The position numbers and the translations under genes are program-made. A model generated the notes under the pieces. The model searched no databases. It was not told where the DNA came from and was given only the letters and a program-made list of their open reading frames with translations. 64,000 bases of DNA from Streptomyces antimycoticus (GTDB lineage: Bacteria > Actinomycetota > Actinomycetes > Streptomycetales > Streptomycetaceae): the NCBI RefSeq assembly GCF_005405925.1, contig NZ_BJHV01000001.1:4092001-4156000 (forward strand). Direction: 5' to 3'. Of this stretch, positions 1 to 64,000 are shown piece by piece (position 1 is the stretch's first letter; every line of letters begins with the position of its first letter).

Positions 1-1503
1 CACACCGGACTGCTGGGCCTGGCGGAAGATCCGGGTCAGCCGCACCGCCGGGACGGGGCTGCCGGGGGCCAGCAGATCGCGCAGCACCTCCCCGGCGCCC
101 ACGCTGGGCAGCTGGTCCACATCCCCGACGAAGAGCAGATGGGCACCGGGTGGGACCGCCTTGACCAGCTTGTTGGCCAGCAGCAGATCGAGCATCGACG
201 CCTCGTCGACCACCACCAGATCCGCGTCGAGCGGGCGGTCCCTGTCATATGCCGCGTCCCCGCCGGGCTTGAGCTCCAGCAGCCGGTGGACGGTGGACGC
301 CTCGGCGCCGGTCAGCTCGGACAGCCGCTTGGCGGCCCGGCCGGTGGGCGCCGCGAGCACCACCTTCGCCTTCTTGGCGCGGGCCAGCTCCACCACGGAC
401 CGCACGGTGAAGGACTTGCCGCAGCCCGGCCCGCCGGTGAGCACCGCGACCTTCTCGGTCAGCGCGAGCCGCACCGCGTGTCTCTGCTCGGGCGCCAGAT
501 CGGCGCCGGTGCGGCTCGCCAGCCAGCTCAGCGCCTTGTCCCAGTCCACATCCCGGAAGGCGGGCAGCCGGTCCTGCTCGGTGCGCAGCAGCCGCAGCAC
601 CTGGCCGGCGAGGGAGATCTCGGCGCGGTGGAAGGGCACCAGATAGACGGCGGAGACCGGCTCGCCGTCCTCCGGGCCCGGCACCGGCTCGCGCACCACG
701 CCCTCGTCCTCGGCCGCGAGCTCCCCCAGGCAGTCGATGACCAGACCGGTGTCCACCTGGAGCAACTTCACTGCGTCCGCGATGAGTTGCTCCTCGGGGA
801 GATAGCAGTGGCCCTGGTCGGCGGACTGGGACAGCGCGTACTGCAGACCGGCCTTCACCCGATCGGGGCTGTCATGCGGAATGCCGACCGACTGGGCGAT
901 CTTGTCGGCGGTGAGGAAGCCGATGCCCCAGACGTCGGACGCCAGCCGGTACGGCTCGTTCTTCACGACCGAAATCGACGCGTCGCCGTACTTCTTGTAG
1001 ATCCGCACCGCGATGGAGGTGGAGACGCCCACCCCCTGGAGGAAGACCATCACCTCCTTGATGGCCTTCTGCTCCTCCCAGGCCGCGGCGATCATCTTGG
1101 TGCGCTTGGGGCCGAGGCCCGGGACCTCGACCAGCCGCTCGGGCCGCTCCTCGATGACATCGAGGGTGTCCACGCCGAAGTGCTCGGTGATCCGGTCGGC
1201 GATCCGGGGGCCGATGCCCTTGATCAGGCCCGAGCCGAGATAGCGCCGGATGCCCTGGACGGTGGCGGGGAGGACGGTCTGGTAGTTCTCGACGGTGAAC
1301 TGTTTGCCATATTGCGGATGGGAACCCCAGCGGCCCTCCATCCGCAGCGACTCGCCGGGCTGGGCTCCCAGCAGCGATCCGACCACGGTCAGCAGATCGC
1401 CCGAGCCCCGGCCGGTGTCGACCCGCGCGACCGTATAGCCGTTCTCCTCATTGGCGTAGGTGATCCGCTCCAGGACCCCTTCGACCACCGCGAGTTTGAG
1501 CAT
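1..1503 (-). CDS. recD2: RecD2-like SF1 DNA helicase, C-terminus outside the window
   Basis: This is an ATP-dependent 5'-3' DNA helicase of the RecD/TraA family, acting in DNA repair. The start ATG is at 1503 (MLKLAVVEGVLERI) and 501 codons are visible. RecD2 proteins usually have about 740 residues, so roughly the last third lies left of position 1. The N-terminal region has the OB-like domain, then a helix-hairpin-helix motif (VPGLGPKR, about residue 127). Walker A GGPGCGKS is near residue 356 and Walker B VVDEASMLD near 430. No RecB or RecC gene is visible, and the long N-terminal extension is typical of the stand-alone RecD2 form. It is transcribed away from the ribose regulator. The family assignment is secure. 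The biological role is inferred. Confidence 0.93.
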   Translation of the reverse strand, partial: MLKLAVVEGVLERITYANEENGYTVARVDTGRGSGDLLTVVGSLLGAQPGESLRMEGRWGSHPQYGKQFTVENYQTVLPATVQGIRRYLGSGLIKGIGPRIADRITEHFGVDTLDVIEERPERLVEVPGLGPKRTKMIAAAWEEQKAIKEVMVFLQGVGVSTSIAVRIYKKYGDASISVVKNEPYRLASDVWGIGFLTADKIAQSVGIPHDSPDRVKAGLQYALSQSADQGHCYLPEEQLIADAVKLLQVDTGLVIDCLGELAAEDEGVVREPVPGPEDGEPVSAVYLVPFHRAEISLAGQVLRLLRTEQDRLPAFRDVDWDKALSWLASRTGADLAPEQRHAVRLALTEKVAVLTGGPGCGKSFTVRSVVELARAKKAKVVLAAPTGRAAKRLSELTGAEASTVHRLLELKPGGDAAYDRDRPLDADLVVVDEASMLDLLLANKLVKAVPPGAHLLFVGDVDQLPSVGAGEVLRDLLAPGSPVPAVRLTRIFRQAQQSGV

Positions 1504-1666
1504 GCCTCGACCGTACCGCCGGGAGGCGACAGGCGGTTGGGGCCTGTGGACAACGCCTGTGGACAGCGCCCGTGGACAGCGCCCGTGGGGAAGGACGGGG
1601 CCGTGGGTCCTGCGGCGGAATATCACGATCCGGTTTCACCGGCGACTGACCCCTTGCTTCCTTGAA

Positions 1667-1699
1667 TGTAATCGATTCCAATCCATGTAATCGATTCCA
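1667..1699. promoter_or_regulatory. Twin LacI-type operators upstream of the ribose operon
   Basis: Two identical 14-bp copies of TGTAATCGATTCCA lie at 1667-1680 and 1686-1699, 19 bp apart. Each fits the near-palindrome TGNAATCGATTNCA around an AATCGATT core, as expected for a LacI-family dimer. The second copy ends directly before the ribosome binding site AAGGAGG. Binding there should block expression of the regulator gene and everything downstream. Autoregulation is an inference from position and symmetry. Confidence 0.72.
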
Positions 1700-1713
1700 C
1701 AAGGAGGTGGACG

Positions 1714-2729
1714 ATGCCGGCCATCAAGGACGTGGCGCGGCGTGCCGGGGTCTCCGTCGCGACGGTCTCACGGGTGCTCAATGACCACCCCTCCGTTCGC
1801 CTGGACACCCGTGAACGGGTGCTCGCCGCGGTCGCCGACCTCGGCTATCGCCCCAACGCGGTGGCCCGCTCGCTGCGCACCGATCAGACCCGGACCCTGG
1901 GGCTGGTCATCAGCGATGTGCTGAATCCCTTCTTCACCGAGCTGGCCCGCTCGGTCGAGGACGCCGCCCGCGAGCTGGACTACAGCGTGATCATCGGCAA
2001 CGCCGACGAGCGGCCCGAACTCCAGGACCACCATGTGCGCACCCTCATGGACCGCCGCATAGACGGCCTGCTGGTCAGCCCCACCGACGGCGGCTCCCCG
2101 ATGATGCTGGCCGCCGCCCGCGCCGGCACCCCCATGGTCTTCGTCGACCGCTGGATCGAGGGCGAGGGTCTGGACGCGGTGCCGGTGATCCGCACCGACG
2201 GACGGGGCGCCATCCGCGATCTGGTGGACCATCTGTGCGCCCTGGGACACCGCCGGCTCGCGATCATCGCGGGCCCGGCGGCCACCACGACCGGCCGCGA
2301 ACGGGTGGACGCCTTCCGCTCCGCGCTGCGCGAGTTCGGTCTGGCGCTGTCCGAGGACCACATCGGCCAGGGGGACTTCCAGGCGGACAGCGGCCGCCGG
2401 GTGACCGCCCGCTTCCTCGATCTGCCGCACCCCCGGACGCGATCTTCGCCGCGGACAACCTGATGGCGCTCGGCGCGATGGACGAGATCCGCGCGCGGGG
2501 GCTGCGGGTGCCGGACGATGTGGCGCTTGCCGCGTTCGACGACATCCCCTGGTTCGTCCACACCGATCCACCGATCACCGCCGTCGCCCAGCCGACCGGA
2601 GCGCTCGGCCATGCCGCCGTACGCGCGCTGATCGACCTCGTCGAGGGGCGGCCCGCCGAATCGGTGACCCTGTCCGCCCGCCTGGTCACCCGCCGCTCGT
2701 GCGGCGAGCCCGAAGGGAGCAAGCCATGA
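1714..2729 (+). CDS. rbsR: LacI-family ribose operon repressor (RbsR-like), apparent frameshift
   Basis: LacI/GalR transcription regulator that probably represses the ribose operon until a sugar ligand binds. The N-terminus is a classical LacI helix-turn-helix (IKDVARRAGVSVATVSRVLN), followed by a periplasmic-binding-protein-like sensor domain. The reading frame opened at 1714 would stop at 2463. The rest of the sensor domain (DAIFAADNLMALGAM onward) continues in another frame to 2729. One extra C in the C5 run at 2430-2434 restores LPHPPDAIF and a 338-residue protein. The start is supported by AAGGAGG at 1701-1707. The stop overlaps the ATPase start as ATGA. A sequencing error is more likely than a true mutation. 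Confidence 0.85.
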
Positions 2730-4294
2730 GTGCCGAGTCCGAACGGTCCTCCCCCGGCGGGGCGGAGCTGCTGCGCATGGAGGGGGTCCGTAAGACCTTC
2801 CCCGGGGTGATCGCCCTGGACGGGGTGGACTTCGATCTGCGCCGGGGCGAAGTGCACGTCCTCCTGGGCGAGAACGGCGCGGGCAAGTCCACGCTGATCA
2901 AGATGCTCTCCGGCGCCCACCGCCCCGACGCGGGCCGGATCCTGGTCGACGGCGGCCCGGTGCGCATCAACAGCGCGCAAGACGCCGAGCGGCTCGGGAT
3001 CGCCACCATCTACCAGGAGTTCAACCTCGTCCCGGACCTCACCGTCGCCGAGAACATCTTCCTGGGCCGCCAGCCGCGCCGCTTCGGCATGATCGACCGC
3101 AAGACCATGGACGAGCGCGCCGCCGAGCTGCTGGCCCGCGTCGGGGTGGACGTCGCGCCCCGGACCCGCGTCCGGGACCTCGGCATCGCCCGGCTGCAGA
3201 TGGTGGAGATCGCCAAGGCGCTGAGCCTGGACGCCCGCGTCCTGATCATGGACGAGCCGACCGCCGTGCTCACCACCGAGGAGGTCGACAAGCTCTTCCG
3301 GATCGTGCGCACGCTGCGCGCGGACGGGGTGGGCGTCGTCTTCATCACCCATCACCTGGAGGAGATCGCCGCCTTGGGCGACCGCGTCACCGTGCTGCGC
3401 GACGGCCGCAGCGTCACCCAGGTCCCGGCCACCACCGAGCAGGACGAGCTGGTGCGGCTGATGGTGGGCCGCTCCATCGAGCAGCAGTACCCACGGGAGC
3501 GCACGGACGCCGGTGACCCCCTGCTGAAGGTCCGGGGGCTCACCCGGAACGGCAGCTTCCAGGACATCGGCTTCGACGTGCGCGCCGGGGAGGTGGTGGG
3601 CCTGGCCGGGCTGGTCGGCGCGGGCCGTACGGAGGTCGTCCGGGCGCTCTTCGGCGCCGACCCGTACGACTCCGGCTCCGTCGAGGTGCTCGGCCGTCCG
3701 CTGGCCCGCCATGACGTGGTGGCCGCCATGCGGGCCGGGATCGGCCTCGTCCCCGAGGACCGTAAGGGCCAGGGCCTGGTCCTGGACGGCAGCGTCCAGG
3801 AGAACCTGGGCCTGGTCACGCTGCGCGCCGCCACCCGGGCCGGGCTCGTCGACCGGGCCGCCCAGCGGAGCGCGGCGGCCGGTGTCGCCGAGCGGCTGGC
3901 CGTCCGGATGGCCGGGCTGGACCAGCGGGTGCGCACCCTCTCCGGCGGCAACCAGCAGAAGGTCGTCATCGGCAAGTGGCTGCTCGCCGACAGCAAGGTG
4001 CTCATCCTCGACGAGCCGACCCGCGGTATCGACGTGGGCGCCAAGGTCGAGATCTACCAGCTCATCAATGAACTCACCGCGTCCGGCCACGCCGTTTTGA
4101 TGATCTCCAGCGATCTGCCCGAGGTGCTGGGGATGAGCGACCGGGTCCTGGTCATGGCCCAGGGCCGGATCTCGGGCGAGCTGACCGCGCGAGAAGCGAC
4201 CCAGGACGCCGTGATGGCCCTGGCAGTGAAGGACGTCAAGGGCGCCGACGAAGGAGTCGGCGGCAACGAAAAGGAGGGCTCCCGTGGCCACTGA
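2726..4294 (+). CDS. rbsA: Ribose ABC transporter, duplicated ATP-binding subunit
   Basis: Energises ribose uptake on the cytoplasmic face of the membrane. The 522-residue protein has two tandem ABC domains. The first has Walker A GENGAGKST (about residues 48-56) and Walker B LIMDEPT. The second has the atypical loop GLVGAGRTE, the signature LSGGNQQK and Walker B LILDEPTRGID. This asymmetry is normal for the RbsA/MglA class. The chosen ATG at 2726 has the purine-rich GAAGGGAG upstream and forms an ATGA overlap with the regulator. A longer reading from 2699 would run into the regulator. Its stop overlaps the next gene by 11 bases, indicating one operon. Confidence 0.95.
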   Translation: MSAESERSSPGGAELLRMEGVRKTFPGVIALDGVDFDLRRGEVHVLLGENGAGKSTLIKMLSGAHRPDAGRILVDGGPVRINSAQDAERLGIATIYQEFNLVPDLTVAENIFLGRQPRRFGMIDRKTMDERAAELLARVGVDVAPRTRVRDLGIARLQMVEIAKALSLDARVLIMDEPTAVLTTEEVDKLFRIVRTLRADGVGVVFITHHLEEIAALGDRVTVLRDGRSVTQVPATTEQDELVRLMVGRSIEQQYPRERTDAGDPLLKVRGLTRNGSFQDIGFDVRAGEVVGLAGLVGAGRTEVVRALFGADPYDSGSVEVLGRPLARHDVVAAMRAGIGLVPEDRKGQGLVLDGSVQENLGLVTLRAATRAGLVDRAAQRSAAAGVAERLAVRMAGLDQRVRTLSGGNQQKVVIGKWLLADSKVLILDEPTRGIDVGAKVEIYQLINELTASGHAVLMISSDLPEVLGMSDRVLVMAQGRISGELTAREATQDAVMALAVKDVKGADEGVGGNEKEGSRGH

Positions 4295-6227
4295 CACGCT
4301 TACGAAAGACCCCGGGGGCTCGGCGGTGCTGCGCCGCGTGCTGCTCGACAACGGCGCCCTGAGCGCCCTGGTGCTGCTGGTGGCGGCCATGTCGCTGCTC
4401 TCCGGCGACTTCCTCACCACCGGCAATCTCCTCAACGTCGGCGTCCAGGCGGCGGTCACCGCGATCCTCGCCTTCGGCGTCACCTTCGTCATCGTCGCCG
4501 CGGGGATCGACCTGTCGGTCGGCTCGGTGGCCGCGCTGTCCGCCACCGTGCTCGCCTGGTCGGCGACCTCACAGGGGCTGCCGGTGTGGATCGCCGTGCT
4601 CCTGGCCGTCGCCACCGGTATCGCCTGCGGCCTGGTCAGCGGGGCGCTGGTCTCCTTCGGGAAGCTGCCGCCGTTCATCGCCACGCTCGCGATGCTGTCG
4701 ATCGGCCGCGGCCTGGCCCTGGTGATCTCCCAGGGCAGCCCGATACCGATCCCCGACTCGATGTCCGGCCTCGGCGACACCATCGGTGGCTGGCTGCCCA
4801 TTCCGGTGCTCGTGATGATCGGCATGGGGCTGATCACCGCGGGTGTGCTGGGCCGTACCTACGCGGGCCGCGCGATGTACGCGATCGGCGGCAATGAGGA
4901 GGCCGCCCGGCTCTCCGGGATCCGGGTGACCCGCCAGAAGCTGGTCATCTACGCGCTCTCCGGCGGCTTCGCGGCCGTCGCGGGCATCGTGCTCGCCTCC
5001 CGCCTGTCCTCCGCCCAGCCGCAGGCGGCCGTCGGCTACGAGCTCGACGCGATCGCCGCGGTGGTCATCGGCGGCGCGAGCCTGTCCGGTGGCGTCGGTA
5101 AGGCGTCCGGCACGCTCATCGGCGCGCTGATCCTCGCGGTGCTGCGCAACGGGCTCAACCTGCTGGAGGTCTCCCCCTTCTGGCAGCAGGTCGTCATCGG
5201 CGTCGTCATCGCGCTCGCGGTGCTGATGGACACGCTGCGCCGGCGCGCCGGGGCCAGCCCGGGCGCGCCCGGGGCCGCGGCGGGCGGATCGTCCGGTGGC
5301 GGCCGTAAGAAGGCCGTCAACGCGGGCAAGTTCGCGCTGGCCGCCGTGGTCGTCGCCGCCATCGCCGTCGGTGCCTCCGTCTGGCGCTCCGGCTCCTCCG
5401 GGGGCACGTCCACCAAGGTCGGGCTCTCGGTCTCCACTCTCAACAACCCCTTCTTCGTGCAGTTGAAGGCGGGCGCGCAGGAGGAGGCCAAGCGGGCCGG
5501 GGTCAGCCTTACGGTGACCGACGCCCAGAACGACGCCTCCCAGCAGGCCAATCAGATCCAGAACTTCACCAGCCAGAACATGAAGTCGATCATCATCAAC
5601 CCGGTCGACTCCGATGCCGCGGGCCCCTCCGTCCGGGCCGCCGACAAGGCGGGCATCCCGGTGCTGGCCGCCGACCGTGGCGTCAACAAGGCGAACATCG
5701 CGACCCTGGTGGCCTCGGACAACATCACGGGCGGCAAGCTGGCCGCCAAGACGCTGGCCGAGCGGCTCGGAAAGAAGGGCACGATCCTGGTGCTGCAGGG
5801 CACTCCCGGCACCTCCGCCTCGCGTGAGCGCGGTAAGGGCTTCGCGGAGGGCCTCAAGGCGTACCCGGACATCAAGGTCGTCGGCAAGCAGACCGCCGAC
5901 TTCGACCGGGCCAAGGGGCTGGATGTGACCACCAATCTGCTCCAGGGCCACCCGGGCATCGACGGGATCTTCGCCGAGAACGACGAGATGGCGCTCGGCG
6001 CGGTCAAGGCGCTCGGCTCCAAGGCGGGCAAGTCCGTGGACGTCGTCGGCTTCGACGGCACCCCCGACGGGCTGAAGGCCGTCGAGAACGGCACCCTCGC
6101 CGCGACCGTCGCCCAGCAGCCCAAGGAGTTGGGCCGGATGGTGGTGCAGAACGCCGTCAAGGCGGCCAAGGGGCAGAAGATCGACGGCACGGTGAAGGTG
6201 CCGGTGAAGGTCGTCACTGCCAAGTGA
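4284..6227 (+). CDS. rbsCB: Fused ribose permease and membrane-tethered ribose-binding protein (RbsC-RbsB)
   Basis: A single 647-residue protein that carries two subunits normally encoded separately. Residues 1 to about 325 are a polytopic RbsC/BPD_transp_2 permease, with motifs such as GVTFVIVAAGIDLSVGS and GGASLSGGVGK. A Gly/Ala/Ser/Lys-rich linker follows, then one more membrane helix near 345-365 that would have been the binding protein's signal segment. Residues about 378-647 are the sugar-binding domain (LSVSTLNNPFFVQLK near its start). The GTG start at 4284 follows AAGGAGG. I recall Streptomyces homologues annotated as bifunctional binding and transport proteins, so the fusion is probably lineage-wide. 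The tether should keep the binding protein at the pore. Confidence 0.93.
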   Translation: MATDTLTKDPGGSAVLRRVLLDNGALSALVLLVAAMSLLSGDFLTTGNLLNVGVQAAVTAILAFGVTFVIVAAGIDLSVGSVAALSATVLAWSATSQGLPVWIAVLLAVATGIACGLVSGALVSFGKLPPFIATLAMLSIGRGLALVISQGSPIPIPDSMSGLGDTIGGWLPIPVLVMIGMGLITAGVLGRTYAGRAMYAIGGNEEAARLSGIRVTRQKLVIYALSGGFAAVAGIVLASRLSSAQPQAAVGYELDAIAAVVIGGASLSGGVGKASGTLIGALILAVLRNGLNLLEVSPFWQQVVIGVVIALAVLMDTLRRRAGASPGAPGAAAGGSSGGGRKKAVNAGKFALAAVVVAAIAVGASVWRSGSSGGTSTKVGLSVSTLNNPFFVQLKAGAQEEAKRAGVSLTVTDAQNDASQQANQIQNFTSQNMKSIIINPVDSDAAGPSVRAADKAGIPVLAADRGVNKANIATLVASDNITGGKLAAKTLAERLGKKGTILVLQGTPGTSASRERGKGFAEGLKAYPDIKVVGKQTADFDRAKGLDVTTNLLQGHPGIDGIFAENDEMALGAVKALGSKAGKSVDVVGFDGTPDGLKAVENGTLAATVAQQPKELGRMVVQNAVKAAKGQKIDGTVKVPVKVVTAK

Positions 6228-6246
6228 CAAACGAAAGGACGTGCGG

Positions 6247-7173
6247 ATGCACGACTACGACCTGCTGGTCGTGGGGTCGGCCAACGCCGATCTGGTGATC
6301 GGAGTAGACCGCCGCCCCGGGGCCGGCGAGACCGTCCTCGGGTCCGACCTCGCGGTCCACCCGGGCGGCAAGGGCGCCAACCAGGCCGTCGCCGCCGCCC
6401 GGCTGGGGGCCCGGACGGCGCTGCTGGCCCGGGTCGGCGACGACGACTACGGCCGGCTGCTGCTGGATTCGCAGGCGAAGGCCGGGGTCGACACCGTCGG
6501 CGTCCTCGTCGGCGGCGCCCCCACCGGGGTCGCGCTGATCACGGTGGACCCCTCGGGTGACAACAGCATCGTGGTCTCCCAGGGCGCCAACGCCCGGCTG
6601 ACCCCCGGCGACGTCCGGGCCGCGGCGAGCCTACTGGCCGCGGCGCGGGTGGTCTCGCTGCAGTTGGAGATCCCCCTGGAGACGGTCGCCGAGGTGGTCC
6701 GCGCGGCGGGCGCGGGCTTCGGCGGCCGCCCCGGGCCGCGGGTGGTGCTCAACCCCTCGCCGACCGCGCCGCTGCCCACCGATGTGCTGGCCGCCTGTGA
6801 TCCGCTGGTGGTGAACGAGCACGAGGCGCGGTTCCTGCTGAGCGACGCCCCGGTGGGGTCCTCGGACGACCCCGAGGAGTGGGCCGACGCCCTGCTGTCG
6901 CGCGGTCCGCGCTCGGTCGTGGTGACCCTGGGCGCCGAGGGCGCGCTGGTCGCCGACGGCGACCGTACGGTGCTGGTGCCCAGTCCCGCGGTGACGGCCG
7001 TGGACACCACGGGCGCCGGGGACGCCTTCACCGGCGCGCTCGCCTGGCGCCTCGGCGTCGGCGACGACCTGCCGACCGCGGTGCGGTTCGCGGTGCGCGT
7101 GGGCGCCGCCGCGGTGACACGGGCCGGGGCGCAGGCGTCCTTCCCGAGCGTCGAGGAGGTGGCGGCGCCGTGA
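6247..7173 (+). CDS. rbsK: Ribokinase
   Basis: PfkB-family kinase that phosphorylates ribose to ribose 5-phosphate with ATP, in the cytoplasm. The 308-residue product has the N-terminal GGKGANQAVAAARLG signature and the C-terminal signature DTTGAGDAFTGAL, which carries the anion hole and catalytic Asp. I prefer ATG at 6247 over the in-frame GTG at 6241, because AAAGGA at 6234-6239 is correctly spaced only for the ATG. The stop overlaps the start of rbsD as GTGA, so translation is probably coupled. Confidence in function is high from motifs and operon context. Confidence 0.94.
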   Translation: MHDYDLLVVGSANADLVIGVDRRPGAGETVLGSDLAVHPGGKGANQAVAAARLGARTALLARVGDDDYGRLLLDSQAKAGVDTVGVLVGGAPTGVALITVDPSGDNSIVVSQGANARLTPGDVRAAASLLAAARVVSLQLEIPLETVAEVVRAAGAGFGGRPGPRVVLNPSPTAPLPTDVLAACDPLVVNEHEARFLLSDAPVGSSDDPEEWADALLSRGPRSVVVTLGAEGALVADGDRTVLVPSPAVTAVDTTGAGDAFTGALAWRLGVGDDLPTAVRFAVRVGAAAVTRAGAQASFPSVEEVAAP

Positions 7174-7565
7174 AGCGATCCGGGATTCTCAACCGCCATC
7201 TGAGCGCGGGCATCGCCCTGTTGGGCCACACCGACACGGTGATGGTGTGCGACGCGGGCCTTCCGATACCGGACGGGCCGTTCGTGGTGGACCTCGCCTT
7301 CACGGCCGGGGTGCCGTCGTTCGAGCGGGTGCTCACCGGGCTGCTGGACGAGCTGGTGGTCGAAGCGGCCACGGCGGCGCGGGAGGTACGCGACCACAAC
7401 CCCGGGGCGACCGCTCTGCTCGACCGCCTCTTCCCGGCTCCCGCGCTGGATCTGGTCCCGCACGAGGAGCTCAAGACGATGACGGGACGGGCGAGGCTGG
7501 TGGTGCGCACGGGGGAGGCGCGGCCGTACGCGAATGTGCTGCTGCGGTGCGGGGTGCCCTTCTGA
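7170..7565 (+). CDS. rbsD: D-ribose pyranase
   Basis: Catalyses interconversion of the pyranose and furanose forms of ribose so that ribokinase can act on the incoming sugar. The product is 131 residues, the normal size for RbsD. The typical N-terminus KRSGILNRHLSAGIALLGHTD carries the conserved His, and the GRARLVVRTGE region leads to the conserved C-terminus. The GTG start at 7170 overlaps the rbsK stop, with GAGGAGG upstream. It closes the operon: its stop codon lies inside a 17-bp direct repeat and a hairpin follows 60 bp later. Confidence 0.94.
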   Translation: MKRSGILNRHLSAGIALLGHTDTVMVCDAGLPIPDGPFVVDLAFTAGVPSFERVLTGLLDELVVEAATAAREVRDHNPGATALLDRLFPAPALDLVPHEELKTMTGRARLVVRTGEARPYANVLLRCGVPF

Positions 7566-7594
7566 GGGGTGCGACGCTCTGAGGGGTGCGACGC
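7561..7594. repeat. 17-bp tandem direct repeat at the rbsD stop
   Basis: The sequence TCTGAGGGGTGCGACGC occurs at 7561-7577 and again, identically, at 7578-7594. The first copy contains the TGA stop of rbsD. It looks like a recent slippage or tandem duplication. Confidence 0.85.
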
Positions 7595-7627
7595 GCGGTC
7601 GCCCCGGGGGCGCGGTGCGAGACGTTT

Positions 7628-7657
7628 CGAGGGGCCCGGCCTTGGCCGAGCCCCTCG
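7628..7657 (+). terminator. Hairpin terminator after the ribose operon
   Basis: An 8-bp outer stem (CGAGGGGC with GCCCCTCG) and an inner stem (CGGCC with GGCCG) are separated by one mismatch. GTTTCCCC follows. It lacks a T tract, as is usual for Streptomyces terminators, and lies about 60 bp after the rbsD stop. Confidence 0.7.
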
Positions 7658-8013
7658 TTTCCCCCTCCACAGGGCTTCCTCTCAATCCCCCCGGATCCTC
7701 CCCAGGAAGCCCGATGCCAGGTACGACCCATCAGGGGCGGGAACGGTTGCACGGTTTCCGGTAGTTATCGATCCGTTACGTGACGTCAGCTCAGGGCAGG
7801 GCCGGACGTCGGCTCAGGGCACGGGGCGGTCGGCTCCGGGACACCGGCGTCGGCCCCCGAAAGCGCGGTCGCGGACTTTTTTCCGGGGCGCGACAACCTC
7901 GGGTGGGGCCGCACGTCTGGTGGGATGAAGGCGGGTTCCGGAACGGGTCCTTCGGGCCCTCGGTACGCGCCTCCCCATCAGCGTTCGCTCAATCCTTTCG
8001 GGAGTCGTTCCGT
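7658..8013. other. Intergenic region before the proline-rich protein gene
   Basis: No convincing gene is present. GGAAC (7940-7944) and GGTA (7962-7965) are separated by 17 bases. They loosely resemble an ECF sigma promoter, which would suit a target of the sigma factor encoded next door. This is weak evidence. A CRE-like ACGTGACGTCA occurs near 7779-7789 with no known meaning here. Confidence 0.3.
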
Positions 8014-8397
8014 ATGCAGCACGACCACGCCAAGAAGCCCAACCGTCGCCTGCGCCCCTGGATTCTGGGGTCGGCCGCCGGCATCGCCCTGATCGTGGGC
8101 GGGGGCATCGCCGCCCAGGCGGCCACCGGCGACCACTCCGGCCCGGCCAAGCCGGCCCCGGCGGCAACCTCGAAGCCCGAGCCGACCAAGCCCGCGCCCA
8201 CAAAGCCGCCCACCAGCACGCCCGCGCCCACGAAGCCGGCGCCCACCCCGCCCTCCACCAGCGTGCCGGAGCCGACCAAGCCCGCCCCCACCGAGCCGCC
8301 CACCAGCACGCCCGAGCCCACCAAGCCCGCCCCCACCGAGCCGCCCACCAGCGCGCCCGAGCCCACCAAGCCCGCCCCCACCAAGGCCGGTCGCTAG
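8014..8397 (+). CDS. Small membrane-anchored or secreted Pro/Thr-rich repeat protein
   Basis: I do not recognise a named family. The 127-residue product has a basic N-terminus (KKPNRRLRP), one hydrophobic segment at about residues 15-35, and then only Pro, Thr, Lys, Glu and Ser. The tail is built from 15-residue units of the type PEPTKPAPTEPPTST, encoded by 45-bp repeats at 8176-8397 (four complete, one partial). This suggests an extended wall-spanning rod or linker. ATG at 8014 fits the start of the signal segment. Readings from 7780 add an improbable basic sequence. It lies 70 bp upstream of an ECF sigma gene in the same direction and could be its target or partner. Confidence 0.7.
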   Translation: MQHDHAKKPNRRLRPWILGSAAGIALIVGGGIAAQAATGDHSGPAKPAPAATSKPEPTKPAPTKPPTSTPAPTKPAPTPPSTSVPEPTKPAPTEPPTSTPEPTKPAPTEPPTSAPEPTKPAPTKAGR

Positions 8398-8467
8398 CCG
8401 CAACCACGGATGGGGAGGGGCCGGTTCCGGAGCCGGCCCCGCCCCACCGATGAGGTGAACGAGGACG

Positions 8468-9100
8468 ATGCAGCTCACTCTTGTCCTGCCCTGGTGGACC
8501 CGGCTGCTCCGCCGCGCCCGGACGACCGCCTCGACGCCGCCGGTGGAGAGGGAGCGCGCCGGGCGGCGGCTGCGGGCGCTGCGGCCGGTGGGCGGCCGGG
8601 ACGAAGGGGAGCCCGGCCCCACGCTGGCCGATCTGTACCAGGCCCGGCGGCTGGACATGATCCGGCTGGCGGTCTTCCTGGTGGACGACCTGCACACCGC
8701 CGAGGACGTCGTCCAGGACGCCTTCGCCGCCGTCTGCCGTCGGCACGGCTCACGGCTGGACAGCCTCCAGGATGCGCACGCCTATCTGCACACCGCCGTG
8801 GTCAACGCCGCCCGCTCGGTGCTGCGCCGACGGCGTACGGCACGCGCCTACACCCCGCCGTACCAGGGGCCGGGAGCGCCCGTGGACGAGCCGCTGCTGC
8901 TCGCCGAGGAACACCGGCAGGTCCTCGACGCGCTGGCCCGGCTCACCGCGCGCCAGCGCGAGGTGCTGGTGCTGCGCTACTGGTCGGAGCTGACCGAGGC
9001 CCAGATAGCCGAAACGCTGGGCGTCTCCCGAGGCACCGTGAAGTCGACCGCGAGCCGTGCGCTCGTCACTCTGGAAAAGCTGCTGGAGGCGGCCCGATGA
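8468..9100 (+). CDS. ECF-type RNA polymerase sigma factor
   Basis: A 210-residue sigma-70 family regulator of the extracytoplasmic-function class. Residues 1-55 are an unusual Arg-rich extension. Region 2 follows (LYQARRLDMIRLAVFLVDD, then TAEDVVQDAFAAV). Region 4 (LTARQREVLVLRYWSELTEA, then IAETLGVSRGTVKST) carries the helix-turn-helix that reads the -35 element. The ATG at 8468 is preceded by GAGG. The stop overlaps the next gene as ATGA, the usual arrangement for a sigma factor and its membrane-bound controller. It resembles SigE-family factors of Streptomyces, but I cannot name an orthologue. Confidence 0.9.
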   Translation: MQLTLVLPWWTRLLRRARTTASTPPVERERAGRRLRALRPVGGRDEGEPGPTLADLYQARRLDMIRLAVFLVDDLHTAEDVVQDAFAAVCRRHGSRLDSLQDAHAYLHTAVVNAARSVLRRRRTARAYTPPYQGPGAPVDEPLLLAEEHRQVLDALARLTARQREVLVLRYWSELTEAQIAETLGVSRGTVKSTASRALVTLEKLLEAAR

Positions 9101-9456
9101 GCACTCCCCCACCCGTCGAGGACCGGTTGCGCGCCGCGCTCGACGCCCGTGCGCGGCTCATCGACGCCCATGAGCTGTCCCCGTACCGGCCGCCCACCGG
9201 CCCGGCCTGGGGCACCCGGCGGATCCGGCGGGTCGCGTCCGCCGTCGCCGTGGCGGCGGCAGCGGCGGCGGCCGTGGCCTTCCTGCTGCTGTCCGGCTCC
9301 CCGGAGGACAACCGCCCGGCCCCGCCCGCCCGCGACCCCAGCACCTCACCTCCGGCCACCTCGACTCCCTCGTCCAACACGGGGACTCCGACCCAGCCCT
9401 CCCCCACCTCACCGCCCGGACCCCCGACCTCGACCTCCGCCGCCACCCAGGGCTGA
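9097..9456 (+). CDS. Single-pass membrane protein, candidate anti-sigma factor
   Basis: The 119-residue product has a cytoplasmic stretch of about 48 residues (VEDRLRAALDARARLIDAHE) and one very Ala-rich membrane helix near 49-70. The external tail is rich in Pro, Ser and Thr. The 4-base overlap with the sigma gene and the topology suggest that it sequesters the sigma factor at the membrane. It lacks the HxxxCxxC motif of zinc anti-sigma factors, so that role rests on context only. The proline-rich outer part resembles the repeat protein encoded upstream. Confidence 0.7.
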   Translation: MSTPPPVEDRLRAALDARARLIDAHELSPYRPPTGPAWGTRRIRRVASAVAVAAAAAAAVAFLLLSGSPEDNRPAPPARDPSTSPPATSTPSSNTGTPTQPSPTSPPGPPTSTSAATQG

Positions 9457-9475
9457 CGCGATCCCGGCCGCCCCC

Positions 9476-10336
9476 TCAGAGCACCAGCGCCCGATACCGG
9501 TCGGCGACCTCGGCCAGGACCTCCGCGCCGTCCCGGGCCCAGAGGTCCGGGTTGAAGATCTCCACCTCGATCGGGCCGGTGTAGCCCGTGGCGTCGACCT
9601 GTTCGCGGAACCAGCGGAAGTCGACCGATCCGTCGCCGAGTTGGCCCCGGCCCAGGAGGACGCCCTCCGGGAGGGGCGTGATCCAGTCGGCGAGCTGGAA
9701 GGCGGCGATGCGGCCGCCCGCGCCCGCGCGGGCGATCTGGTCCGCCACGGTGTCGTCCCACCACAGGTGGTAGGTGTCCACGATCACGCCCACCTGGTCC
9801 GCCGGGAAGCGCTCGGCCAGGTCGAGGGCCTGGGCGAGGGTGGAGACCACACAGCGGTCGGCGGCGTACATGGGGTGCAGGGGCTCGATGGCCAGGCGGA
9901 CGCCGTGGTCGGCGGCGTACGGGGCCAGCTCGCCCAGTGCGTCGGCGATGCGCTCGCGGGCGGCGAAGAGGTCGCGGCTGCCGGGCGGGAGGCCGCCGGA
10001 GACCAGGACGAGGGTGTCGGTGCCCAGGGTGGCGGCCTCGTCGATGGCCTTACGGTTGTCGGCAAGTGCCGCGGCGCGCGCCTCGGGCTCGATCGCGGTG
10101 AAGAAGCCGCCCCGGCACAGGCTGGTGACGGTCAGGCCCGCGTTCCGCACCAGCTCGGCGGCGGCCGCCACGCCGTACTTCTGGACCGGCTCGCGCCACA
10201 GACCCACGCCTGTGACGCCCGCCTTGACGCAGCCCTCCGCCAGCTCGGGCAGCGACCACTGCTTGATCGTCTCCTGGTTGAGGCTCAGCCGGTTGAGGCT
10301 CAGCCGGTTGAGGCTCAGCCGGGACAAGGCGCTCAT
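9476..10336 (-). CDS. Sugar phosphate isomerase/epimerase (TIM barrel)
   Basis: AP-endonuclease-2-like TIM barrel enzyme, probably isomerising or epimerising a sugar or keto-sugar in the cytoplasm. The 286-residue protein shows barrel motifs GVGLWREPV, LVLVSGGLPPGSRD, RLAIEPLHPMY and VGVIVDTYHLWWDD, with metal-ligand Glu, Asp and His residues. Its N-terminus is unusual: RLSLN is repeated three times, encoded by a perfect 15-bp tandem repeat. The start overlaps the stop of the DUF993 gene as ATGA, so it is the last gene of a three-gene unit with the DUF993 and oxidoreductase genes. Substrate unknown. Confidence 0.85.
   Translation of the reverse strand: MSALSRLSLNRLSLNRLSLNQETIKQWSLPELAEGCVKAGVTGVGLWREPVQKYGVAAAAELVRNAGLTVTSLCRGGFFTAIEPEARAAALADNRKAIDEAATLGTDTLVLVSGGLPPGSRDLFAARERIADALGELAPYAADHGVRLAIEPLHPMYAADRCVVSTLAQALDLAERFPADQVGVIVDTYHLWWDDTVADQIARAGAGGRIAAFQLADWITPLPEGVLLGRGQLGDGSVDFRWFREQVDATGYTGPIEVEIFNPDLWARDGAEVLAEVADRYRALVL
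10276..10320. repeat. Three perfect 15-bp repeats inside the isomerase gene
   Basis: GGTTGAGGCTCAGCC is repeated identically at 10276-10290, 10291-10305 and 10306-10320. It keeps the frame and encodes RLSLN three times near the protein N-terminus. Perfect identity implies recent expansion. Confidence 0.92.
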
Positions 10337-11502
10337 CGGGTGACTCCGTACACGGACAGCAGGTCTTTCATCCGGGATTCCGCCAGCGCCGGGTCCGGGA
10401 ACAGGCCAAGCCCGTCGGCCAGTTCGTACGCCCGCGCCAGATGCGGCAGCGAACGGGCCGACTGCAGGCCGCCGACCATCGTGAAGTGCGACTGGTGGCC
10501 CGCCAGCCAGGCCAGCAGCACCACGCCCGTCTTGTAGTAGCGGGTCGGGGTCCGGAAGAGGTGACGGGAGAGTTCCACCGTCGGGTCCAGCAGCGCCCGG
10601 AAGGCGGTGGCGTCACCGGTGTCCAGCCTGCGCACGGCCTCGGCCGCCAGCGGGCCCAGCGGGTCGAAGATGCCGAGCAGGGCGTGGCTGAAGCCCCGGT
10701 CGTCGCCCTCGATCAGCTCGGGGTAGTGGAAGTCGTCGCCCGTGTAGCAGCGCACCCCGTCCGGCAGTTTGCGCCGCAGATCGATCTCGCGCTGGGCGTC
10801 CAGCAGGGAGACCTTGATGCCGTCGACCTTGTCGGGGTGGGCGGCGATGACGTCGAGGAAGGTACGGGTGGCGGCGTCCAGGTCGGTGCTGCCCCAGTAG
10901 CCCTCCAGCGCCGGGTCGAACATCGGGCCCAGCCAGTGCAGGATCACCGGCTCGGCGGACTGGCGCAGCAGATGGCCGTAGACCTCGGAAAAGTCCTCGG
11001 GGCCCTTGGCCACCGCGCACAGGGCGCGCGAGGCCATCAGGATGGCCTGGGCGCCGGACTCCTCGCAGACGGCGAGCTGTTCCTCGTAGGCGGCCCGGAC
11101 CTCGGCCACGCTGTAGGGGTAGCCGATCTCGGTGGCGGAGAGCTGGTCGGTGCCGACGCCGCAGGCGATCCGGCCGCCGACCGCCTTCGCCTCGGCCGCC
11201 GAGCGGCGGATCAGCTCGGCGGCGCCCGCCCAGTCCAGGCCCATACCGCGCTGGGCGGTGTCCATGGCCTCGGCCACGCCCAGCCCGTGCGACCACAGGT
11301 GGCGGCGGAAGGCCAGGGTGGCGTCCCAGTCCACGGCGGCCGGGCTGTCGGGGGTCACATCGGCGTACGGATCGGCCACCACATGGGCGGCCGAGAAGAC
11401 GACCCGGGAGGTGAAGGGGGCCCCGGGGGTGAGCGACAGCGGCTCGGTGCGGGGTTCGTAGGGGCGGGTCGTGCCGCCCGGCGCGGGGAGGTGGACGGTC
11501 AC
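10333..11502 (-). CDS. DUF993 protein, dihydrodipicolinate synthase-like aldolase
   Basis: A 389-residue protein of the DUF993 family, related to DapA-type TIM-barrel lyases. It probably cleaves or condenses a keto acid derived from the imported sugar. Recognisable stretches are FTSRVVFSAAHVVADP near the start, GLGVAEAMDTAQRGMGLDW, ACGVGTDQL, ILMASRALCAVAKGP and HPDKVDGIKVSLLDA, where Lys may form the Schiff base. The GTG start at 11502 overlaps the stop of the upstream oxidoreductase (GTGA), and its own stop overlaps the isomerase start. Tight coupling of these three genes suggests consecutive steps. The exact reaction is not known. Confidence 0.87.
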   Translation of the reverse strand: MTVHLPAPGGTTRPYEPRTEPLSLTPGAPFTSRVVFSAAHVVADPYADVTPDSPAAVDWDATLAFRRHLWSHGLGVAEAMDTAQRGMGLDWAGAAELIRRSAAEAKAVGGRIACGVGTDQLSATEIGYPYSVAEVRAAYEEQLAVCEESGAQAILMASRALCAVAKGPEDFSEVYGHLLRQSAEPVILHWLGPMFDPALEGYWGSTDLDAATRTFLDVIAAHPDKVDGIKVSLLDAQREIDLRRKLPDGVRCYTGDDFHYPELIEGDDRGFSHALLGIFDPLGPLAAEAVRRLDTGDATAFRALLDPTVELSRHLFRTPTRYYKTGVVLLAWLAGHQSHFTMVGGLQSARSLPHLARAYELADGLGLFPDPALAESRMKDLLSVYGVTR

Positions 11503-12659
11503 AGGCTCAGCTCCGGCACGTCGAACCGGCGGCCCTCGGCCGACGACTTCAGGCCCAGCTCGGCGAGCTGGACGCCGCGCGCCCCGGCCAGCAGGTCCCA
11601 GCGCCAGGGCTCGTCGAGCGCGACATGGCGCAGGAAGAGCTCCCACTGCGCCTTGAAGCCATTGTCGAACTCCTCGTTGTCCGGCACCTCCTGCCACTGC
11701 TCGCGGAAGGACTCGGTGGCGGGCAGATCGGGGTTCCAGACCGGCTTGGGGGTGGCCGAGCGGTGCTGGGCGCGGCAGTTGCGCAGCCCCGCGACGGCCG
11801 AGCCCTCGGTGCCGTCGACCTGGAACTCGACCAGCTCGTCGCGGCCCACCCGGACCGCCCAGGAGGAGTTGATCTGGGCGATGGCGCCGCCCTCGAGCTG
11901 GAAGACGCCGTAGGCCGCGTCGTCGGCGGTGGCCTCGTACGGCTTGCCCTGCTCGTCCCAGCGGGTCGGGATGTGGGTGGTGGCCTGCGCCTGGACGGTG
12001 CGCACGGCGCCGAACAGCTCGTGCAGCACGTACTCCCAGTGCGGGAACATGTCGACGACGATGCCGCCGCCGTCCTCGGACCGGTAGTTCCACGAGGGCC
12101 GCTGGGCGCTCTGCCAGTCGCCCTCGAAGACCCAGTAGCCGAACTCCCCGCGCACGGAAAGGATTCTGCCGAAGAAGCCGCCGTCGATGAGGCGCTTGAG
12201 CTTCAGCAGCCCCGGCAGGAAGATCTTGTCCTGGACGACCCCGTGCTTGACGCCCGCCGCCTCGGCGAGCCGGGCCAGCTCCAGGGCGCCTTCCAGACCG
12301 GTGGCGGTCGGCTTCTCGGTGTAGATGTGCTTGCCCGCCGCGACGGCCTTCTTGATGGCCTCCTCGCGGGCGGCGGTGACCTGGGCGTCGAAGTAGATGT
12401 CGACGCGGTCGTCCGCGAGCACGGCGTCCAGGTCGGTCGAGACATCCGCGACCGGGTCGAGGCCATGGCGCTCGGCCATCTCCTTGAGCACGTGCTCCCG
12501 GCGGCCGACGAGCAGCGGCTCGGGCCACAGCACGGTGCCGTCGCCGAGGTCCAGGCCGCCCTGTTCGCGAAGGGCGAGGAGAGAGCGGACGAGGTGCTGG
12601 CGGTAGCCCATTCGGCCGGTCACACCGTTCATGGCGATCCGCACTGTCTTGCGTGTCAC
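11499..12659 (-). CDS. Gfo/Idh/MocA family sugar oxidoreductase
   Basis: NAD(P)-dependent dehydrogenase of sugars or inositol-like polyols. The 386-residue product has an N-terminal Rossmann fold (VRIAMNGVTGRMGYRQHLV), the EKPTATG segment with the family's catalytic Lys near residue 120, and the C-terminal beta-sheet domain. Here the usual glycine-rich loop reads NGVTGRMG. The GTG start at 12659 has GAGGAGAA eight bases upstream, whereas longer starts have no binding site. It is the first gene of a three-gene unit. An AAGCGCTT operator lies about 35 bp before the start. Confidence 0.88.
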   Translation of the reverse strand: MTRKTVRIAMNGVTGRMGYRQHLVRSLLALREQGGLDLGDGTVLWPEPLLVGRREHVLKEMAERHGLDPVADVSTDLDAVLADDRVDIYFDAQVTAAREEAIKKAVAAGKHIYTEKPTATGLEGALELARLAEAAGVKHGVVQDKIFLPGLLKLKRLIDGGFFGRILSVRGEFGYWVFEGDWQSAQRPSWNYRSEDGGGIVVDMFPHWEYVLHELFGAVRTVQAQATTHIPTRWDEQGKPYEATADDAAYGVFQLEGGAIAQINSSWAVRVGRDELVEFQVDGTEGSAVAGLRNCRAQHRSATPKPVWNPDLPATESFREQWQEVPDNEEFDNGFKAQWELFLRHVALDEPWRWDLLAGARGVQLAELGLKSSAEGRRFDVPELSL

Positions 12660-12689
12660 GTGGGTTCTTCTCCTCACCGCGAGTAACAG

Positions 12690-12700
12690 TAAGCGCTTTC
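12690..12700. promoter_or_regulatory. LacI-type operator before the oxidoreductase-DUF993-isomerase unit
   Basis: TAAGCGCTTTC contains the perfect palindrome AAGCGCTT at 12691-12698. It lies 32 bp upstream of the GTG at 12659. Nearly the same site occurs at 21294-21304 beside the LacI-family gene, so both are probably bound by that regulator. Confidence 0.6.
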
Positions 12701-12776
12701 TAAGCATTAACGCTAACTGCCCCGCCCCGCCCCTGTACAGAGCGAACACGGGGGCGAACGCGGGACAGTCAGCGCT

Positions 12777-14573
12777 TCAGCGCAGTGTCAGCCGATAGCG
12801 CAGGGGCGAACGCCCGGTGATCAGGACCCGCTGTCCCGCCGGGGTCAGATCGCCGGCCATCCAGCTGTAGCGCTCGCCGGAGTCCACGACGGCGGGCTGG
12901 CGCGGGCCGCTGCCGTTGCCGGGCCCGAAGGTGATCACGTCATCGCCCGCCGTATATGTCCCGTACCCCTTGACCAGCTGATACGTGTCCTTCTGGCCGG
13001 GCACGGGGTCGACCCCGGTCAGCTTCCCGCCGCCGCGGAAGCACAGTTCGAGGGCGAACGGGACCTCGGACTCGCCGATCTCGACGTCCAGGTTCCAGCC
13101 GCCGTCGGCCTCCGCGATCCGCACCTCGGTGCGCAGGGTGCGCCACTCCTTGGGGCGGTGCGGAAAGTCCATCGCGGACCAGAACCGCCCGTCGTCCGTC
13201 AGCGGATACCGCCCGTCGGGGCGGCGGTGCTGGGGCGGCAGCGGCAGATGGTATCCGGCCCGCACCTCGGCCCACAGCCGCCAGCCGTCCGCCGTGCGCT
13301 CCACGTCCTCGGCCCGGAAGTGGCCGAGCGAGAAGAACTGCGGGGACAGCCGGAGCGAGTCCAAGATGGCCGCGCCCTTGCGCCATTTGAAGAACGTCGG
13401 GTTGGTGGACAGGCCCGAGGAAATCGCGTGGACGTCAGGGAAGTCGGTGCCGCCGAAGACGGTGGTCCGGGTGTCCCCCTTCGCGATCCGCACCAGCCCG
13501 CAGTCCCGGTCGTGGAAGGTGAACTCCCCGGGCGCCCCAGTGGTCTTGGGCAGCGGCGCGGCCAGCTCCGGATGGTCCAGCACCTCGGCCAGGAAGTCCC
13601 CGAGCGGGGTCTCGTCGAAGGTCTGGTCCGCCCCGCGCCGCTGGATGGTGGCGGCGACGGCCGCGAACCGCCCGTCCCGCTCCCGCAGCGCCAGCGCCCG
13701 GAACTGCAGCCAGTACTCGGACAGATGCTTGAGGGTCTTCTGGTCCTGGCGGCGCGAATGCACCGTCTCCACCTCGCCGTTCGGCTCCAGGAGGTGCAAG
13801 GTGGCTTCCAGGTTGCGGCGCACATGGTCGTACAGCCGCGGGCGCTCGGTGAGCCGGGCGAGGGTCAGCAGCGACGGGTTGGTGACGATGGGCGCGTAGG
13901 TGGCGCTGCGCTCGCTGTACTGGCCGCTGTCGTACTGGTCGATGCCCTCGGCCAGCCAGGCGTCGATACGGCGGGTGAAGCGGGCGTCGGGCCAGAAGGA
14001 GTTGATGCGGGCCAGCGCGGCGCACACCTTCCAGCGGTGGTTGGGGGTGTGCACCCCGCCGGTGGACAGGCCCTTGCCCGCCTTGAGCAGGATCGTCTTC
14101 AAGGTGGCGCGGATCGCCCGGGTGCCGGTGTGGCCGTCCGCGTCCAGCAGGCCGTACACCAGGCCCAGATCGACGATCGAGAAGGCGGTGTCCGGGGGCG
14201 AGTGGACCGCGCCCTGGTCGTAGAGGCCGTCGTCGAACTGGGCGGCGGCCAGCGCGTCCACGAGCCGGGTCATCGGCGCGATCAGCGCGCCGTCGTGGTG
14301 GTGGGCGGCGTCGCCCCACACATGGACGGAGGTGAGCAGCCGCAGGCCGCGGGCGGCGGGGCGGGCCTGGCCGAGGTTGTTGAGCTGGTCGAGGACCGCG
14401 TCGAGCCCGTCCACGACCTCGGCCACCCGGGCGTCGGCCGCCTCGGTGAGCAGGGCCAGGAACGGCTTGTCGACCCGGCTCGCGGCCGAGGCGGCACCCG
14501 GAGCGCCGACGGCCAGCAGCCCGCCCGCGACGGCGGTCCCGGCGAGGAAGTGACGGCGGGGCAGGGGTGTCAT
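12777..14573 (-). CDS. Tat-exported polysaccharide lyase/heparinase-like protein
   Basis: A 598-residue extracytoplasmic protein. The N-terminus is a Tat signal (RRHFLAGTAVAGGLLAVG, cleavage near ASAAS at about 30). The first half is all-helical and looks like an alpha/alpha toroid. It includes VHTPNHRWKVCAALARIN, whose Asn-His-Arg-Trp resembles active-site segments of alginate-lyase or heparinase-type enzymes. The second half is beta-rich, like the sandwich of those enzymes. I infer glycan depolymerisation outside the membrane, feeding the adjacent ABC importer, but I cannot name the substrate or PL family. Its ribosome binding site GGAG lies inside a 23-bp duplication. Confidence 0.68.
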   Translation of the reverse strand: MTPLPRRHFLAGTAVAGGLLAVGAPGAASAASRVDKPFLALLTEAADARVAEVVDGLDAVLDQLNNLGQARPAARGLRLLTSVHVWGDAAHHHDGALIAPMTRLVDALAAAQFDDGLYDQGAVHSPPDTAFSIVDLGLVYGLLDADGHTGTRAIRATLKTILLKAGKGLSTGGVHTPNHRWKVCAALARINSFWPDARFTRRIDAWLAEGIDQYDSGQYSERSATYAPIVTNPSLLTLARLTERPRLYDHVRRNLEATLHLLEPNGEVETVHSRRQDQKTLKHLSEYWLQFRALALRERDGRFAAVAATIQRRGADQTFDETPLGDFLAEVLDHPELAAPLPKTTGAPGEFTFHDRDCGLVRIAKGDTRTTVFGGTDFPDVHAISSGLSTNPTFFKWRKGAAILDSLRLSPQFFSLGHFRAEDVERTADGWRLWAEVRAGYHLPLPPQHRRPDGRYPLTDDGRFWSAMDFPHRPKEWRTLRTEVRIAEADGGWNLDVEIGESEVPFALELCFRGGGKLTGVDPVPGQKDTYQLVKGYGTYTAGDDVITFGPGNGSGPRQPAVVDSGERYSWMAGDLTPAGQRVLITGRSPLRYRLTLR

Positions 14574-14616
14574 CGGTGATGCTCCGTGGCTCTCATAGAT
14601 GGTGCTCCGTGGCTCT
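14571..14616. repeat. 23-bp tandem duplication between DUF624 and lyase-like genes
   Basis: Positions 14571-14593 and 14594-14616 match at 20 of 23 bases, with GCTCCGTGGCTCT identical in both. The duplication spans the end of the DUF624 gene and the ribosome binding site and start of the lyase-like gene. Confidence 0.8.
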
Positions 14617-15177
14617 GGCGGCGATCGCGAGGGGGCCGGGGACGAGGAAGAGCAGCGGCGGATAGGCCCAGGCGCAGACGGCGGCGGTGGCGACGGCCAG
14701 CAGCAGCACGGCGCTGGCGCGGGGCCCGCGCACGCCGGCGTACGCCGCCGAGCGGAGCGCGGCCCGCCAGCTCGTCGCCGACTCGGGGCGGGCGCAGGCC
14801 CGCAGATAGACGACGGCGAGCAGTCCGGCCACGGCGAGCAGCGCGGGCCGGAAGACCACCGCGCCCGGCAGCCCCGCGCCCGCCGCGAGCGCGTTGAACA
14901 GCAGCAGGACGCCGCCGGCCAGCATGCCCGCCCCGGCCAGCAGATCGCCGGTGCGCAGCCGTTGGCGCAGCGCGCGGAGGTAGCCGCCCGCCGTGGTGGG
15001 CGCGTCCTGGCGCACCCGCCGGTCCAGGACGGCGCAGGCCGTGGACATGGCGGCCGGGGCGGTGATCAGCGGCAGCGAGGCGGCGGCCGTGGCCAGGCCC
15101 ACCGCCAGGACGTCGGCGAAGAGGGCGAAGCGCGGGCCGAACAGCTCGCCGGGTTCACGTTTGGTGGCGGTGTCCAT
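14593..15177 (-). CDS. DUF624 (YesL-like) membrane protein
   Basis: A 194-residue polytopic membrane protein with about four or five hydrophobic segments, such as VLAVGLATAAASLPLIT and AGAGMLAGGVLLLFNAL. DUF624/YesL proteins are regular companions of sugar ABC importers for plant or animal polysaccharides, and their function is unknown. The gene begins 6 bp after the stop of the second permease and ends 19 bp before the lyase-like start, so it belongs to the transport operon. Confidence 0.84.
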   Translation of the reverse strand: MDTATKREPGELFGPRFALFADVLAVGLATAAASLPLITAPAAMSTACAVLDRRVRQDAPTTAGGYLRALRQRLRTGDLLAGAGMLAGGVLLLFNALAAGAGLPGAVVFRPALLAVAGLLAVVYLRACARPESATSWRAALRSAAYAGVRGPRASAVLLLAVATAAVCAWAYPPLLFLVPGPLAIAARATEHHL

Positions 15178-15183
15178 GGCCGG

Positions 15184-16065
15184 TCACCCCTTCAGTCCGG
15201 AGCTGGCCATGCCCTCGACCAGGAACCGCTGGAAGGCGAGGAAGAAGAGCACGATGGGCAGCAGCGCGAACACCGACATCGCGAACATCGGGCCGAAGGC
15301 CGACTGGCTGGAGGCGTCCACGAAGGACCGCAGGGCCAGGGTCAGGGTGAACTTCTCCGGCTCGAAGAGATAGATGAGCTGGGTGAAGAAGTCGTTCCAG
15401 GTCCAGATGAAGGTGAAGATCGCGGTGGTGATCAGGGCAGGCCGGGTCAGCGGCAGGATGACGCTGAAGAACGAGCGGAAGGGCCCGCACCCGTCGATCC
15501 GCGCCGCCTCCTCCAGCTCACGCGGCAGTCCGCGCATGAACTGCACGATGAGGAAGACGAAGAAGGCGTCGGTGGCCAGGAACTTCGGCAGGATCATCGG
15601 CCAGTAGGTGTTCACCATGCCGAGCTGGTTGAAGATGATGTACTGCGGAATGAGGATGGCGTGGTGCGGCAGCATGATCGTCGCGATCATGAACGCGAAG
15701 AGCGGACCGCGCATCTTGAACCGCAGCCGCGCGAAGGCGTACGCGGCGAGCGAGCAGCTGATGACGTTGCCGAGCACCGCGCCGCACGCGATGAGCAGCG
15801 AGTTCCACAGCAGCCGTCCGACGCTGACCTCGTTCACCCCGTCCAGGGCGGTGGAGTAGTTGCTCCATTCGAAGTGGCTGGGCAGCAGCTTGAGGCTGGC
15901 GATGACCTCGTCGGCGGGCTTGAACGAGGTCGCCAGCAGCCAGGCCAGCGGATAGAGCATCACCAGCAGCACGGCGATCAGGCAGGCGTGCAGCGCGATC
16001 CGGCCCGCGGGCCGCCGCCGCGCCGCCGGGCCGGCCGGGGCGGTGGAGATCGGGGCGGTGGTCAT
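15184..16065 (-). CDS. Carbohydrate ABC transporter permease (MalG type)
   Basis: Inner-membrane permease subunit of a CUT1-type sugar importer. The 293-residue product has six predicted helices and the cytoplasmic EAA loop (EEAARIDGCGPFRSFFSVIL) that docks the ATPase. The ATG at 16065 overlaps the stop of the first permease as ATGA. No ATPase gene is in the cluster, so a shared MsiK-type ATPase encoded elsewhere probably energises it, as is usual in Streptomyces. Confidence 0.93.
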   Translation of the reverse strand: MTTAPISTAPAGPAARRRPAGRIALHACLIAVLLVMLYPLAWLLATSFKPADEVIASLKLLPSHFEWSNYSTALDGVNEVSVGRLLWNSLLIACGAVLGNVISCSLAAYAFARLRFKMRGPLFAFMIATIMLPHHAILIPQYIIFNQLGMVNTYWPMILPKFLATDAFFVFLIVQFMRGLPRELEEAARIDGCGPFRSFFSVILPLTRPALITTAIFTFIWTWNDFFTQLIYLFEPEKFTLTLALRSFVDASSQSAFGPMFAMSVFALLPIVLFFLAFQRFLVEGMASSGLKG

Positions 16066-17023
16066 CGGCCCCCCTCGTTGTTGTCGTTGGCGTAGAAGAC
16101 CCAGGCCCGGGAGGTGCGGAAGAGCACCGCGGTGACGACCCCGATGGCCAGCAGCAGCGCCCAGGCCATGGCGGAGGCGTAGCCCATATGGGAGGCGGTG
16201 AAGCCGCGGTCGTAGAGGTAGAGCGTGTAGACCAGCGTGGAGTCGGCGGGTCCGCCCTTGCCCGCGCTGACCGCGAAGGCGGGGGTGAAGACCTGGAACG
16301 CCTGGATCATCTGGAGCACCAGGTTGAAGAAGAGCACCGGGGAGAGCATCGGGATGGTGATGGAGCGGAACTGCCGCCACCAGGAGGCCCCGTCGACCGC
16401 GGCCGCCTCGTACAGCTCCACGGGTATCTGCTGAAGCCCGGCCAGGAAGATCACCATGGGGGCGCCGAACTGCCAGATGGTCAGCAGCGCGACCGACAGG
16501 ATGGCCCAGCCCGGCTTGTTGATCCAGCCGCCGATGTCGATGCCCATACCGGAGAGCAGATTGTCCACCGAGCCGCCGTCGTTGAAGATCGCCCGCCAGA
16601 CCAGGGCGATGGACATCGACGCGCCGAGCAGCGAGGGCGCGTAGAACGCCGAGCGGTAGAAGCCCTTGCCGCGCTTGACCGACTTCAGCGCGATGGCGAC
16701 GGCGAGCGCCATGGCGAGCTGCAGGGGCACCGCGATCACGACATACGTCAGGGTCGTGATGACCGACCGCCAGTAGCGGGGGTCCTCGGTGAACATCTGC
16801 GTGTAGTTGCGGAGGCCGATCCACTGGGGCGCGTCGAACATGTCGTAGTCGGTGAACGACAGATACAGGGACACGGCCATGGGCAGCAGCGTCAGCACGG
16901 CGGCGCCGAGCACCCATGGGGACAGGAACACCCAGGCGGCCCCCTGCCGCTCGCGCTTCGGCGCCCGCTTGCCGCCGGTGGCGGGGGCGCGGCGTCCTGG
17001 GGGCGGGTCGCGGTCGCGGTCAT
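16062..17023 (-). CDS. Carbohydrate ABC transporter permease (MalF type), apparent N-terminal frameshift
   Basis: Partner permease of the CUT1 importer. The body from 16931 to 16062 is intact: first helix FLSPWVLGAAVLTLLPMAVS and EAA loop EAAAVDGASWWRQFRSITIP. The expected start, an ATG at 17023 overlapping the binding-protein stop (ATGA), reads MTATATRP in a different frame. Adding one base to the G5 run at 16999-17003 (C5 on the coding strand) joins it to PGRRAPATGGKRAPKRERQG and the first helix, giving 320 residues. Otherwise translation would have to start at GTG 16931 with almost no cytoplasmic N-terminus. A base-calling error is likely. Confidence 0.84.
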
Positions 17024-18309
17024 TGCCTCAGCTCCGCCTTCGCCTCGGTGATGTAGTTCTCCGCCGCCTCGCGCGGCGACAAGCGCTCGTAGCTGACCTG
17101 GTCGTAGTCGCGCGAGAAGGTGGACTGCAGGGAGGTGTCACCCTTGGGCGGCGCGGGCGGCGGGTCGTTCAGCTTGCCCTCGAACTGCTTCTGGTACGTG
17201 GAGATGACCTGGTCGAAGCCCTCCAGCTTGGGCAGGACGCCCTGCCGGATGGTGTCGTTGGCCGGGATGCCGCGGGAGGCGCCGAGGATGGCGCCCGCCT
17301 CCTTGTCGTTGAGCAGGAAGTCGATGAACTGGGCCGCCTGCTTGGGGTGTCCGGTCTTGGCCGAGGCACCGAAGAACATCGACGGCTTGAAGTACTGCCC
17401 GGGGGTGCCGTCCTCGCCGACCGGGAACGGTGCCAGCTTCAGCCCCTCGCCGACGATGGCCGAATAGCCGCTGACGGGGGCGTCCCAGTTGAAGTCGGCG
17501 ACAGACTTCAGCCGACCCAGCGGGGTGTTCTCCACCGTGCCGTCCATCTGGGTGGTCTGCTCGGCGGACGAGACCGCCCCCTCCTTGCGCAGCCCCGTGC
17601 ACCACTCCCAGTAGCGGGTCAGATCGTCGGCGGTGAAGCCGAGCTTCTCGTCCTTGGTGTAGAGGGACTTGCCCCGGCTGCGCAGCCAGATCTCGAAGAC
17701 GTCCTCGCTCTGGCCCGGGTCGGTGGAGCCGACCCGCCCCTTCGTCGCCGGGGACGCCGCCAGCTTGCGCATCGCGTCGGCCCAGTCGTTCCAGGTCCAG
17801 GTCAGGGTCGGTTCGGGGACGCCCGCCTTGCGCCACAGCGTGGCGTCGTACGCCATCGTCTCGGTGCCGCGGGCCACCGGGAGCGCGTACTGCTTGCCGT
17901 CCACTACCCCGGTGGCCAGCAGCCCCTTGTCGATCTCCGAGGTGCGCAACTCGGGGTGTTTGCCGAGGTTCAGCAGGATGCCGGAGGTGGCGTACTGGTT
18001 GATCTGCCGGTAGTCCAGCTGCATCACATCGGGGGCGTCGCCGCCCGCCGCCTGCGTGGCCAGCTTCGCCTTGTAGGTGTCGAAGCCCGCGAAGGACGTG
18101 CTGATGTCGATGTCGGGATGGTGCTTCTCGAAGAGCCCCACGGCCTCTTCGGTGCGGGCGGCCCGGTCGGGGTTTCCCCACCAGGTGAACCGCAGGCTGA
18201 CCTTGCCGCCCGAGCCGCCGCCGCCATCGCCGCCGCAGCCCGTGAGAGTCCCCCCGAGCGTGAGCACGAGAGCCAGGGCGCAGGACGCCTTTGTCCTGTT
18301 TCTGCGCAT
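17020..18309 (-). CDS. Sugar ABC transporter substrate-binding lipoprotein
   Basis: Extracellular solute-binding protein (family 1) that captures the oligosaccharide and delivers it to the two permeases. The 429-residue precursor starts MRRNRTKASCALALV and has lipobox LTGC near residue 24, so it is lipid-anchored. The mature part has the SBP fold with FTWWGNPDRAARTEEAV and APDVMQLDYRQINQYA. The start at 18309 has AGGAGGGAGG upstream. It leads the transport genes: binding protein, two permeases, DUF624, then lyase-like protein, all closely spaced or overlapping. Confidence 0.94.
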   Translation of the reverse strand: MRRNRTKASCALALVLTLGGTLTGCGGDGGGGSGGKVSLRFTWWGNPDRAARTEEAVGLFEKHHPDIDISTSFAGFDTYKAKLATQAAGGDAPDVMQLDYRQINQYATSGILLNLGKHPELRTSEIDKGLLATGVVDGKQYALPVARGTETMAYDATLWRKAGVPEPTLTWTWNDWADAMRKLAASPATKGRVGSTDPGQSEDVFEIWLRSRGKSLYTKDEKLGFTADDLTRYWEWCTGLRKEGAVSSAEQTTQMDGTVENTPLGRLKSVADFNWDAPVSGYSAIVGEGLKLAPFPVGEDGTPGQYFKPSMFFGASAKTGHPKQAAQFIDFLLNDKEAGAILGASRGIPANDTIRQGVLPKLEGFDQVISTYQKQFEGKLNDPPPAPPKGDTSLQSTFSRDYDQVSYERLSPREAAENYITEAKAELRQ

Positions 18310-18376
18310 ACCGGAGCCGACCTCCCTCCTGAATTCCGTTGAGCGTATGAGCGTGCGTGGTGGTGTTCTACGGCGG

Positions 18377-19135
18377 CTATTCGCCGTAGTACGGGAGCGT
18401 GACACCCGGCAGTTCGTACTCGTCCCGGCGGCCGCACATGCCGTAGCCGCCCCGGCGGCTGGGCCCGGTCGCGGTGACCCGCGCCTCGGCCAGATGCGAG
18501 GGGTCGCCCGCGGCGAGCGCGGTGAGCTGCTCACCGGTGCGCCGCGCGGCGGCGAGCGCCCCATCCCGCCAGCGCGGCTCCCACTCCTTCACCTTGGGCG
18601 CGGCGATCCGCACCGCCGCCTCGTGGAAGGCGCGCAGCGGTCCCTCGTCGCCGCTCTCGGCGGCGGCCCGCAGCGTCAGATAGCCCTCGATCGCCAGGTC
18701 CCGGCGGCGCCGGGCGGCCGCGTCGGCCTCCGGCCCCTCCTTGGCGGGCAGCGCGGCGGCCGCCGCGTACCGCTCGGGGTCGGCCAGCACCTCGGGCGGG
18801 AAGGTGAAGACGGCGTCCCCGGCCTCCGGCAGCCCGCTGTTCTGCATCAGCACGGTCACCTTGAGGCCGCCGCCCTGCACCATCCGGTGCACCGTGCCGG
18901 GGGTGAACCACACCACCGCGCCCGGCTCCAGCGGGGTCTCGGTGAAGCCGTCCCCGACGGTCAGGGTCTGCACGGCGCCGCGACCGGCGGTGACCACATA
19001 CGCCTCGGTGCAGGCCAGATGGAGATGGGGGCTGCCGCCGCACACGCCGTCGGCGGCCTCCCACTCGTACGCGCTGATGTGGGACATCCCCACGCCACCC
19101 GGCAGCGGGGCGAACATCTCGCTCATCCGGCTCAC
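18377..19135 (-). CDS. Cupin-domain protein
   Basis: A protein of about 252 residues. Residues 1-100 are a cupin barrel with the metal motif GGSPHLHLACTEAYVVTAG and second box PGTVHRMVQGGG. The C-terminal half is helical and not recognised, ending in GRRDEYELPGVTLPYYGE. It may bind or isomerise a sugar acid, or act as a sensor. The GTG at 19135 overlaps the stop of the DUF6807 gene (GTGA), and ATG at 19126 is an alternative start. It lies 67 bp upstream of the binding-protein gene in the same direction. Confidence 0.8.
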   Translation of the reverse strand: MSRMSEMFAPLPGGVGMSHISAYEWEAADGVCGGSPHLHLACTEAYVVTAGRGAVQTLTVGDGFTETPLEPGAVVWFTPGTVHRMVQGGGLKVTVLMQNSGLPEAGDAVFTFPPEVLADPERYAAAAALPAKEGPEADAAARRRRDLAIEGYLTLRAAAESGDEGPLRAFHEAAVRIAAPKVKEWEPRWRDGALAAARRTGEQLTALAAGDPSHLAEARVTATGPSRRGGYGMCGRRDEYELPGVTLPYYGE

Positions 19136-20106
19136 CACCCGTGGTTCTTGAGGTAGCCCTCGGCGCGCGCCCGGTCCCAGGCGCCGTCGGCGACCACCAC
19201 CCGGTAGCGGTAGCCGAAGGACTCCCCCGGGGGAAGCTCGAACTCCTCGAAGAACGCCCAGGAGGGGGCGACCGAGGGGATCGGCTCGGAGCGCACGAAC
19301 CAGTGGGAGGCGTGGATGGATTCAGTGTTGTCGAGGTTTTCCGGCGCGTGCGCGAACAGCAGCGTGGAGTGCCCGTCCACGCCGTCGTGCTCACCGGTGA
19401 AGGCGACCCAGGGGGCCTCGGCGGCCGGGGTGCCCATCAGGTCGGAGGCGCCCTTCTCGCCCTCGCCGCCGCGCCCGTCCGGGCCGATCACGTCGCCGCC
19501 GGTGAAGTCGCGCGGGCCGCGCCAGTTGAGCCCGGTGTATCCGGCCATCTCCCGGCCGGCGGTGGTCGGGGAGCCGAAGTGCAGGGCCTCGCCGCGGATG
19601 TTGGTGAGGCGGATGGACCAGTCCAGGGCCCAGGTGCCCTCCTCCGGTTCCACCGAGTGGAGTTCGATGGTGCGCACCTCGCGCGCCCACTCCTGGCCAC
19701 CGCTGTGTTGTACAGAAGGATTGGCGACCCATGTGAGGTTCTCCACGAAGCGCAGCCGGTCGTCCGCGACCGCGAACTCCTCGAAGCCGTCGTGGCGCAT
19801 CGAGCCCACGCGCTCCTCGACATGCTGGTAGCCCTGCTCGGGACCGAGGTAGGAGTTGCCGCCCCAGAAGTTCTGGCCGGACAGATGGCTGGAGGTCATC
19901 TGCAGGCCCTTGTGCCAGCGGTGGTCGCTGGGCCGGTAGCCGGAGACCGGGTTCCCGGCGAGGGTGCGCAGCGGGTGGGCGTAGGGCTTACGGGCCTCGA
20001 AGGCTTCCGGGTCGGGCCGGTAGACGTAGGCCATCAGCTCGACGCCGCCGGAGGCGACCGAGATCCGTGTCCCGTGGGTGTGCGTGACGGTGATGTGCTG
20101 GGTCAT
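19132..20106 (-). CDS. DUF6807 (PmoA-like) family protein
   Basis: A 324-residue all-beta protein of the DUF6807 family, often annotated as methane oxygenase PmoA although it is unrelated to methane oxidation. Family-like segments are ELMAYVYRPDPEAF, RPYAHP-type (KPYAHPLRTLAG), PSDHRWHKGL and FFEEFELPPGESFGYRYRV. These proteins are usually encoded beside Gfo/Idh/MocA oxidoreductases in glycan-use loci, as here. The ATG at 20106 lies 7 bp after the upstream oxidoreductase stop. Biochemical role unknown. Confidence 0.84.
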   Translation of the reverse strand: MTQHITVTHTHGTRISVASGGVELMAYVYRPDPEAFEARKPYAHPLRTLAGNPVSGYRPSDHRWHKGLQMTSSHLSGQNFWGGNSYLGPEQGYQHVEERVGSMRHDGFEEFAVADDRLRFVENLTWVANPSVQHSGGQEWAREVRTIELHSVEPEEGTWALDWSIRLTNIRGEALHFGSPTTAGREMAGYTGLNWRGPRDFTGGDVIGPDGRGGEGEKGASDLMGTPAAEAPWVAFTGEHDGVDGHSTLLFAHAPENLDNTESIHASHWFVRSEPIPSVAPSWAFFEEFELPPGESFGYRYRVVVADGAWDRARAEGYLKNHGW

Positions 20107-20113
20107 GGCGGCC

Positions 20114-21270
20114 TCAGCTCTCCTTGGTGGTGGCGGTCGCTGCCTTCGGCGCCCAAGCGGGGTGGTTGCCGTGCATGGCGTCGTAGTACGGGTCCCCGGG
20201 CACGATCTCGCCCGCGCGCACGGGCTGCCCGGTGAAGGCCGCCTTGTAGAGCGCGGCGATGAACTCGAGGGTGCGGCGGGCGTCCTGGCCGCTGCCGGGG
20301 GCCGTACGCCGTCGCGTATCGCGTCCAGCAGCCCGGTCAGCTGGGCCCCGTGCGAGCTGGGCAGATCGGCGGCCGGGGTGCGCCAGCGCTGCTGCCGGGC
20401 GGGCTCGTCGCGGAGGTGCGGCGCGGGGGTGTAGACCCAGTCGTCGTTGCGGTGGCCGTAGAGATGGGTCAGCTCGACGGTGGCGTCCGCGCAGTCGATG
20501 CGGATCCGGCTGACCTCGTCGGGCGAGAGCACGCTGTTGACGACGGTGGCCATAGCGCCGTTCGCGAACCGCACCAGCGCGGTGGACACGTCCTCGCTCT
20601 CCACCTCGTGGATCAGCCGTCCGGCCATGCCGCGGATCTCGGTCCAGTCGCCGAGGAGATGGAGCAGCAGATCCATCTGGTGGATGCCGTGGCCCATCGA
20701 GGGGCCGCCGCCCTCGGTCTCCCAGCGGCCGCGCCACGGCACCGCGTAATAGGCGGTGTCGCGGTGCCAGGTGGTCTGGCAGTGGGCCACCAGCGGCTGC
20801 CCCAGGGCGCCCTCGGCCAGCAGCTCGCGGGCGTGGACGGCGCCCGAGCCGTAGCGGTGCTGGAAGACCACCGAGGCGTACGGACCGCCCGCCTCCCGCT
20901 CGGCCGCGGCTATCTCGTCGTACTCGGCGAGCGTGAGGCACAGCGGCTTCTCGCACAGCACCCAGGCGCCGGCCTTCAGCGCGGCCACCGTCTGCTCGCG
21001 GTGCAGGGAGGGCGGGGTGCCGATGAGGACCAGATCGGGGCGTTCGGCCTCCAGCATGGCCGCCACATCGGAGTAGCCGGTGACGGCGAAGGTGCCGCCT
21101 TCGGCCGCCGCGGCGCGGAAGGCATCGAGTCGGTCGGCGGCCACGTCGACCGCGGCGACGAGGTCCACACGGTCGGCGTGATCACGTAGTGCGGGCAGAT
21201 GGCTGCCGGTGACGATTCCTCCGGTGCCGACCACTGCGGCACGGATACGGGCGGTGGCTGCTGCGGCCAT
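20114..21270 (-). CDS. Gfo/Idh/MocA family oxidoreductase, apparent frameshift
   Basis: NAD(P)-dependent sugar oxidoreductase and the first gene of the main operon. The Rossmann start ([19 protein letters not shown]), the [13 protein letters not shown] segment with the catalytic Lys and [16 protein letters not shown] are clear. After AIRDGVRPP the frame breaks. One extra base in the G5 run at 20297-20301 restores [20 protein letters not shown] and the end [11 protein letters not shown], 385 residues in all, stopping at 20114 just before the DUF6807 start. Left as written, the frame would fuse it to the DUF6807 protein, which is an artefact. GAGGAG precedes the ATG at 21270. Confidence 0.86.
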
Positions 21271-21293
21271 GGGCTGAGGCTCCTCGCCGGGGG

Positions 21294-21304
21294 TAAGCGC
21301 TTGC
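21294..21304. promoter_or_regulatory. LacI-type operator in the divergent promoter region
   Basis: TAAGCGCTTGC with the perfect core AAGCGCTT at 21295-21302. It lies 24 bp before the oxidoreductase start at 21270 and upstream of the divergent LacI-family gene at 21454. It is the best candidate for the cluster's main operator. Confidence 0.65.
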
Positions 21305-21453
21305 TGGGGAGGACCCTAGGCATGGTCCGGATGACAGGACAAGACCCTGGACGGCAGAATCGCGCCGCTCATGGAGTGAGAGCATGGGAGCGCCAACCAG
21401 TGCGCGCGGTGTCCCAGAAGGTGACCATCGGGTGACCATCCAACGGAGGAAAC

Positions 21454-22512
21454 ATGGCAGTGACCCTGGCCGATGTGGCGGCACGGGCTCGGGTCTCGGC
21501 GGCCACCGTGTCGCGTGTCCTGAGTGGCAACTACCCCGTCGCGGAGTCGACCCGGACCCGGGTGCTGCGCGCGGTCGATGAGCTGGAATACGTGGTCAAC
21601 GGCCCGGCAAGCGCTCTCGCCGCCGCCACCTCCGATCTGGTCGGGGTACTCGTCAACGACATCGCGGACCCCTTCTTCGGCATCATGGCGGGCGCCGTAC
21701 AGGCCGAGATGGGCGCACCCGCGGGCGAACCGGGCCGCGGCGCCGAGAAGCTCGCGGTCATCTGCAACACCGGCGGTTCGCCCGAGCGCGAGCTGAACTA
21801 CCTCACCCTGCTGCAGCGGCAGCGCGCCGCCGCCGTCGTGCTCACCGGCGGCGCGGTCGAGCACCCCGACCACGCCGCCGCCGTGGCCACCAAGGCGTCC
21901 CGGCTGGCCGCGTCCGGCACCCGGGTGGTGCTGTGCGGCCGCCCGCCGATCGCGGACGCGACCACCCTCACCTTCGACAACCGCGGCGGCGCCCGCCGCC
22001 TCACCGAACATCTGCTGACCCTCGGCCACCGCCGCATCGGCTATGTCGCGGGCCCCGCCGAGCGCACCACGACCCGCCACCGGCTGGAGGGCCACCGGGC
22101 GGCGCTCAGCGCCGCCAAAGTGAACAGTCTCGACACCGACATGGAGCGGCTCACCGTGCACGGCCTGTACGACCGCGCCTCCGGCTATGACGCGACCCTC
22201 GAACTGCTGCGCCGCGACCGGGGGTTGACGGCCATAGTCGCCGCCAACGACACCATCGCGCTCGGCGTCTGCGCGGCCCTGCGCGACCAGGGCCTGCGGA
22301 TCCCCGAGGACGTCTCGGTCGCGGGCTTCGACGACCTTCCGTTCAGCGCGGACGCGGTCCCGGCCCTCACCACGATGCGGCTGCCGCTGCACGAGGCGGG
22401 CGCCCGGGCCGGGCGCCTGGCCCTGGGCCGCGAGCCGCAGCCGCCGGGCGGGGTGGCGATGGTCCGCGCCGAACTGATGGCTCGCGCCTCGACGGCCCCG
22501 CCGCGCGGCTGA
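21454..22512 (+). CDS. LacI-family regulator of the catabolic cluster
   Basis: A 352-residue LacI/GalR regulator. The N-terminal helix-turn-helix (TLADVAARARVSAATVSRVL) is followed by the hinge and a sugar-sensing domain (GVLVNDIADPFFGIMAGAVQ; IVAANDTIALGVCAAL; VAGFDDLPFS). It is transcribed divergently from the operon it most likely represses, with the AAGCGCTT palindrome in between. Start ATG at 21454 is preceded by GGAGGAAAC. No break is seen in this gene, in contrast to the LacI gene of the ribose operon. Confidence 0.92.
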   Translation: MAVTLADVAARARVSAATVSRVLSGNYPVAESTRTRVLRAVDELEYVVNGPASALAAATSDLVGVLVNDIADPFFGIMAGAVQAEMGAPAGEPGRGAEKLAVICNTGGSPERELNYLTLLQRQRAAAVVLTGGAVEHPDHAAAVATKASRLAASGTRVVLCGRPPIADATTLTFDNRGGARRLTEHLLTLGHRRIGYVAGPAERTTTRHRLEGHRAALSAAKVNSLDTDMERLTVHGLYDRASGYDATLELLRRDRGLTAIVAANDTIALGVCAALRDQGLRIPEDVSVAGFDDLPFSADAVPALTTMRLPLHEAGARAGRLALGREPQPPGGVAMVRAELMARASTAPPRG

Positions 22513-22660
22513 ACAATGCACTCCGCGCGGGCGGGTCTCCTCGGTACGAGGGAGTCTCCTCCGCACGGAGGGTGGGCCACCGGGGCCGTCACTCCGGCGG
22601 GGGCCCGGAGCCCAGTAGCCCGCCCCGGCTATGCGCCGGTCCGCCGGCGGGGCGCGCGGA

Positions 22661-22938
22661 TCACCGGGCGGTCGCCGTCCGGCGGGGCGGGGCGCTGTGC
22701 GGCGCGGGCCGCCTCGCATGCGGCGCGGGCCCCTCGCACGAGGGGCACAGACATATAGCTGGTACGTCTCGGTGACGCTGCCGTAGTCCACCTCCACCGT
22801 GCAGATCGGCCGATCCGCGTAGAGGCGTGCCGCGCACAGGGCGCAGTTCCAGCCCTGGAGCTGGCCGAAGACCCACTTCCGGCCCGGGGTCCGCAGCTCC
22901 GCTATCCGCTCCCGCTCGGTGCGCTCGTCCTCCGTCAC
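22661..22938 (-). CDS. Small Cys-containing (zinc-ribbon-like) protein, apparent frameshift
   Basis: A hypothetical protein of about 92 residues, of a type I recall beside XRE regulators in Streptomyces. The N-terminus is VTEDERTERERIAELRTPGR, then GWNCALCAARLYADRPICTV. In the written frame YQLYVC is followed by a non-family tail. Adding one base to the G4 run at 22742-22745 gives YVCAPSCEGPAPHARRP and a stop at 22661, so that CxxC and CxxxC pairs can bind a metal. The GTG at 22938 overlaps the stop of the next gene upstream (GTGA). Function unknown. Confidence 0.7.
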
Positions 22939-23528
22939 CGGGTGTGCCCCCGTTCGCGGGCGCGGCGCATGGCGGCGGCCTCGGCGACCGGGTCGCGCCG
23001 GTGGGCCAAGGCGTGGGTCGGGCAGGCGTACACCGTGCGGCCGGGTCCGCTGCCGCCGTGCTGGACGTCCACGATGACCGGCTCGTCGGTGGGCAGCTCG
23101 CAGCGATAGCAGGTCTGGCGTCCCTGTGGGACCGGGCCGAGTTCGACGCGGTCGGCCTCGGCCAGCGCTCCCCACAGCTTCCAGGCGTCGGTCAGGTAGT
23201 GGTCGACCGAGAGCGGCACGCGCCAGTGGGTGCCGGGCGGCGTGGTCCAGGAGTTGGGCGGCACGCCGAGGTAGGTGCACTCGTCCGCCAGCTCGCTCAG
23301 GACCCGGACCTGCCGCAGATGCCAGCTCGTGGCCGAGCCCACCGCGACGAGCCAGTACAGGGTGCCGTACTTGTCCTGGATGACGGCGCCGTTCTCGTCG
23401 CCGAGGAGCTTTAAGGCGCGTTCCCCGACGGTCGGCGCGGCCCGTACGGCATCCCACCACTTGCCTGCGGGTAACGCCTGGACATCCACGGCGGGCGGCG
23501 GTGTCCACGGTAAGGCTCTGGTCGTCAC
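22935..23528 (-). CDS. Conserved Streptomyces hypothetical protein with C-terminal Cys motif
   Basis: A 197-residue protein without a named function. The N-terminal part (GKWWDAVRAAPTVGERALKL; DKYGTLYWLVAVGSATSW; TYLGVPPNSWTTPPGTHWR) matches a family I recall beside XRE regulators. The C-terminal part has CYRCELP and YACPTH, a probable zinc site. GTG at 23528 has AGGGGAG at proper spacing. The longer reading to 23636 lacks one. It overlaps the small Cys protein gene, so the pair is co-translated. Both lie downstream of the XRE-TPR regulator on the same strand. Confidence 0.78.
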   Translation of the reverse strand: MTTRALPWTPPPAVDVQALPAGKWWDAVRAAPTVGERALKLLGDENGAVIQDKYGTLYWLVAVGSATSWHLRQVRVLSELADECTYLGVPPNSWTTPPGTHWRVPLSVDHYLTDAWKLWGALAEADRVELGPVPQGRQTCYRCELPTDEPVIVDVQHGGSGPGRTVYACPTHALAHRRDPVAEAAAMRRARERGHTR

Positions 23529-23701
23529 GTCGGGCTCCCCTGCTGATCTGCGACGGGCGGCGCCGAACAGGTTCCTGGCGGGAGCAAGGGCCGACGCCGC
23601 CTCGATGCGGATCACGCTAGGTGTGCGTGCGGTCACATCCCAGTGACGAGGCGCATCAGGCGCTGGCCCAATGCCGGAGCGAGTACGACGTCACGTCCTA
23701 G

Positions 23702-24916
23702 TCAGAGAGCGGGCTCAACCCCCAGTCGGGCGGCCAGCCCCCGGAGCCGGGTGTTCCGCCGCCTCTCCTCGTCGCGCATCTCCAAGACCGTGGCCCGCGC
23801 GAGCATCTGATACCGGATCCATTCGGGCTGGTCGGCTTCCACTTCCAGCAGCGTGTCCAGCGCTCCCTCGCTGTCGCCCATCTGATACTGAGCCTGGGCC
23901 ACGTCCAACCGGTGGGCGGCCAGGTGCACCGGGCGCTTGATCAAATCGCGGCGCACATCCTCGGAAGCTTCCAGCGCCTTCTCCGGCTCGGGCTCGCTGC
24001 CCGCCATGACGACGTTGACGATCTGCGTCTTGACGTCGACCGGAGAGAAGGCAGTGCCGTAGGTGCGCACGGCCCCGGACCGGACAGCCGCAGCCTCGGC
24101 GAAGTTGAGGTACTGATCGGCGTCGGCCTTGCGATCCTGGCGCGCGGCAGGCGTGGCCGCCGCCACCAACAGGTTGCCGTACACCGCGTATTGAGCGCTC
24201 GTGCCGCGCCGCATGGACGGCTCCAGCGCGTCCGCCTTCCGCTCGGCGACCGACTGCGCCTCCTCCCACCGGCCCTGCTGCACCCACGACAGCGTGGAGA
24301 CGCCCATCCCCTCCATCAGCGGATCGGATGCGCGCTGGGCTGCCTGCAACTGCTTCGCCACGGCCTCGAAAGCCCAGTCGACATGACCAGCCTGCGTCGC
24401 GAGGCTGGCCGCAAGCTGGTACGAGAGCGCGAGCTGGTTCCAGACCTGATCGGCGAGCGAGCCGGTCGCCTCCCGGGCCACGGCACGCCCGTCACGGAGG
24501 AGAAGCGGCAGCGAGCCGGCGAGCTCGCTGTACCCGCCTTCCCAGTAGAGCGTGGTGGCCGCCCGGACTTGACGCATCCAGTCGTCTGCCGCAGGCGGAT
24601 CCTCGTCGAGATCGTCGGCAGGTACACCCGGCAGGGCGCTGATGTCCTGGATGGCGTCACGCAAGGCGATCAGCCCGCCGTCGTCGTCAGGGAGTTCTGT
24701 GGTCACGGTGGGCTGTCCCAGTAGTCGATCCAGCTCGGTATCGAGGGCCCTCGCCAACTTCCGGAGAGTGCCCAGGCGCGCCGACTGCCGGACGTTCTGC
24801 TCCAGCTTCCGGATGGTGTCGACGTGGACGCCCGACCGTTCCGCCAGCTCTTCCTGGGTGATGTCGCGGTAGCGCCGGAGTTCGCCGAGGCGGTCACCGA
24901 TGGACTTGCTGTTCAT
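23702..24916 (-). CDS. XRE-family regulator with TPR-like domain
   Basis: A 404-residue DNA-binding regulator. Residues 5-65 form an XRE helix-turn-helix (LGELRRYRDITQEELAERSG, then VHVDTIRKLEQ). The remainder is helical TPR-like sequence (WNQLALSYQLAASLATQAGH; VDWAFEAVAKQLQAAQRA), which suggests control by a peptide or partner protein. ATG at 24916 is preceded by GGGGGGA. It lies 173 bp upstream of the two Cys-containing proteins in the same direction. Target genes unknown. Confidence 0.86.
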   Translation of the reverse strand: MNSKSIGDRLGELRRYRDITQEELAERSGVHVDTIRKLEQNVRQSARLGTLRKLARALDTELDRLLGQPTVTTELPDDDGGLIALRDAIQDISALPGVPADDLDEDPPAADDWMRQVRAATTLYWEGGYSELAGSLPLLLRDGRAVAREATGSLADQVWNQLALSYQLAASLATQAGHVDWAFEAVAKQLQAAQRASDPLMEGMGVSTLSWVQQGRWEEAQSVAERKADALEPSMRRGTSAQYAVYGNLLVAAATPAARQDRKADADQYLNFAEAAAVRSGAVRTYGTAFSPVDVKTQIVNVVMAGSEPEPEKALEASEDVRRDLIKRPVHLAAHRLDVAQAQYQMGDSEGALDTLLEVEADQPEWIRYQMLARATVLEMRDEERRRNTRLRGLAARLGVEPAL

Positions 24917-25023
24917 GAAGTGTCCCCCCACCGGAAGGTCTTTGGGCCACGGTACGCCCGGGGAGGGGAGCCGTGGGAGCCCGGCAAGCACTGGGCACAC
25001 GAACGAGCCCCCTCGCTGCGCGG

Positions 25024-25875
25024 TCAGCCGGGTACGTCCATGCGCTGGGTACCGATCACCGACAGCAGTCGCAGAGCCCCCTCCGCCGGGGAGCCGGGAT
25101 CGGCCGTGTAGATCACGACTCGCTGGTCCCGGTCGGCGATGTCCAGGACATCGCAGTTGAGCGTGACGGGACCGATCAGAGGGTGCCGAAAGGTCTTGTG
25201 CGGGGCAGGCTCGACCGACAGGTCGTACGCGGACCACAGCCGGGCGAACTCCGCGCTGCCGGTGAGCAAGTCGTCCACCAGCGTGGCCACTTCAGGGTCG
25301 TCGGGATAGCGCGCAGCGGCGACCCGAAGGTGGCGGGCCGCGGTGCGGCCGAAGATCTCCATGCCGGACCGGCTGTACCACTGCCGCTCCCCCACGGGAG
25401 CATCGAGGAAGGTGCGGCGCAGGAAGTTGCGCTCGTGCCGGGGCAGGGCGGAGAAGTCTTCCAGGAGGGCGGCTGCCAGGTCGTTATGGGCGATCACCTC
25501 GTACGTCGCGGACAGTACGAGTGCCGCGGCGTGCGGCAGCCGCCGCAGCAGGTCCAGGATGCTCGGGCGCACCTCGCGGGAGGGTCCTGGCGGCGGGGCG
25601 GGCGGGGCCCCGGCGAGGTAGTGCAGATGGGCGCGCTCGGCGTCCGACAGCCGCAGGGCACCGGTCAGACCGGCCAGCACCTCGCGCGAGGGGCGCGGGC
25701 CGCGGGCCTGCTCCAGCCGCGTGTAGTACTCGGTGGAGATGAAGGCGAGCTGGGCCACCTCCTCGCGGCGCAGCCCCGGGGTACGACGCCTCGGCCCGGC
25801 GGGCAACCCCACGTCGGCAGGGGTGATCCGCTCGCGCCTGCTGCGCAGGAAGCCGGCCAGCTCTCGTCTGTCCAT
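25024..25875 (-). CDS. MmyB-type helix-turn-helix regulator
   Basis: A 283-residue regulator with an N-terminal XRE helix-turn-helix (LAGFLRSRRERITPADVGLP; RRTPGLRREEVAQLA; TEYYTRLEQARG) and the C-terminal MmyB-like ligand domain (LLEDFSALPRHERNFLRRTF to LLSVIGTQRMDVPG). Such proteins generally control a divergent SDR or oxidoreductase gene. Here the divergent partner, 88 bp away, is a dead SDR gene, so the regulator may have lost its target. Start ATG at 25875. Confidence 0.9.
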   Translation of the reverse strand: MDRRELAGFLRSRRERITPADVGLPAGPRRRTPGLRREEVAQLAFISTEYYTRLEQARGPRPSREVLAGLTGALRLSDAERAHLHYLAGAPPAPPPGPSREVRPSILDLLRRLPHAAALVLSATYEVIAHNDLAAALLEDFSALPRHERNFLRRTFLDAPVGERQWYSRSGMEIFGRTAARHLRVAAARYPDDPEVATLVDDLLTGSAEFARLWSAYDLSVEPAPHKTFRHPLIGPVTLNCDVLDIADRDQRVVIYTADPGSPAEGALRLLSVIGTQRMDVPG

Positions 25876-25963
25876 GTCTCCCAGTGTGTGCGGGGCGACG
25901 AAGCCGATCCAGGCACCGCGGGTGCCTGGATGAGGGGGCACGGCGGGGCACAGGCCCGTCGGC

Positions 25964-26369
25964 ATGGACGACATACAGACCACCGACACCTCCGCCCCCG
26001 CCGCCTCGGGTCTGCTGACCGGCAAGGTCGCCTTCATCAGCGGAGCCGGCCGCGGCATCGGCGCCGCGGCGGCGCGACTGTTCGCCCGGGAAGACGCCCG
26101 GGTGCTGCTCGCGGCCCGCACCGAGGACCAGCCCTAAGCGGTGGCCGAACAGATCCGGGCGGCGGGCGGCACCGCGGAGTACGCGGTGTGCGACCTGGCG
26201 GACGCGACCAGCGTGCGCGCCGCCGTCGACCGCACCGGCTCGCACCCCGCCGCGCCGCGCGGCCGAGCCCGAGGAAATCGCCGAGGCCGCCGCCTGGCTG
26301 CTGAGCGACCGCGCCTCCTACGTCACCGGAGTGGTCCTCGCCGTCGATGGCGGCATGCAGGCATCCTGA
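25964..26369 (+). pseudogene. Remnant of a short-chain dehydrogenase gene
   Basis: The reading from ATG 25964 gives an SDR N-terminus (LTGKVAFISGAGRGIGAAAA with the NAD-binding glycines; VLLAARTEDQP) and then a TAA stop at 26132-26134. The same frame continues with AVAEQIRAAGGTAEYAVCDL. About 130 residues that should hold the catalytic Ser-Tyr-Lys are missing. The SDR C-terminus (EIAEAAAWLLSDRASYVTG; VDGGMQAS) follows in another frame, ending at 26369. A nonsense codon, an internal deletion and a frame change together show real decay, unlike the single-base breaks elsewhere. Confidence 0.88.
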
Positions 26370-26545
26370 GCCGAAGCCGGGCACCGGCCCCGGGCCACGT
26401 GACCGTTGTGCTCGGTGACCGCGACTTCGGTGAGGCGGCCCGTTGCCGGCAGGCAACTCCCGGCTCACACCGACCCCTTTCGGCTCCCCGCGCTTCGAAC
26501 CGCCGACATCTCCCTCCCCCGGGAGGGACCCCCCCTTCCCAAATA

Positions 26546-26573
26546 CTTGATCTGGCGCAACTATGAGGTCAAG
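26546..26573. promoter_or_regulatory. Possible MarR operator
   Basis: Imperfect inverted repeat CTTGATC (26546-26552) and GGTCAAG (26567-26573), separated by 14 bases and about 34 bp upstream of the MarR-GNAT start. It is in a locally AT-richer stretch. Symmetry and position fit MarR autoregulation, but the evidence is weak. Confidence 0.3.
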
Positions 26574-26606
26574 CAAAATCGACACAGGGGTACGGAGGGG
26601 TGCCGG

Positions 26607-27556
26607 ATGGGCCCGCGCGACAATCTCGATCTGGCCGTGGACGAAGTCCGCGACTTCAACCGGATGTACACCCGCCTGATCGGCGTCCTCGACTACCCCG
26701 GGCAGCTCAACACCCCGTACACGCTGAGCGAGGCCCGCATCCTCTACGAGCTGGCGCGGCGGGAGCGCACCCATGTCTCGGCGCTGCGGGAGCACCTTGG
26801 CGTCACCGCCGCGCATCTGAGCCGGACGCTGAGCCGGTTCGAGGAGCGGGGCTGGTGACGCGCGAGCGTCACCACCGCGACGCCCGCTTCCAGGAGGTGC
26901 TGCTCACCGCCGAGGGCCGGGCGGCGGCGGAGGATCTGGACCGGCGGTCGCGCGAGGCGGTGACCGGGCTGCTGGCCAAGGTCCCCCGGAACGAGCTGGG
27001 GCGGCTGCGGGAGGCGCTGGCGACCGCGCGGCACGCGCTCACCGGTCCGGCCGATCCCGAGGTGCGGATGCGCGGGCTGGAGCCGGGCGACCTGGGCTGG
27101 ATCGTGCAGCGGCACGGCGCCCTGTACGCCCGGGAGTTCGGGTGGAACGCCGAGTTCGAGGCCCTGGTGGCCCGGATCGTCGGGGAGTTCGGCGCGGGCC
27201 ATGACCCGGCCCGCGAGCGGGCGTGGATCGCGGAGCTCGACGGTCGCCCCGTCGGCTCGGTGATGTGCGTCCGGGACGAGCGGCCCGATACGGCCCGGCT
27301 GCGGCTGCTGCTCGTCGAACCGGAGGCACGCGGGCGGCGGCTCGGCGAGTGGCTGGTCCGCACCTGTGTTGACTTCGCACGCGAGGCGGGCTACCGCGAT
27401 CTCGTGCTGTGGACCAATGACGTCCTGACCTCCGCCCGCCGGATCTACGAGGGGGCCGGGTTCAAGCTGATCGCCGAGAAGCCGCACCGCGGCTACGGCT
27501 CGCCCCTGGTCGGGCAGGACTGGCGACTCGCGCTCCGAGGCTCGGCGCACGACTGA
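26607..27556 (+). CDS. MarR-GNAT fusion (HTH regulator with acetyltransferase domain), apparent frameshift
   Basis: A two-domain protein. Residues 1 to about 150 are a MarR winged helix (LNTPYTLSEARILYELARRE; THVSALREHLGVTAAHLSRT). Residues from about 160 to 316 are a GNAT acetyltransferase (LLLVEPEARGRRLGEWLVR is the acetyl-CoA loop; IYEGAGFKLIAEKPH near the end). The frame as written stops at 26858 after RFEERGW. One extra base in the G4 run at 26848-26851 restores RFEERGLVTRERHHRDARF and 316 residues. The fusion architecture is known. ATG 26607 has GGAGGGG upstream. Acceptor substrate unknown. Confidence 0.84.
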
Positions 27557-28067
27557 CGGCCTGCGGTCCGCGTGCGGTCCGCCCGCGGTCCGGGTGATGC
27601 GCCGTGCGCGGCTCAGCGGACCTGGTGAAGTCGGCAGCGGTTCAACAGCGCCGCCAAGGGGCGCGGGGAACTGCGCGACCGGCCACGACGGCGCCGCAGA
27701 CGAACGACGGCACATCCGGCGGAGCGCTGAGCACCACCATTCCGTGACGCAGATCACCGCAACGCGGTCCGCGCGGTGAACAGGGCGTGACGCGGGTCGA
27801 CGCATCATGAGCCGCCCCGAGCCGCCTCGAGCCGCCCCGAGCCGGCCGTCAAGCCGCCGAACGGCGTCCGCCCCGGCGGGCGCCCTTCCCGGTCGCACAG
27901 ATGACGAGGCGTCACCTCGACCGGAAATCCGCTCGCGCGGGCGGGTCCCGTAAGGGCAGGATCGGCGCACACGCAGGCCCGTACAGCACGCGGACATCGC
28001 ACGGGGAACGTCCACACGACACACCCGTGCGGCGCGTCGGAACGGCACAAGAGCAAAGGGTGTACCC
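27557..28067. other. Long intergenic region with simple repeats
   Basis: No credible gene. It contains GCGGTCCG-type repeats near 27564-27595, the Streptomyces-type intergenic element at 27656-27702, and several copies of GAGCCGCC near 27812-27850. The last 60 bases carry AAAGGG, the likely ribosome binding site of the methyltransferase gene. Confidence 0.6.
27656..27702. repeat. Streptomyces-type dispersed intergenic element
   Basis: The segment contains GGGGCGCGGGGAACTGCG followed by CGACCGGCCACGACGGCG. From memory, close variants of this sequence recur in intergenic regions of many Streptomyces genomes. Only one copy is in this window, so repetition cannot be shown here. Function unknown. 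Confidence 0.55.
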
Positions 28068-29213
28068 CTGAGTACCCAGCAGGTCATCGAGTGGACCGAG
28101 GACGGCCGGACCCGGACCGCCCACTGGCGCTCCGAGAACGGCACGCCGCCGCCCCGGCGGATCGAGGTGGCGGACGACCGGATGCCCGCCGGCACCGCCC
28201 ACCGCCACGCCTGCGAGGGCACCGCGCTGCTGTGGCGCGGCGACTACCAGGGCGCCCGTCAGCTGCTGACGGCGCTGGCCCGCCGGATCGACCGCGGACC
28301 GCGCCGGGCCAAGGAGCGGCGGGCCCCGGCGGCGTCACCGGCCGAGGTGTTCCACCGGCACCGCCAGGCCCAGTCCCGGCGGGCCCGGCTGCTGGGGATG
28401 CTGCTGGTGCCGCTGGACGCGGACTTCGGTATCCCGCTGCGCCGGGCGCCGGACGTACGGCAGGCGTGTGCCGAGGCGTACGGCCCGGCGAGTGGGCACC
28501 CGTCGGTGGCCTCGCTGACGGAGTTACTCGGGCTGATCGGCGCGCATCAGTGGCGCCGTAAGGGCGTCGAGGTGCCGGCGCTGGGCGGGGACCGCATCCA
28601 TCCGCACTACGGGGTCTTCTCACCGGTGCGCGGCGAGTACGTCGATCTGGTGGCCGAGGCCCCGCTGCCCACGCACGAGCTGGCCTTCGACATCGGCACC
28701 GGAACCGGCGTCCTGGCCGCCGTCCTCGCCCGGCGCGGCATCCAGCGGGTGGTGGCCACCGACCAGGACGCACGGGCACTGCAATGCGCCCGGGAGAACG
28801 CGGCCCGTCTGGGCCTGTCCGAGCGGGTCGAGGTGGTCGAGGCCGACCTCTACCCGCCGGGCCGTGCCCCGCTGGTCGTCTGCAACCCACCCTGGGTCCC
28901 GGCCCGGCCCTCCTCACCGCTCGAATACGCGGTCTACGACCCGTCCAGCCGTATGCTGCGCGGCTTCCTGAACGGGCTGGCCGGGCATCTGACCCCCGGC
29001 GGCGAGGGCTGGCTGATCCTCTCCGACCTCGCCGAACACCTCGGCCTGCGGCCACGCGCCGAACTCCTGACCGCCTTCGCCACGGCGGGCCTCACGGTCA
29101 CGGCTCGCCTGGACATCCGCCCCACCCACCCCCGCGCCCTCGACCCCACCGACCCCCTCCACATGGCGCGTGCGGCGGAGGTCACCTCGCTATGGCGGCT
29201 GACGGCGGGCTGA
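28068..29213 (+). CDS. Class I SAM-dependent methyltransferase, probable CTG start
   Basis: A 381-residue methyltransferase. An N-terminal domain of about 190 residues is followed by the SAM-binding fold with motif I DIGTGTGVLAAVLARRG, the acidic VVATDQDARALQCA strand, and the NPPW active-site motif (LVVCNPPWVPARP) typical of PrmC-like or N6-adenine/N5-Gln enzymes. The first in-frame GTG is 28167, but coding-like sequence (STQQVIEWTEDGRTRTAHWR) extends upstream to CTG 28068, which has AAAGGG seven bases before it. Alternatively a missing C in the C4 run 28065-28068 conceals a GTG start. Substrate unknown. Confidence 0.8.
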   Translation: MSTQQVIEWTEDGRTRTAHWRSENGTPPPRRIEVADDRMPAGTAHRHACEGTALLWRGDYQGARQLLTALARRIDRGPRRAKERRAPAASPAEVFHRHRQAQSRRARLLGMLLVPLDADFGIPLRRAPDVRQACAEAYGPASGHPSVASLTELLGLIGAHQWRRKGVEVPALGGDRIHPHYGVFSPVRGEYVDLVAEAPLPTHELAFDIGTGTGVLAAVLARRGIQRVVATDQDARALQCARENAARLGLSERVEVVEADLYPPGRAPLVVCNPPWVPARPSSPLEYAVYDPSSRMLRGFLNGLAGHLTPGGEGWLILSDLAEHLGLRPRAELLTAFATAGLTVTARLDIRPTHPRALDPTDPLHMARAAEVTSLWRLTAG

Positions 29214-29236
29214 CCGGGCGCCGTGGCGAGCCCGGC

Positions 29237-30232
29237 TCAGTTCCCCACGCCGAGGCCGGACATGAACGCGGACGGGTAGCGGTCGCCGCGCGCCGCGCCC
29301 CGGGGCATCGCCTTCTCGATCTCGGCGAGGTCGTCGGCGGTGAGGGTCAGCTCCGTCGCGGGCAGCGCCTCGGCCAGCCGCTCGCGGGTGCGGGCGCCGA
29401 CCAGCGGCACGATGTCCTCGCCCTGTGCGAAGACCCAGGCGATGGCAAGCTGGGCGACGGTGCACCCCTTCGCCTCGGCCACCCGGCGCAGCGCGTCCAC
29501 GAGGGCGAGGTTGTGTGCCACGTTCTCGCTCGCGAACCGCGGGCTGAACGCGCGGGAGTCGCCGGGGCCGGCGGTGCGGTCGGGCGTCCAGTGACCGGAG
29601 ATGAGGCCGCGGCCCAGGACGCCGTACGCGGTCAGTCCGATGCCGAGCTCACGGAGCGTGGGCAGGACGTCCGCCTCCACCGCTCGGGAGATCAGCGAGT
29701 ACTCGATCTGCAGGTCGGCGACCGGATGCACGGCGTGCGCCCGGCGGATCGTCGCCGCGTCGACCTCCGAGAGGCCGAGGTGCCGTACGTACCCGGCGTC
29801 GATCATCTCCTTGATCGCGCCCACCGTCTCCTCGATCGGTACCGCCGGGTCCAGCCGGGCGGGACGGTAGATGTCGATGTGGTCGGTGCCCAGCCGGGTC
29901 AGCGAGTAGGCCAGGAAGTTCTTCACCGCCTCGGGACGGCCGTCATGCCCAGCGGCCCCAGGGCCGGGCCCCCGCAGCATGCCGAACTTGACGCTCAGCG
30001 TGTAGCTGTCGCGATCGCGGCCGCGCAGCGCCTCGGCGAGGAGCAACTCGTTGTGGCCCATGGCGTAGAAGTCGGCGGTGTCGATCAGCGTGACGCCCGC
30101 CTCCAGCGCGGCGTGCACGGTGGCGATGCTTTCCGTACGGTCGGCGGCGCCGTAGGCGCCCGACATGCTCATGCCGCCCAGCCCCACGGGGGAAACGGCC
30201 GGGCCGGTGCTGCCCAGGGTTCGCGTCTGCAT
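29237..30232 (-). CDS. Aldo/keto reductase
   Basis: A 331-residue NADPH-dependent carbonyl reductase. The TIM-barrel motifs are TLGSTGPAVSPVGLGGMSMS, the catalytic Asp/Tyr in LIDTADFYAMGHNE, Lys in SVKFGM, and IDIYRPARLDPAVPIEETV. ATG at 30232 is preceded by GAGGAG, and earlier in-frame starts fall in an 11-bp repeat. It is divergent from the MmyB-type regulator at 30380, which probably controls it. Physiological substrate unknown. Confidence 0.92.
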   Translation of the reverse strand: MQTRTLGSTGPAVSPVGLGGMSMSGAYGAADRTESIATVHAALEAGVTLIDTADFYAMGHNELLLAEALRGRDRDSYTLSVKFGMLRGPGPGAAGHDGRPEAVKNFLAYSLTRLGTDHIDIYRPARLDPAVPIEETVGAIKEMIDAGYVRHLGLSEVDAATIRRAHAVHPVADLQIEYSLISRAVEADVLPTLRELGIGLTAYGVLGRGLISGHWTPDRTAGPGDSRAFSPRFASENVAHNLALVDALRRVAEAKGCTVAQLAIAWVFAQGEDIVPLVGARTRERLAEALPATELTLTADDLAEIEKAMPRGAARGDRYPSAFMSGLGVGN

Positions 30233-30250
30233 CGCGTTCTCCTCGTCGTT

Positions 30251-30278
30251 GATCTGATGTCGATCTGATGTCGATCTG
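30251..30278. repeat. 11-bp tandem repeat in the divergent promoter region
   Basis: GATCTGATGTC is repeated at 30251-30261 and 30262-30272, followed by GATCTG. It lies between the reductase start and the MmyB regulator start and could include a binding site, or be a slippage product. Confidence 0.7.
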
Positions 30279-30379
30279 CCACCCACCCTGCGCCCGCGCC
30301 ACGCCCCATGGGAGCGGAGCGTTCATCGTGGGAGAGCCGCTCCCTGGATGGTTCGCCCGCCGCGCGGGACCCTGGGGAG

Positions 30380-31240
30380 ATGGAACGTGACCAGCTCGCC
30401 GACTTCCTGCGCCGCCGCCGCGAGGCGATCCGCCCGGCCGAGGTCGGCATCACCGACGGCCCCCGGCGCCGGACCAGCGGCCTGCGCCGGGAAGAGGTGG
30501 CCATGCTCGCGGGCATGTCGGTGGACTACGTCGTCCGCCTGGAGCAGGGCCGCAGCAGTCAGCCCTCGCCCCAGTTGCTCGGCGCGCTGGCCCGGGCGTT
30601 GCGCCTCTCCGAGGACGAGCGCGACCACCTGTTCCACCTGGCAGGGCACCGGCCCCCGCCCGCGGACGGGGTGGCCGGCCTGGCGCGCGCCGGTCTGATC
30701 CGCATGCTCGACCTGCTCGGTGACAACCCGGCCCTGGTCCTGTCCGACCTGGGCGAGGTCCTCGCCCAGAACCGTGCGGCCGTCCTGCTGACCGGCGACC
30801 ACACCGGCTTCTCCGGCGACCGGCGCTACATCGCCTACCGATGGTTCACCGACCCCGCCGAGCGCGCCGTCGCCCCGCCCGAGGCCCGGGAGCACCACGC
30901 CCGCCAGCTCGTGGCCGATCTGCGCGCGGCCGCCGGCCGCCGGTCCGGCGACCCCACGGTCACCGGACTCATCGACCGGTTGCGGGCCGCGAGCGCCGAC
31001 TTCCGCCGACTCTGGGCCGAGCACGAGGTGGCCGTCCGGCGCGCCGACCGCAAGACCCTGCTGCACCCACGGGTGGGCCGCCTGGTGATGGACTGCGAGA
31101 CCCTGGTCACTCCCGACCAGGGCCAGCTCCTGCTGGTGCTCACCCCGGCGGACGCCGAGACCCGCGAGCGGCTGCAGCTCCTTCAGGTCCTCGGCATCGA
31201 GGAATTCCCCACGGGGTCGACGGACACGCCCATCCGCTGA
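30380..31240 (+). CDS. MmyB-type helix-turn-helix regulator
   Basis: A 286-residue regulator with the same layout as the one at 25024-25875: N-terminal XRE domain (DQLADFLRRRREAIRPAEVG; RRTSGLRREEVAMLA; VDYVVRLEQGRSS), then an MmyB-like ligand domain ending LLQVLGIEEFPTGS. It is divergently paired with the aldo/keto reductase, the usual arrangement for a regulator and target. ATG at 30380 directly follows GGGGAG, too close for a normal binding site, so the true start may differ or the mRNA may be leaderless. The two MmyB regulators are clearly homologous. Confidence 0.9.
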   Translation: MERDQLADFLRRRREAIRPAEVGITDGPRRRTSGLRREEVAMLAGMSVDYVVRLEQGRSSQPSPQLLGALARALRLSEDERDHLFHLAGHRPPPADGVAGLARAGLIRMLDLLGDNPALVLSDLGEVLAQNRAAVLLTGDHTGFSGDRRYIAYRWFTDPAERAVAPPEAREHHARQLVADLRAAAGRRSGDPTVTGLIDRLRAASADFRRLWAEHEVAVRRADRKTLLHPRVGRLVMDCETLVTPDQGQLLLVLTPADAETRERLQLLQVLGIEEFPTGSTDTPIR

Positions 31241-31622
31241 AGCGGCCGCCCCACGGGACACCGGGCGCCCGCAGGTCCGGGCGGTCGGCCACGACGTAAC
31301 GGGCCGCCACGGCCTGGCCGACTACCGAGGCCGTCCGCGCCGCCCCTCACCCGCGCCCCGGGGCCCCGCACACTCCTCGGACACCTGAGGCAGGCGTAGC
31401 CCGCACCCTGCGCGCTGAGCGGCCACGGCCCGCCGGGCCCGGCCGCCCGCACGCGGCACCGGGCGCCCGCAGGCCCGGGTGGCGGGCCACGGCCTGCCCG
31501 CCCGCCAAGACACGCCGTGGGCGTGAGGTCAGGATTGACCCGACTCGTGCCCCTGCTTAGCGTCCCGGATGAAGGGCAGGAAGATCCCCACGTACCGCAC
31601 GACCCCCATCAAGGGAGCCCGC
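31241..31622. other. Intergenic region with a distant direct repeat
   Basis: No gene recognised. CACCGGGCGCCCGCAGG occurs at 31259-31275 and again at 31457-31473, each followed by related GGCCACGGCCTG-like sequence, so the region may be an old duplication. GGGAG before 31623 is the ribosome binding site of the next gene. Confidence 0.55.
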
Positions 31623-32420
31623 ATGAAGCTCGCCTTCTCCACTCTCGGCGTCCCCGGTATGCCCATGCCCGACGTCGCCCGGCTCGCCGCCGGGACCGGG
31701 TACCACGGCGTGGAGCTGCGCGCCCACCCCGAGGAGCCGGTGCACCCGGGGATCGGGGCGGATGAACGCGCCCGGGTGGTGGCGGAGTTCCGGGACGCCG
31801 GGATCGAGATCCTCACCGTCGCCGGGTATGTGCGCGCCGCCCAGGCCGGGCCGGACGAGCCGGTACTGGCCGGGCTGCGGGAGCTGCTGGAGCTCGCCCA
31901 CGACCTGGGCGCCCGCCATGTCCGGGTCTTCCCCGGCGGCGGGGAGCAGAGCCCGGAGGAGGCCGACGCCACGGCCGCCCGGCGGCTCGCCGCGGCCGCG
32001 CCCCGCGCCGCCGACCTCGGCGTACGGCTGCTGCTGGAGACCCACGACTCGCATCGGACGGGCGCGGACGCGGCCCGGGTCCTCGGGCTGGTGGGCCATG
32101 GCAGCGTCGGGGCGATCTGGGATGTGATGCACACCTGGCTGGGCGGTGAGGACCCGGCCACCAGCTATCCGGCGCTCTTCCCGCATCTGGGCTACGTCCA
32201 GGTCAAGGACATCGCCTCGGCCGACGACACCACCCCGCTGCCGCTGGGCGAGGGGGTGCTGCCGCTGACCGAGTGCGTGGAACTGCTCAGCCGCGAGGGC
32301 TGGGACGGCTGGCTGTGCTGGGAGTACGAGAAGCGGTGGTATCCGCAGGCCCGGGAGTTCCCGGAGCTGCTGGCCCCGGGCCGGGAGCACCTGCTACGTC
32401 TGCTGACCGACGCGGCCTGA
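31623..32420 (+). CDS. Sugar phosphate isomerase/epimerase (TIM barrel)
   Basis: A 265-residue AP-endonuclease-2-like TIM barrel, probably acting on a sugar or hydroxypyruvate-type keto compound. Motifs are MKLAFSTLGVPGMPMPDVAR, GYHGVELRAH, LLLETHDSHRTGADAARVLG, GAIWDVMHTW and WLCWEYEKRWYPQ, with Glu, Asp and His metal ligands. ATG at 31623 follows GGGAG with 5-base spacing. The 3' end overlaps the convergent EamA gene by 27 bp. Related to the isomerase of the catabolic cluster but not closely. Confidence 0.87.
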   Translation: MKLAFSTLGVPGMPMPDVARLAAGTGYHGVELRAHPEEPVHPGIGADERARVVAEFRDAGIEILTVAGYVRAAQAGPDEPVLAGLRELLELAHDLGARHVRVFPGGGEQSPEEADATAARRLAAAAPRAADLGVRLLLETHDSHRTGADAARVLGLVGHGSVGAIWDVMHTWLGGEDPATSYPALFPHLGYVQVKDIASADDTTPLPLGEGVLPLTECVELLSREGWDGWLCWEYEKRWYPQAREFPELLAPGREHLLRLLTDAA

Positions 32421-33584
32421 CCACGCCGGTGCCCCGGCAGAGCCCGACTCGGAGCCGACCGACTCGGAGCCGACCAGCTCGGGCCCGACCAGCTCGGGCC
32501 CGACCAGCTCGGAGCCGTCCAGCTCGGGGCCGTCCGGCTCCGGCAGAAGGGGCTCGGGGCGGCGGTCCGACCCGTTCGCCTCGGATCGGGGGCCCGACCC
32601 AGGCGCCTCGGTTCGGAGGCCCGACCCGGACACCGCAGGACGGAGGCCCGCCCCGGGCGCATCTGGCCGGGCGCCCGCCCCGGGCACCTCAGGTCGACGG
32701 CGCACCCCGCGCCGGAGGCGCGGTGGGCGCGGTGGGCGCGGGAGCGAGGTCAGGGCCACGCCGCCCACCAGCAGCGCCGCCGCCAGCCAGCGCGGTGCGC
32801 TGATCCCCTCCCCCAGCACCAGGGCCGCCGAGGACATCCCGAAGACGGGCACCAGCAGCGAGAAGGGGGCGACCGTCGAGGCGTCGTAGGTGCGCAGCAG
32901 AGAGCCCCAGACCCCGAAGCCGAACACGGTGGTGACCCAGGCGACGTAGACGATCGCGCCCACTCCGGCCCAGTCGAGCCTGCTCAGCGCGTCCAGGTCG
33001 GGCCCCGCGCCCTCGAACATCAGCGAGAGCCCGAGCAGTGGCAGTACGGGCACCACGCTCACCCACACCATGAAGTTCAGGGCGTCGGGCGGCGCCGCCT
33101 TGCGGGTGAGGACGTTGGAGACACCCCAGAAGGCGGCCGCCGCGACGACGAGGACGAAGCCGATGAGCGGCCCCGAGGTGCCCTCGTCCACGGCGGCCAC
33201 CGCGATCCCGGCGAGGGCGACGGCCATGCCCAGCAGCCGCCGCCGACCGGGGCGTTCGCCGAGCACGACGGCCGCGAACAGCGCGGTGAACACCGCCTGG
33301 ATCTGCAGCACCAGCGAGGACAGCCCGGCGGGCATCCCCTCGTGCATCCCGATGAACAGCAGCCCGAACTTGGCCACCCCCAGGGCGAGCCCCACCCCCA
33401 GGATCCATCGCCAGGCGACCCTCGGCGGGCCGACCAGGAAGACGGCGGGCAGCGCGGCCACCAGGAATCGCAGGGCGCAGAAGAGCAGGGGCGGGAAGTG
33501 GTCGAGACCCATCTCGATGACCACGAAGTTGACCCCCCACAGGGCCGTGACCAGCACGGCGAGGGCTATGTGCACAGGTCGCAT
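32394..33584 (-). CDS. EamA-family (DMT) exporter with repetitive C-terminal tail
   Basis: A 396-residue inner-membrane transporter. The first 285 residues hold ten predicted helices in two EamA repeats (ALWGVNFVVIEMGLDHFPPL; AFWGVSNVLTRKAAPPDALN). This is the drug/metabolite transporter fold of amino-acid and metabolite exporters. The last 110 residues are an unusual hydrophilic tail ending in repeated GPELV and GSESV pentads, encoded by 15-bp tandem repeats. Divergent from a LysR regulator, the classical arrangement for exporter control. The exported compound is unknown. Confidence 0.9.
   Translation of the reverse strand: MRPVHIALAVLVTALWGVNFVVIEMGLDHFPPLLFCALRFLVAALPAVFLVGPPRVAWRWILGVGLALGVAKFGLLFIGMHEGMPAGLSSLVLQIQAVFTALFAAVVLGERPGRRRLLGMAVALAGIAVAAVDEGTSGPLIGFVLVVAAAAFWGVSNVLTRKAAPPDALNFMVWVSVVPVLPLLGLSLMFEGAGPDLDALSRLDWAGVGAIVYVAWVTTVFGFGVWGSLLRTYDASTVAPFSLLVPVFGMSSAALVLGEGISAPRWLAAALLVGGVALTSLPRPPRPPRLRRGVRRRPEVPGAGARPDAPGAGLRPAVSGSGLRTEAPGSGPRSEANGSDRRPEPLLPEPDGPELDGSELVGPELVGPELVGSESVGSESGSAGAPAWSGRVGQQT
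32446..32535. repeat. Six 15-bp units encoding the EamA tail
   Basis: Consecutive 15-bp units (GACTCGGAGCCGACC twice, AGCTCGGGCCCGACC twice, then two variants) run from 32446 to 32535. They stay in frame and encode repeated pentads such as VGPEL and VGSES. Confidence 0.88.
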
Positions 33585-33713
33585 GGGTCGAGGATCAGGT
33601 GCCGGGACCTTGTAGCACCAGCGCGGATGTCTTCATGCTTGGATGCAGTAACGGTTAAAGATGCAGGACCGGTCAACGACGCGGTCCAGCCAAAGGTGTG
33701 AGGGGGAGGGCCC
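33585..33713. promoter_or_regulatory. Divergent promoter region between EamA and LysR genes
   Basis: A 129-bp region that must hold both promoters and the LysR sites. GATGCAG occurs twice, at 33642-33648 and 33661-33667, flanking an AT-richer GTAACGGTTAAA, a plausible LysR contact region. No experimental support. Confidence 0.45.
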
Positions 33714-34628
33714 ATGCTGGATCTGGCCCGGCTGCGGGCGCTGCACGCGGTGTCCGTGCACGGCTCGGTCAGCGCCGCAGCCACCGCGCTCGGCTACACC
33801 CCGTCCGCCGTATCGCAGCAGCTCGCCAAGTTGGAGCGGGAGACCCGGACGACGCTTCTGGAGCGGCAGGGCCGGGGCATCGCGCTGACCGACGCGGCCC
33901 GGCATCTGGCCACCACCGCCCAGCAGTTGCTGGCCATCGTCGAGGAGGCCGAGACCACCCTGGAGGAGCGGCGCGGACAGCCGATGGGCCGGCTGGTGAT
34001 CGGCGCCTTCGCCTCGGCGGCGCGCGGGCTGATGCCCGTGGTGCTGGCCGCGCTCATGGCCGAACACCCCTCCCTGGACGCGCGGCTGCTCGAAGTGGAT
34101 CCGCATCTGTCGGTGGACCTGGTGGCCCAGGGGGTCATCGACCTGGCGGTGGCCCATGACTGGGACATCGCCCCGCTGCCCGCCCCGGAGGGGCAGGAAC
34201 GGGCGGTCATCGGCGACGACCTGTGCGATCTGCTCGTCCCGGCCGGGCATCCGCTGGCCGAGCGGGCCGCACGGCGGACGCTGCGCCGCGAGGACCTGCC
34301 GGGGCAGCGGTGGATCTGCCAGCCGCCCGGGTCGGTGTGCCACGACTGGCTGGTCCGTACGCTGCGCGCCTCGGGCCATGAGCCGGACCTGGCGTATCAG
34401 GCGGCGGAGAACCACACCCAGATCGCGCTGGTGGCGGCCGGTCTCGGCGTCGCCCTCATGCCCCGTCTGGGGCGCGGTCCGCTGCCGGACGGGGTGCTGG
34501 CGCTGCCCCTGGAGCCGGTCCCGGTGCGGCGGCTGTACGCCCTGTGGCGCACCGGCGCGGCCCGCCGCCCCGCCATCACCGAAACGGTACGGCTGCTGGG
34601 CGGCCTCTGGCCGCGGCGCACGGTCTGA
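33714..34628 (+). CDS. LysR-family regulator
   Basis: A 304-residue LysR-type regulator. The N-terminal winged helix-turn-helix (LARLRALHAVSVHGSVSAAA; LGYTPSAVSQQLAKLERE) is followed by a substrate-binding domain (GRLVIGAFASAARGLMPVVL; ALPLEPVPVRRLYALW). It is divergent from the EamA transporter and most likely activates it in response to the exported metabolite. Start ATG 33714 has GGGGGAGGG before it. No irregularities. Confidence 0.93.
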   Translation: MLDLARLRALHAVSVHGSVSAAATALGYTPSAVSQQLAKLERETRTTLLERQGRGIALTDAARHLATTAQQLLAIVEEAETTLEERRGQPMGRLVIGAFASAARGLMPVVLAALMAEHPSLDARLLEVDPHLSVDLVAQGVIDLAVAHDWDIAPLPAPEGQERAVIGDDLCDLLVPAGHPLAERAARRTLRREDLPGQRWICQPPGSVCHDWLVRTLRASGHEPDLAYQAAENHTQIALVAAGLGVALMPRLGRGPLPDGVLALPLEPVPVRRLYALWRTGAARRPAITETVRLLGGLWPRRTV

Positions 34629-34946
34629 GCACCCGGGTCAACTGACTGTCCCATGCCACCACTTGGGGCGCGTACGCCCCTCCTCACCGATCCGCGCTGC
34701 GCACACCCTGCGCGGAACCGGCGTGGGCCGCCACGCGTCGAAGCGGTGTGCTGATGGGGAGTCTCCGCATGGCGGTAATCGGCCTCGCCGCTGACTGCGT
34801 CGGCTGACCACCTCTCCGCCGCCCGCGGCCAGCAGCACCCCGCCGCCGACGCGACACCCCTCCCAGAGCGTCGGCGGCACCCTATGGGCACACCGGGGGC
34901 ACCCAAGGGGCGCCCCAGGGGGCCCGGTGCGCCCATAGGGCGGCCC
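34629..34946. other. Convergent intergenic region with two hairpins
   Basis: No gene. GGGGCG-CGTA-CGCCCC at 34665-34680 forms a 6-bp hairpin close after the LysR stop. A much longer hairpin lies at 34881-34939. The rest is unremarkable GC-rich sequence. Confidence 0.6.
34881..34939. terminator. Long bidirectional hairpin terminator
   Basis: A 17-position stem (CCTATGGGCACACCGGG pairing with CCCGGTGCGCCCATAGG) with one mismatch encloses a 25-base loop that itself contains GGGGCGCCCC. It lies between the convergent LysR and glycosyltransferase genes, 8 bp after the latter's stop. Confidence 0.75.
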
Positions 34947-36167
34947 TCAGACGGGCAGCTCCGCCTCGATCAGGTCCGCCGCGCGGTCCGGTCCGCCCTC
35001 GGCGGCCATCCGCTCCTTGAGCGTGGCGCAGCGGGCCGCCACCTCGGGGTCGTCCACCAGGTCGAGCACCGCCTTGCGCAGCGCCGGCGCGGTGGCCTCC
35101 TCCTTGGGCAGATGGCGGCCGACCCCGAGCGCTTCGAGGGTGTCCGCGTTGCTGAACTGGTCGACGGCCTGCGGTACGGCGACCATCGGCACCCCGCAGG
35201 CCAGCCCCTCCTGGGCGCCGCCCGCACCCGCGTGGGTGACGAAGGCGTCGGCCTTCCGCAGAACGCTCAACTGCGGTATCCAGCTGTGCACTTCGACATT
35301 GGCCGGGATCTCGCCGAGCTCGGCCGGATCGACGAACTCGCCGATCTGCAGCACCACATGCCACCCCGGCAGATCGCCGAACGCCGCGACGCACGCGCGG
35401 TAGAAGCCGGGCTCCTTGGTCCAGGTCGAGCCGAGCGAGACCAGCAGGATCCGGTCGGTCTCGGCGGCCCGCTCCGGGCGGGGCCACTCCGCCGCCTCGC
35501 GGCGGGCGCTCTGGCAGCCGCCGACGAAGCTGTAGACGGACGGGTCGACGCGGTCGGCGTTGGGCTGGAGCAGCTCGGGGATGAGGGCGACACAGCGGCT
35601 GGGGCGGCCGATGAGCCGGTCGGGGTCGGTGCCGGCCAGTCCGTTGTCCTCGAGCCAGGCGCGGTAGCGGGCGTAGTAGGCGCGGCCGCGCTCGGAGTAC
35701 CGTAGCTGCGCGTACATCGGTTCGAAGACCTCTTCGCGGTACCCGTCCCAGGGCACGAAGCTGGGCGCCAGCTCGACGGCGGACACGCCCCAGCGATGGG
35801 CGAGGACATGTGCCGGGTACGCCGTGACGTCGTACATCACCAGATCCGGCTCATCGCCCTCGTAGGCCGCCAGATGCTGCGGCAGCGCCTGCTCGGCCTC
35901 GGTGAGAAACGGCTCGATGTAGTCGATCAGATCGGAGCCTCTGGCACCCGGCACATTCTCGCCGTGGAGGACCGAGGTGTAGGTCTTCGGCTCGGCGCCG
36001 GTCTCGGCGACCTTCTCGGCGAACGACTCGGGGATGGCGTAGGTAACCCGATGGCCGCGGGCCACCAGCTCGCGGATCACCTCCAGGCTCGGGTTGACGT
36101 GCCCGTGCGCCGCGATGCCGAACATGGCGATATGTGTGGGGGGCTTGGCACCCGTCGATAGGGTCAT
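34947..36167 (-). CDS. mgt: Macrolide-type UDP-glycosyltransferase (OleD/MgtA-like)
   Basis: A 406-residue GT1-family (GT-B fold) cytoplasmic enzyme that transfers glucose from a UDP-sugar to macrolides or similar acceptors, usually inactivating them. The N-terminal acceptor domain has [19 protein letters not shown] with the catalytic His. The C-terminal donor domain has the signature [20 protein letters not shown], then [17 protein letters not shown] and Gln/Asp at [10 protein letters not shown]. The last residues LIEAELPV match OleD-type enzymes as I remember them. Stand-alone copies without a macrolide cluster give intrinsic resistance in several Streptomyces. No polyketide genes are nearby. 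Confidence 0.9.
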
Positions 36168-36402
36168 GAAAACGGAACCTAAGCGAGAACGGATGCCTCA
36201 TACAAATAGTGCGCATACCCGATCGGTACATTAGCGCCGGTTTCGCACGAGCACCAGTTCCCCGTCTTTAACGAGTCTTTTCCTTTACGTTTCCGGGCCG
36301 TCGGAAAGTCCAACTCGCCTTGACCCGGCCGCGCTTTGTGTCCCAGCGTGTCCTGCACCACCTTCGGCCACCCCCTCCGAACGTCCCATGGAAGGAGTGC
36401 GG
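36168..36402. promoter_or_regulatory. AT-richer divergent promoter region of mgt and the GH3 gene
   Basis: About 235 bp between two divergent genes, clearly less GC-rich than the surroundings between 36170 and 36300 (ATACAAATAGTGCG; TTAACGAGTCTTTTCC). It probably contains both promoters. I do not see a convincing operator. GAAGGAG at 36391-36397 is the binding site for the GTG at 36403. Confidence 0.45.
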
Positions 36403-38325
36403 GTGCACACGACGACGTCTCGCCGCGCCCTGCTCACCGCCACCCTGGCCGCCGCCGCGGCCGGTGCCTGCAGTGCGCCGACGAACAGCTCCCCCGCGCC
36501 CGCGGCCCCAGCGCGCCGCACCACCGCCGGTTCCGGCACCCCTTCCGCGACACCCTCACGAGCCGCCTCCGAGCCCGGCCGGGACCAGGAGCGCGACCGC
36601 CGGCGGATCGACGAGCTCATCGGCCGGATGACGCTGGACCAGAAGATCGGTCAGCTCTTCGTGATGCGGGTGTACGGCCATTCGGCCACCCACCCCGATC
36701 CGGCCGATGTCGCGGCCAACCGTAAGGACATCGGCGTGGACAACGCCGCCGAGCTGATCGCGAAGTACCACGTGGGCGGGGTGATGTACATCCGCTGGGC
36801 GCACAACATCCGCGACCCCCACCAGGTCGCCGCGCTCTCGGGCGGCATCCAGAAGGCCGCGCTGGCCGCCTCCGTGCCCGTCCCCGTCCTGCTCTCCACC
36901 GACCAGGAGTACGGCACCGTCGCCCGGGTCGGCGCGCCCGCCACGCTGTTCCCGGCCGCCATGGCGCTCGGCGCGGGCGGCAGCGCGGCCGACGCCCGTA
37001 CGGCCGCGCGCACCGCGGGGGCGGAGCTGGCCGCGCTCGGCATCCGGCAGGACTACGCCCCGATCGCGGACGTCAACGTCAACCCCGCCAATCCGGTGAT
37101 CGGCGTGCGCTCCTTCGGGGCCGATCCGAAGGCCGTGGCGCGGCTGGTGGCGGCCCAGGTGGAGGGCTATCAGAGCGCCGGGGTCGCGGCCACCGCCAAA
37201 CACTTCCCCGGCCACGGCGACACCTCGGTGGACAGCCATGTCGGCCTGCCGCGGATCACCCACTCCCGCAAGGAGTGGGAGCGGCTGGACGCGCCGCCGT
37301 TCCGCGCCGCGATCGAGGCCGGGATCGACTCCATCATGACGGCGCATCTGCTGTTCCCCGCGCTCGACCCGGCCGACGACCCCGCCACGCTCTCCCGCCC
37401 CATCCTCACCGGTGTGCTCCGCGAGGAACTGGGCTACGACGGGGTGGTGGTCACCGACTCGCTCGGCATGGAGGGGGTCCGGAAGAAGTACGGCGACGAC
37501 CGGGTGCCGGTGCTCGCGCTCAAGGCGGGGGTGGACCAGCTGCTGAACCCGCCGAGCCTGTCCCGCGCCTTCGAGGGCGTGCGCAAGGCCGTCCGGGCGG
37601 GCGAACTCGACGAGGACCGGATCGACCGCTCGCTGCGGCGCATCCTGGAACTCAAGGCGCGCCGGGGGCTGTTCGACGATCCGCACACCAGCGACCGCGC
37701 GGTCAACCGCACCGTGGGCACCCGGGAGCACCGGGCCACGGCCGACCGGATCGCCGAGCGCACCACCACCCTGATCACCAACCGCGGCGGGCTGCTGCCG
37801 CTGTCGCCGAGCCGCCATCACGACCTGCTGGTGGTGGGGGTGGACGCCGCCGCGCCCTCGGGGACCGGCGGCCCGCCGACGGCCGTCCTGGCCCGCGCGC
37901 TGTCCGGGCTCGGCTTCGCGGCCAAGGCGCTGCCCACCGGCACCGCCGACTCGCCCGGCCCCTCGCCCGAGCGCATCGAGGCGGCGGTCGCGGCGGCGCG
38001 GGGGCGGGACGCGGTGATCGTGGCGACGTACGACATCGCCTCCGGATCCGCCCAGCGCACCCTGGTCGCACGGCTGGTGGCCACCGGGGTGCCGGTGGTG
38101 CATCTGGCGCTGCGCGATCCGTACGACATCGCGCGGCTGGGCGGACGCGGCACGGAGCCCGCCGCGTCGCTGGCCACCTACTGCTGGACGGATGTGGAGC
38201 TGCGCGCCGCCGCCCGGGTGATCGCGGGGCGGGTCACCCCGCGCGGCAGGCTGCCGGTCGCGGTGCGGCGCGCGGACGACCCGTCCCGGGTGCTGTACCC
38301 CATCGGGCACGGACTGGGATATTGA
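36403..38325 (+). CDS. Glycoside hydrolase family 3 lipoprotein, beta-N-acetylhexosaminidase-like
   Basis: A 640-residue exported GH3 enzyme. The N-terminus has twin Arg (TTTSRRALLTATLAAAAAGA) and a possible lipobox ending AAGAC, so it is probably Tat-exported and lipid-anchored. A Pro/Ser/Thr linker follows. The (beta/alpha)8 domain carries the NagZ-type loop KHFPGHGDTSVDSH (about residue 266) and nucleophile Asp in VVTDSLGMEG (about 350). A C-terminal GH3 domain completes it. I prefer the GTG at 36403 with GAAGGAG over the ATG at 36388. The likely substrate is a peptidoglycan or chitin fragment. Divergent from mgt. Confidence 0.88.
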   Translation: MHTTTSRRALLTATLAAAAAGACSAPTNSSPAPAAPARRTTAGSGTPSATPSRAASEPGRDQERDRRRIDELIGRMTLDQKIGQLFVMRVYGHSATHPDPADVAANRKDIGVDNAAELIAKYHVGGVMYIRWAHNIRDPHQVAALSGGIQKAALAASVPVPVLLSTDQEYGTVARVGAPATLFPAAMALGAGGSAADARTAARTAGAELAALGIRQDYAPIADVNVNPANPVIGVRSFGADPKAVARLVAAQVEGYQSAGVAATAKHFPGHGDTSVDSHVGLPRITHSRKEWERLDAPPFRAAIEAGIDSIMTAHLLFPALDPADDPATLSRPILTGVLREELGYDGVVVTDSLGMEGVRKKYGDDRVPVLALKAGVDQLLNPPSLSRAFEGVRKAVRAGELDEDRIDRSLRRILELKARRGLFDDPHTSDRAVNRTVGTREHRATADRIAERTTTLITNRGGLLPLSPSRHHDLLVVGVDAAAPSGTGGPPTAVLARALSGLGFAAKALPTGTADSPGPSPERIEAAVAAARGRDAVIVATYDIASGSAQRTLVARLVATGVPVVHLALRDPYDIARLGGRGTEPAASLATYCWTDVELRAAARVIAGRVTPRGRLPVAVRRADDPSRVLYPIGHGLGY

Positions 38326-38332
38326 GCGCCGG

Positions 38333-39115
38333 TCAGGTCACCGAGCGGATCGTGCCGCCGTCCACCCGGAGCGTGGCGCCGCTGACGTAGGCGCCGTAGG
38401 GACCGGCCAGATAGGCGACGGCGCCCGCGATCTCCTCGGGGCGGCCGAATCGGCCGATGTCGTTGGGCACGAAGTCGCGCGCGGCGTTGGGCTCGATCTG
38501 CTCCCAGGACTCGCCCCAGCCGCGCTCCGGCGCGAGCGCGGTCACCAGCTCCTTCACCGAGTCGACGAGGATCGCCCCGGGAGAGACCACGTTGGACGTC
38601 AGCCCGGTGTCCTTCAGCTCGCGCGCCAGCGAGACGGCGAGGTTGTGGCGCGCCGCGAGCGTGGCGTTGTAGTGCGGTTGCTCGGACATAGGCTGCGAGG
38701 CGAGGCCGCCGCCGATCTGGATCACCCGGCCCCAGCCGCGCTCGCGCATCCCCGGCACCAGCCGCTGGATCATGCGTACGGCGGAGATCACGTTGATCTC
38801 GTACAACAGGGCCCACATGTCCGGGGTGGCCTCGGCCCAGCGGTGGGGGTGGCCGTACGCACCGGCGTTGTTGACCAGGATGTCGGCCTCACCGGCGACA
38901 GCGGCCACCGCGTCGGCGCCCTGGTCCGTGGCGAGGTCGCCGATCGCCACGGCGGCCGCGCCGATCTCCTCCGCCACCCCGTGGGTCCGGGCCTCGTCCC
39001 GGCCGTGCACCACGACATCGGCGCCCTCGGCGGCGAGCAGCCGGGCGATCGCCGCGCCGAGCCCGGAGCTGGAACCGGTCACGAGGGCCCGGCGGCCCGT
39101 CAGCTTCAGGTCCAT
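38333..39115 (-). CDS. SDR-family oxidoreductase lacking the catalytic lysine
   Basis: A 260-residue classical short-chain dehydrogenase: ALVTGSSSGLGAAIARLLA binds the cofactor, ILVNNAGAYG is present, and the C-terminus ends SGATLRVDGGTIRSV. The active-site segment reads EQPHYNATLAARHN, where YxxxK is expected: the Tyr is present but Leu replaces Lys. It may use another residue or not be a dehydrogenase. I have seen similar variants in SDR sequences, so this may be a subfamily trait. Convergent with the GH3 gene, 7 bp apart. Substrate unknown. Confidence 0.87.
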   Translation of the reverse strand: MDLKLTGRRALVTGSSSGLGAAIARLLAAEGADVVVHGRDEARTHGVAEEIGAAAVAIGDLATDQGADAVAAVAGEADILVNNAGAYGHPHRWAEATPDMWALLYEINVISAVRMIQRLVPGMRERGWGRVIQIGGGLASQPMSEQPHYNATLAARHNLAVSLARELKDTGLTSNVVSPGAILVDSVKELVTALAPERGWGESWEQIEPNAARDFVPNDIGRFGRPEEIAGAVAYLAGPYGAYVSGATLRVDGGTIRSVT

Positions 39116-39183
39116 CGTGGTGTCCTTCGATCATGTCCACGGATACGGATACGGACAGGGCTGGAGACATGATCCAGTTTGCC

Positions 39184-39223
39184 GGTGACGAGGGTGTCCG
39201 CCGGGGCGGACACCCTCGTCACC
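39184..39223 (-). terminator. Perfect 19-bp inverted repeat terminator after the S37 peptidase gene
   Basis: GGTGACGAGGGTGTCCGCC at 39184-39202 pairs perfectly with 39205-39223, leaving a 2-base centre (effectively a 4-6 base loop). It lies about 15 bp downstream of the peptidase stop in its direction of transcription. No T tract. Confidence 0.82.
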
Positions 39224-39238
39224 CACGAATGGGCTCGC

Positions 39239-40642
39239 TTACGGCCGCAGGACCGGTTCGCGCTCGACCTCGCGGCGGTCCAGCTTGGCGTCGTGCCGGG
39301 CCAGCGGCTTACTGGTCGGGCTGACGCCCGCCCACCGCTGCACCTCCGCCGTGGCCTCGGCCTTCTCCGCGCCCGTGAGCTGGGCGATGCTGGAGCCGTG
39401 GTTGCCGCCGGCGACCGTGTAGACGTGGGAGTCCTTGGCGCCCTTGCCGACCCGGAAGCGCTCGGCGCCCCACGGGTCGTTCTGGCCGTAGACGAAGAGC
39501 ATCCGCCGGGCGTCATGCCGCACCCAGGTGTCGACGTCCCGCATCACGCCCGGCGTGAACCGCATCGGGATGTCGCGCGGCACGTAGTTGCGCGGGGCGT
39601 AGATGCCGGGGTAGCGCAGCAGCCCGTCCAGGTGCGGGGTCTTGAAGGTGGGCGAACCGAGCTCGGTGCCCGCCTGGTAGTAGTACGGCGTGTAGGTCTC
39701 CAGGCCCTGGTCGGTGTAGGCGGAGAAGCCCGAGATCTCGTCGATGAAGCCGTACAGCTCGTCGGTCGACGCGGTCGGGGCGGGGACGTCCGCGCAGTCC
39801 TTCAGCAGGTGGTACTGCCAGAAGGCCCACACCAGGTCCAGGACGACGTTCTCGTACGCCTTGTCGGCGCTGCCGACGACGGTGAAGGTCTGCTTCTCGT
39901 CGTCCGCCCACTTCTGGTAGCGCTTCACGATCTCGTCGCGCCGCACCAGCGCCTCGCGCTGCACCGCGTTGAGCTTGGTGCGGCATTCGGCCGTGCCGAC
40001 GTCCGCGAAGAAGCGGTCGTAGGAGGAATCCTCGTCGTTGGCCACGTCGTTGGGCGCGACATACGCGACGGTGCCGTCCATGTCGTGCGGATAGAAGCGG
40101 CGGTAGTAGGTGGCCGTCATACCGCCCTTGCTGCCGCCGGTGGCCAGCCACTTCTTGCCGTAGATGGGCTTCAGGGCCCGGTAGAGGCGGTGCTGGTCGC
40201 TCGCGGCCTGCCGGATGTCCAGCTTGGACCAGTCGGCGGGCTGCGGCCGGGAGGGAGTGAAGAAACGGTACTCCATGGACACCTGGTTGCCGTCCACGAG
40301 CTGCGTCGGCTCACTGCGGCGCGGTGCGGTGGTCACGTTGTAGCCCGAGGTGTAGAAGACCGTGGGCCGGTCGGTGGCCTTGTGCAGCAGGGTGAACCGC
40401 TGCTGGAAGGTGCCCTTGGAGGGATGCCGGTGATCCACCGGCTGGGCGTAGGTGAAGACGAGGAAGCGATAGCCCTCGTAGGGCTGCTCCTCCACGAAAC
40501 GCATCCCGGGAATCGCCAGGACGCGCTCCTTGATGTCCGGCTGGGCGGGGGCGGCCGGCTCCGCGGACGCGCCTCCGGCGCCCGCACCGACCGCCCCCAT
40601 CAGTATCGCGAGCGCCACCAGCCATCTGAGCATCTTGCGCAT
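39239..40642 (-). CDS. Secreted S37 (PS-10)/S28-like aminopeptidase
   Basis: A 467-residue secreted serine peptidase of the Streptomyces tripeptidyl-aminopeptidase type. The Sec signal is MRKMLRWLVALAILMG with likely cleavage after ASA near 29. The nucleophile Ser is in ATGGSKGGMTATYYRRFYP. The downstream Asp and His of the triad are probably in FVYGQNDPWGAERF and GGNHGSSIAQL. It releases short peptides from the N-terminus of extracellular proteins. ATG at 40642 has GGGGAGGG upstream. NCBI-style naming varies between S28 and S37. A strong hairpin follows the stop. Confidence 0.9.
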   Translation of the reverse strand: MRKMLRWLVALAILMGAVGAGAGGASAEPAAPAQPDIKERVLAIPGMRFVEEQPYEGYRFLVFTYAQPVDHRHPSKGTFQQRFTLLHKATDRPTVFYTSGYNVTTAPRRSEPTQLVDGNQVSMEYRFFTPSRPQPADWSKLDIRQAASDQHRLYRALKPIYGKKWLATGGSKGGMTATYYRRFYPHDMDGTVAYVAPNDVANDEDSSYDRFFADVGTAECRTKLNAVQREALVRRDEIVKRYQKWADDEKQTFTVVGSADKAYENVVLDLVWAFWQYHLLKDCADVPAPTASTDELYGFIDEISGFSAYTDQGLETYTPYYYQAGTELGSPTFKTPHLDGLLRYPGIYAPRNYVPRDIPMRFTPGVMRDVDTWVRHDARRMLFVYGQNDPWGAERFRVGKGAKDSHVYTVAGGNHGSSIAQLTGAEKAEATAEVQRWAGVSPTSKPLARHDAKLDRREVEREPVLRP

Positions 40643-40825
40643 GCACCCTCCCCTTGTTGCCGTAACGACCCTTGCGGCCCGAGAAATCGCACAGGCCGCC
40701 GAGAACCTATCCGGGCACACACTCGGGTCGCCAGAGGTCGTCGGTGCTCCAACACGACGCCGAATACGGAGAGTTGTTACCGTCGCCCTCTTTCGTAGCG
40801 GGCTGTGATGGCTCATGCTGCCTGT

Positions 40826-41268
40826 ATGGACCGAGACGAACGGCACGACCGGAGTGAACGGGCCGAGCGGCTGACGCGGTATCTCAACGAATTGCAGGAA
40901 CGAATCGATCCCCGCTCGCTCGAGCTGCTGATGCGGCTGCTGCGCGAGTTGAGCACCTCACCGGCCGTCCGCGGGGGACGTACGAGCTCGGTATGGGGCC
41001 GGAGGAGAAAGAGCTGTTCACCCCTGCTCTCCAGGCCGAGCTGCTGGTGCTGTTCGGTCTGCTCACCTCCCAGGACGAGCGGGTGGTGGTCGACCTCGGC
41101 GACAGCCCGCACGCCAAGGGCATGAAGGTGCTGGTGCCTCAGGAGCGGGCCGGGGACCCGGATTTCCTGCACCGCCACAAGCAGCGGGTGGCGGCCGAGG
41201 CGGAGCAGCGGGAGCAGGACCGGCGGGAGGTGGAGGCCATAGCGAGGGCCAGCGGCATGGAACCGTGA
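40826..41268 (+). CDS. Conserved hypothetical protein, apparent frameshift
   Basis: Not recognised. The N-terminal part (DRDERHDRSERAERLTRYLN; ELQERIDPRSLELLMRLLRE) and the C-terminal part (MGPEEKELFTPALQAELLVL; QDERVVVDLGDSPHAKG) are in different frames. One extra base in the G5 run at 40973-40977 joins them through RGGTYELGMGPEE into about 147 acidic-basic residues with no signal or membrane segment. The start is uncertain: ATG 40808 and ATG 40826 are both in frame and neither has a good binding site. It is divergent from the S37 peptidase gene. Confidence 0.65.
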
Positions 41269-41433
41269 TGTTACCGTACGTAACAGCGGGCGAACGCTGA
41301 GCGTCACCGGCCGTAGAGCGTCATGACCGGTGCACACCGCCCCGCGACGCGGGCCCATCCGGCGCGCTTCCACGCGACGAAGGGCCCACGCGACGGCGGG
41401 GCCACCGGCGGGCCCCAGGCGGCGGGTTGCCGC

Positions 41434-44400
41434 TCAGACGACGACGGGGTCCGTCTCGCCCATGAACGTGCGCCACAGCGCGGCGTACCGGCCGTCCCGC
41501 GCCACCAGCTCCTCATGAGTGCCGTCCTCGACGACCCGGCCATGGTCCAGGACCACCACCCGGTCCGCACGAGCGGCGGTGGTCAGCCGGTGCGCGACGA
41601 CCAGCGTGGTGCGCCGTCCCGTCAGACGATCCGTGGCCTGGTTGACCAGCGCCTCGGTGGCCAGATCGAGCGCGGCCGTGGCCTCGTCGAGCAGCAGGAT
41701 GTCCGGGTTCACCAGCTCGGCGCGCGCCAGTGCGATCAACTGCCGCTGCCCGGCGGAGAGATTGCGCCCGCGCTCGGAGACCTCGTGCAGATAGCCACCG
41801 TCCAGCGACGCCACCATGGCATGGGCGCCGACCGCCCGCGCGGCGGCCTCCACCTCCGCGTCGCTCGCGCCGGGCCGTCCGTAGGCGATGGCGTCGCGCA
41901 CCGTCCCGGCGAAGAGATACGGCTCCTGCGGGACCACCCCGAGGTGGCCGCGGTACCCGGTGAGGTCGAGCTCGCGCAGATCCACGCCGTCCACCCGCAC
42001 GGCGCCCCCGGTCGGGTCGTAGAACCGGGCCACCAGCTTGACCAGGGTGGACTTACCGGCCCCGGTCTCCCCGACGAACGCCACGGTCTGCCCCGCGGGG
42101 ATCGTGAGCGAGATGCCCGCCAGCGCCTCCTCGTCGTCCCCGTACCGGAACCGCACATCGTCGAAGGCGATCTCGCCGCGCGTGGTGCGCACCTCGCGCG
42201 GATCGTCGGCGACCGGTGTGGCGGTGGGCTCGCGCAGCAGCTCCTGGATGCGGCCCAGTGACACCGAGGCCTGCTGATAGCCGTCGAAGACCTGGGAGAG
42301 CTGCTGGACGGGGGCGAAGAACAGGTCGATGTAGAGGAGATAGGCCACCAGCGCGCCCGCCGTCAGCGTGTGGTCCCCGACCCGCCCGGCGCCCACGATG
42401 AGCACCAGCGCGGAGGCCACGGACGACAGGAGCTGGACGAACGGGAAGTACACCGAGATCAGCCGCTGACCGCGCAGCCGCGCCTGGCGGTAGGCGTCGC
42501 TGCGCGCCGCGAACCGCTCCCGGCCGGACCGCTCGCGCCGGAACGCCTGCACGATCCGCAGCCCCGCCACGCTCTCCTGCAGATCCGCGTTGACCACGCT
42601 CACGCGCTCGCGGGCCAGTTCGTACGCCTTGACGCTGAGACGCCGGAAGACGACGGTGCCGATGATGAGCGGCGGAAGGGTCAGGAAGACCACCAGCGCG
42701 AGGCCCACGTCGATGATGAGCAGCGCGACCAGGATGCCGAAGAAGGTCAGCAGGCTGACGACGGCGGTGACCAGGCCGGTCTGGAGGAACGTGGACAGCG
42801 CGTCGACGTCGGTGGTCATCCGCGTCATGATCTTGCCGCTCAGCTCGCGCTCGTAGTAGTCGAGGCCGAGCCGCTGCAGCTGCGCGAAGATCTTGACGCG
42901 CAGTGCGTAGAGCACCCGTTCACCGGTCCGCCCGGTCATCCGCGTCTCGCCGATCTGGGCGGCCCACTGCACGAGGACGACCAGGAGCGCGAGCCCGGAG
43001 GCGGCCCACACCGCCCCGAGCGCGAGCCGCTGGACGCCCTGGTCGATCCCGTGCCGGATGAGCACGGGCAGCAGCAGACCGGCGACCGCGTCCACGGCGA
43101 CGAGCAGCAGCGCGACCGCCAGCGGTGCCCCGAAGCCGCGCAGCAGCCGCCGCAGCCCGTACGTCTCCTCGGGGCGGGCGGCCTGCTCCTCGTCGATGTC
43201 GGGGGTGTCGGTGGCGGGCGGCAGCGCGGCGACCTTGGCGAGCAGCTCGGGGGTGGCGGGCATTCCGGACAGCGCCCCGGCGATCCCGGGCCCGGCCACG
43301 GCCGCGGCTCCCGCTCCCGCCGCCGTGTCGTCCTTACGGCCGTCACCATCGGGCCGCACCCATAGCTCCGGGGTCACCCCGCCGGGCCGTGGGCAGCCGT
43401 CGGCATGCTCGGGGTCGTCCCCGCCACGCGGCAGCAGTTCGGCCGCGTGGTCGCCGTCCCCGCGCGGCAGCAGTTCCGCCACCCGGTCGCCGTCTCCGTG
43501 CTTTTCACCGTCGAGACAGGGCTCGACCAGTGCCGTCGCGGCGGACTCCCCGCCGAACGCTCCGGCGAGGCCCACCGCGTGCTCCGGATCGTCCCCGCCC
43601 CGGGCGGCGGCGGGCTGGGCGTCATCCGCCAGCAGCCGCCGGTACACGGCGCTCCGCGCCCTCAGCTCCTCGTCGGTGCCCACGTCCACGACCCGGCCCC
43701 GGTCCAGGACCGCGATGCGGTCGGCGAGGGCGAGCGTGGAGGGGCGGTGGGCGATCAGCAGGGTCGTACGGCCCGCCATGACGCCCCGGAGCGCCTCGTG
43801 GATCTCGTGCTCGACGCGCGCGTCCACCGCCGAGGTGGCGTCGTCGAGGACGAGCAGCCGGGGGTCGGTGAGGATGGCGCGGGCCAGGGCCAGCCGCTGG
43901 CGCTGGCCGCCGGAGAGGGTCAGCCCCTGCTCGCCGACCTCGGTGTCATAGCCGTGCGGCAGCGCGGAGATGAAGCCGTCGGCCTGCGCGGCGCGGGCGG
44001 CGGCCCGGATCCGCTCCTCGCTCGCGTCCGGCTGCCCGTAGGCGAGGTTGGCGCGCACGGTGTCGGAGAAGAGGAAGCTGTCCTCCGGCACCAGCCCGAC
44101 CGCACCGCGCAGCGAGTCGTACGTCAGCTCCCGCACATCGTGGCCGCCGATCCGCACCGCGCCCGACGAGACGTCGTAGAAGCGCGGCAGCAGCATGGAC
44201 AGCGTCGACTTGCCGCTGCCGGAGGCGCCCACGACGGCCAGGGTCTCGCCCGGTTCGATCCGCAGGGACACCTCGGAGAGCACCGGGCGCTCGGGGTCGT
44301 AGCCGAAGCTCACGCGGTCGAACTCGACCGTCGCCGGGGCGTCCTCGGGAAGCTCCCGGGCGCCTGGGCGCTCGTCGATGACCGGCTCGGTGTCGATGAG

Positions 44401-45420
44401 CTCGAAGACCCGCTCGACCCCGGCCCGCGCCTGCTGCCCGATGGTCAGGAGCATCGTGAGCATCCGCACCGGGCCCACGAGCTGGGCGAGATACGTCGAG
44501 AAGGCCACGAAGGTGCCGAGGGTGATCTGGCCGCGGGTGGCCATCCAGCCGCCGAGTGCCAGCATGGCGACCTGGCCGAGGGCGGGGACGGCCTGCAGTG
44601 CGGGGGTGTAGCGGGAGTTCAGCCGTACGGTCCGCAGCCGGGCGGCGAACAGCCGGCGGCCGACCGCCCGCAGCTTGTCGGTCTCCTGAGCCTCCTGCCC
44701 GAACCCCTTGACCACCCGGACACCGGTCACGGCCCCGTCGACGACACCCGCGACGGCGGCCGCCTGCCCCTGGGCGTACCAGGTGGCGGGGAAGAGCCGG
44801 ATGCGGCTGCGCGAGGCGAGGATCCACAGGGCGGGGGCGACGGCGAGGGCGACGACGGTGAGCAGCGGCGAGAGCGTCGCCATCACGACGAGCGAGACCA
44901 GGAAGAGGAGGATGTTGCCGATCATCATCGGCACCATGAAGAGCAGGCCCTGGATCAGCTGGAGGTCGCTGGTGGCCCGGCCGATGATCTGGCCGGTGGA
45001 GAGGTTGTCCTGCCGTCTGCCGTCGAAGCGGGCGATGGACGCGTACATCTCGGTGCGCAGGGCGTGCTGGACGTCGAGGGCGAGCCGTCCGCCGTAGAAG
45101 CGGCGGATATAGGTGAGGACGTACACCACGAGGGCGGCGACGATCAGCAGGGTGGCCCAGGGGGCGAGCGACCGGTCATGCTGGACGATCACATCGTCGA
45201 TGATCAGCTTCGGCACCAGCGGGACGAGCGCCATGACGGCCATTCCGGCGAGCGAGGCACCCAGGGCGAGCAGCACATCCTTGCGGTACAGCCAGCAGTA
45301 GCCGAACAGCCGCCTTACCCAGCCCTGCCCGACATCCGGCCCGCCCACATCTGACCCACTCTTATCGCTTTCACCCATTTCACCCGTTTCATCCGTTGCG
45401 TCCGTCGCTACGTCCGCCAC
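41434..45420 (-). CDS. Full-length ABC exporter (TMD-NBD-TMD-NBD) with one degenerate ATP site
   Basis: A 1328-residue fusion of two ABC half-exporters, probably expelling drugs or lipids. Half 1 has six helices, Walker A VVGASGSGKST (about residue 397), signature LSGGQRQR and Walker B LLVLDDATSAVD, with Asp in place of the catalytic Glu. A linker of about 150 residues contains repeats (AELLPRG, GGDDPEHA). Half 2 has Walker A VGETGAGKST (about 1117), altered signature LSAGQRQL and intact Walker B LLLDEATAALD. One degenerate and one canonical site is as in heterodimeric exporters such as TM287/288. GTG at 45420 has GGGAGGT upstream. Divergent from an AraC regulator. Confidence 0.93.
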   Translation of the reverse strand: MADVATDATDETGEMGESDKSGSDVGGPDVGQGWVRRLFGYCWLYRKDVLLALGASLAGMAVMALVPLVPKLIIDDVIVQHDRSLAPWATLLIVAALVVYVLTYIRRFYGGRLALDVQHALRTEMYASIARFDGRRQDNLSTGQIIGRATSDLQLIQGLLFMVPMMIGNILLFLVSLVVMATLSPLLTVVALAVAPALWILASRSRIRLFPATWYAQGQAAAVAGVVDGAVTGVRVVKGFGQEAQETDKLRAVGRRLFAARLRTVRLNSRYTPALQAVPALGQVAMLALGGWMATRGQITLGTFVAFSTYLAQLVGPVRMLTMLLTIGQQARAGVERVFELIDTEPVIDERPGARELPEDAPATVEFDRVSFGYDPERPVLSEVSLRIEPGETLAVVGASGSGKSTLSMLLPRFYDVSSGAVRIGGHDVRELTYDSLRGAVGLVPEDSFLFSDTVRANLAYGQPDASEERIRAAARAAQADGFISALPHGYDTEVGEQGLTLSGGQRQRLALARAILTDPRLLVLDDATSAVDARVEHEIHEALRGVMAGRTTLLIAHRPSTLALADRIAVLDRGRVVDVGTDEELRARSAVYRRLLADDAQPAAARGGDDPEHAVGLAGAFGGESAATALVEPCLDGEKHGDGDRVAELLPRGDGDHAAELLPRGGDDPEHADGCPRPGGVTPELWVRPDGDGRKDDTAAGAGAAAVAGPGIAGALSGMPATPELLAKVAALPPATDTPDIDEEQAARPEETYGLRRLLRGFGAPLAVALLLVAVDAVAGLLLPVLIRHGIDQGVQRLALGAVWAASGLALLVVLVQWAAQIGETRMTGRTGERVLYALRVKIFAQLQRLGLDYYERELSGKIMTRMTTDVDALSTFLQTGLVTAVVSLLTFFGILVALLIIDVGLALVVFLTLPPLIIGTVVFRRLSVKAYELARERVSVVNADLQESVAGLRIVQAFRRERSGRERFAARSDAYRQARLRGQRLISVYFPFVQLLSSVASALVLIVGAGRVGDHTLTAGALVAYLLYIDLFFAPVQQLSQVFDGYQQASVSLGRIQELLREPTATPVADDPREVRTTRGEIAFDDVRFRYGDDEEALAGISLTIPAGQTVAFVGETGAGKSTLVKLVARFYDPTGGAVRVDGVDLRELDLTGYRGHLGVVPQEPYLFAGTVRDAIAYGRPGASDAEVEAAARAVGAHAMVASLDGGYLHEVSERGRNLSAGQRQLIALARAELVNPDILLLDEATAALDLATEALVNQATDRLTGRRTTLVVAHRLTTAARADRVVVLDHGRVVEDGTHEELVARDGRYAALWRTFMGETDPVVV

Positions 45421-45581
45421 CCGTTGACCTCCCGATCCGCACACTCTTCCGGAAGGCACCAACACACTGATGTGCGGATTTCATCCTTCAGCAACAATCG
45501 GACCGGGTCACATCCGGCCGCGCGGCCGCCTCGGCCCGCTCCGCCCCCGTCCGGATACGCGTTCGCGGAATCGCCCAAAAG

Positions 45582-45607
45582 CGGACTGTTCAATACCGGA
45601 CCGTTCA
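45582..45607. promoter_or_regulatory. Paired direct repeats, candidate AraC-type sites
   Basis: CGGACTGTTCA (45582-45592) and CGGACCGTTCA (45597-45607) differ by one base and are 15 bp apart, about 80 bp upstream of the AraC start and in the region shared with the ABC exporter promoter. Direct repeats with this spacing are typical for AraC proteins, but binding is inferred. Confidence 0.4.
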
Positions 45608-45682
45608 TCAAACACTTAGCAGGGCTGTCTAAGGTCGCGTCCACCGAAAAGCTCACCACCGTACGGCGAAAGGGTGATGATC

Positions 45683-46669
45683 GTGACGGGACTCCAGATC
45701 GACGACATCCCGCCCGCGGAGCGATTCGCGGCCTGGCGCGCCCTGTGCGAACTGACGGCGATCCCGATGGAGCTCCGCAGCGACCACGAGCACGACTTCC
45801 GCGCGAGCGTACGGGGCGGAGTGAGCCTTGGCGAGGTGACGCTGACCTCCACCTCCGTACCGTCACTGCGCAACGAACGGACGGCGGCCCATATCCGGCG
45901 CTCCGACCCGGAGCTCTACCATCTGCGGCTCACCCTGAGCGGTGAGAGCGATGTGCGCCACGGGGACGTCGAAGCCACGGTCGGCGCCCGGCAGCTCATG
46001 CTCACCTCGACCTCCACGCCGTATCTGGCGGTGTGCGAGCGCGGCAGGGTCGACGGGATGACGATCACCCTCCACCCCTCGCTGCTGCCCTTCCCGGCGG
46101 CCGAGCTCAACCGGCTGCTCGGGCAGCGGCTGTCCGGGCGGTCCGGCATCGGGGCGATGCTCGCCGACTTCCTCATCCGGCTGGCCGCCGAATCCGACCG
46201 CTACGGCCCGGCCGACGCACCGCGCCTCGGCACCGTCGCCGTCGATCTGCTCAACGCGCTGCTCGCGCATGAGCTGGACGCCGGTGCCGAGGCGTGCGCC
46301 GAGAACCGGCTCACCCCCGAGAGCCGTCGGCGCACCCTGCGGTTACGCATCGAGGAATTCGTCCGGCAGAACCTGCACAGCCCGGGGCTCACCCCGGCGT
46401 CGATCGCCGCGGCCCATCACATCTCGCTCCGGTACCTCTACCGCCTCTTCGAGGAGCGGGGGCACACGGTCTCCGCGTGGATCCGCGCCCAGCGCCTGGA
46501 ACGCTGCCGCCGCGACCTCGCCGATCCCGCTCTGGGCGACACCCCCATCCATGCCATCGCCGCCCGCTGGGGTTTCAGCCACGCCGCGGACTTCAGCCGT
46601 GCCTTCCGCGGCGCCTATGGCATCCCCCCTCGGGACTTCCGCCATACGGCGCTGTGGACGAACAGGTGA
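45683..46669 (+). CDS. AraC-family regulator
   Basis: A 328-residue regulator with an N-terminal AraC_binding_2-type ligand domain (IPPAERFAAWRALCELTAIP; ELYHLRLTLSGES) and two C-terminal helix-turn-helix motifs (SIAAAHHISLRYLYRLFEE; IHAIAARWGFSHAADFSRAF). I favour GTG 45683, which is eight bases after GAAAGGG, over ATG 45677 or GTG 45674. It is divergent from the ABC exporter and may control it. The direct repeats at 45582-45607 lie between them. Confidence 0.91.
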   Translation: MTGLQIDDIPPAERFAAWRALCELTAIPMELRSDHEHDFRASVRGGVSLGEVTLTSTSVPSLRNERTAAHIRRSDPELYHLRLTLSGESDVRHGDVEATVGARQLMLTSTSTPYLAVCERGRVDGMTITLHPSLLPFPAAELNRLLGQRLSGRSGIGAMLADFLIRLAAESDRYGPADAPRLGTVAVDLLNALLAHELDAGAEACAENRLTPESRRRTLRLRIEEFVRQNLHSPGLTPASIAAAHHISLRYLYRLFEERGHTVSAWIRAQRLERCRRDLADPALGDTPIHAIAARWGFSHAADFSRAFRGAYGIPPRDFRHTALWTNR

Positions 46670-46749
46670 GCGGGGCTCCCCCCGTGGTAACCCTGCTCAC
46701 CCGTCACTGATCAGCATGGGCCGAGCGGGGCCGGGATGTCATTGGCATC

Positions 46750-46829
46750 CTGTGCACAGTGCCTTGATCCTCTGTGCACGGATCCCCTTCTCTGTGCACC
46801 GACTCTCTGTGCACCGACTATCTGTGCAC
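46750..46829. repeat. Five CTGTGCAC repeats downstream of the AraC gene
   Basis: CTGTGCAC, containing the palindrome GTGCAC, occurs at 46750, 46772, 46792, 46807 and 46822. The last three are 15 bp apart within CTCTGTGCACCGACT-like units. The array lies between convergent genes. It may be an iterated protein-binding site or a microsatellite. Confidence 0.75.
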
Positions 46830-46858
46830 CGGCCGCGCCATCCCGGCCGCCCAGGGCG

Positions 46859-47197
46859 TCACTTGGCCCGGGTCACCCGCAACTCCTCGATGCCCGCGCG
46901 CTTCTTGTCGTCCGCCGACCGCACGGTGACGCGGACGAAGCGGGCCGGGCCGGTCGTCCCCTCGCGCCAGTGGCGGCCGTCGAGCGAGGTCCGCACCTCA
47001 GGGGAGACGGGCCGGGTGCGGGTCCACTCCGGGCTGACCTTCGCCAGCCGCACGGCGCGGCCGAGATCGGCCGTGAGCGTGCCCTGGGCCGCGTCGGGGA
47101 CCCAGGCGGTGGCCGCGTCATTGTTCTCCGTCGTGGTGGGCCGGTGACGGTCCCAGTGACGATAAAGAGGTGAACACGACAGGTCAATGAATCGCAT
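46859..47197 (-). pseudogene. Truncated discoidin (F5/8 type C)-like domain fragment
   Basis: The frame encodes TTENNDAATAWVPDAAQGTL; TADLGRAVRLAKVSPEWTR; RTSLDGRHWREGT; RFVRVTVRSADDKKRAGIEE. This is the core and C-terminal end of a carbohydrate-binding F5/8-type-C (coagulation-factor) domain. Such domains normally end larger secreted glycosidases, and no catalytic domain or signal peptide is present. An ATG at 47197 begins 112 residues, but the first 20 are AT-rich and unlike the domain. I take it as the tail of a deleted gene. A small genuine protein is possible. Confidence 0.6.
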
Positions 47198-47209
47198 GAT
47201 GACTTCAAT

Positions 47210-47229
47210 ATCTGAACGCGAGTTCAGAT
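47210..47229. promoter_or_regulatory. Palindromic operator-like site
   Basis: ATCTGAAC-GCGA-GTTCAGAT is a perfect inverted repeat with 8-bp arms and 4-bp centre in an AT-richer stretch next to the truncated discoidin fragment. It has the form of a TetR-type operator, but no TetR gene is nearby. It may be a relic of deleted DNA. Confidence 0.5.
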
Positions 47230-47286
47230 GAGAGAACAAGATCAATAGGCGTGGCGGGTGCGTCGGAACGAGGCGTGCCGGGCCCG

Positions 47287-47964
47287 TCAGAACGCGGACG
47301 GGCGCACCAGCCCCGTCTCGTAGGCGAAGACCGCCGCCTGGGTCCGGTCGCGCAGCGCCAGCTTGAACAGGATCCGGCTCACATGGGTCTTCACGGTCTG
47401 CTCGGCCACCACCAGCCGGGCGGCGATCTCCGCGTTCGACAGCCCCTGGGCGATCAGCGTGAGCACCTCGGTCTCGCGCTCGGTCAGGTCGCCCACCCGG
47501 TCCCGCAGGGGACCGCGCGGGGCGGCGGCGCTCACCCGGGAGAACTCGCCGATCAGGCGCTTGGTGATGTTCGGCGCCAGCAGCGCGTCCCCGGCCGCCA
47601 CCACCCGTACCGCATGGGCCAGTTCATCCGCCGAGGCGTCCTTCAGCAGAAACCCGGACGCGCCCGCGCGCAGCGCTTCGTAGACATACTCGTCGAGGTC
47701 GAAGGTGGTGAGGACCAGGATCTTGACGGTGGCCCCGGCGGGCTCGGTGAGCCGGCGGGTGGCCTCGATACCGCCGACTCCCGGCATCCGTATGTCCATC
47801 AGGACCACGTCCGGGGCCAGTTCGGCGGCCTGGTCGATGGCGTCGGCCCCGTCCACGGCCTGGCCGACGACCTCGATGTCCGGTTCGGCGTTGAGGAGCA
47901 CCGTGAAGCCCTGGCGGACCATCATCTGGTCGTCGGCGATCAGGACGCGGATGGTCGTCGTCAT
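47287..47964 (-). CDS. NarL/LuxR-type response regulator
   Basis: A 225-residue response regulator. The receiver domain has IRVLIADDQMMVRQGF with the acidic pair, phospho-Asp in VVLMDIRMPGVGGIEA and Lys in GFLLKDASADEL. The LuxR output helix-turn-helix is LTERETEVLTLIAQGLSNAE. Its start overlaps the stop of the sensor kinase gene (GTATGACG region, 4 bases), so it is the second gene of a two-component operon. Target genes unknown. In Streptomyces such pairs often control membrane or antibiotic responses. Confidence 0.95.
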   Translation of the reverse strand: MTTTIRVLIADDQMMVRQGFTVLLNAEPDIEVVGQAVDGADAIDQAAELAPDVVLMDIRMPGVGGIEATRRLTEPAGATVKILVLTTFDLDEYVYEALRAGASGFLLKDASADELAHAVRVVAAGDALLAPNITKRLIGEFSRVSAAAPRGPLRDRVGDLTERETEVLTLIAQGLSNAEIAARLVVAEQTVKTHVSRILFKLALRDRTQAAVFAYETGLVRPSAF

Positions 47965-49316
47965 ACGGAGTCCTCGGCGGTTTCGGTCGCGGCGGTGGAC
48001 GGGTCGGGGTGGTGCGTGGGCAGCACGGCGGTCACCTCGTAACCGCCGTCCGGCGTCGGGCCGGTGGTCAGCTCACCCCCTAGCATCGCAGCGCGCTCCC
48101 GCATCCCGAGCAGCCCGTGCCCGGCGCCCGGCGAGGGCGGGGCGGGCCGGTCCGGGGTCGTGTTGACGATCCGGACGGTGAGCCCGCGCCGCTGGTACCC
48201 CAGCTCCACCCGCGCCTGGGCGCCCGGCGCGTGCCGCATCACGTTGCTCAGCGCCTCCTGCACGATGCGGAAGGCCGACAGCTCGACGCCCGGCGGCAGC
48301 GGCCGCCGCTCCCCGGTGACATCCGTAAGGATTGTGATTCCGGTCCCGCGCACCGTGCCCACCAGCTCGTCCAGCCGGTCCAGGGTGGGCTGCGGGGCGT
48401 GCCGGGCGCCGTCGGCCAGGGCGTCCTCGGAGCGCAGCACGCCCAGCACGCGGCGGAGTTCGGCCAGCGCCTCGACCGCGTTCTGCCGGATGCCCGCGAG
48501 GTTCTCCTTGAGGTCGTCGGAGGGGTTCTCGGCCAGATGCGGGGCGACCTGCGCCTGGATGGAGATCACCGACATGTGGTGGGCGACCACGTCGTGCAAC
48601 TCGCGGGCGATGCGGTTACGCTCCTCCAGCAGGGTGCGCCGGGCCCGTTCCTCCGCGGTGAGCTCCTCCTGCTCGACCAGCCGCCTCCGCGCCACCCGGC
48701 GGCCGCGCAGCGCGGCGCCCACCACCACGGCGGTGGTGAAGGACACGAACGCCTCGTCCATGCCGTCCGCGTGGGGCCGGGTGGCGAGGGCCGCGATGAC
48801 CGTCCCCACCAGCAGGGTCAGGATCAGCGCCTCGGCGGCGATCCGGGGGCGGACCCGCAGCGCGAGGAGGAGCAGCACGACGGTGTGCAGCGCGATCTGG
48901 CCGTAGTTCCAGGGGTAGAGCACGTATTCGGGGAGACGGCCGTCCCCCTCCAGCGCCGTCACCAACAGCATGGCGGTCGAGAGCCACCACGCCGGTATCG
49001 GACGGGTCAGCGCCAGCTGGACGGCCAGCGCTTCGAGCACCACGAGCCCGATCAGGGGCACCGGGTCCTGGGCCGTCCCCGGGCGGGCCGGCTCCTGGAA
49101 CTGCGCCATGCTGAGCCAGGCCATGAGCACCGCGAACAACACCACATGGCCATGGGGCAGCCGGCCCAGCCAGCGCATCCGCGGCAGCGGGTCCCGCCGC
49201 ATCGTCCACAGGTCCGCACGGAGGATGCCCGGCGCCGCGCGCAGCCCCTCGCCCAGCGTGCGCGGCAGGGCACGCGCCCCCTCCGCCAGCCGGTCCGCCA
49301 TCCGCCCGCCCGTCAT
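47961..49316 (-). CDS. Sensor histidine kinase (HisKA_3, NarL-partner type)
   Basis: A 451-residue membrane kinase. The N-terminal half has about five or six hydrophobic segments (HGHVVLFAVLMAWLSMAQF; IALHTVVLLLLALRV; AAEALILTLLVGTVIAALA). The dimerisation domain carries the phospho-His in RNRIARELHDVVAHHMSVIS. The ATPase domain has the N box in VQEALSNVMRHAPGA and G box GHGLLGMRERAAMLGGEL. ATG 49316 is chosen. ATG 49301 is an alternative. The stop overlaps the response regulator start, and the pair forms an operon. Confidence 0.92.
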   Translation of the reverse strand: MTGGRMADRLAEGARALPRTLGEGLRAAPGILRADLWTMRRDPLPRMRWLGRLPHGHVVLFAVLMAWLSMAQFQEPARPGTAQDPVPLIGLVVLEALAVQLALTRPIPAWWLSTAMLLVTALEGDGRLPEYVLYPWNYGQIALHTVVLLLLALRVRPRIAAEALILTLLVGTVIAALATRPHADGMDEAFVSFTTAVVVGAALRGRRVARRRLVEQEELTAEERARRTLLEERNRIARELHDVVAHHMSVISIQAQVAPHLAENPSDDLKENLAGIRQNAVEALAELRRVLGVLRSEDALADGARHAPQPTLDRLDELVGTVRGTGITILTDVTGERRPLPPGVELSAFRIVQEALSNVMRHAPGAQARVELGYQRRGLTVRIVNTTPDRPAPPSPGAGHGLLGMRERAAMLGGELTTGPTPDGGYEVTAVLPTHHPDPSTAATETAEDSV

Positions 49317-49326
49317 GCCCTTGACT

Positions 49327-50634
49327 TTAGACACTGGGCTTCTCCACATGCCGGGCCTCCCGGGCCAACCGTCCCTCGCGGACGACGCGGCTCCCACCGC
49401 GAACGACGCCGCCACCACCGCGGACGACCCCGCCGCCGCCCTTGCGCGGCCGCCCCGCCTCGTACCCGTGGAACGCCGCCCAGCAGATCAGCAGCGCCCC
49501 CGCGAACACCGGCAGCCAGCACAGCCGCGCCAGCACCCAGCCGAGGTCGTCGGGCACGGTGTGCAGCCCCGGCAGCGGCCCGTACAGCCGCAGCGTGGTC
49601 ACGCTCACCGCCATCATCGCGGTCTGGTGCCACAGGAACACGGTCATCGCGGAGAGGTTGACCAGCGCCACCGCCGCCCACGCGGCGGGCCGCGCCAGCA
49701 CCCGGCGCAGCGGGCCGCGCAGCAGCAGGGCCGCGCCGCACTGGGTGAGACCGAAGGTGACGGCCGCCAGGGTGGGCGGGTTGAGGTTGGAGACCGGGGC
49801 GCCGGGCACCCCGACCATCGCCGCCGGATAGCCGCCGAGCAGGACGAGCCCGGCGGTGACCGCCGCACCCCCGATCAGCAGCACCCACCCGGCCGTACGG
49901 CCGCGCAGCAGGCCCCGGCCCCAGGTGGCGCCCACGCAGTACGGGACCAGCCAGCCCGCCGCCAGATTGATCCAGCCGAGCCAGGCCGGGCCGCCGAAGC
50001 CGAACCGGATCAGGTCGACATGGAGCACGACGGCGAGCGGCCACAGCGGATTCAGCCGCGCCACCAGCGGGGTCGCGGCCGTGAGCACCGCGTAGACCAG
50101 CAGGAACCACAGCGGGGACAGGACGAGTTTGAGCAGCGTGTGCACGGTCAGCAGGCTCACCCCGGAGCCGAGCATCGCCCCCGCCGCCACGGCCCACACC
50201 GCGAGCACGGCGGCGACGGGCCGGAACAGCCGGGCCAGCCTGGCGCGCAGCCACCGCCCATAGCCGATGCCCCGGGCGCGGGCGCAGGCATGGCTCTTGG
50301 CGCCCATCTGCCCGCCGACCAGGAAGAACACCGCGAGGGTCTGGAACGCCCAGGAGACGGGGGTGAGTTCGGGCTGGTACAGCAGCGGGCTGGCCGCGCG
50401 CAGGGTGCCACTGTCGGCGACCAGGGCGGTCACCAGCCAGTGGCCGAGCACCACGCCGAGGATGGCGAGGGCCCGCAGGGCGTCCACGGCGCGGTCGCGG
50501 TCGGGCGACGTGGCGGCCTCGATCCGCCGGACGAGATCACGCAAACGGAACGTGTCACGCGTACGAGCCGTGTCACGCGTACGGAACCTCTCGCGCGTAC
50601 GAAAGGTGTCAGGCGTACGAACGGTGTCACGCAT
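49327..50634 (-). CDS. Acyltransferase family 3 membrane protein with repetitive ends
   Basis: A 435-residue polytopic protein of the acyltransferase-3 family, probably O-acylating a cell-surface glycan or lipid. The first helix has RAVDALRALAILGVVLGHW with the family's Arg and His. About ten helices follow. Both ends are unusual: the N-terminal 35 residues are repeats of RTRDT/RTRER type encoded by 18-bp units, and the C-terminus contains GGGGVVRGGGGVVRGG. The start overlaps the end of the hydrolase gene by 8 bp. It ends 10 bp before the sensor kinase start and could be co-transcribed with it. Confidence 0.87.
   Translation of the reverse strand: MRDTVRTPDTFRTRERFRTRDTARTRDTFRLRDLVRRIEAATSPDRDRAVDALRALAILGVVLGHWLVTALVADSGTLRAASPLLYQPELTPVSWAFQTLAVFFLVGGQMGAKSHACARARGIGYGRWLRARLARLFRPVAAVLAVWAVAAGAMLGSGVSLLTVHTLLKLVLSPLWFLLVYAVLTAATPLVARLNPLWPLAVVLHVDLIRFGFGGPAWLGWINLAAGWLVPYCVGATWGRGLLRGRTAGWVLLIGGAAVTAGLVLLGGYPAAMVGVPGAPVSNLNPPTLAAVTFGLTQCGAALLLRGPLRRVLARPAAWAAVALVNLSAMTVFLWHQTAMMAVSVTTLRLYGPLPGLHTVPDDLGWVLARLCWLPVFAGALLICWAAFHGYEAGRPRKGGGGVVRGGGGVVRGGSRVVREGRLAREARHVEKPSV
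50551..50634. repeat. 18-bp repeats encoding the acyltransferase N-terminus
   Basis: Units related to GTGTCACGCGTACGAACG recur every 18 bp from 50551 (50551, 50569, 50587, 50605, 50623), with several substitutions. They encode Arg/Thr hexads before the first membrane helix. Confidence 0.82.
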
Positions 50635-51550
50635 AGCGGCCCTCCACGATCCGGCCCATGCTCACCAGAGCGGCGGATCCGGGCTTGAGATAGTCGCTGT
50701 GCCCGACGTCCCCCGCGTCGAATTTCCGTGCCCCGAACCGTCCGGAGACCGGATCGGTCCCGAAGCCGACGGTCGTTCCCAGCAGCCGGATCCGCACATG
50801 CGGCACCCCGCCGATCCAGTCGTTCCCGCCCCGCCCGGCCCAGACGGTGGCCCGGGTGTGCAACTGCCGGGCGTCGTCGAATCCCGTACCGGGGCTGCCG
50901 TACAGGACGATGTCCGCGGCCTTCAGCCCCCGCGCGGCCCGGGCGCAGACCACCGAACCGTAGGAGTGGCACAGCAGCGAGATCCGGGCCCGGGGCTTGG
51001 CCGCGTTCAACTCCCGTACGAATGCGGCCAGTCGGGGAGCCGCCCCGGCGGCCCGGCCCGTGGTCAGCACCTGGGGTGCCACGGTGCCCGGCGTCTTGTA
51101 CCCGAGCCAGCCGACGACGGCGGTACGGCTGCCGAGTTGATGGCTCAGCGCGAGGGCCCCGGCCCGGAACCGGTCGTACGTCTCCAGGTTGGTGTCCGAG
51201 CCGGGCACCAGCACGGCGACGCGCGTGGCGCGGCCCAGGTCCCCGTACACCTCGACGGCGCGGCCGCCGTCCCGCCCGTCGAAGAACAGGAAGTGCCGCG
51301 ACGGCTTCCGCATCTTCCGCAGCGCCCGCTCCCGCGCACGGTCGCCGTGCCGGGCCGCCATCGCCTCGGCCGCCGCGATCCCCTCCCGGTTGGCCTCGTA
51401 CCGGTTATCCAGGCCCTGGACACTCATGGGCCCCAGCGCCACGGGTGCGGGCGCCGGCACCTCGCTCGGCCCTGCGGCCCCCATCAGGGGCACCACCACC
51501 GAGGTGGTGACGAGCGCCGCGAGCAGGGCGCGGCGAAGACGGGACGCCAT
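50627..51550 (-). CDS. Secreted DUF1023 alpha/beta hydrolase
   Basis: A 307-residue exported protein. The signal sequence is RLRRALLAALVTTSVVVPLM with cleavage near residue 26. The DUF1023 alpha/beta-hydrolase domain has VAVLVPGSDTNLETYDRF, nucleophile motif LLCHSYGSVV and DIVLYGSPGTGFDDARQL. The catalytic His is probably in DVGHSDYL. It likely hydrolyses an extracellular ester or amide, but no substrate is known for the family. ATG at 51550 is clear. Its stop lies inside the first codons of the acyltransferase gene. Confidence 0.88.
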   Translation of the reverse strand: MASRLRRALLAALVTTSVVVPLMGAAGPSEVPAPAPVALGPMSVQGLDNRYEANREGIAAAEAMAARHGDRARERALRKMRKPSRHFLFFDGRDGGRAVEVYGDLGRATRVAVLVPGSDTNLETYDRFRAGALALSHQLGSRTAVVGWLGYKTPGTVAPQVLTTGRAAGAAPRLAAFVRELNAAKPRARISLLCHSYGSVVCARAARGLKAADIVLYGSPGTGFDDARQLHTRATVWAGRGGNDWIGGVPHVRIRLLGTTVGFGTDPVSGRFGARKFDAGDVGHSDYLKPGSAALVSMGRIVEGRYA

Positions 51551-51721
51551 GGCTGTTCCTTCCGTACCGACAGCTGGTGTGAGTACGGAAGTTATGGAGT
51601 CGGCCGTGTGGTTGGCGTCCCACCGGGGAGTGCATCCGCGGGGTAGTCCCCAGGTACTACGGGTAGGGGGTCGGGCCGGTGCGGTGGTCGCGGTCCGCGC
51701 CGCGATGGGGCCGGGTGCCCA

Positions 51722-51768
51722 GCCGATACGTGGTCACGGCCGATACACAGTCACGGCTGATACGCGGT
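51722..51768. repeat. 17-bp tandem repeat, about 2.7 units
   Basis: GCCGATACGTGGTCACG at 51722-51738 and GCCGATACACAGTCACG at 51739-51755, then a partial GCTGATACGCGGT. Fourteen of 17 bases are shared by the complete units. It lies upstream of the M1 peptidase gene. Confidence 0.75.
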
Positions 51769-51838
51769 TGATGCACAGCTGAGCGGCCCCGGAGGCCCCG
51801 CTCCGCCGAAGGGGAGATCTCCTTCGCCCAAGGTGACG

Positions 51839-51863
51839 CCGGTGCGCCGATGCGGCGCACCGG
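51839..51863 (+). promoter_or_regulatory. Hairpin in the M1 peptidase leader
   Basis: CCGGTGCGCC (51839-51848) pairs perfectly with GGCGCACCGG (51854-51863) around the loop GATGC. The stem ends about 10 bases before the ribosome binding site GGAGG (51873-51877), so it could modulate translation, or mark a regulator-binding palindrome. Confidence 0.5.
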
Positions 51864-51883
51864 TCTCACCGTAGGAGGTCACG

Positions 51884-53410
51884 ATGTCCCCTGCCCCCAC
51901 CCACCGGGCGCGCCGCCGCCGTGCCGTGCTCATGGCCATGGCGGCCTCGACGGCGGCGGTGGCGACCGTCGCCGCCGGTCCGCCCGGCTGGGCCGGTGCC
52001 CCCGCGGGCGGCCCGGCCTCCCCCGGCGCCCGGAGCGCCGGTGACCGGCTGCTGCCGTATCTGGGCAACGGCGGATACGACGTCCGCTCGTACGACGTCG
52101 GCTACACCTACCGCCCCGGCACCACGCTGATGGACTCCTCCGTACGGATCCGGGCCACCGCCACCCACGCGCTGTCCCGGTTCAGCCTCGACGCGGCCGT
52201 GGACGAGATCAAGACGGTCACCGTCCAGGGCGAGCCGGCCCGCTTCACCGTGGACAAGGCGGCCGAGAAGCTGGACATCACGCCGCGGCAGGCGCTCGGC
52301 AAGGGCCGGCCGTTCGACGTGAACATCGCCTACCGCGTCGACCGGAGCGACAACCGGACCCGGCCCGGCGACCCGACCAGCCCCGCGCCGCGCCTGACCC
52401 CGTGGGTGAACAAGAAGGACGGCTTCGTGGTGTTCGGCCAGCCGGACCGGGCGCATATGTTCTTCCCCGCCAACGACTACCCGACCGACAAGGCCCGGTT
52501 CACCTTCCGCGTCACCGCGCCGAAGGACCTGCAGGCCGTGGGCATCGGGACGCCGCGCTCACGGACGACGTCGGGCGACGACGCCACCACCGTCTTCTCG
52601 ACCGCCGACGAGATCTCCACCCAGGTCGTCCAGGTCGGTGTCGGGCACTACAAGGAGATCCGGGGCCGCGGCCCCCATGGGCTGCCGCTGCGCAGCTATG
52701 TCGACGCCGACGCGTACGAGGCGGCCAAGCCGCTGGTCGACCGCATCCCGGACCAGCTCTCCTGGTTCGAGAAGGAGCTCGGCCGGCCGTTCCCGCTGGA
52801 GACCTACGGCGTGCTCGGGGTGCCCGAGGGCTATCTGGGAGTGGCGTTCGAATCGGCGACCCTGTCCACGTTCGCCGTCGAGAACCTCCAGGGGTCGGCC
52901 GAGCAGCTCGAACCGACCATGGTCCACGAGATGGTGCACCAGTACTTCGGCGACGCGCTCGCCGTCTCGAACTGGGACACCAACTGGATCAGCGAGGGCC
53001 ACGCCGACTACTACCAGCTCCTCTACACCGTGGATCAGGGCTGGCGGGACCTGGACACCGTGCTCAAGGCGCGCTACGAGTTCGACCCGGAGAGCCGCGC
53101 CGCGAGCGGCCCCCCGAACCGGCCCAAGGAGGCCATCGACGCGCTGGTCGGCGGCAACAACGCGGGCGTGCTGATGCTCGCCGGGCTGCGCCACCAGGTC
53201 GGTGACGCCGTCTTCCAGAAGATCGAGCGGACCTTCTTCGACCGGTACCGGGGCAGGAACGCCGACACCCGGGACTACATCGCGGTGGCGAACGAGATCA
53301 GCGGCCGGGACTTCACGGCGTACATCAACGGCTGGCTGTACGACGAGAAGACTCCGCCCATGGCGGGCCACCCGGACTGGGTGGCCCCGGAGCCGCCGAA
53401 GAGCTCATGA
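51884..53410 (+). CDS. Secreted M1-family zinc metallopeptidase
   Basis: A 508-residue exported aminopeptidase-like enzyme. The N-terminus has a long basic signal (HRARRRRAVLMAMAASTAAV), cleaved near residue 40. A beta-rich N-domain precedes the catalytic domain with HEMVH (residues 348-352) and the third zinc ligand Glu 371 in NWISEGHADYY, exactly the HExxH-x18-E spacing of the M1 family. It lacks the usual ~300-residue C-terminal helical domain, so it belongs to the short bacterial M1 forms. ATG follows GGAGG. The stop sits at the first unit of a 23-bp repeat. Confidence 0.92.
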   Translation: MSPAPTHRARRRRAVLMAMAASTAAVATVAAGPPGWAGAPAGGPASPGARSAGDRLLPYLGNGGYDVRSYDVGYTYRPGTTLMDSSVRIRATATHALSRFSLDAAVDEIKTVTVQGEPARFTVDKAAEKLDITPRQALGKGRPFDVNIAYRVDRSDNRTRPGDPTSPAPRLTPWVNKKDGFVVFGQPDRAHMFFPANDYPTDKARFTFRVTAPKDLQAVGIGTPRSRTTSGDDATTVFSTADEISTQVVQVGVGHYKEIRGRGPHGLPLRSYVDADAYEAAKPLVDRIPDQLSWFEKELGRPFPLETYGVLGVPEGYLGVAFESATLSTFAVENLQGSAEQLEPTMVHEMVHQYFGDALAVSNWDTNWISEGHADYYQLLYTVDQGWRDLDTVLKARYEFDPESRAASGPPNRPKEAIDALVGGNNAGVLMLAGLRHQVGDAVFQKIERTFFDRYRGRNADTRDYIAVANEISGRDFTAYINGWLYDEKTPPMAGHPDWVAPEPPKSS

Positions 53411-53456
53411 CACGGCCATCGAAGAGCTCGTGACTCAGTCGCCGAAGAGCTCGTGA
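53398..53456. repeat. Three 23-bp repeats at the M1 gene stop
   Basis: GAAGAGCTCRTGA recurs at 53398, 53421 and 53444, giving 23-bp units. The first copy contains the gene's own TGA stop. The copies carry the end of the coding sequence into the intergenic region. Confidence 0.85.
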
Positions 53457-53502
53457 CATAACGGCATGATGGGGGGCTCCCCCTTCGCACAGGTTGGTGA
53501 AA

Positions 53503-54306
53503 ATGTCGCATATAGCCACCGGTGGCGGTGGTCCCCTGCCCGTCACGGTCCTCCTCGTGGAGGACGACGAGGTGATCCGCAGGTCGGTCGCGATGGCTCT
53601 GGAGCGCTACGGCTACCGCGTGTCCACGGCCGGTGACGGGCTGACCGGTCTCGAACTGTTCCGGGCGGGCGGGCATGATCTGCTGCTGCTGGACGTGATG
53701 CTGCCGGGGCTCGACGGCATCGGGCTGTGCCGCCGGATCCGGGAGACCAGCATGGACCCGATCCTGATGATGTCGGCACGCGGCGACGATCTGGACGTCA
53801 TATCCGGCCTGGAGGCGGGCGCCGACGACTACGTCGTCAAGCCGGTCGACACCGCGGTGCTGGTGGCCCGGATCCGGTCGCTGCTGCGGCGGGCCACGTA
53901 TCCGCCCGCCACCTCTTCATCTGCTGCCATGTATCCACCGGCGGCGGCGTCAGCGGATCCGGCCGCCCCGGCGGCGGCCGGATCCGCGGGTCCCCAGCCC
54001 GGCCCGCGCCACCATCACGGTGCCCGGCTCCGCTTCGGGGACCTGACCATCGACACGGGCGGCCTGGAGGTGTTCCTGGCCGGTGAGCCGATCGCGCTGG
54101 CGCCCACCGAACTGCGGCTGCTGCTGGAGTTCGCCGCGCACCCCGGCATCGTCCTGGACCGGGAGACGCTGCTGCGCGACGTCTGGGACTACGACTGGGA
54201 CGGCGACAGCCGGGTCGTCGACCTGTGTGTGCAGCGGCTGCGCAAGAAGATCGGCACCGGGCGGATCGAGACGGTCCGCGGCTTCGGCTACAAGCTGAGG
54301 CGCTGA
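53503..54306 (+). CDS. OmpR/PhoB-type response regulator with long linker
   Basis: A 267-residue response regulator. The receiver has VTVLLVEDDEVIRRSVAMAL, phospho-Asp in LLLLDVMLPGLDGIGL and Lys in YVVKPVD. The winged-helix output domain has LAPTELRLLLEFAAHPGIV and ends RKKIGTGRIETVRGFGYKL. Between them is an insertion of about 40 residues rich in Pro, Ala, Ser and His (YPPATSSSAAMYPPAAASAD), longer than usual. ATG 53503 is chosen. The in-frame TTG/GTG at 53494-53497 is possible. The kinase gene follows directly, one base after the stop. Confidence 0.93.
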   Translation: MSHIATGGGGPLPVTVLLVEDDEVIRRSVAMALERYGYRVSTAGDGLTGLELFRAGGHDLLLLDVMLPGLDGIGLCRRIRETSMDPILMMSARGDDLDVISGLEAGADDYVVKPVDTAVLVARIRSLLRRATYPPATSSSAAMYPPAAASADPAAPAAAGSAGPQPGPRHHHGARLRFGDLTIDTGGLEVFLAGEPIALAPTELRLLLEFAAHPGIVLDRETLLRDVWDYDWDGDSRVVDLCVQRLRKKIGTGRIETVRGFGYKLRR

Positions 54307-54307
54307 C

Positions 54308-55609
54308 GTGGGAACGCCACATGCCCTGCCTACCCGGCCACGCGCCCTGCGCAACTGGCCACGTGCGCTGCGCAACTGGCCACGTGCCCTGCTCAACTGG
54401 CGCTCGCTGCGCTGGAAGATCGCCCTGCTGGTGGCCGCGGCCTGCTGCGGCATCGCGCTGACGGTCGGCCTTCTGGTGCACCACAGCACGTACGAACGGT
54501 CCATGAACGAGGGCGCCGGCAAGGCGTACACCGCTCTGGACACCGCCCTCGCCCCGGTCGGTGGAAGCGGGTCCGACGCCCTCGTGCACACCCCCGGCGA
54601 GATGCCACCGAAGCTGGTGCGGATGGTCCGGGCCCGGGGGAACGCTGCCCTATACGACGAGAGCAACCCGTACCAGCCGCGGATGTGGGCCGGGCGGCGG
54701 CTGTCCGGTGGCCACCTGGCGGCGATCGCGATCGACATGACGCCCGACCAGCTCAGCCGCCGCGCCCTGGACCGGCATATGTGGAAGTACTCGCTGGCCG
54801 CGCTGGCCGTCATCGTGCCCCTGTCCGCCCTCGCCGCCGAACTCCCCAACCGGCGGCTGCGGCGGGTGGCGCGCACCGCACGGCGCATCGCCTCGGGCGA
54901 CCTGGCCGCCAGGACCGAGGTGGGCGGCCGAGCGGGCGACGAGATCACCGAGATCTCGGCCACGGTCGACTCCATGGCCGACAGCCTGCGGGACCGGCTG
55001 CGCAGTGAGCAGCGCTTCACCGCCGATGTCGCACACGAGTTGCGCACCCCGCTGATGGGCCTGGTCACCTCCACCGAACTGCTCCCGGAGAGCGAGGCCA
55101 CCGATCTTGTGCGGGACCGGGTCCGGGTGCTGCGCACCCTCGTCGAGGACCTGTTGGAGATCTCCCGTCTCGACGCCGGTGTGGAACGCGCCGACCTGCG
55201 CCCCGTCGCCCTCCCCGACCTGGTCCGGAGCTCGCTGGGCCGTACCGGCCTCGACGCGCGTCTCACGGTCGACGCCGCGCCCGTGGTGGTCGAGACGGAC
55301 CCGCGCCGGCTCGACCGGATCCTCGCCAACCTGCTCGGCAACGCCCACCGGCACGGCGCCGCGCCGGTCGAGCTCACGGTGGAGGGAACGACGGTCGTCG
55401 TCCGCGACCACGGCCCCGGTTTCCCCGACAGCCTCCTCGCGGAAGGGCCGCAGCGCTTCCGCACCGGCGCGGCCGAGCGCGGCCGCGGCCATGGGCTCGG
55501 ACTGACCGTCGCCTCGGGCCAGGCCCGGGTCATCGGTGCGTCGCTGCTCTTCTCGAACGCGGACGACGGCGGGGCCGTCGTCACGCTGCGGCTGCCGCCG
55601 ACGGGCTGA
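54308..55609 (+). CDS. Membrane sensor histidine kinase (HisKA type)
   Basis: A 433-residue kinase paired with the preceding regulator. The N-terminal cytoplasmic part contains repeats of RNWPRAL (21-bp units). Helices at about 37-58 and 160-180 flank an extracytoplasmic sensor of about 100 residues. HAMP (RRVARTARRIASGDLAARTE), phospho-His in FTADVAHELRTPLMGL, N box LANLLGNAHRHG and G boxes DHGPGFPD and GRGHGLGLTVA follow. The GTG start at 54308 is immediately after the regulator stop. It resembles envelope-stress kinases. With the VanJ-like gene downstream, a cell-wall signal is plausible but unproven. Confidence 0.91.
   Translation: MGTPHALPTRPRALRNWPRALRNWPRALLNWRSLRWKIALLVAAACCGIALTVGLLVHHSTYERSMNEGAGKAYTALDTALAPVGGSGSDALVHTPGEMPPKLVRMVRARGNAALYDESNPYQPRMWAGRRLSGGHLAAIAIDMTPDQLSRRALDRHMWKYSLAALAVIVPLSALAAELPNRRLRRVARTARRIASGDLAARTEVGGRAGDEITEISATVDSMADSLRDRLRSEQRFTADVAHELRTPLMGLVTSTELLPESEATDLVRDRVRVLRTLVEDLLEISRLDAGVERADLRPVALPDLVRSSLGRTGLDARLTVDAAPVVVETDPRRLDRILANLLGNAHRHGAAPVELTVEGTTVVVRDHGPGFPDSLLAEGPQRFRTGAAERGRGHGLGLTVASGQARVIGASLLFSNADDGGAVVTLRLPPTG
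54320..54402. repeat. 21-bp repeats in the kinase N-terminus
   Basis: Four units of 21 bp start at 54320, 54341, 54362 and 54383. The middle two are nearly identical (CTGCGCAACTGGCCACGTG shared) and the first is degenerate. They encode RALRNWP-type heptads before the first membrane helix. Confidence 0.85.
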
Positions 55610-55702
55610 CGCGACAGAGTCGATACCGGGCTCGATACACGACGGATGACCGACTGAGCGGTGCCGGATCCACGGCCACGGCCCTGCGGAGATCCGCCCC
55701 GG

Positions 55703-55745
55703 CCAAGGTGGTTGACGTGCGACCGCAGCACGTCAACCACCTTGG
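55703..55745. terminator. Perfect 18-bp inverted repeat between the kinase and VanJ-like genes
   Basis: CCAAGGTGGTTGACGTGC (55703-55720) pairs without mismatch with 55728-55745 around the 7-base loop GACCGCA. No T tract follows. It could terminate the two-component operon, or be a regulator site for the gene that starts at 55904. Confidence 0.65.
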
Positions 55746-55903
55746 AGGTGCCTTGCGCATGTTCCTTGATCGCTTTCCCTGCGTACTCCGCGTACTCCGC
55801 GTAGCCGGGGTACCGGGTTTCCGTGCGGTGAGGCCGCCGCGGCCGATCGAGGCCGTACGACGGTGGTGGCCGACGACCGCATCCGGGACCCGGTGAGGCC
55901 ACT

Positions 55904-57262
55904 ATGGCAACACCTCTCGACGCCCCTTCCGCACGACAGGCCCCCACTACCCCGGCCGGGCCCGACGCAACTGCCCCGACCGAGGCCGACGCAACTACCC
56001 CGGCCGAGGCCGACGGGGCTCCCCCGCCCGAGCCCAACACGCGCACCGCGCCCAAGCCCGACGCGGGCGCCACACCCGACGCCGACGCAACTCCCTTGCC
56101 CAACCCCGACGCAAGTCGCCCACCCAAGCCCGACGGGCCTCCCCCACCCGAGCCCAACACGCGCACCGCCCCCAAGCCCGACGCGGCTCCTCTGCCCGAG
56201 CCAAACACGCATACCCCGCCCGACGCCGACGCGACTCCCCTACCCGAGCCCAACGCGCGCACCGCGCCCATGCCCAACACGGGCGCCGCCCCCGAGCCCG
56301 GCGCGACTCGCCCGCCCCAGCCCGACACGCGTACCGCCGCCGCTCCCGGCGTCTGGCGTCGGGGGCGGGCCATCTCCGGGATCGCACTGGCGGCCGCGCT
56401 GGTGATGCTGGGCCACGCCGCCATCCCCAACCAAGTCGGCCATCTCGGCAGCCTCGTCGAGACCTTCCTGCCCTGGACGGGCCTGGCCGTGCCCCTCTTG
56501 CTGCTGTGCGCCCTCGTCCGCCGGTCCGCGACCGCCGCCGTGGCGGTCGTTCTGCCCGCGCTCATCTGGTGTTCGCTCTTCGGCGGGACGCTGCTCGACA
56601 AGCGGGCGGACGGCGGAGACCTGACCGTGGTGACCCACAACGTCGACGAGCACAACCCGCACCCCGTCCGCACCGCCCGCGCCCTCGCGGCCTCCGGCGC
56701 CGATGTGCTGGCTCTTGAGGAACTGGGCGCCGCGACAGCGGAGTACGAGCGCACACTGGCCGGCACATACCCGTATCACACGGTGCGGGGCACGGTCGGG
56801 CTGTGGAGCAGATACCCCGTCGACGCGTCCCGGACGGTGGACATCGCGCCCTGGCCACGCGCCCTGCGCGCCGTCGTGCGGACGCCCAAGGGGCCGGTCA
56901 CCGTCTTCGTCGCCCATCTGCTGTCGGTCCGGTTCAGCCCCATTTCGGGCTTCACCGCCGCCGCGCGAGACGCCGCCGCGCACCGCCTCGGCGCCGCCCT
57001 GCGCGCCGAACCACGGGAGCGCACCGTGCTCGTGGGCGATTTCAACGGCACGCTGGACGACCGGGCGCTGTCCGCCGTCACCTCGCTCCTGCGCTCGGCC
57101 CAGAGCGAAGCGGGCGCCGGGTTCGGTCTCACCTGGCCCGCCTCGTTCCCCGTGGCGAGGATCGACCACATACTCGTCCGCGGCGTGGACCCGCGCTCGT
57201 CCTGGACGCTGCCCGCCACCGACAGCGATCACCTGCCGGTAGCGGCGCGGCTGAAGCTATGA
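55904..57262 (+). CDS. VanJ-like membrane endonuclease/exonuclease/phosphatase-family protein
   Basis: A 452-residue protein. Residues 1-145 are a low-complexity Pro/Thr/Ala/Asp-rich region with repeats of PPPEPNTRTAPKPDA type. About three membrane helices follow (ISGIALAAALVMLGHAAIP; GLAVPLLLLCALVRR; VAVVLPALIWCSLFGG). The last 250 residues are an EEP phosphatase domain with LTVVTHNVDEHNPHP, LALEELGAAT, VLVGDFNGTLDD and the terminal DSDHLPVAARL catalytic His. The layout matches VanJ/StaP, undecaprenyl-pyrophosphate phosphatases linked to teicoplanin resistance. The long N-terminus is unusual. The preceding two-component system may control it. Confidence 0.82.
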   Translation: MATPLDAPSARQAPTTPAGPDATAPTEADATTPAEADGAPPPEPNTRTAPKPDAGATPDADATPLPNPDASRPPKPDGPPPPEPNTRTAPKPDAAPLPEPNTHTPPDADATPLPEPNARTAPMPNTGAAPEPGATRPPQPDTRTAAAPGVWRRGRAISGIALAAALVMLGHAAIPNQVGHLGSLVETFLPWTGLAVPLLLLCALVRRSATAAVAVVLPALIWCSLFGGTLLDKRADGGDLTVVTHNVDEHNPHPVRTARALAASGADVLALEELGAATAEYERTLAGTYPYHTVRGTVGLWSRYPVDASRTVDIAPWPRALRAVVRTPKGPVTVFVAHLLSVRFSPISGFTAAARDAAAHRLGAALRAEPRERTVLVGDFNGTLDDRALSAVTSLLRSAQSEAGAGFGLTWPASFPVARIDHILVRGVDPRSSWTLPATDSDHLPVAARLKL

Positions 57263-57297
57263 CCCGCCCCGAGTCACCCTCACCCCGGCCCGCGCGA

Positions 57298-57927
57298 CTA
57301 CCCCTGGGGTACGTAGAACTCCGTGGTCGCCCGCATCGTCACGGCCGCGACCTCCGCCGGCGCCCCCGAGGCTTCGTACGCCGCGCCCCAGGCCGCGCTG
57401 GAGCGGGTCATGAACTCCCGCGCCTCGTCCGAGGTCTGCCAGGCCTCCGGGTCGGCGGGCGTCTGGCCCGCCAGATGCAGGGCGAGGCCGAGCAGTGCGC
57501 CGTCCCAGCCGACGCCGACCGCGCCGGGGCCGAACTGGTCCCACATCTCGGGCGGTACGACGGCGACATGCTCCAGCTCGAACACGGTCCGCTCCTCGCC
57601 CTCGGCGCTCAGCCGCACCTCGACCTCGCTGAAGCCGGGGTTCTCGCCGAACAGCCAGCTCACCGCGAGCAGCCGCGGGGGTTCGCAGCGCAGGATCTCG
57701 CCGCCCGCGTTGCCCTCCAGCTGGTAGTGGCCGCCGAGCTTCAGGTCGCCGCTCACCGGCAGGAACCAGCGGCTGATCCGCTGCGGGTCGGTGCACGCGT
57801 CCCATACGTCCTCGATCGCGGCGTCGTAGGTGCGCCGCAGCAGGACGGTACGGGCCTCGCCGTCGGGCACCTCACGGGTGCCGACCTCGCGGTGGACGTC
57901 GTTGATCTGGTCGACGATCTCGCTCAT
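57298..57927 (-). CDS. SRPBCC (AHSA1-like) domain protein
   Basis: A 209-residue protein with the SRPBCC helix-grip fold: TVLLRRTYDAAIEDVWDACT, ISRWFLPVSGDLKLGGHYQ, ILRCEPPRLLAVSWLFGENP and VVPPEMWDQFGPGAVGVGWD. These proteins bind hydrophobic ligands. AHSA1-like members encoded beside an ArsR regulator are very common in actinobacteria, with unknown physiological role. The start ATG at 57927 is 13 bp after the ArsR stop, so the two form one operon. Convergent with the VanJ-like gene. Confidence 0.92.
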   Translation of the reverse strand: MSEIVDQINDVHREVGTREVPDGEARTVLLRRTYDAAIEDVWDACTDPQRISRWFLPVSGDLKLGGHYQLEGNAGGEILRCEPPRLLAVSWLFGENPGFSEVEVRLSAEGEERTVFELEHVAVVPPEMWDQFGPGAVGVGWDGALLGLALHLAGQTPADPEAWQTSDEAREFMTRSSAAWGAAYEASGAPAEVAAVTMRATTEFYVPQG

Positions 57928-57940
57928 GACTTATGTTTCC

Positions 57941-58303
57941 TCACCGGTTCGACTGGTCGCCGCCGCGCCCCTGATCGAGCCGCCGCTGCCGCTTGCCTCG
58001 CGCCAGTTCGGTCCCCAGCGCGTCCAGCCGCTGCTCCCAGAAGCCCCGGAACTGATCCAGCCACCGGTCGACCTCCCGCAGGGGCGCGGCCTCGACGGCG
58101 TATAACCGCCGTGTGCCCTCGGCCCGTACGGAGGCGAATCCACCCTCCCGCAACACCCGCAGATGCTGTGACACGGCGGGCTGTGACATGCCGAACTCGG
58201 ACCGGATCACGGTGCTGACCTCGCCGGAGGATTGCTCCCCCGCGGCCAGCAGCTCCAATATCCGGCGCCGAACGGGGTCTCCGAGGACATCGAGTGCGTG
58301 CAC
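57941..58303 (-). CDS. ArsR-family regulator, probably leaderless
   Basis: A 120-residue winged-helix repressor: ALDVLGDPVRRRILELLAAG, QPAVSQHLRVLREGGFASVR and RRLYAVEAAPLREVDRW. No metal-binding Cys pair is visible, consistent with the SRPBCC-partnered subgroup. The GTG at 58303 is only about 7 bases after a -10-like CATAGT and has no binding site, which suggests a leaderless mRNA. An upstream TTG at 58339 coincides with the -35 box and is not a credible start. First gene of the ArsR-SRPBCC operon. Confidence 0.9.
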   Translation of the reverse strand: MHALDVLGDPVRRRILELLAAGEQSSGEVSTVIRSEFGMSQPAVSQHLRVLREGGFASVRAEGTRRLYAVEAAPLREVDRWLDQFRGFWEQRLDALGTELARGKRQRRLDQGRGGDQSNR

Positions 58304-58309
58304 GCCAGG

Positions 58310-58347
58310 ACTATGCCAGTCGCCGCTTATATAAGTCAACGCTTAAG
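58310..58347 (-). promoter_or_regulatory. ArsR promoter and operator candidate
   Basis: On the minus strand TTGACT (58339-58334) and CATAGT (58315-58310) are 18 bp apart, a reasonable sigma-70 promoter. The palindromes CTTATATAAG (58326-58335) and CTTAAG (58342-58347) lie in and beside the -35 region, suiting an autoregulating ArsR dimer. The GC-poor patch stands out from its surroundings. Confidence 0.6.
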
Positions 58348-58455
58348 TTCACTCATGGCCGCCATGGACGGCCGATGATGTTGCCCACTCGTGGAAGCGC
58401 AGCCGGTCAGCGCCTTCTCGACGCCCTTACCGTGCCCGCGCCGCGCCGACGGGTG

Positions 58456-58755
58456 TCAGCCCTCCAGCGGCTTGCCCAGAAGGTCGGAGGCGGTCTCGAG
58501 GGGGTCGGCCGCCGCGACCGCGGGCGCCGGGTGACAGGTGAAGCCGAGGCGCGTCATCGCCCGGATCACCTCGCCCGCCGTGAAGTCGCGGCGGTCCTGG
58601 CGGGTGATCACGGCGCCGACCTGCTTGACCGGGTAGGCGCGACGGCCAATCTGGACCGATGGGCCGGTGATCGGTTCCGGGCTGACGCCGCTCATCGCGT
58701 CCGTCACCTCGCGCGCGGTCAGGTCGAAGGCGAAATTGGCGATGATGCAGCGCAT
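58456..58755 (-). CDS. SCO5918-family small protein
   Basis: A 99-residue cytoplasmic protein. Segments MRCIIANFAFDLTAREVTDA, GRRAYPVKQVGAVITRQDRR and AMTRLGFTCHPAPA match the family I recall as SCO5918, found in Streptomyces next to a cold-shock protein and a DEAD-box helicase, exactly the context here. No catalytic motif is visible. The pairing suggests a role in cold adaptation or RNA handling, which is inference. It is divergent from the cold-shock gene. Confidence 0.85.
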   Translation of the reverse strand: MRCIIANFAFDLTAREVTDAMSGVSPEPITGPSVQIGRRAYPVKQVGAVITRQDRRDFTAGEVIRAMTRLGFTCHPAPAVAAADPLETASDLLGKPLEG

Positions 58756-58877
58756 AGTGCCTCAACGGGGAGAGAAGGGAGCCGGGACGACCAGCGTGTC
58801 ACACCTCGAAGCGGGATGGCACAGCCCGGCGGCAAAAATCGCCCACCTGGTTCCCGCCGTTCCGAGGTGGCACGTGA

Positions 58878-59051
58878 TAGGGTCCTTACTAGTTGCAGTT
58901 TTGGTACCCATGGACTTGTGTGCGCCTGACGATATGTAGCGTCCGGCGCATTTTTTGTTTCTGCCGGTCATTTCCGGATGGGGTCATTTCGGCGACTCGG
59001 GACGCGTTTCCTGCGCGTTCCGGACCGATCCCAGGTAAAAGGAGAATGACT
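58878..59051 (+). promoter_or_regulatory. Cold-shock gene promoter and long leader
   Basis: A -10-like TAGGGT lies at 58878-58883 without a good -35 box. The predicted transcript would have a leader of about 160 bases, long for Streptomyces but usual for csp genes. It contains a 9-codon frame (ATG 58910 to TAG 58939, MDLCAPDDM) that runs into a terminator-like hairpin. AAAAGGAGAA precedes the csp start. Confidence 0.5.
58921..58956 (+). terminator. Rho-independent terminator or attenuator inside the csp leader
   Basis: TGCGCCTGACG (58921-58931) pairs with CGTCCGGCGCA (58940-58950) over 10 of 11 positions. It is followed at once by six T residues (58951-58956). Such a T tract is rare at Streptomyces terminators. 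It lies about 95 bp before the cold-shock start codon, so it would end or attenuate the leader transcript. Confidence 0.75.
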
Positions 59052-59255
59052 ATGGCTACTGGCACCGTGAAGTGGTTCAACGCGGAAAAGGGCTTCGGCT
59101 TCATCGAGCAGGACGGCGGCGGCGCCGACGTCTTCGCCCACTACTCGAACATCGCCACCCAGGGCTTCCGCGAGCTGCAGGAAGGCCAGAAGGTGACCTT
59201 CGACGTCACGCAGGGCCAGAAGGGCCCGCAGGCCGAGAACATCGTTCCCGCCTGA
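59052..59255 (+). CDS. csp: Cold-shock domain protein (CspA family)
   Basis: A 67-residue single-stranded nucleic-acid-binding protein, an RNA chaperone in the cytoplasm. The motifs are complete: RNP-1 KGFGFIEQD and RNP-2 DVFAHYS, with the starting [14 protein letters not shown] and ending [13 protein letters not shown] 59052 is preceded by AAAAGGAGAA. An in-frame extension from 58893 is Cys/Arg-rich and not part of the family. A terminator-like hairpin lies in the leader and a 19-bp hairpin follows the stop, so the gene is transcribed as its own unit before the helicase gene. Confidence 0.97.
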
Positions 59256-59269
59256 TAGCAGCGCCTGTC

Positions 59270-59313
59270 ACGAGCCGGGGCCCGCACCTGAAGGGGTGCG
59301 GGCCCCGGCTCGT
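59270..59313 (+). terminator. Perfect 19-bp hairpin after the cold-shock gene
   Basis: Positions 59270-59288 (ACGAGCCGGGGCCCGCACC) pair without mismatch with 59295-59313 around the loop TGAAGG. It lies 15 bp after the csp stop and 40 bp before the helicase start. It is the most stable-looking hairpin in the window and should separate the two genes or protect the csp mRNA 3' end. Confidence 0.88.
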
Positions 59314-59353
59314 ACGCATTTCCACAGACCACGCCCAGCCGAAAGGCACCGCG

Positions 59354-60745
59354 TTGACCCGATCCACCCGCTCGCACCGCCGCAAAAAACCCGTACCCTC
59401 CCGTTCCGCCGTCAGTGGGCGCCCCCGCTCATCCGGCGCAAGTGAATTCGCCCTGGCGCCCGGTTCCACCCCGGTGCTGCCCGCCGTCACCTCCTTCGCC
59501 GAGCTCGACATGCCGAAGGAGCTGATCACGGAGCTGACCCAGCAGGGCGTCACCGTGCCGTTCCCCATTCAGGCGGCCACCCTCCCGAACGCGCTCGCCG
59601 GCCGGGACGTACTGGGCCGCGGCCGCACCGGCTCCGGCAAGACCCTCGCCTTCGGCCTCGCCCTGCTGGCCCGCACCGCCGGGCAGCGCGCGGAGCCCCG
59701 CAGCCCCCTCGCGCTGGTGCTGGTCCCCACCCGGGAGCTGGCCCAGCAGGTCACCGAGGCGCTCACCCCCTATGCCCGGCGGCTGGGGCTGCGCGCGGCC
59801 ACGGTGGTCGGCGGCATGTCGATCAACCGCCAGGCCGATGCCCTGCGCAAGGGCGCGGAAGTGGTCATCGCGACCCCCGGACGCCTCTACGACCTGATCG
59901 AACGCGGCGATTGCCGGCTGGACCAGGTGCGCACCACCGTCCTCGACGAGGCCGACCAGATGGCCGACATGGGCTTCCTGCCCCAGGTGACCCGGCTGCT
60001 GCGGCAGGTCCCCGCCGACGGCCAGCGCCTGCTGTTCTCCGCGACCCTCGACCATGACATCAGCAAGCTGACGCGCCAGTTCCTCGACGACCCGGCCGTG
60101 CACTCGGTCGACCCGTCCGCCGGTGCCGTCACCACGATGGAGCACCACGTCCTGCACATCGCGGACACCGACAAGCGCTCCGTCGTCACCCGGGTGGCCG
60201 CCCGGGACGGCCGCGTCCTCCTCTTCCTGGACACCAAGCGCGCCGTGGACCGGCTCACCCGGCATCTGCTGACCAGCGGTGTACGGGCGGCCGCGCTGCA
60301 CGGCGGCAAGTCCCAGCCACAGCGCACCCGGACCCTGGACCAGTTCAGGTCCGGCCATGTCACCGCGCTGGTGGCCACGAACGTCGCGGCCCGGGGCATC
60401 CATGTGGACGATCTCGATCTCGTGGTCAATGTCGACCCGCCCGCGGACCACAAGGACTATCTGCACCGTGGCGGCCGCACCGCCCGTGCGGGCGGATCCG
60501 GCAGCGTCATCACCTTGGTCACCCCGGACCAGCGCCGGGAGATGGGCCGTCTCATGGCCGACGCGGGCATCACCCCGCAGACCGTCCAGGTCCACTCCGC
60601 CGACCCCGAACTCACCCGGATCACCGGCGCCCAGGAGCCCTCCGGCGTGCCCGTGATCATCAGCGCGCCCCAGCCCCAACCGCAGCGTGCGCGCCGTCCC
60701 GGCGCCCCCCGCCGTTCCGCCCGGAGCCGTCGGCCCGGCCGTTAG
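59354..60745 (+). CDS. DEAD-box RNA helicase
   Basis: A 463-residue ATP-dependent RNA helicase. All motifs are visible: Q motif VPFPIQAATLP, motif I GRGRTGSGKT, Ia PTRELAQQ, Ib TPGR, II DEAD, III SAT, V TNVAARGIHVDD and VI HRGGRTARAG. Both ends are basic: an N-terminal RSTRSHRRKKP stretch and an Arg/Pro-rich C-tail (RARRPGAPRRSARSRRPGR) that probably bind RNA. The TTG start at 59354 is seven bases after GAAAGG. Upstream readings run through the csp gene. With csp it forms the usual cold-adaptation neighbourhood. Confidence 0.95.
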   Translation: MTRSTRSHRRKKPVPSRSAVSGRPRSSGASEFALAPGSTPVLPAVTSFAELDMPKELITELTQQGVTVPFPIQAATLPNALAGRDVLGRGRTGSGKTLAFGLALLARTAGQRAEPRSPLALVLVPTRELAQQVTEALTPYARRLGLRAATVVGGMSINRQADALRKGAEVVIATPGRLYDLIERGDCRLDQVRTTVLDEADQMADMGFLPQVTRLLRQVPADGQRLLFSATLDHDISKLTRQFLDDPAVHSVDPSAGAVTTMEHHVLHIADTDKRSVVTRVAARDGRVLLFLDTKRAVDRLTRHLLTSGVRAAALHGGKSQPQRTRTLDQFRSGHVTALVATNVAARGIHVDDLDLVVNVDPPADHKDYLHRGGRTARAGGSGSVITLVTPDQRREMGRLMADAGITPQTVQVHSADPELTRITGAQEPSGVPVIISAPQPQPQRARRPGAPRRSARSRRPGR

Positions 60746-60865
60746 GCCTAGCCCGATACGGGGGCCCGGGCGGTGGCCGTCCGGGCCGACATCCGGAATT
60801 TCGTCATGGTCGCATCACGCCCGACCGGCGGCGGATGTCCCCATTCCCCCGTCGGAGAGGCGACA

Positions 60866-61675
60866 ATGGGCCACATGCCGATACCCAGCGCCGTGCCCAG
60901 CCGTGCCGAACTGATCGACCACCTCATCCGTACGCGCATCGCGGGCGATGTCGCCACTCCTCGTGAGAACAACCTCTCCCACTACCGCAAGCTCGCGAAC
61001 GGCGACCGCCACTACTGGCTCGGCCTGGAGCTGGGCGACCGCTGGACCGATGAGCAGGACGTGCTGGCGGTCATGGCGGAGCGGTGCGGCGTGGTGGACG
61101 ACCCGGAGTACCGCTCGGGGCAGGACACGATCGACCCGGAGCTGACGGTCGGCGCGCTGGACCGGATGGCCTCGGTGCTGCGGAAGGCGGCGGAGGCGAG
61201 CGAGCGGGTGCTGTTCGCCACCGGGCATCCGGGCGGGCTGCTGGAGGTCCACCGGGCCACGGCGGCGGCGCTGCGGGCCGCCGGCTGCGAGATCGTGGAG
61301 ATCCCGGGCGGACTGCAGGCGGACGAGGGGTATGTCTTCCAGTTCTGCGATGTGGCGATGCTGGAGCGGGGCGCCACGCTGTGGCACACCCACTCCCCCG
61401 CGCCCATGGCCGCGATCCTCGACGGGCTGGCCCACGAGGGGCGGCCGCTGCCCGATCTGGTGGTCGCCGACCACGGCTGGGCGGGCTGCGCGGGGCAGCG
61501 GGGCATCGACGCGGTCGGCTACGCGGACTGCAACGACCCGGCGCTCTTCCTCGGCGAGTCCGAGGGCACGCTGTCGGTGGTGGTCCCGCTGGACGACCAC
61601 GTCACCAGCCCGCGGTTCTACGACCCGATGACGGCGTACCTGCTGGACGCGGCGGGGCTGTCGGCCCAGTTCTGA
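60866..61675 (+). CDS. Conserved actinobacterial protein annotated as phosphatase
   Basis: A 269-residue cytoplasmic protein highly conserved in Streptomyces as I remember it, usually named phosphatase without experimental support. Characteristic segments are RIAGDVATPRENNLSHYRKL, YWLGLELGDRWTDEQDVLAV, LFATGHPGGLLEVHRATAAA, DLVVADHGWAGCAGQRG and SPRFYDPMTAYLLDAAGL. Asp, His and Gly-rich loops suggest a metal-dependent hydrolase, but I cannot assign the catalytic residues. ATG 60866 has GGAGAGG five bases upstream, better than earlier in-frame starts. It lies 120 bp after the helicase gene, same strand. Confidence 0.8.
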   Translation: MGHMPIPSAVPSRAELIDHLIRTRIAGDVATPRENNLSHYRKLANGDRHYWLGLELGDRWTDEQDVLAVMAERCGVVDDPEYRSGQDTIDPELTVGALDRMASVLRKAAEASERVLFATGHPGGLLEVHRATAAALRAAGCEIVEIPGGLQADEGYVFQFCDVAMLERGATLWHTHSPAPMAAILDGLAHEGRPLPDLVVADHGWAGCAGQRGIDAVGYADCNDPALFLGESEGTLSVVVPLDDHVTSPRFYDPMTAYLLDAAGLSAQF

Positions 61676-61766
61676 CGGCGCCGGGCCGCCGCGGCAGACG
61701 CCCGGCGGGCCCTGGCTGCCCCCGCGGGCTACCGACGAGCCCGGGCGGCCCCGCCGCCCGCCGCGC

Positions 61767-62660
61767 TCACTTCTTCTTCGCGCGCGGTACCCGCATGACG
61801 CCCTCCTGGATCACGGAGACGGCCAGCCGCCCGTCGGCGGTGAAGATACGGCCCTTGGCCAGGCCGCGCCCGCCGGACGCGGAGGGGCTCTCCTGGTCGT
61901 ACAGCAGCCAGTCGTCCACCCGGAACGGCCGGTGGAACCACATGGCGTGATCCAGGCTGGCCCCGACGATGTCGCCGACCGCCCAGCCGCCGCGCCCATG
62001 GGCGAGCAGGATGGAGTCCAGCAGCGTCATATCGGACACATAGGTCGCCAGGCAGACGTGGAGCAGGGGGTGGTCGGCGACGCCGTCCAGTTTGCCGTTG
62101 GTCCGGAACCAAACCTGCGACTTGGGCTCGCGCGGCCGTCCGACGCTGCCGAAGGGCGGCTCGTCCACGTACCGCAGATCGATCGAGGCCCGCGCCTGGA
62201 GCATCCGCTGGGTCACCCCGGGGCCGAAGAGGTGCTCATAGCGGGGCAGCAGCTCATCGGCGGTGGGCAGGGTGAGCGGGTCCGGTACGTCCGGCATCGG
62301 CTCCTGGTGCTCGAGGCCGTCCTCGTAGAGCTGGAAGGAGGCCGAGAGATGGAAGATCGGCTGCCCGTGCTGGACGGCGACCACCCGGCGGGTGGTGAAG
62401 GAGTGGCCGTCCCGGATCCGGTCGACGGTGTAGACGATGGGCGCCCCGGGGTCGCCGGGCCGCAGGAAGTACGCGTGCAGCGAATGCGCCGGGCGGTCCT
62501 CGGGGACGGTGCGGCCCGCGGCGACCAGGGCCTGGGCGGCGACCTGACCGCCGAAGACCCGCGGTACGAGGGGGGCGGCGTCGCTGGTGCCACGGAAGAT
62601 GTCCTCCTCGATCTGCTCGAGATCGAGCAGATCGAGAAGGCTCTGAAGTGCGTCATTCAT
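61767..62660 (-). CDS. tesB: Acyl-CoA thioesterase II
   Basis: A 297-residue double-hotdog thioesterase that hydrolyses acyl-CoA to free acid and CoA in the cytoplasm. Family segments are RVFGGQVAAQALVAAGRTV, SLHAYFLRPGDPGAPIVY, SFTTRRVVAVQHGQPIFHLS, SDMTLLDSILLAHG with the catalytic Asp, and DHAMWFHRPFRVDDWLLYDQ. The tail AKKK is basic. The start ATG at 62660 is unambiguous. It lies 59 bp downstream of the acyl-CoA dehydrogenase gene on the same strand, so both probably belong to one fatty-acid unit. Confidence 0.95.
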   Translation of the reverse strand: MNDALQSLLDLLDLEQIEEDIFRGTSDAAPLVPRVFGGQVAAQALVAAGRTVPEDRPAHSLHAYFLRPGDPGAPIVYTVDRIRDGHSFTTRRVVAVQHGQPIFHLSASFQLYEDGLEHQEPMPDVPDPLTLPTADELLPRYEHLFGPGVTQRMLQARASIDLRYVDEPPFGSVGRPREPKSQVWFRTNGKLDGVADHPLLHVCLATYVSDMTLLDSILLAHGRGGWAVGDIVGASLDHAMWFHRPFRVDDWLLYDQESPSASGGRGLAKGRIFTADGRLAVSVIQEGVMRVPRAKKK

Positions 62661-62719
62661 GGTTCAAGCAGTCTTGCAGAACTGGATTGCGGTCCTGTTG
62701 CCGCCGCTCATGACGGTCG

Positions 62720-63877
62720 TCACAGCCCCATCGACTTGGCGACGATGGACCGCATGACCTCGCTGGTGCCGCCGTAGATCCGGTTGACGCGGGTGTCCGC
62801 GTACAGCCGGGCTATGGGGTACTCCATCATGTAGCCGTAACCGCCGTGGAGCTGCAGGCACTTGTCGATGACGACGGCGGCGCGCTCGGTGGTGAAGAGC
62901 TTGGCGGAGGCGGCGTCGGCGGCGGTCAGCTCATCGGCGTCATGCGCGTCCAGGGCCCGGTCCACGACCGCCTGCATCGCGTCCACCTCGGACTGGCAGT
63001 CGGCGAGCACGAACTTGGTGTTCTGGAACGACGCCACCGCCTGGCCGAAGACCGTGCGGTCGCGGACGTATTCGGTGGCGAACCGGACGGCCGCCGCGGC
63101 CTGTGCGTACGCCCCGACGGCGATGCCCAGGCGCTCCTGCGGCAGATTGTGGGTGAGGTAGCCGAACGCCTTGCCCTCCTCGCCCAGCAGGTCCTCCACC
63201 GGCACCTTGACGTCGGTGAAGGAGAGCTCGGCGGTGTCGGAGGTCTTCAGGCCCAGCTTCTCCAGCTTGCGGCCGACCGCGTAGCCCTCGCTCTTGGTGT
63301 CGACCACGAGGATGGATATGCCGCCGCGGCGGTCCTCGGGGGTGGCCGGGGCGGTGCGGGCGCAGACCAGCACCCGGTCGGCCAGGACGCCGCCGGTGAT
63401 GAAGGTCTTGGCGCCGTTGAGGACGTAGTGGGTGCCGTCCTCGGAGAGCTTGGCGGTGGTCTTCATGCCCGCCAGGTCCGAGCCGGTGCCGGGCTCGGTC
63501 ATGGCGATGGCGGTCATCAGGTCGCCGGTGACGAAGGAGGGCAGCCAGCGCTGCTTCTGCTCCTCGTTGGCGTACTTGAGGAGGTACGGCAGGCACAGCG
63601 CGGTGTGGACGCTGCTGCCGCCGAAGCTGACCCCGGCGCGGGCGGTCTCCTCGGTGATGACGGCGTTGAACTTGAAGCTGGTCTCGCCCGCCCCGCCGTA
63701 CTCCTCGGGCACCTCGATGCCGAAGACACCCAGCTCGCCGAGCTTCTTGTAGAAGTCGCGCGGGGCCTGGCCGGCCTCCCGCCACTGGTCGTAGTACGGC
63801 ACGACCTCGGCCGCGATGAAGTCGCGGATGGTCTCCCGGAACGCCTCGTGGTCCTCGTTGAACACCGTGCGGCGCAT
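62720..63877 (-). CDS. Acyl-CoA dehydrogenase
   Basis: A 385-residue FAD-dependent dehydrogenase introducing the 2,3-double bond into acyl-CoA. The signatures MTEPGTGSDLAGMKTTAK (FAD/substrate loop) and QLHGGYGYMMEYPIARLYAD (C-terminal) are present. The catalytic base is expected in RIYGGTSEVM, where Glu is kept only at the TSE position, as in short/medium-chain forms. ATG 63877 has AAGGAGGG upstream, and the longer reading to 63970 is less likely. It is the first gene of the unit with tesB. An AAGCGCTT palindrome lies 95 bp upstream. Confidence 0.94.
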   Translation of the reverse strand: MRRTVFNEDHEAFRETIRDFIAAEVVPYYDQWREAGQAPRDFYKKLGELGVFGIEVPEEYGGAGETSFKFNAVITEETARAGVSFGGSSVHTALCLPYLLKYANEEQKQRWLPSFVTGDLMTAIAMTEPGTGSDLAGMKTTAKLSEDGTHYVLNGAKTFITGGVLADRVLVCARTAPATPEDRRGGISILVVDTKSEGYAVGRKLEKLGLKTSDTAELSFTDVKVPVEDLLGEEGKAFGYLTHNLPQERLGIAVGAYAQAAAAVRFATEYVRDRTVFGQAVASFQNTKFVLADCQSEVDAMQAVVDRALDAHDADELTAADAASAKLFTTERAAVVIDKCLQLHGGYGYMMEYPIARLYADTRVNRIYGGTSEVMRSIVAKSMGL

Positions 63878-63970
63878 TGGCGCGGCCCTCCTTACGGCTG
63901 AGCCGCCGCCGCTGCGCGGACCGGCCGACCGCCGTCGTGATTCCTCAACTGATAGCTTGGCGACACTCAC

Positions 63971-63990
63971 CTAAGCGCTTGCTCAGTGAA
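63971..63990. promoter_or_regulatory. Operator-like palindrome upstream of the acyl-CoA dehydrogenase
   Basis: CTAAGCGCTTGCTCAGTGAA contains AAGCGCTT (63973-63980), with TAAGCGCTTGC identical to the LacI-type site at 21294. In actinobacteria, TetR-type lipid regulators also use AGCAAGCGCT-like sites, which suits this gene better. The window ends 10 bp later. Confidence 0.4.
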
Positions 63991-64000
63991 AGCTACCCGT

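Follow-up and report, generated by a model that had tools for sequence, protein, structure and literature searches.

A composite, putatively LacI-controlled operon in Streptomyces antimycoticus and its candidate role in the breakdown of plant cell wall uronic acids

The 64,000-nucleotide stretch of Streptomyces antimycoticus DNA analyzed here (the window) contains, at positions 9476 to 22512, a set of transporter genes together with oxidoreductase genes and several families to which no reaction has been assigned, which raises the question of what substrate such a combination would handle, and how. A first-pass annotation, made from the sequence alone, had proposed a catabolic cluster importing an unusual sugar or sugar acid, which would be oxidized and then cleaved by the DUF993 protein. 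The genes it listed (TIM, DUF993, two Gfo/Idh/MocA proteins, a Tat-signal protein, permeases, binding protein, DUF6807, and LacI) were all recovered, as follows:

9476 to 10336, minus strand: TIM, a xylose-isomerase-like TIM barrel protein (AP_endonuc_2; Pfam, 164 bits; PDB sequence search)
10333 to 11502, minus strand: DUF993 protein (Pfam, 602 bits)
11499 to 12659, minus strand: Gfo1, a Gfo/Idh/MocA oxidoreductase (Pfam; relative of 3oqb)
12689 to 12700, minus strand: second operator of the LacI type, GAAAGCGCTTAC, just upstream of gfo1 (predicted from the sequence pattern)
12777 to 14573, minus strand: putative Tat-exported lyase-like protein (weak Tat signal; fold of the AlphaFold model)
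14593 to 15177, minus strand: small membrane protein of the transporter, similar to MusI/DUF624 (NCBIfam and Pfam, both below cut-off)
15184 to 16065, minus strand: ABC permease 2 (Pfam)
16062 to 16931, minus strand: ABC permease 1, N terminus frame-broken here (profile match and comparison with relatives)
17020 to 18309, minus strand: extracellular solute-binding protein, SBP (Pfam; solved-structure matches)
18377 to 19138, minus strand: cupin-like protein of 253 amino acids (weak Cupin_2 match, 24.7 bits; cut-off, 27.2)
19132 to 20106, minus strand: DUF6807 ("PmoA family") protein (Pfam; mutarotase-like beta-sandwich by model)
20107 to 21270, minus strand: Gfo2, a Gfo/Idh/MocA oxidoreductase, frame-broken here (Pfam; intact copies in relatives)
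21293 to 21304, minus strand: predicted LacI-type operator, GCAAGCGCTTAC, with a promoter-like TTGTCC (about 21337) on one side and gfo2 on the other
21454 to 22512, plus strand: divergent LacI-family regulator (Pfam; orthologues in relatives)

The reading as an operon for sugar uptake and catabolism, with oxidoreductases and a LacI regulator, was borne out, as was the presence of families without an assigned reaction, none of the 10 operon proteins scanned reaching a curated NCBIfam cut-off. Two assignments held in part: the protein given as DUF624 is a small membrane protein that scores 13.4 bits against DUF624 itself (cut-off, 24.2) and 46 bits against MusI (cut-off, 160), its nearest NCBIfam model, short of family membership, and the cupin match is weaker than had been put forward. 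The start of gfo1 is probably the GTG at 12659 (386 amino acids, as called in L081, L083, and L159).

The same gene order recurs in four relatives (L081 to L084) at 83 to 99% protein identity, some genes being uncalled in L082 in this comparison, so that the arrangement is not a matter of chance. Genes in relatives were called with our own codon-position score, and neighbor tallies are lower bounds; missed genes include those for the lyase-like protein in L152 and L153, for the MusI-like protein and permease 2 in L082, and gfo2 in L289.

Two genes are frame-broken in the window. A single-base break in gfo2 puts its C terminus in another frame and merges Gfo2 and DUF6807 into one open reading frame, and a second such break, near the start of the permease 1 gene, leaves 289 amino acids, versus 320 to 321 in all 13 composite relatives. 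These breaks may reflect a decaying copy or indel errors. That the operon is decaying and nonfunctional in this strain, as the two breaks and a relative (L159) with the SBP called in two pieces could suggest, seems unlikely to us, since the remaining genes are open, the nearest relative (L081, 95 to 99% identical) has separate gfo2 and DUF6807 genes and a full-length permease 1, and assembly errors, too, typically produce breaks of a single base. A Gfo2-DUF6807 fusion enzyme was ruled out: the single reading frame (19132 to 21270) results from the frame break, and the genes are separate in L081 to L084.

Three separable units

The genes had at first been regarded as one joint cluster. Judged from gene order in other genomes, the cluster is instead a composite of three separable units, namely, LacI with the divergent Gfo1-DUF993-TIM (unit A), Gfo2-DUF6807-cupin, and binding protein-permease-permease-MusI-like-lyase-like; a single old cluster was ruled out, as its parts occur apart elsewhere. 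Unit A is widespread across Streptomyces: among the 17 Streptomyces loci without insert that were read, Gfo1-DUF993-TIM is contiguous in every one and a LacI orthologue (67 to 79%) is directly divergent from gfo1 in 13. In the S. violaceusniger group, the clade of the window, the Gfo2 unit and the transporter-lyase unit are placed between lacI and gfo1, and three loci (L031, L035, and L038) have the insert-free site with the same flanks as the window (an rbs-type operon and MarR/GNAT).

Outside the clade, the Gfo2 unit is joined to Gfo1 in L161, L202, L182, L218, and L226. With gains and losses pooled, the fused state changes four times on the Gfo1 tree, at least three of these by supported branches, and three times on the Gfo2 tree, which is compatible with a single origin. 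DUF993 was present in all 50 genomes given (for 80 loci) with a Gfo2 unit; since 33 of 37 Streptomyces genomes in general carry it anyway, this co-occurrence alone is weak evidence. A DUF6807 profile search of genome contigs, of which the best 80 matches were kept, had Streptomycetaceae and three Pseudonocardiaceae loci among the matches listed. More distant neighborhoods were taken from further genomes and plasmid records.

A shared operator and its targets

The predicted 12-bp operator of the LacI type (GAAAGCGCTTGC, in either orientation) is present twice in the cluster, and 13 of the 15 composite loci retain the copy upstream of gfo1 (L081 and L083 lack it). With other units placed between regulator and target and both operators kept in most composites, the locus provides a clear case of operon assembly. 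The position of the second operator is also that of the operator in insert-free loci.

The separate units elsewhere mostly carry the same operator. AAGCGCTT was found in all 18 LacI-Gfo intergenic regions and in 68 of 80 gfo2 upstream regions, and of the 61 gfo2 genes that are not part of Streptomyces composites, 33 are preceded by the exact 12-mer, versus 17 of 906 other genes; of these 17, 15 are divergent neighbors of the unit and 2 are DUF6807 genes where gfo2 was uncalled. Where the transporter-lyase block occurs without Gfo2, the operator lies upstream of the SBP gene in all four loci (L085, L089, L090, and L100); at a ROK-linked lyase paralogue, exact operator words were found in none of eight loci, with a near match in one (L099). 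Of 23 non-Streptomyces loci, only 4 (L048, L050, L134, and L150) have the operator core upstream of gfo1. As AAGCGCTT is a core common among LacI-type operators, such sites could also serve other LacI proteins. We infer that the LacI protein of the cluster would bind the predicted operator and be released by a uronate-type metabolite.

Across 24 other Streptomyces genomes, the operator has 124 sites, versus 9 for a reversed control; in 21 of the 24, it lies no more than 4 kb from DUF993. Among the 20 of these 124 sites that were read, in 4 of the 24 genomes, PL1 pectate lyases are found at the operator in three genomes, a PL4 rhamnogalacturonan lyase accompanied by a GDSL esterase in two, PL11 near it in one, and GH115 at it in one; one operator site has a DUF6250 protein with weak similarity to 3-keto-disaccharide hydrolase (20.1 bits; cut-off, 26.8), and 3 of the 20 show no evident link. 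PL3-like genes (L280 and L285) are at or next to operator sites, and GH62 is also at operator sites in relatives. Targets were identified by Pfam runs on one or two members per set, with the L280 PL1, the L280 and L285 PL3-like genes, L282, and L287 judged by N-terminal likeness. One operator at transporter, catabolic genes, and pectinases, as in a pectin regulon, is thus what the relatives have. In the genome of the strain itself, a looser pattern gave 11 rows (8 distinct places) versus 6 control rows, which is little enrichment: of these places, the cluster accounts for two, a GH43 gene lies about 310 bp downstream of another, two come before SBP genes, and three fall within or next to other reading frames, with no recognized pectinase at any of the eight. 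The pectinase link comes from the relatives, not from this genome. The shared operator gives DUF993, DUF6807, the Pfam-less lyase-fold family, and a third Gfo protein a concrete substrate class, so that their reactions become assayable on a short list of compounds.

In Actinomycetales, a LacI-type RhaR has been described as the regulator for rhamnose and its oligosaccharides (PMC3870299, as far as the part available to us goes), and the operon could belong to this predicted regulon and serve rhamnose from RG-I. PL4 and PL11 in the regulon would agree with such a role, but no rhamnose isomerase, kinase, or aldolase model is among the Pfam and NCBIfam matches of the operon proteins. To our knowledge, PL1, PL3, and GH115 enzymes release no rhamnose either, and we consider a rhamnose function very improbable.

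Uptake and the likely substrate

The best solved matches of the SBP are 4ovj, YesO (5z6b), 4r6k, 4ry1, and a TogB-type protein (2uvh); B. subtilis YesO and Yersinia TogB belong to pectin-oligosaccharide uptake systems. The window operon shares with these systems an SBP of the same family, a lyase-fold enzyme with ABC import, and, in relatives, pectinases under a common operator, but it has a LacI-type operator and, among its proteins, no GH105/GH88 or KduI/KduD-type match (Pfam and NCBIfam). As the operon contains no ATPase gene, the permeases probably use a shared ATPase, presumably MsiK.

The lyase-like label given to the exported protein finds no Pfam domain behind it, only the weak Tat signal, and a sequence search of the PDB returned a single chance match, but the AlphaFold model does have the two-domain fold of heparinase II/III-type lyases, an (alpha/alpha) toroid plus a beta-sandwich. 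N178, H179, Y219, and Y226, positions read from the alignment, are invariant in 37 of 37 sequences and are candidates for the catalytic Asn/His/Tyr set of these lyases. The likeness to PL15, PL17, PL33, GAGase, and chondroitinase is one of predicted fold, at about 8 to 13% identity and with no Pfam family, and the usual pectinases are of another fold class.

On the basis of the operator regulon in relatives, the YesO/TogB-like SBP, and the lyase fold, we favor, with a probability of roughly 0.7, a LacI-repressed operon for the uptake and intracellular, noncanonical breakdown of plant cell wall uronic-acid oligosaccharides, most likely pectic. The same evidence supports the direction of the earlier sugar-acid proposal; "unusual sugar" is probably wrong, the substrate probably being pectin-type and hence common.

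It is possible, if doubtful, that the substrate is rather a sugar from xylan side chains (4-O-methyl-glucuronic acid or L-arabinose), pectinases being co-regulated as plant walls degrade together. GH115 and GH62 at operator sites would fit, as would another Gfo2-DUF6807-transporter cluster of this genome, with a beta-glucuronidase-like GH2 and a GH67 at its end, a xylanase and GH62 beside Gfo-DUF6807-cupin on a plasmid (L236), a distant Gfo-DUF6807 pair coupled to L-arabinonate dehydratase (L113), and a weak similarity of Gfo2 to pentose 1-dehydrogenases; four pectin-lyase families (PL1, PL3, PL4, and PL11) at or next to operator sites, an SBP near YesO and TogB, and a lyase-fold enzyme within the operon argue for pectin instead. 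GH115, GH62, and the plasmid xylanase with GH62 fit glucuronoarabinoxylan too. The GH2 and GH67 genes of the other Gfo2-DUF6807-transporter cluster speak for the uronic-acid reading as well, as do the solved matches of Gfo2 to DgpA and a glucuronide-3-dehydrogenase.

Candidate chemistry

For uronic-acid oligosaccharides, the Tat-exported lyase-like protein would cleave an acidic glycan outside the cell, the SBP and permeases would import the oligosaccharide, Gfo2 would oxidize a uronyl residue, probably at C3, DUF6807 and the cupin would act on the ring or anomer, and Gfo1, TIM, and DUF993 would oxidize or isomerize the sugar acid before a lysine-type aldol cleavage to C3 units. Such a route would replace UxaC and KduI. 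In the genome of this strain, to which the check was confined, UxaC had no match (a control found it in 7 of 14 genomes) and the only KduI-family match is IolB (273.7 bits; cut-off, 205), beside IolD. This suggests how a Streptomyces strain without both enzymes might use uronic acids, with Gfo oxidation and DUF993 cleavage as the chemistry that we infer. More tentatively, and with less than even confidence, we propose an undescribed Streptomyces uronate route in which Gfo2 would form a 3-keto intermediate, DUF6807 and the cupin would open it, Gfo1 and TIM would follow, DUF993 would be a nonphosphorylating aldolase with C3 products entering via glycerate kinase or similar, and one LacI regulator would tie the route to secreted pectinases. 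A literature search found no paper on this gene system, none on DUF993, and only passing mentions of DUF6807.

The levoglucosan (LgdA-B1-B2-C) and AtOGE systems are described as oxidation-elimination-hydration-reduction pathways (PMC7676230 and PMC10628242, in the parts available to us), and, like the window operon, they combine Gfo/Idh/MocA oxidoreductases with sugar-phosphate-isomerase-type TIM proteins. An imported oligosaccharide might likewise be cut by 3-keto beta-elimination, with Gfo2 producing a 3-keto uronide, TIM eliminating, and Gfo1 reducing or oxidizing, a mechanism within our preferred reading, not another substrate, and a plausible one at somewhat below even odds. It would suit an operon without any glycoside hydrolase domain among its proteins (Pfam scan), the matches of Gfo2 to DgpA and a glucuronide-3-dehydrogenase among its 81 solved matches, and the DUF6250 protein at an operator site. 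However, the described pathways have two TIM proteins (eliminase and hydratase) and the operon has one; against the levoglucosan dehydrogenase model (NF052479; cut-off, 650), Gfo1 scored 64.9 bits and the Gfo2 reading frame 56.2 bits; and DUF993, DUF6807, and the cupin, which the operon adds together with the Tat lyase-like protein, are left unexplained.

The databank names of two families are uninformative or misleading ("PmoA/methane oxygenase" for DUF6807 and "dihydrodipicolinate synthase family," used in NCBI records, for DUF993). DUF6807 (326-amino-acid query) had no match in the PDB by sequence, and the cupin had weak chance matches only; the DUF6807 model has a galactose-mutarotase-like fold, the likeness to galactose mutarotases and the PL26 beta-sandwich domain being one of predicted fold at about 8 to 11% identity, and H44, H65, H105, and E143 are invariant (alignment, without superposition on mutarotases). 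In DUF993, our candidate aldolase, K230 and K324 do not vary across the 21 sequences aligned. Its hhalign comparison with KdgD/DHDPS was not significant (probability, 0.6%; E value, 0.09; thin alignments of 21 and 4 rows, with Neff of about 2), and K230 aligns with the KdgD lysine in that nonsignificant comparison.

Among the neighbors of unit A, read in 23 non-Streptomyces loci, are genes of the KdgD type together with galactarate-dehydratase-like and aldehyde dehydrogenase genes in 4 loci (one member of each scanned) and glycerate kinase genes in 5 (one member scanned), which agrees with the uronate scheme. In four of six plasmid regions read, CoA-transferase and enoyl-CoA hydratase genes are near DUF993, some regions also having SDR, acyl-CoA dehydrogenase, and ETF genes; the first two kinds of neighbor are unexplained by the uronate scheme. 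They would suit unit A as an IolG/IolE-like route for cyclitols or polyols that shares no more than its regulation with the pectin genes, as would the NCBIfam matches of both Gfo proteins to IolG, which score far under the cut-off. With an operator common to unit A and pectinases in relatives, uronate/aldarate-type genes beside unit A in the 4 loci, and iolB and iolD elsewhere in the genome, we regard this as quite unlikely. Returning to the uronate scheme, relatives of its TIM protein among solved structures are 7vpf, SMc04130 (3ju2), and 3qc0, and that of DUF993 is 4dnh, which we take to be SMc04132, making a rhizobial pair. In the part of PMC12542648 available to us, SMc04132 and SMc04133 appear only in a table of PhaR-affected genes, with SMc04133 given as a putative oxidoreductase.

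Gene content and the occupied site

Of the genes that the first-pass annotation had assigned to positions 9476 to 22512, all were confirmed as present, although its DUF624 and cupin assignments proved weaker, with profile scores below curated cut-offs; the MusI match of the same MusI/DUF624-like protein also falls short. The cluster runs on the minus strand as gfo2, DUF6807, cupin, substrate-binding protein (SBP), permease 1, permease 2, MusI/DUF624-like, lyase-like, gfo1, DUF993 and TIM, with lacI as the sole gene off that strand. A Pfam scan of the lyase-like protein returned no domain except a weak Tat signal. The gfo1 start is most likely the GTG at 12659, not 12749. Alignments with close relatives show one differing base that makes Gfo2 and DUF6807 appear fused; a true fusion was ruled out, the two being separate genes in close composite relatives (L081 to L084). 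Permease 1 lacks its normal N-terminus through another single-base break (289 aa, where all 13 composite relatives compared have 320 to 321 aa), and both breaks reflect either assembly error or early decay. Neither is seen in the close relatives compared, and the positions concerned, with one oddity of the TIM gene, are as follows.

9476 to 10336, minus strand: TIM gene, with a short tandem repeat (RLSLN) at the N-terminus of its product, which is 10 residues longer than in L081 to L084
16932 to 17020, minus strand: frame break, permease 1 N-terminus
20107 to 21270, minus strand: frame break, gfo2

Judged by sequence comparison, the cluster is a composite. Gfo1-DUF993-TIM (unit A) is contiguous in every one of the 17 further Streptomyces loci inspected over as much as 20 kb (L031 to L047), and a LacI protein with 67 to 79% identity is directly divergent from it in 13, while none of the 17 has a gene of the Gfo2 unit (Gfo2-DUF6807-cupin) or of the transporter-lyase block (SBP through lyase-like protein) adjoining unit A. 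Since three of these loci (L031, L035 and L038) share the window's flanks, a ribose-type operon on one side and a MarR/GNAT gene on the other, and have no insert, the window carries the occupied version of a site that relatives have empty. Of 61 relatives, 48 have DUF993 (33 of the 37 Streptomyces), as do 46 of 398 genomes phylum-wide. The host belongs to the S. violaceusniger group (three contigs, 11.2 Mb); the best named DUF6807 loci among the matches listed are L151 to L160.

The inserted blocks at other loci

Many loci lacking unit A carry the Gfo2 unit, with or without a transporter; in 70 named loci among the matches listed (L161 to L230), a cupin gene lies at most six genes away in 57 and permease genes in 37. 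The transporter-lyase block is found without Gfo2 at L085, L089 and L090. Outside the clade, the Gfo2 unit and Gfo1 are joined in Actinacidiphila (L202, three genes only), Streptomyces TP-A0874 (L161), Halosaccharopolyspora (L182) and Amycolatopsis (L218 and L226, with DUF993 elsewhere in the genome). The Gfo1 tree requires four changes for this joined arrangement, with three as the minimum by supported branches; judging from the Gfo2 tree, it possibly had a single origin. In three non-Streptomyces genomes (L144, L147 and L150), a lyase-like protein (36.8 to 37.8%) is encoded at most six genes away from unit A.

Transporter operons L092 to L099, with a ROK regulator where scanned, also include a paralogue of the lyase-like protein (about 40%); as this paralogue apparently lacks a signal peptide, it may act in the cytosol. 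L095 additionally has, adjacent, a 618-aa protein without Pfam match. On Paenarthrobacter aurescens TC1 plasmid pTC2, typed as conjugative (L235), a hypothetical protein of ~1,450 residues (10793 to 15145) follows Gfo-DUF6807-cupin.

A putative LacI-type operator and its targets

A single putative operator of 12 bp appears to mark the separable parts of the cluster. AAGCGCTT was present in all 18 LacI-Gfo intergenic regions examined, where the operator is mostly AGAAAGCGCTTGCT and lies 3' of promoter-like hexamers; separate gfo2 genes are mostly preceded by the reverse complement, GCAAGCGCTTTC. The core was found in 68 of 80 gfo2 upstream regions (composites included). With the Streptomyces composites set aside, the exact 12-mer preceded 33 of 61 gfo2 genes versus 17 of 906 other genes at the same loci, these 17 being 15 divergent neighbors of the unit and two DUF6807 genes whose gfo2 had not been called. 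Transporter-lyase blocks without Gfo2 had the operator upstream of the SBP gene in four of four cases. No exact operator word occurred at the eight loci of the ROK-linked, signal-less lyase paralogue, with a near match in L099. The window holds two copies.

12689 to 12700: operator copy 2, before gfo1
21293 to 21304: operator copy 1, before gfo2

Thirteen of the 15 composite loci checked retain the gfo1-proximal copy. In L081 and L083, the spacer between the lyase-like gene and gfo1 differs and contains no second operator, even though L081 is, judged by Gfo1, the closest relative of the window. Of 23 non-Streptomyces loci, only four have the core ahead of gfo1.

Across 24 genomes chosen from 50, GAAAGCGCTTGC gave 124 sites versus 9 for the reversed control pattern; in 21 of these genomes a site lay no more than 4 kb from DUF993. 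Twenty of the 124 sites were read, in S. coeruleorubidus (8 of 9), S. viridochromogenes (5 of 6), S. cyaneochromogenes (6 of 7) and S. cyaneus (1 of 9); the site omitted in each of the first three was that of unit A.

Targets of the 20 operator sites read
Gfo2-DUF6807 units (including a paralogue and a unit whose gfo2 had not been called): 4
PL1 pectate lyase, then PL3 where scanned (three genomes; GH62 or CBM2-esterase opposite at two of the sites): 3
Third Gfo (its gene lies divergent to several lyase operons): 2
PL4 rhamnogalacturonan lyase and GDSL esterase (two genomes): 2
DUF6250: 2
Gene without Pfam match, then PL11: 1
GH115: 1
Weak beta-helix protein: 1
SBP-permease operon: 1
No evident link: 3

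The two DUF6250 proteins (L276, 4051 to 4767; L282, 4030 to 4743) have apparent export signals and a weak similarity to 3-keto-disaccharide hydrolase (L276 scanned).

Probable substrate class and possible chemistry beyond uronates

Among the solved structures related to the SBP in the window are YesO and TogB, which bind pectic oligosaccharides. In combination, this similarity and the regulon targets point to uronic-acid oligosaccharides as the substrate class, with pectic ones as the first candidate and glucuronoxylan as the second. The best explanation, to which we assign a probability of roughly two in three, would be a LacI-controlled operon for uronic-acid oligosaccharides, most likely pectic. 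Our confidence is slightly reduced by the little operator enrichment in the own genome, where a looser pattern gave 11 rows (8 places) versus 6 control rows, and by the lack of the operator at most non-Streptomyces loci. Since none of those eight looser-pattern places has a recognized pectinase, the pectin link rests on relatives; one place lies ~310 bp upstream of a GH43 gene.

A limited literature search, which included PMC10766802, yielded no comparable pectin regulon in Streptomyces; a search on DUF993 found no paper, and DUF6807 was mentioned only in passing. PMC3870299 describes the LacI-type RhaR of Actinomycetales as the regulator for rhamnose and rhamnose oligosaccharides, and oxidation-elimination pathways are treated in PMC7676230 and PMC10628242.

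Four of the six plasmid DUF993 regions read have CoA-transferase and enoyl-CoA hydratase genes nearby, and some add acyl-CoA dehydrogenase and ETF genes; this CoA-type neighborhood is not accounted for by the uronate scheme. At L113 (C1:2912001-2932000 of the own genome, 7754 to 15978), a distant Gfo-DUF6807 pair is accompanied by an ABC transporter, an L-arabinonate dehydratase and a DHDPS-family gene, which suggests a broader partnership of DUF6807 with Gfo sugar dehydrogenases. Given the plasmid CoA-type neighbors and this dehydratase, the general chemistry may exceed uronates. Rhizobial and Caballeronia DUF993 genes with the CoA-transferase/enoyl-CoA hydratase neighborhood (L231, L234, L237 and L238) possibly encode a CoA-dependent variant. 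The own genome also holds a second Gfo2-DUF6807-SBP-permease-permease-MusI cluster, without cupin (L112, C1:126001-146000, 7461 to 16961), in which a beta-glucuronidase-like GH2 and a GH67 replace the lyase and which has its own divergent LacI.
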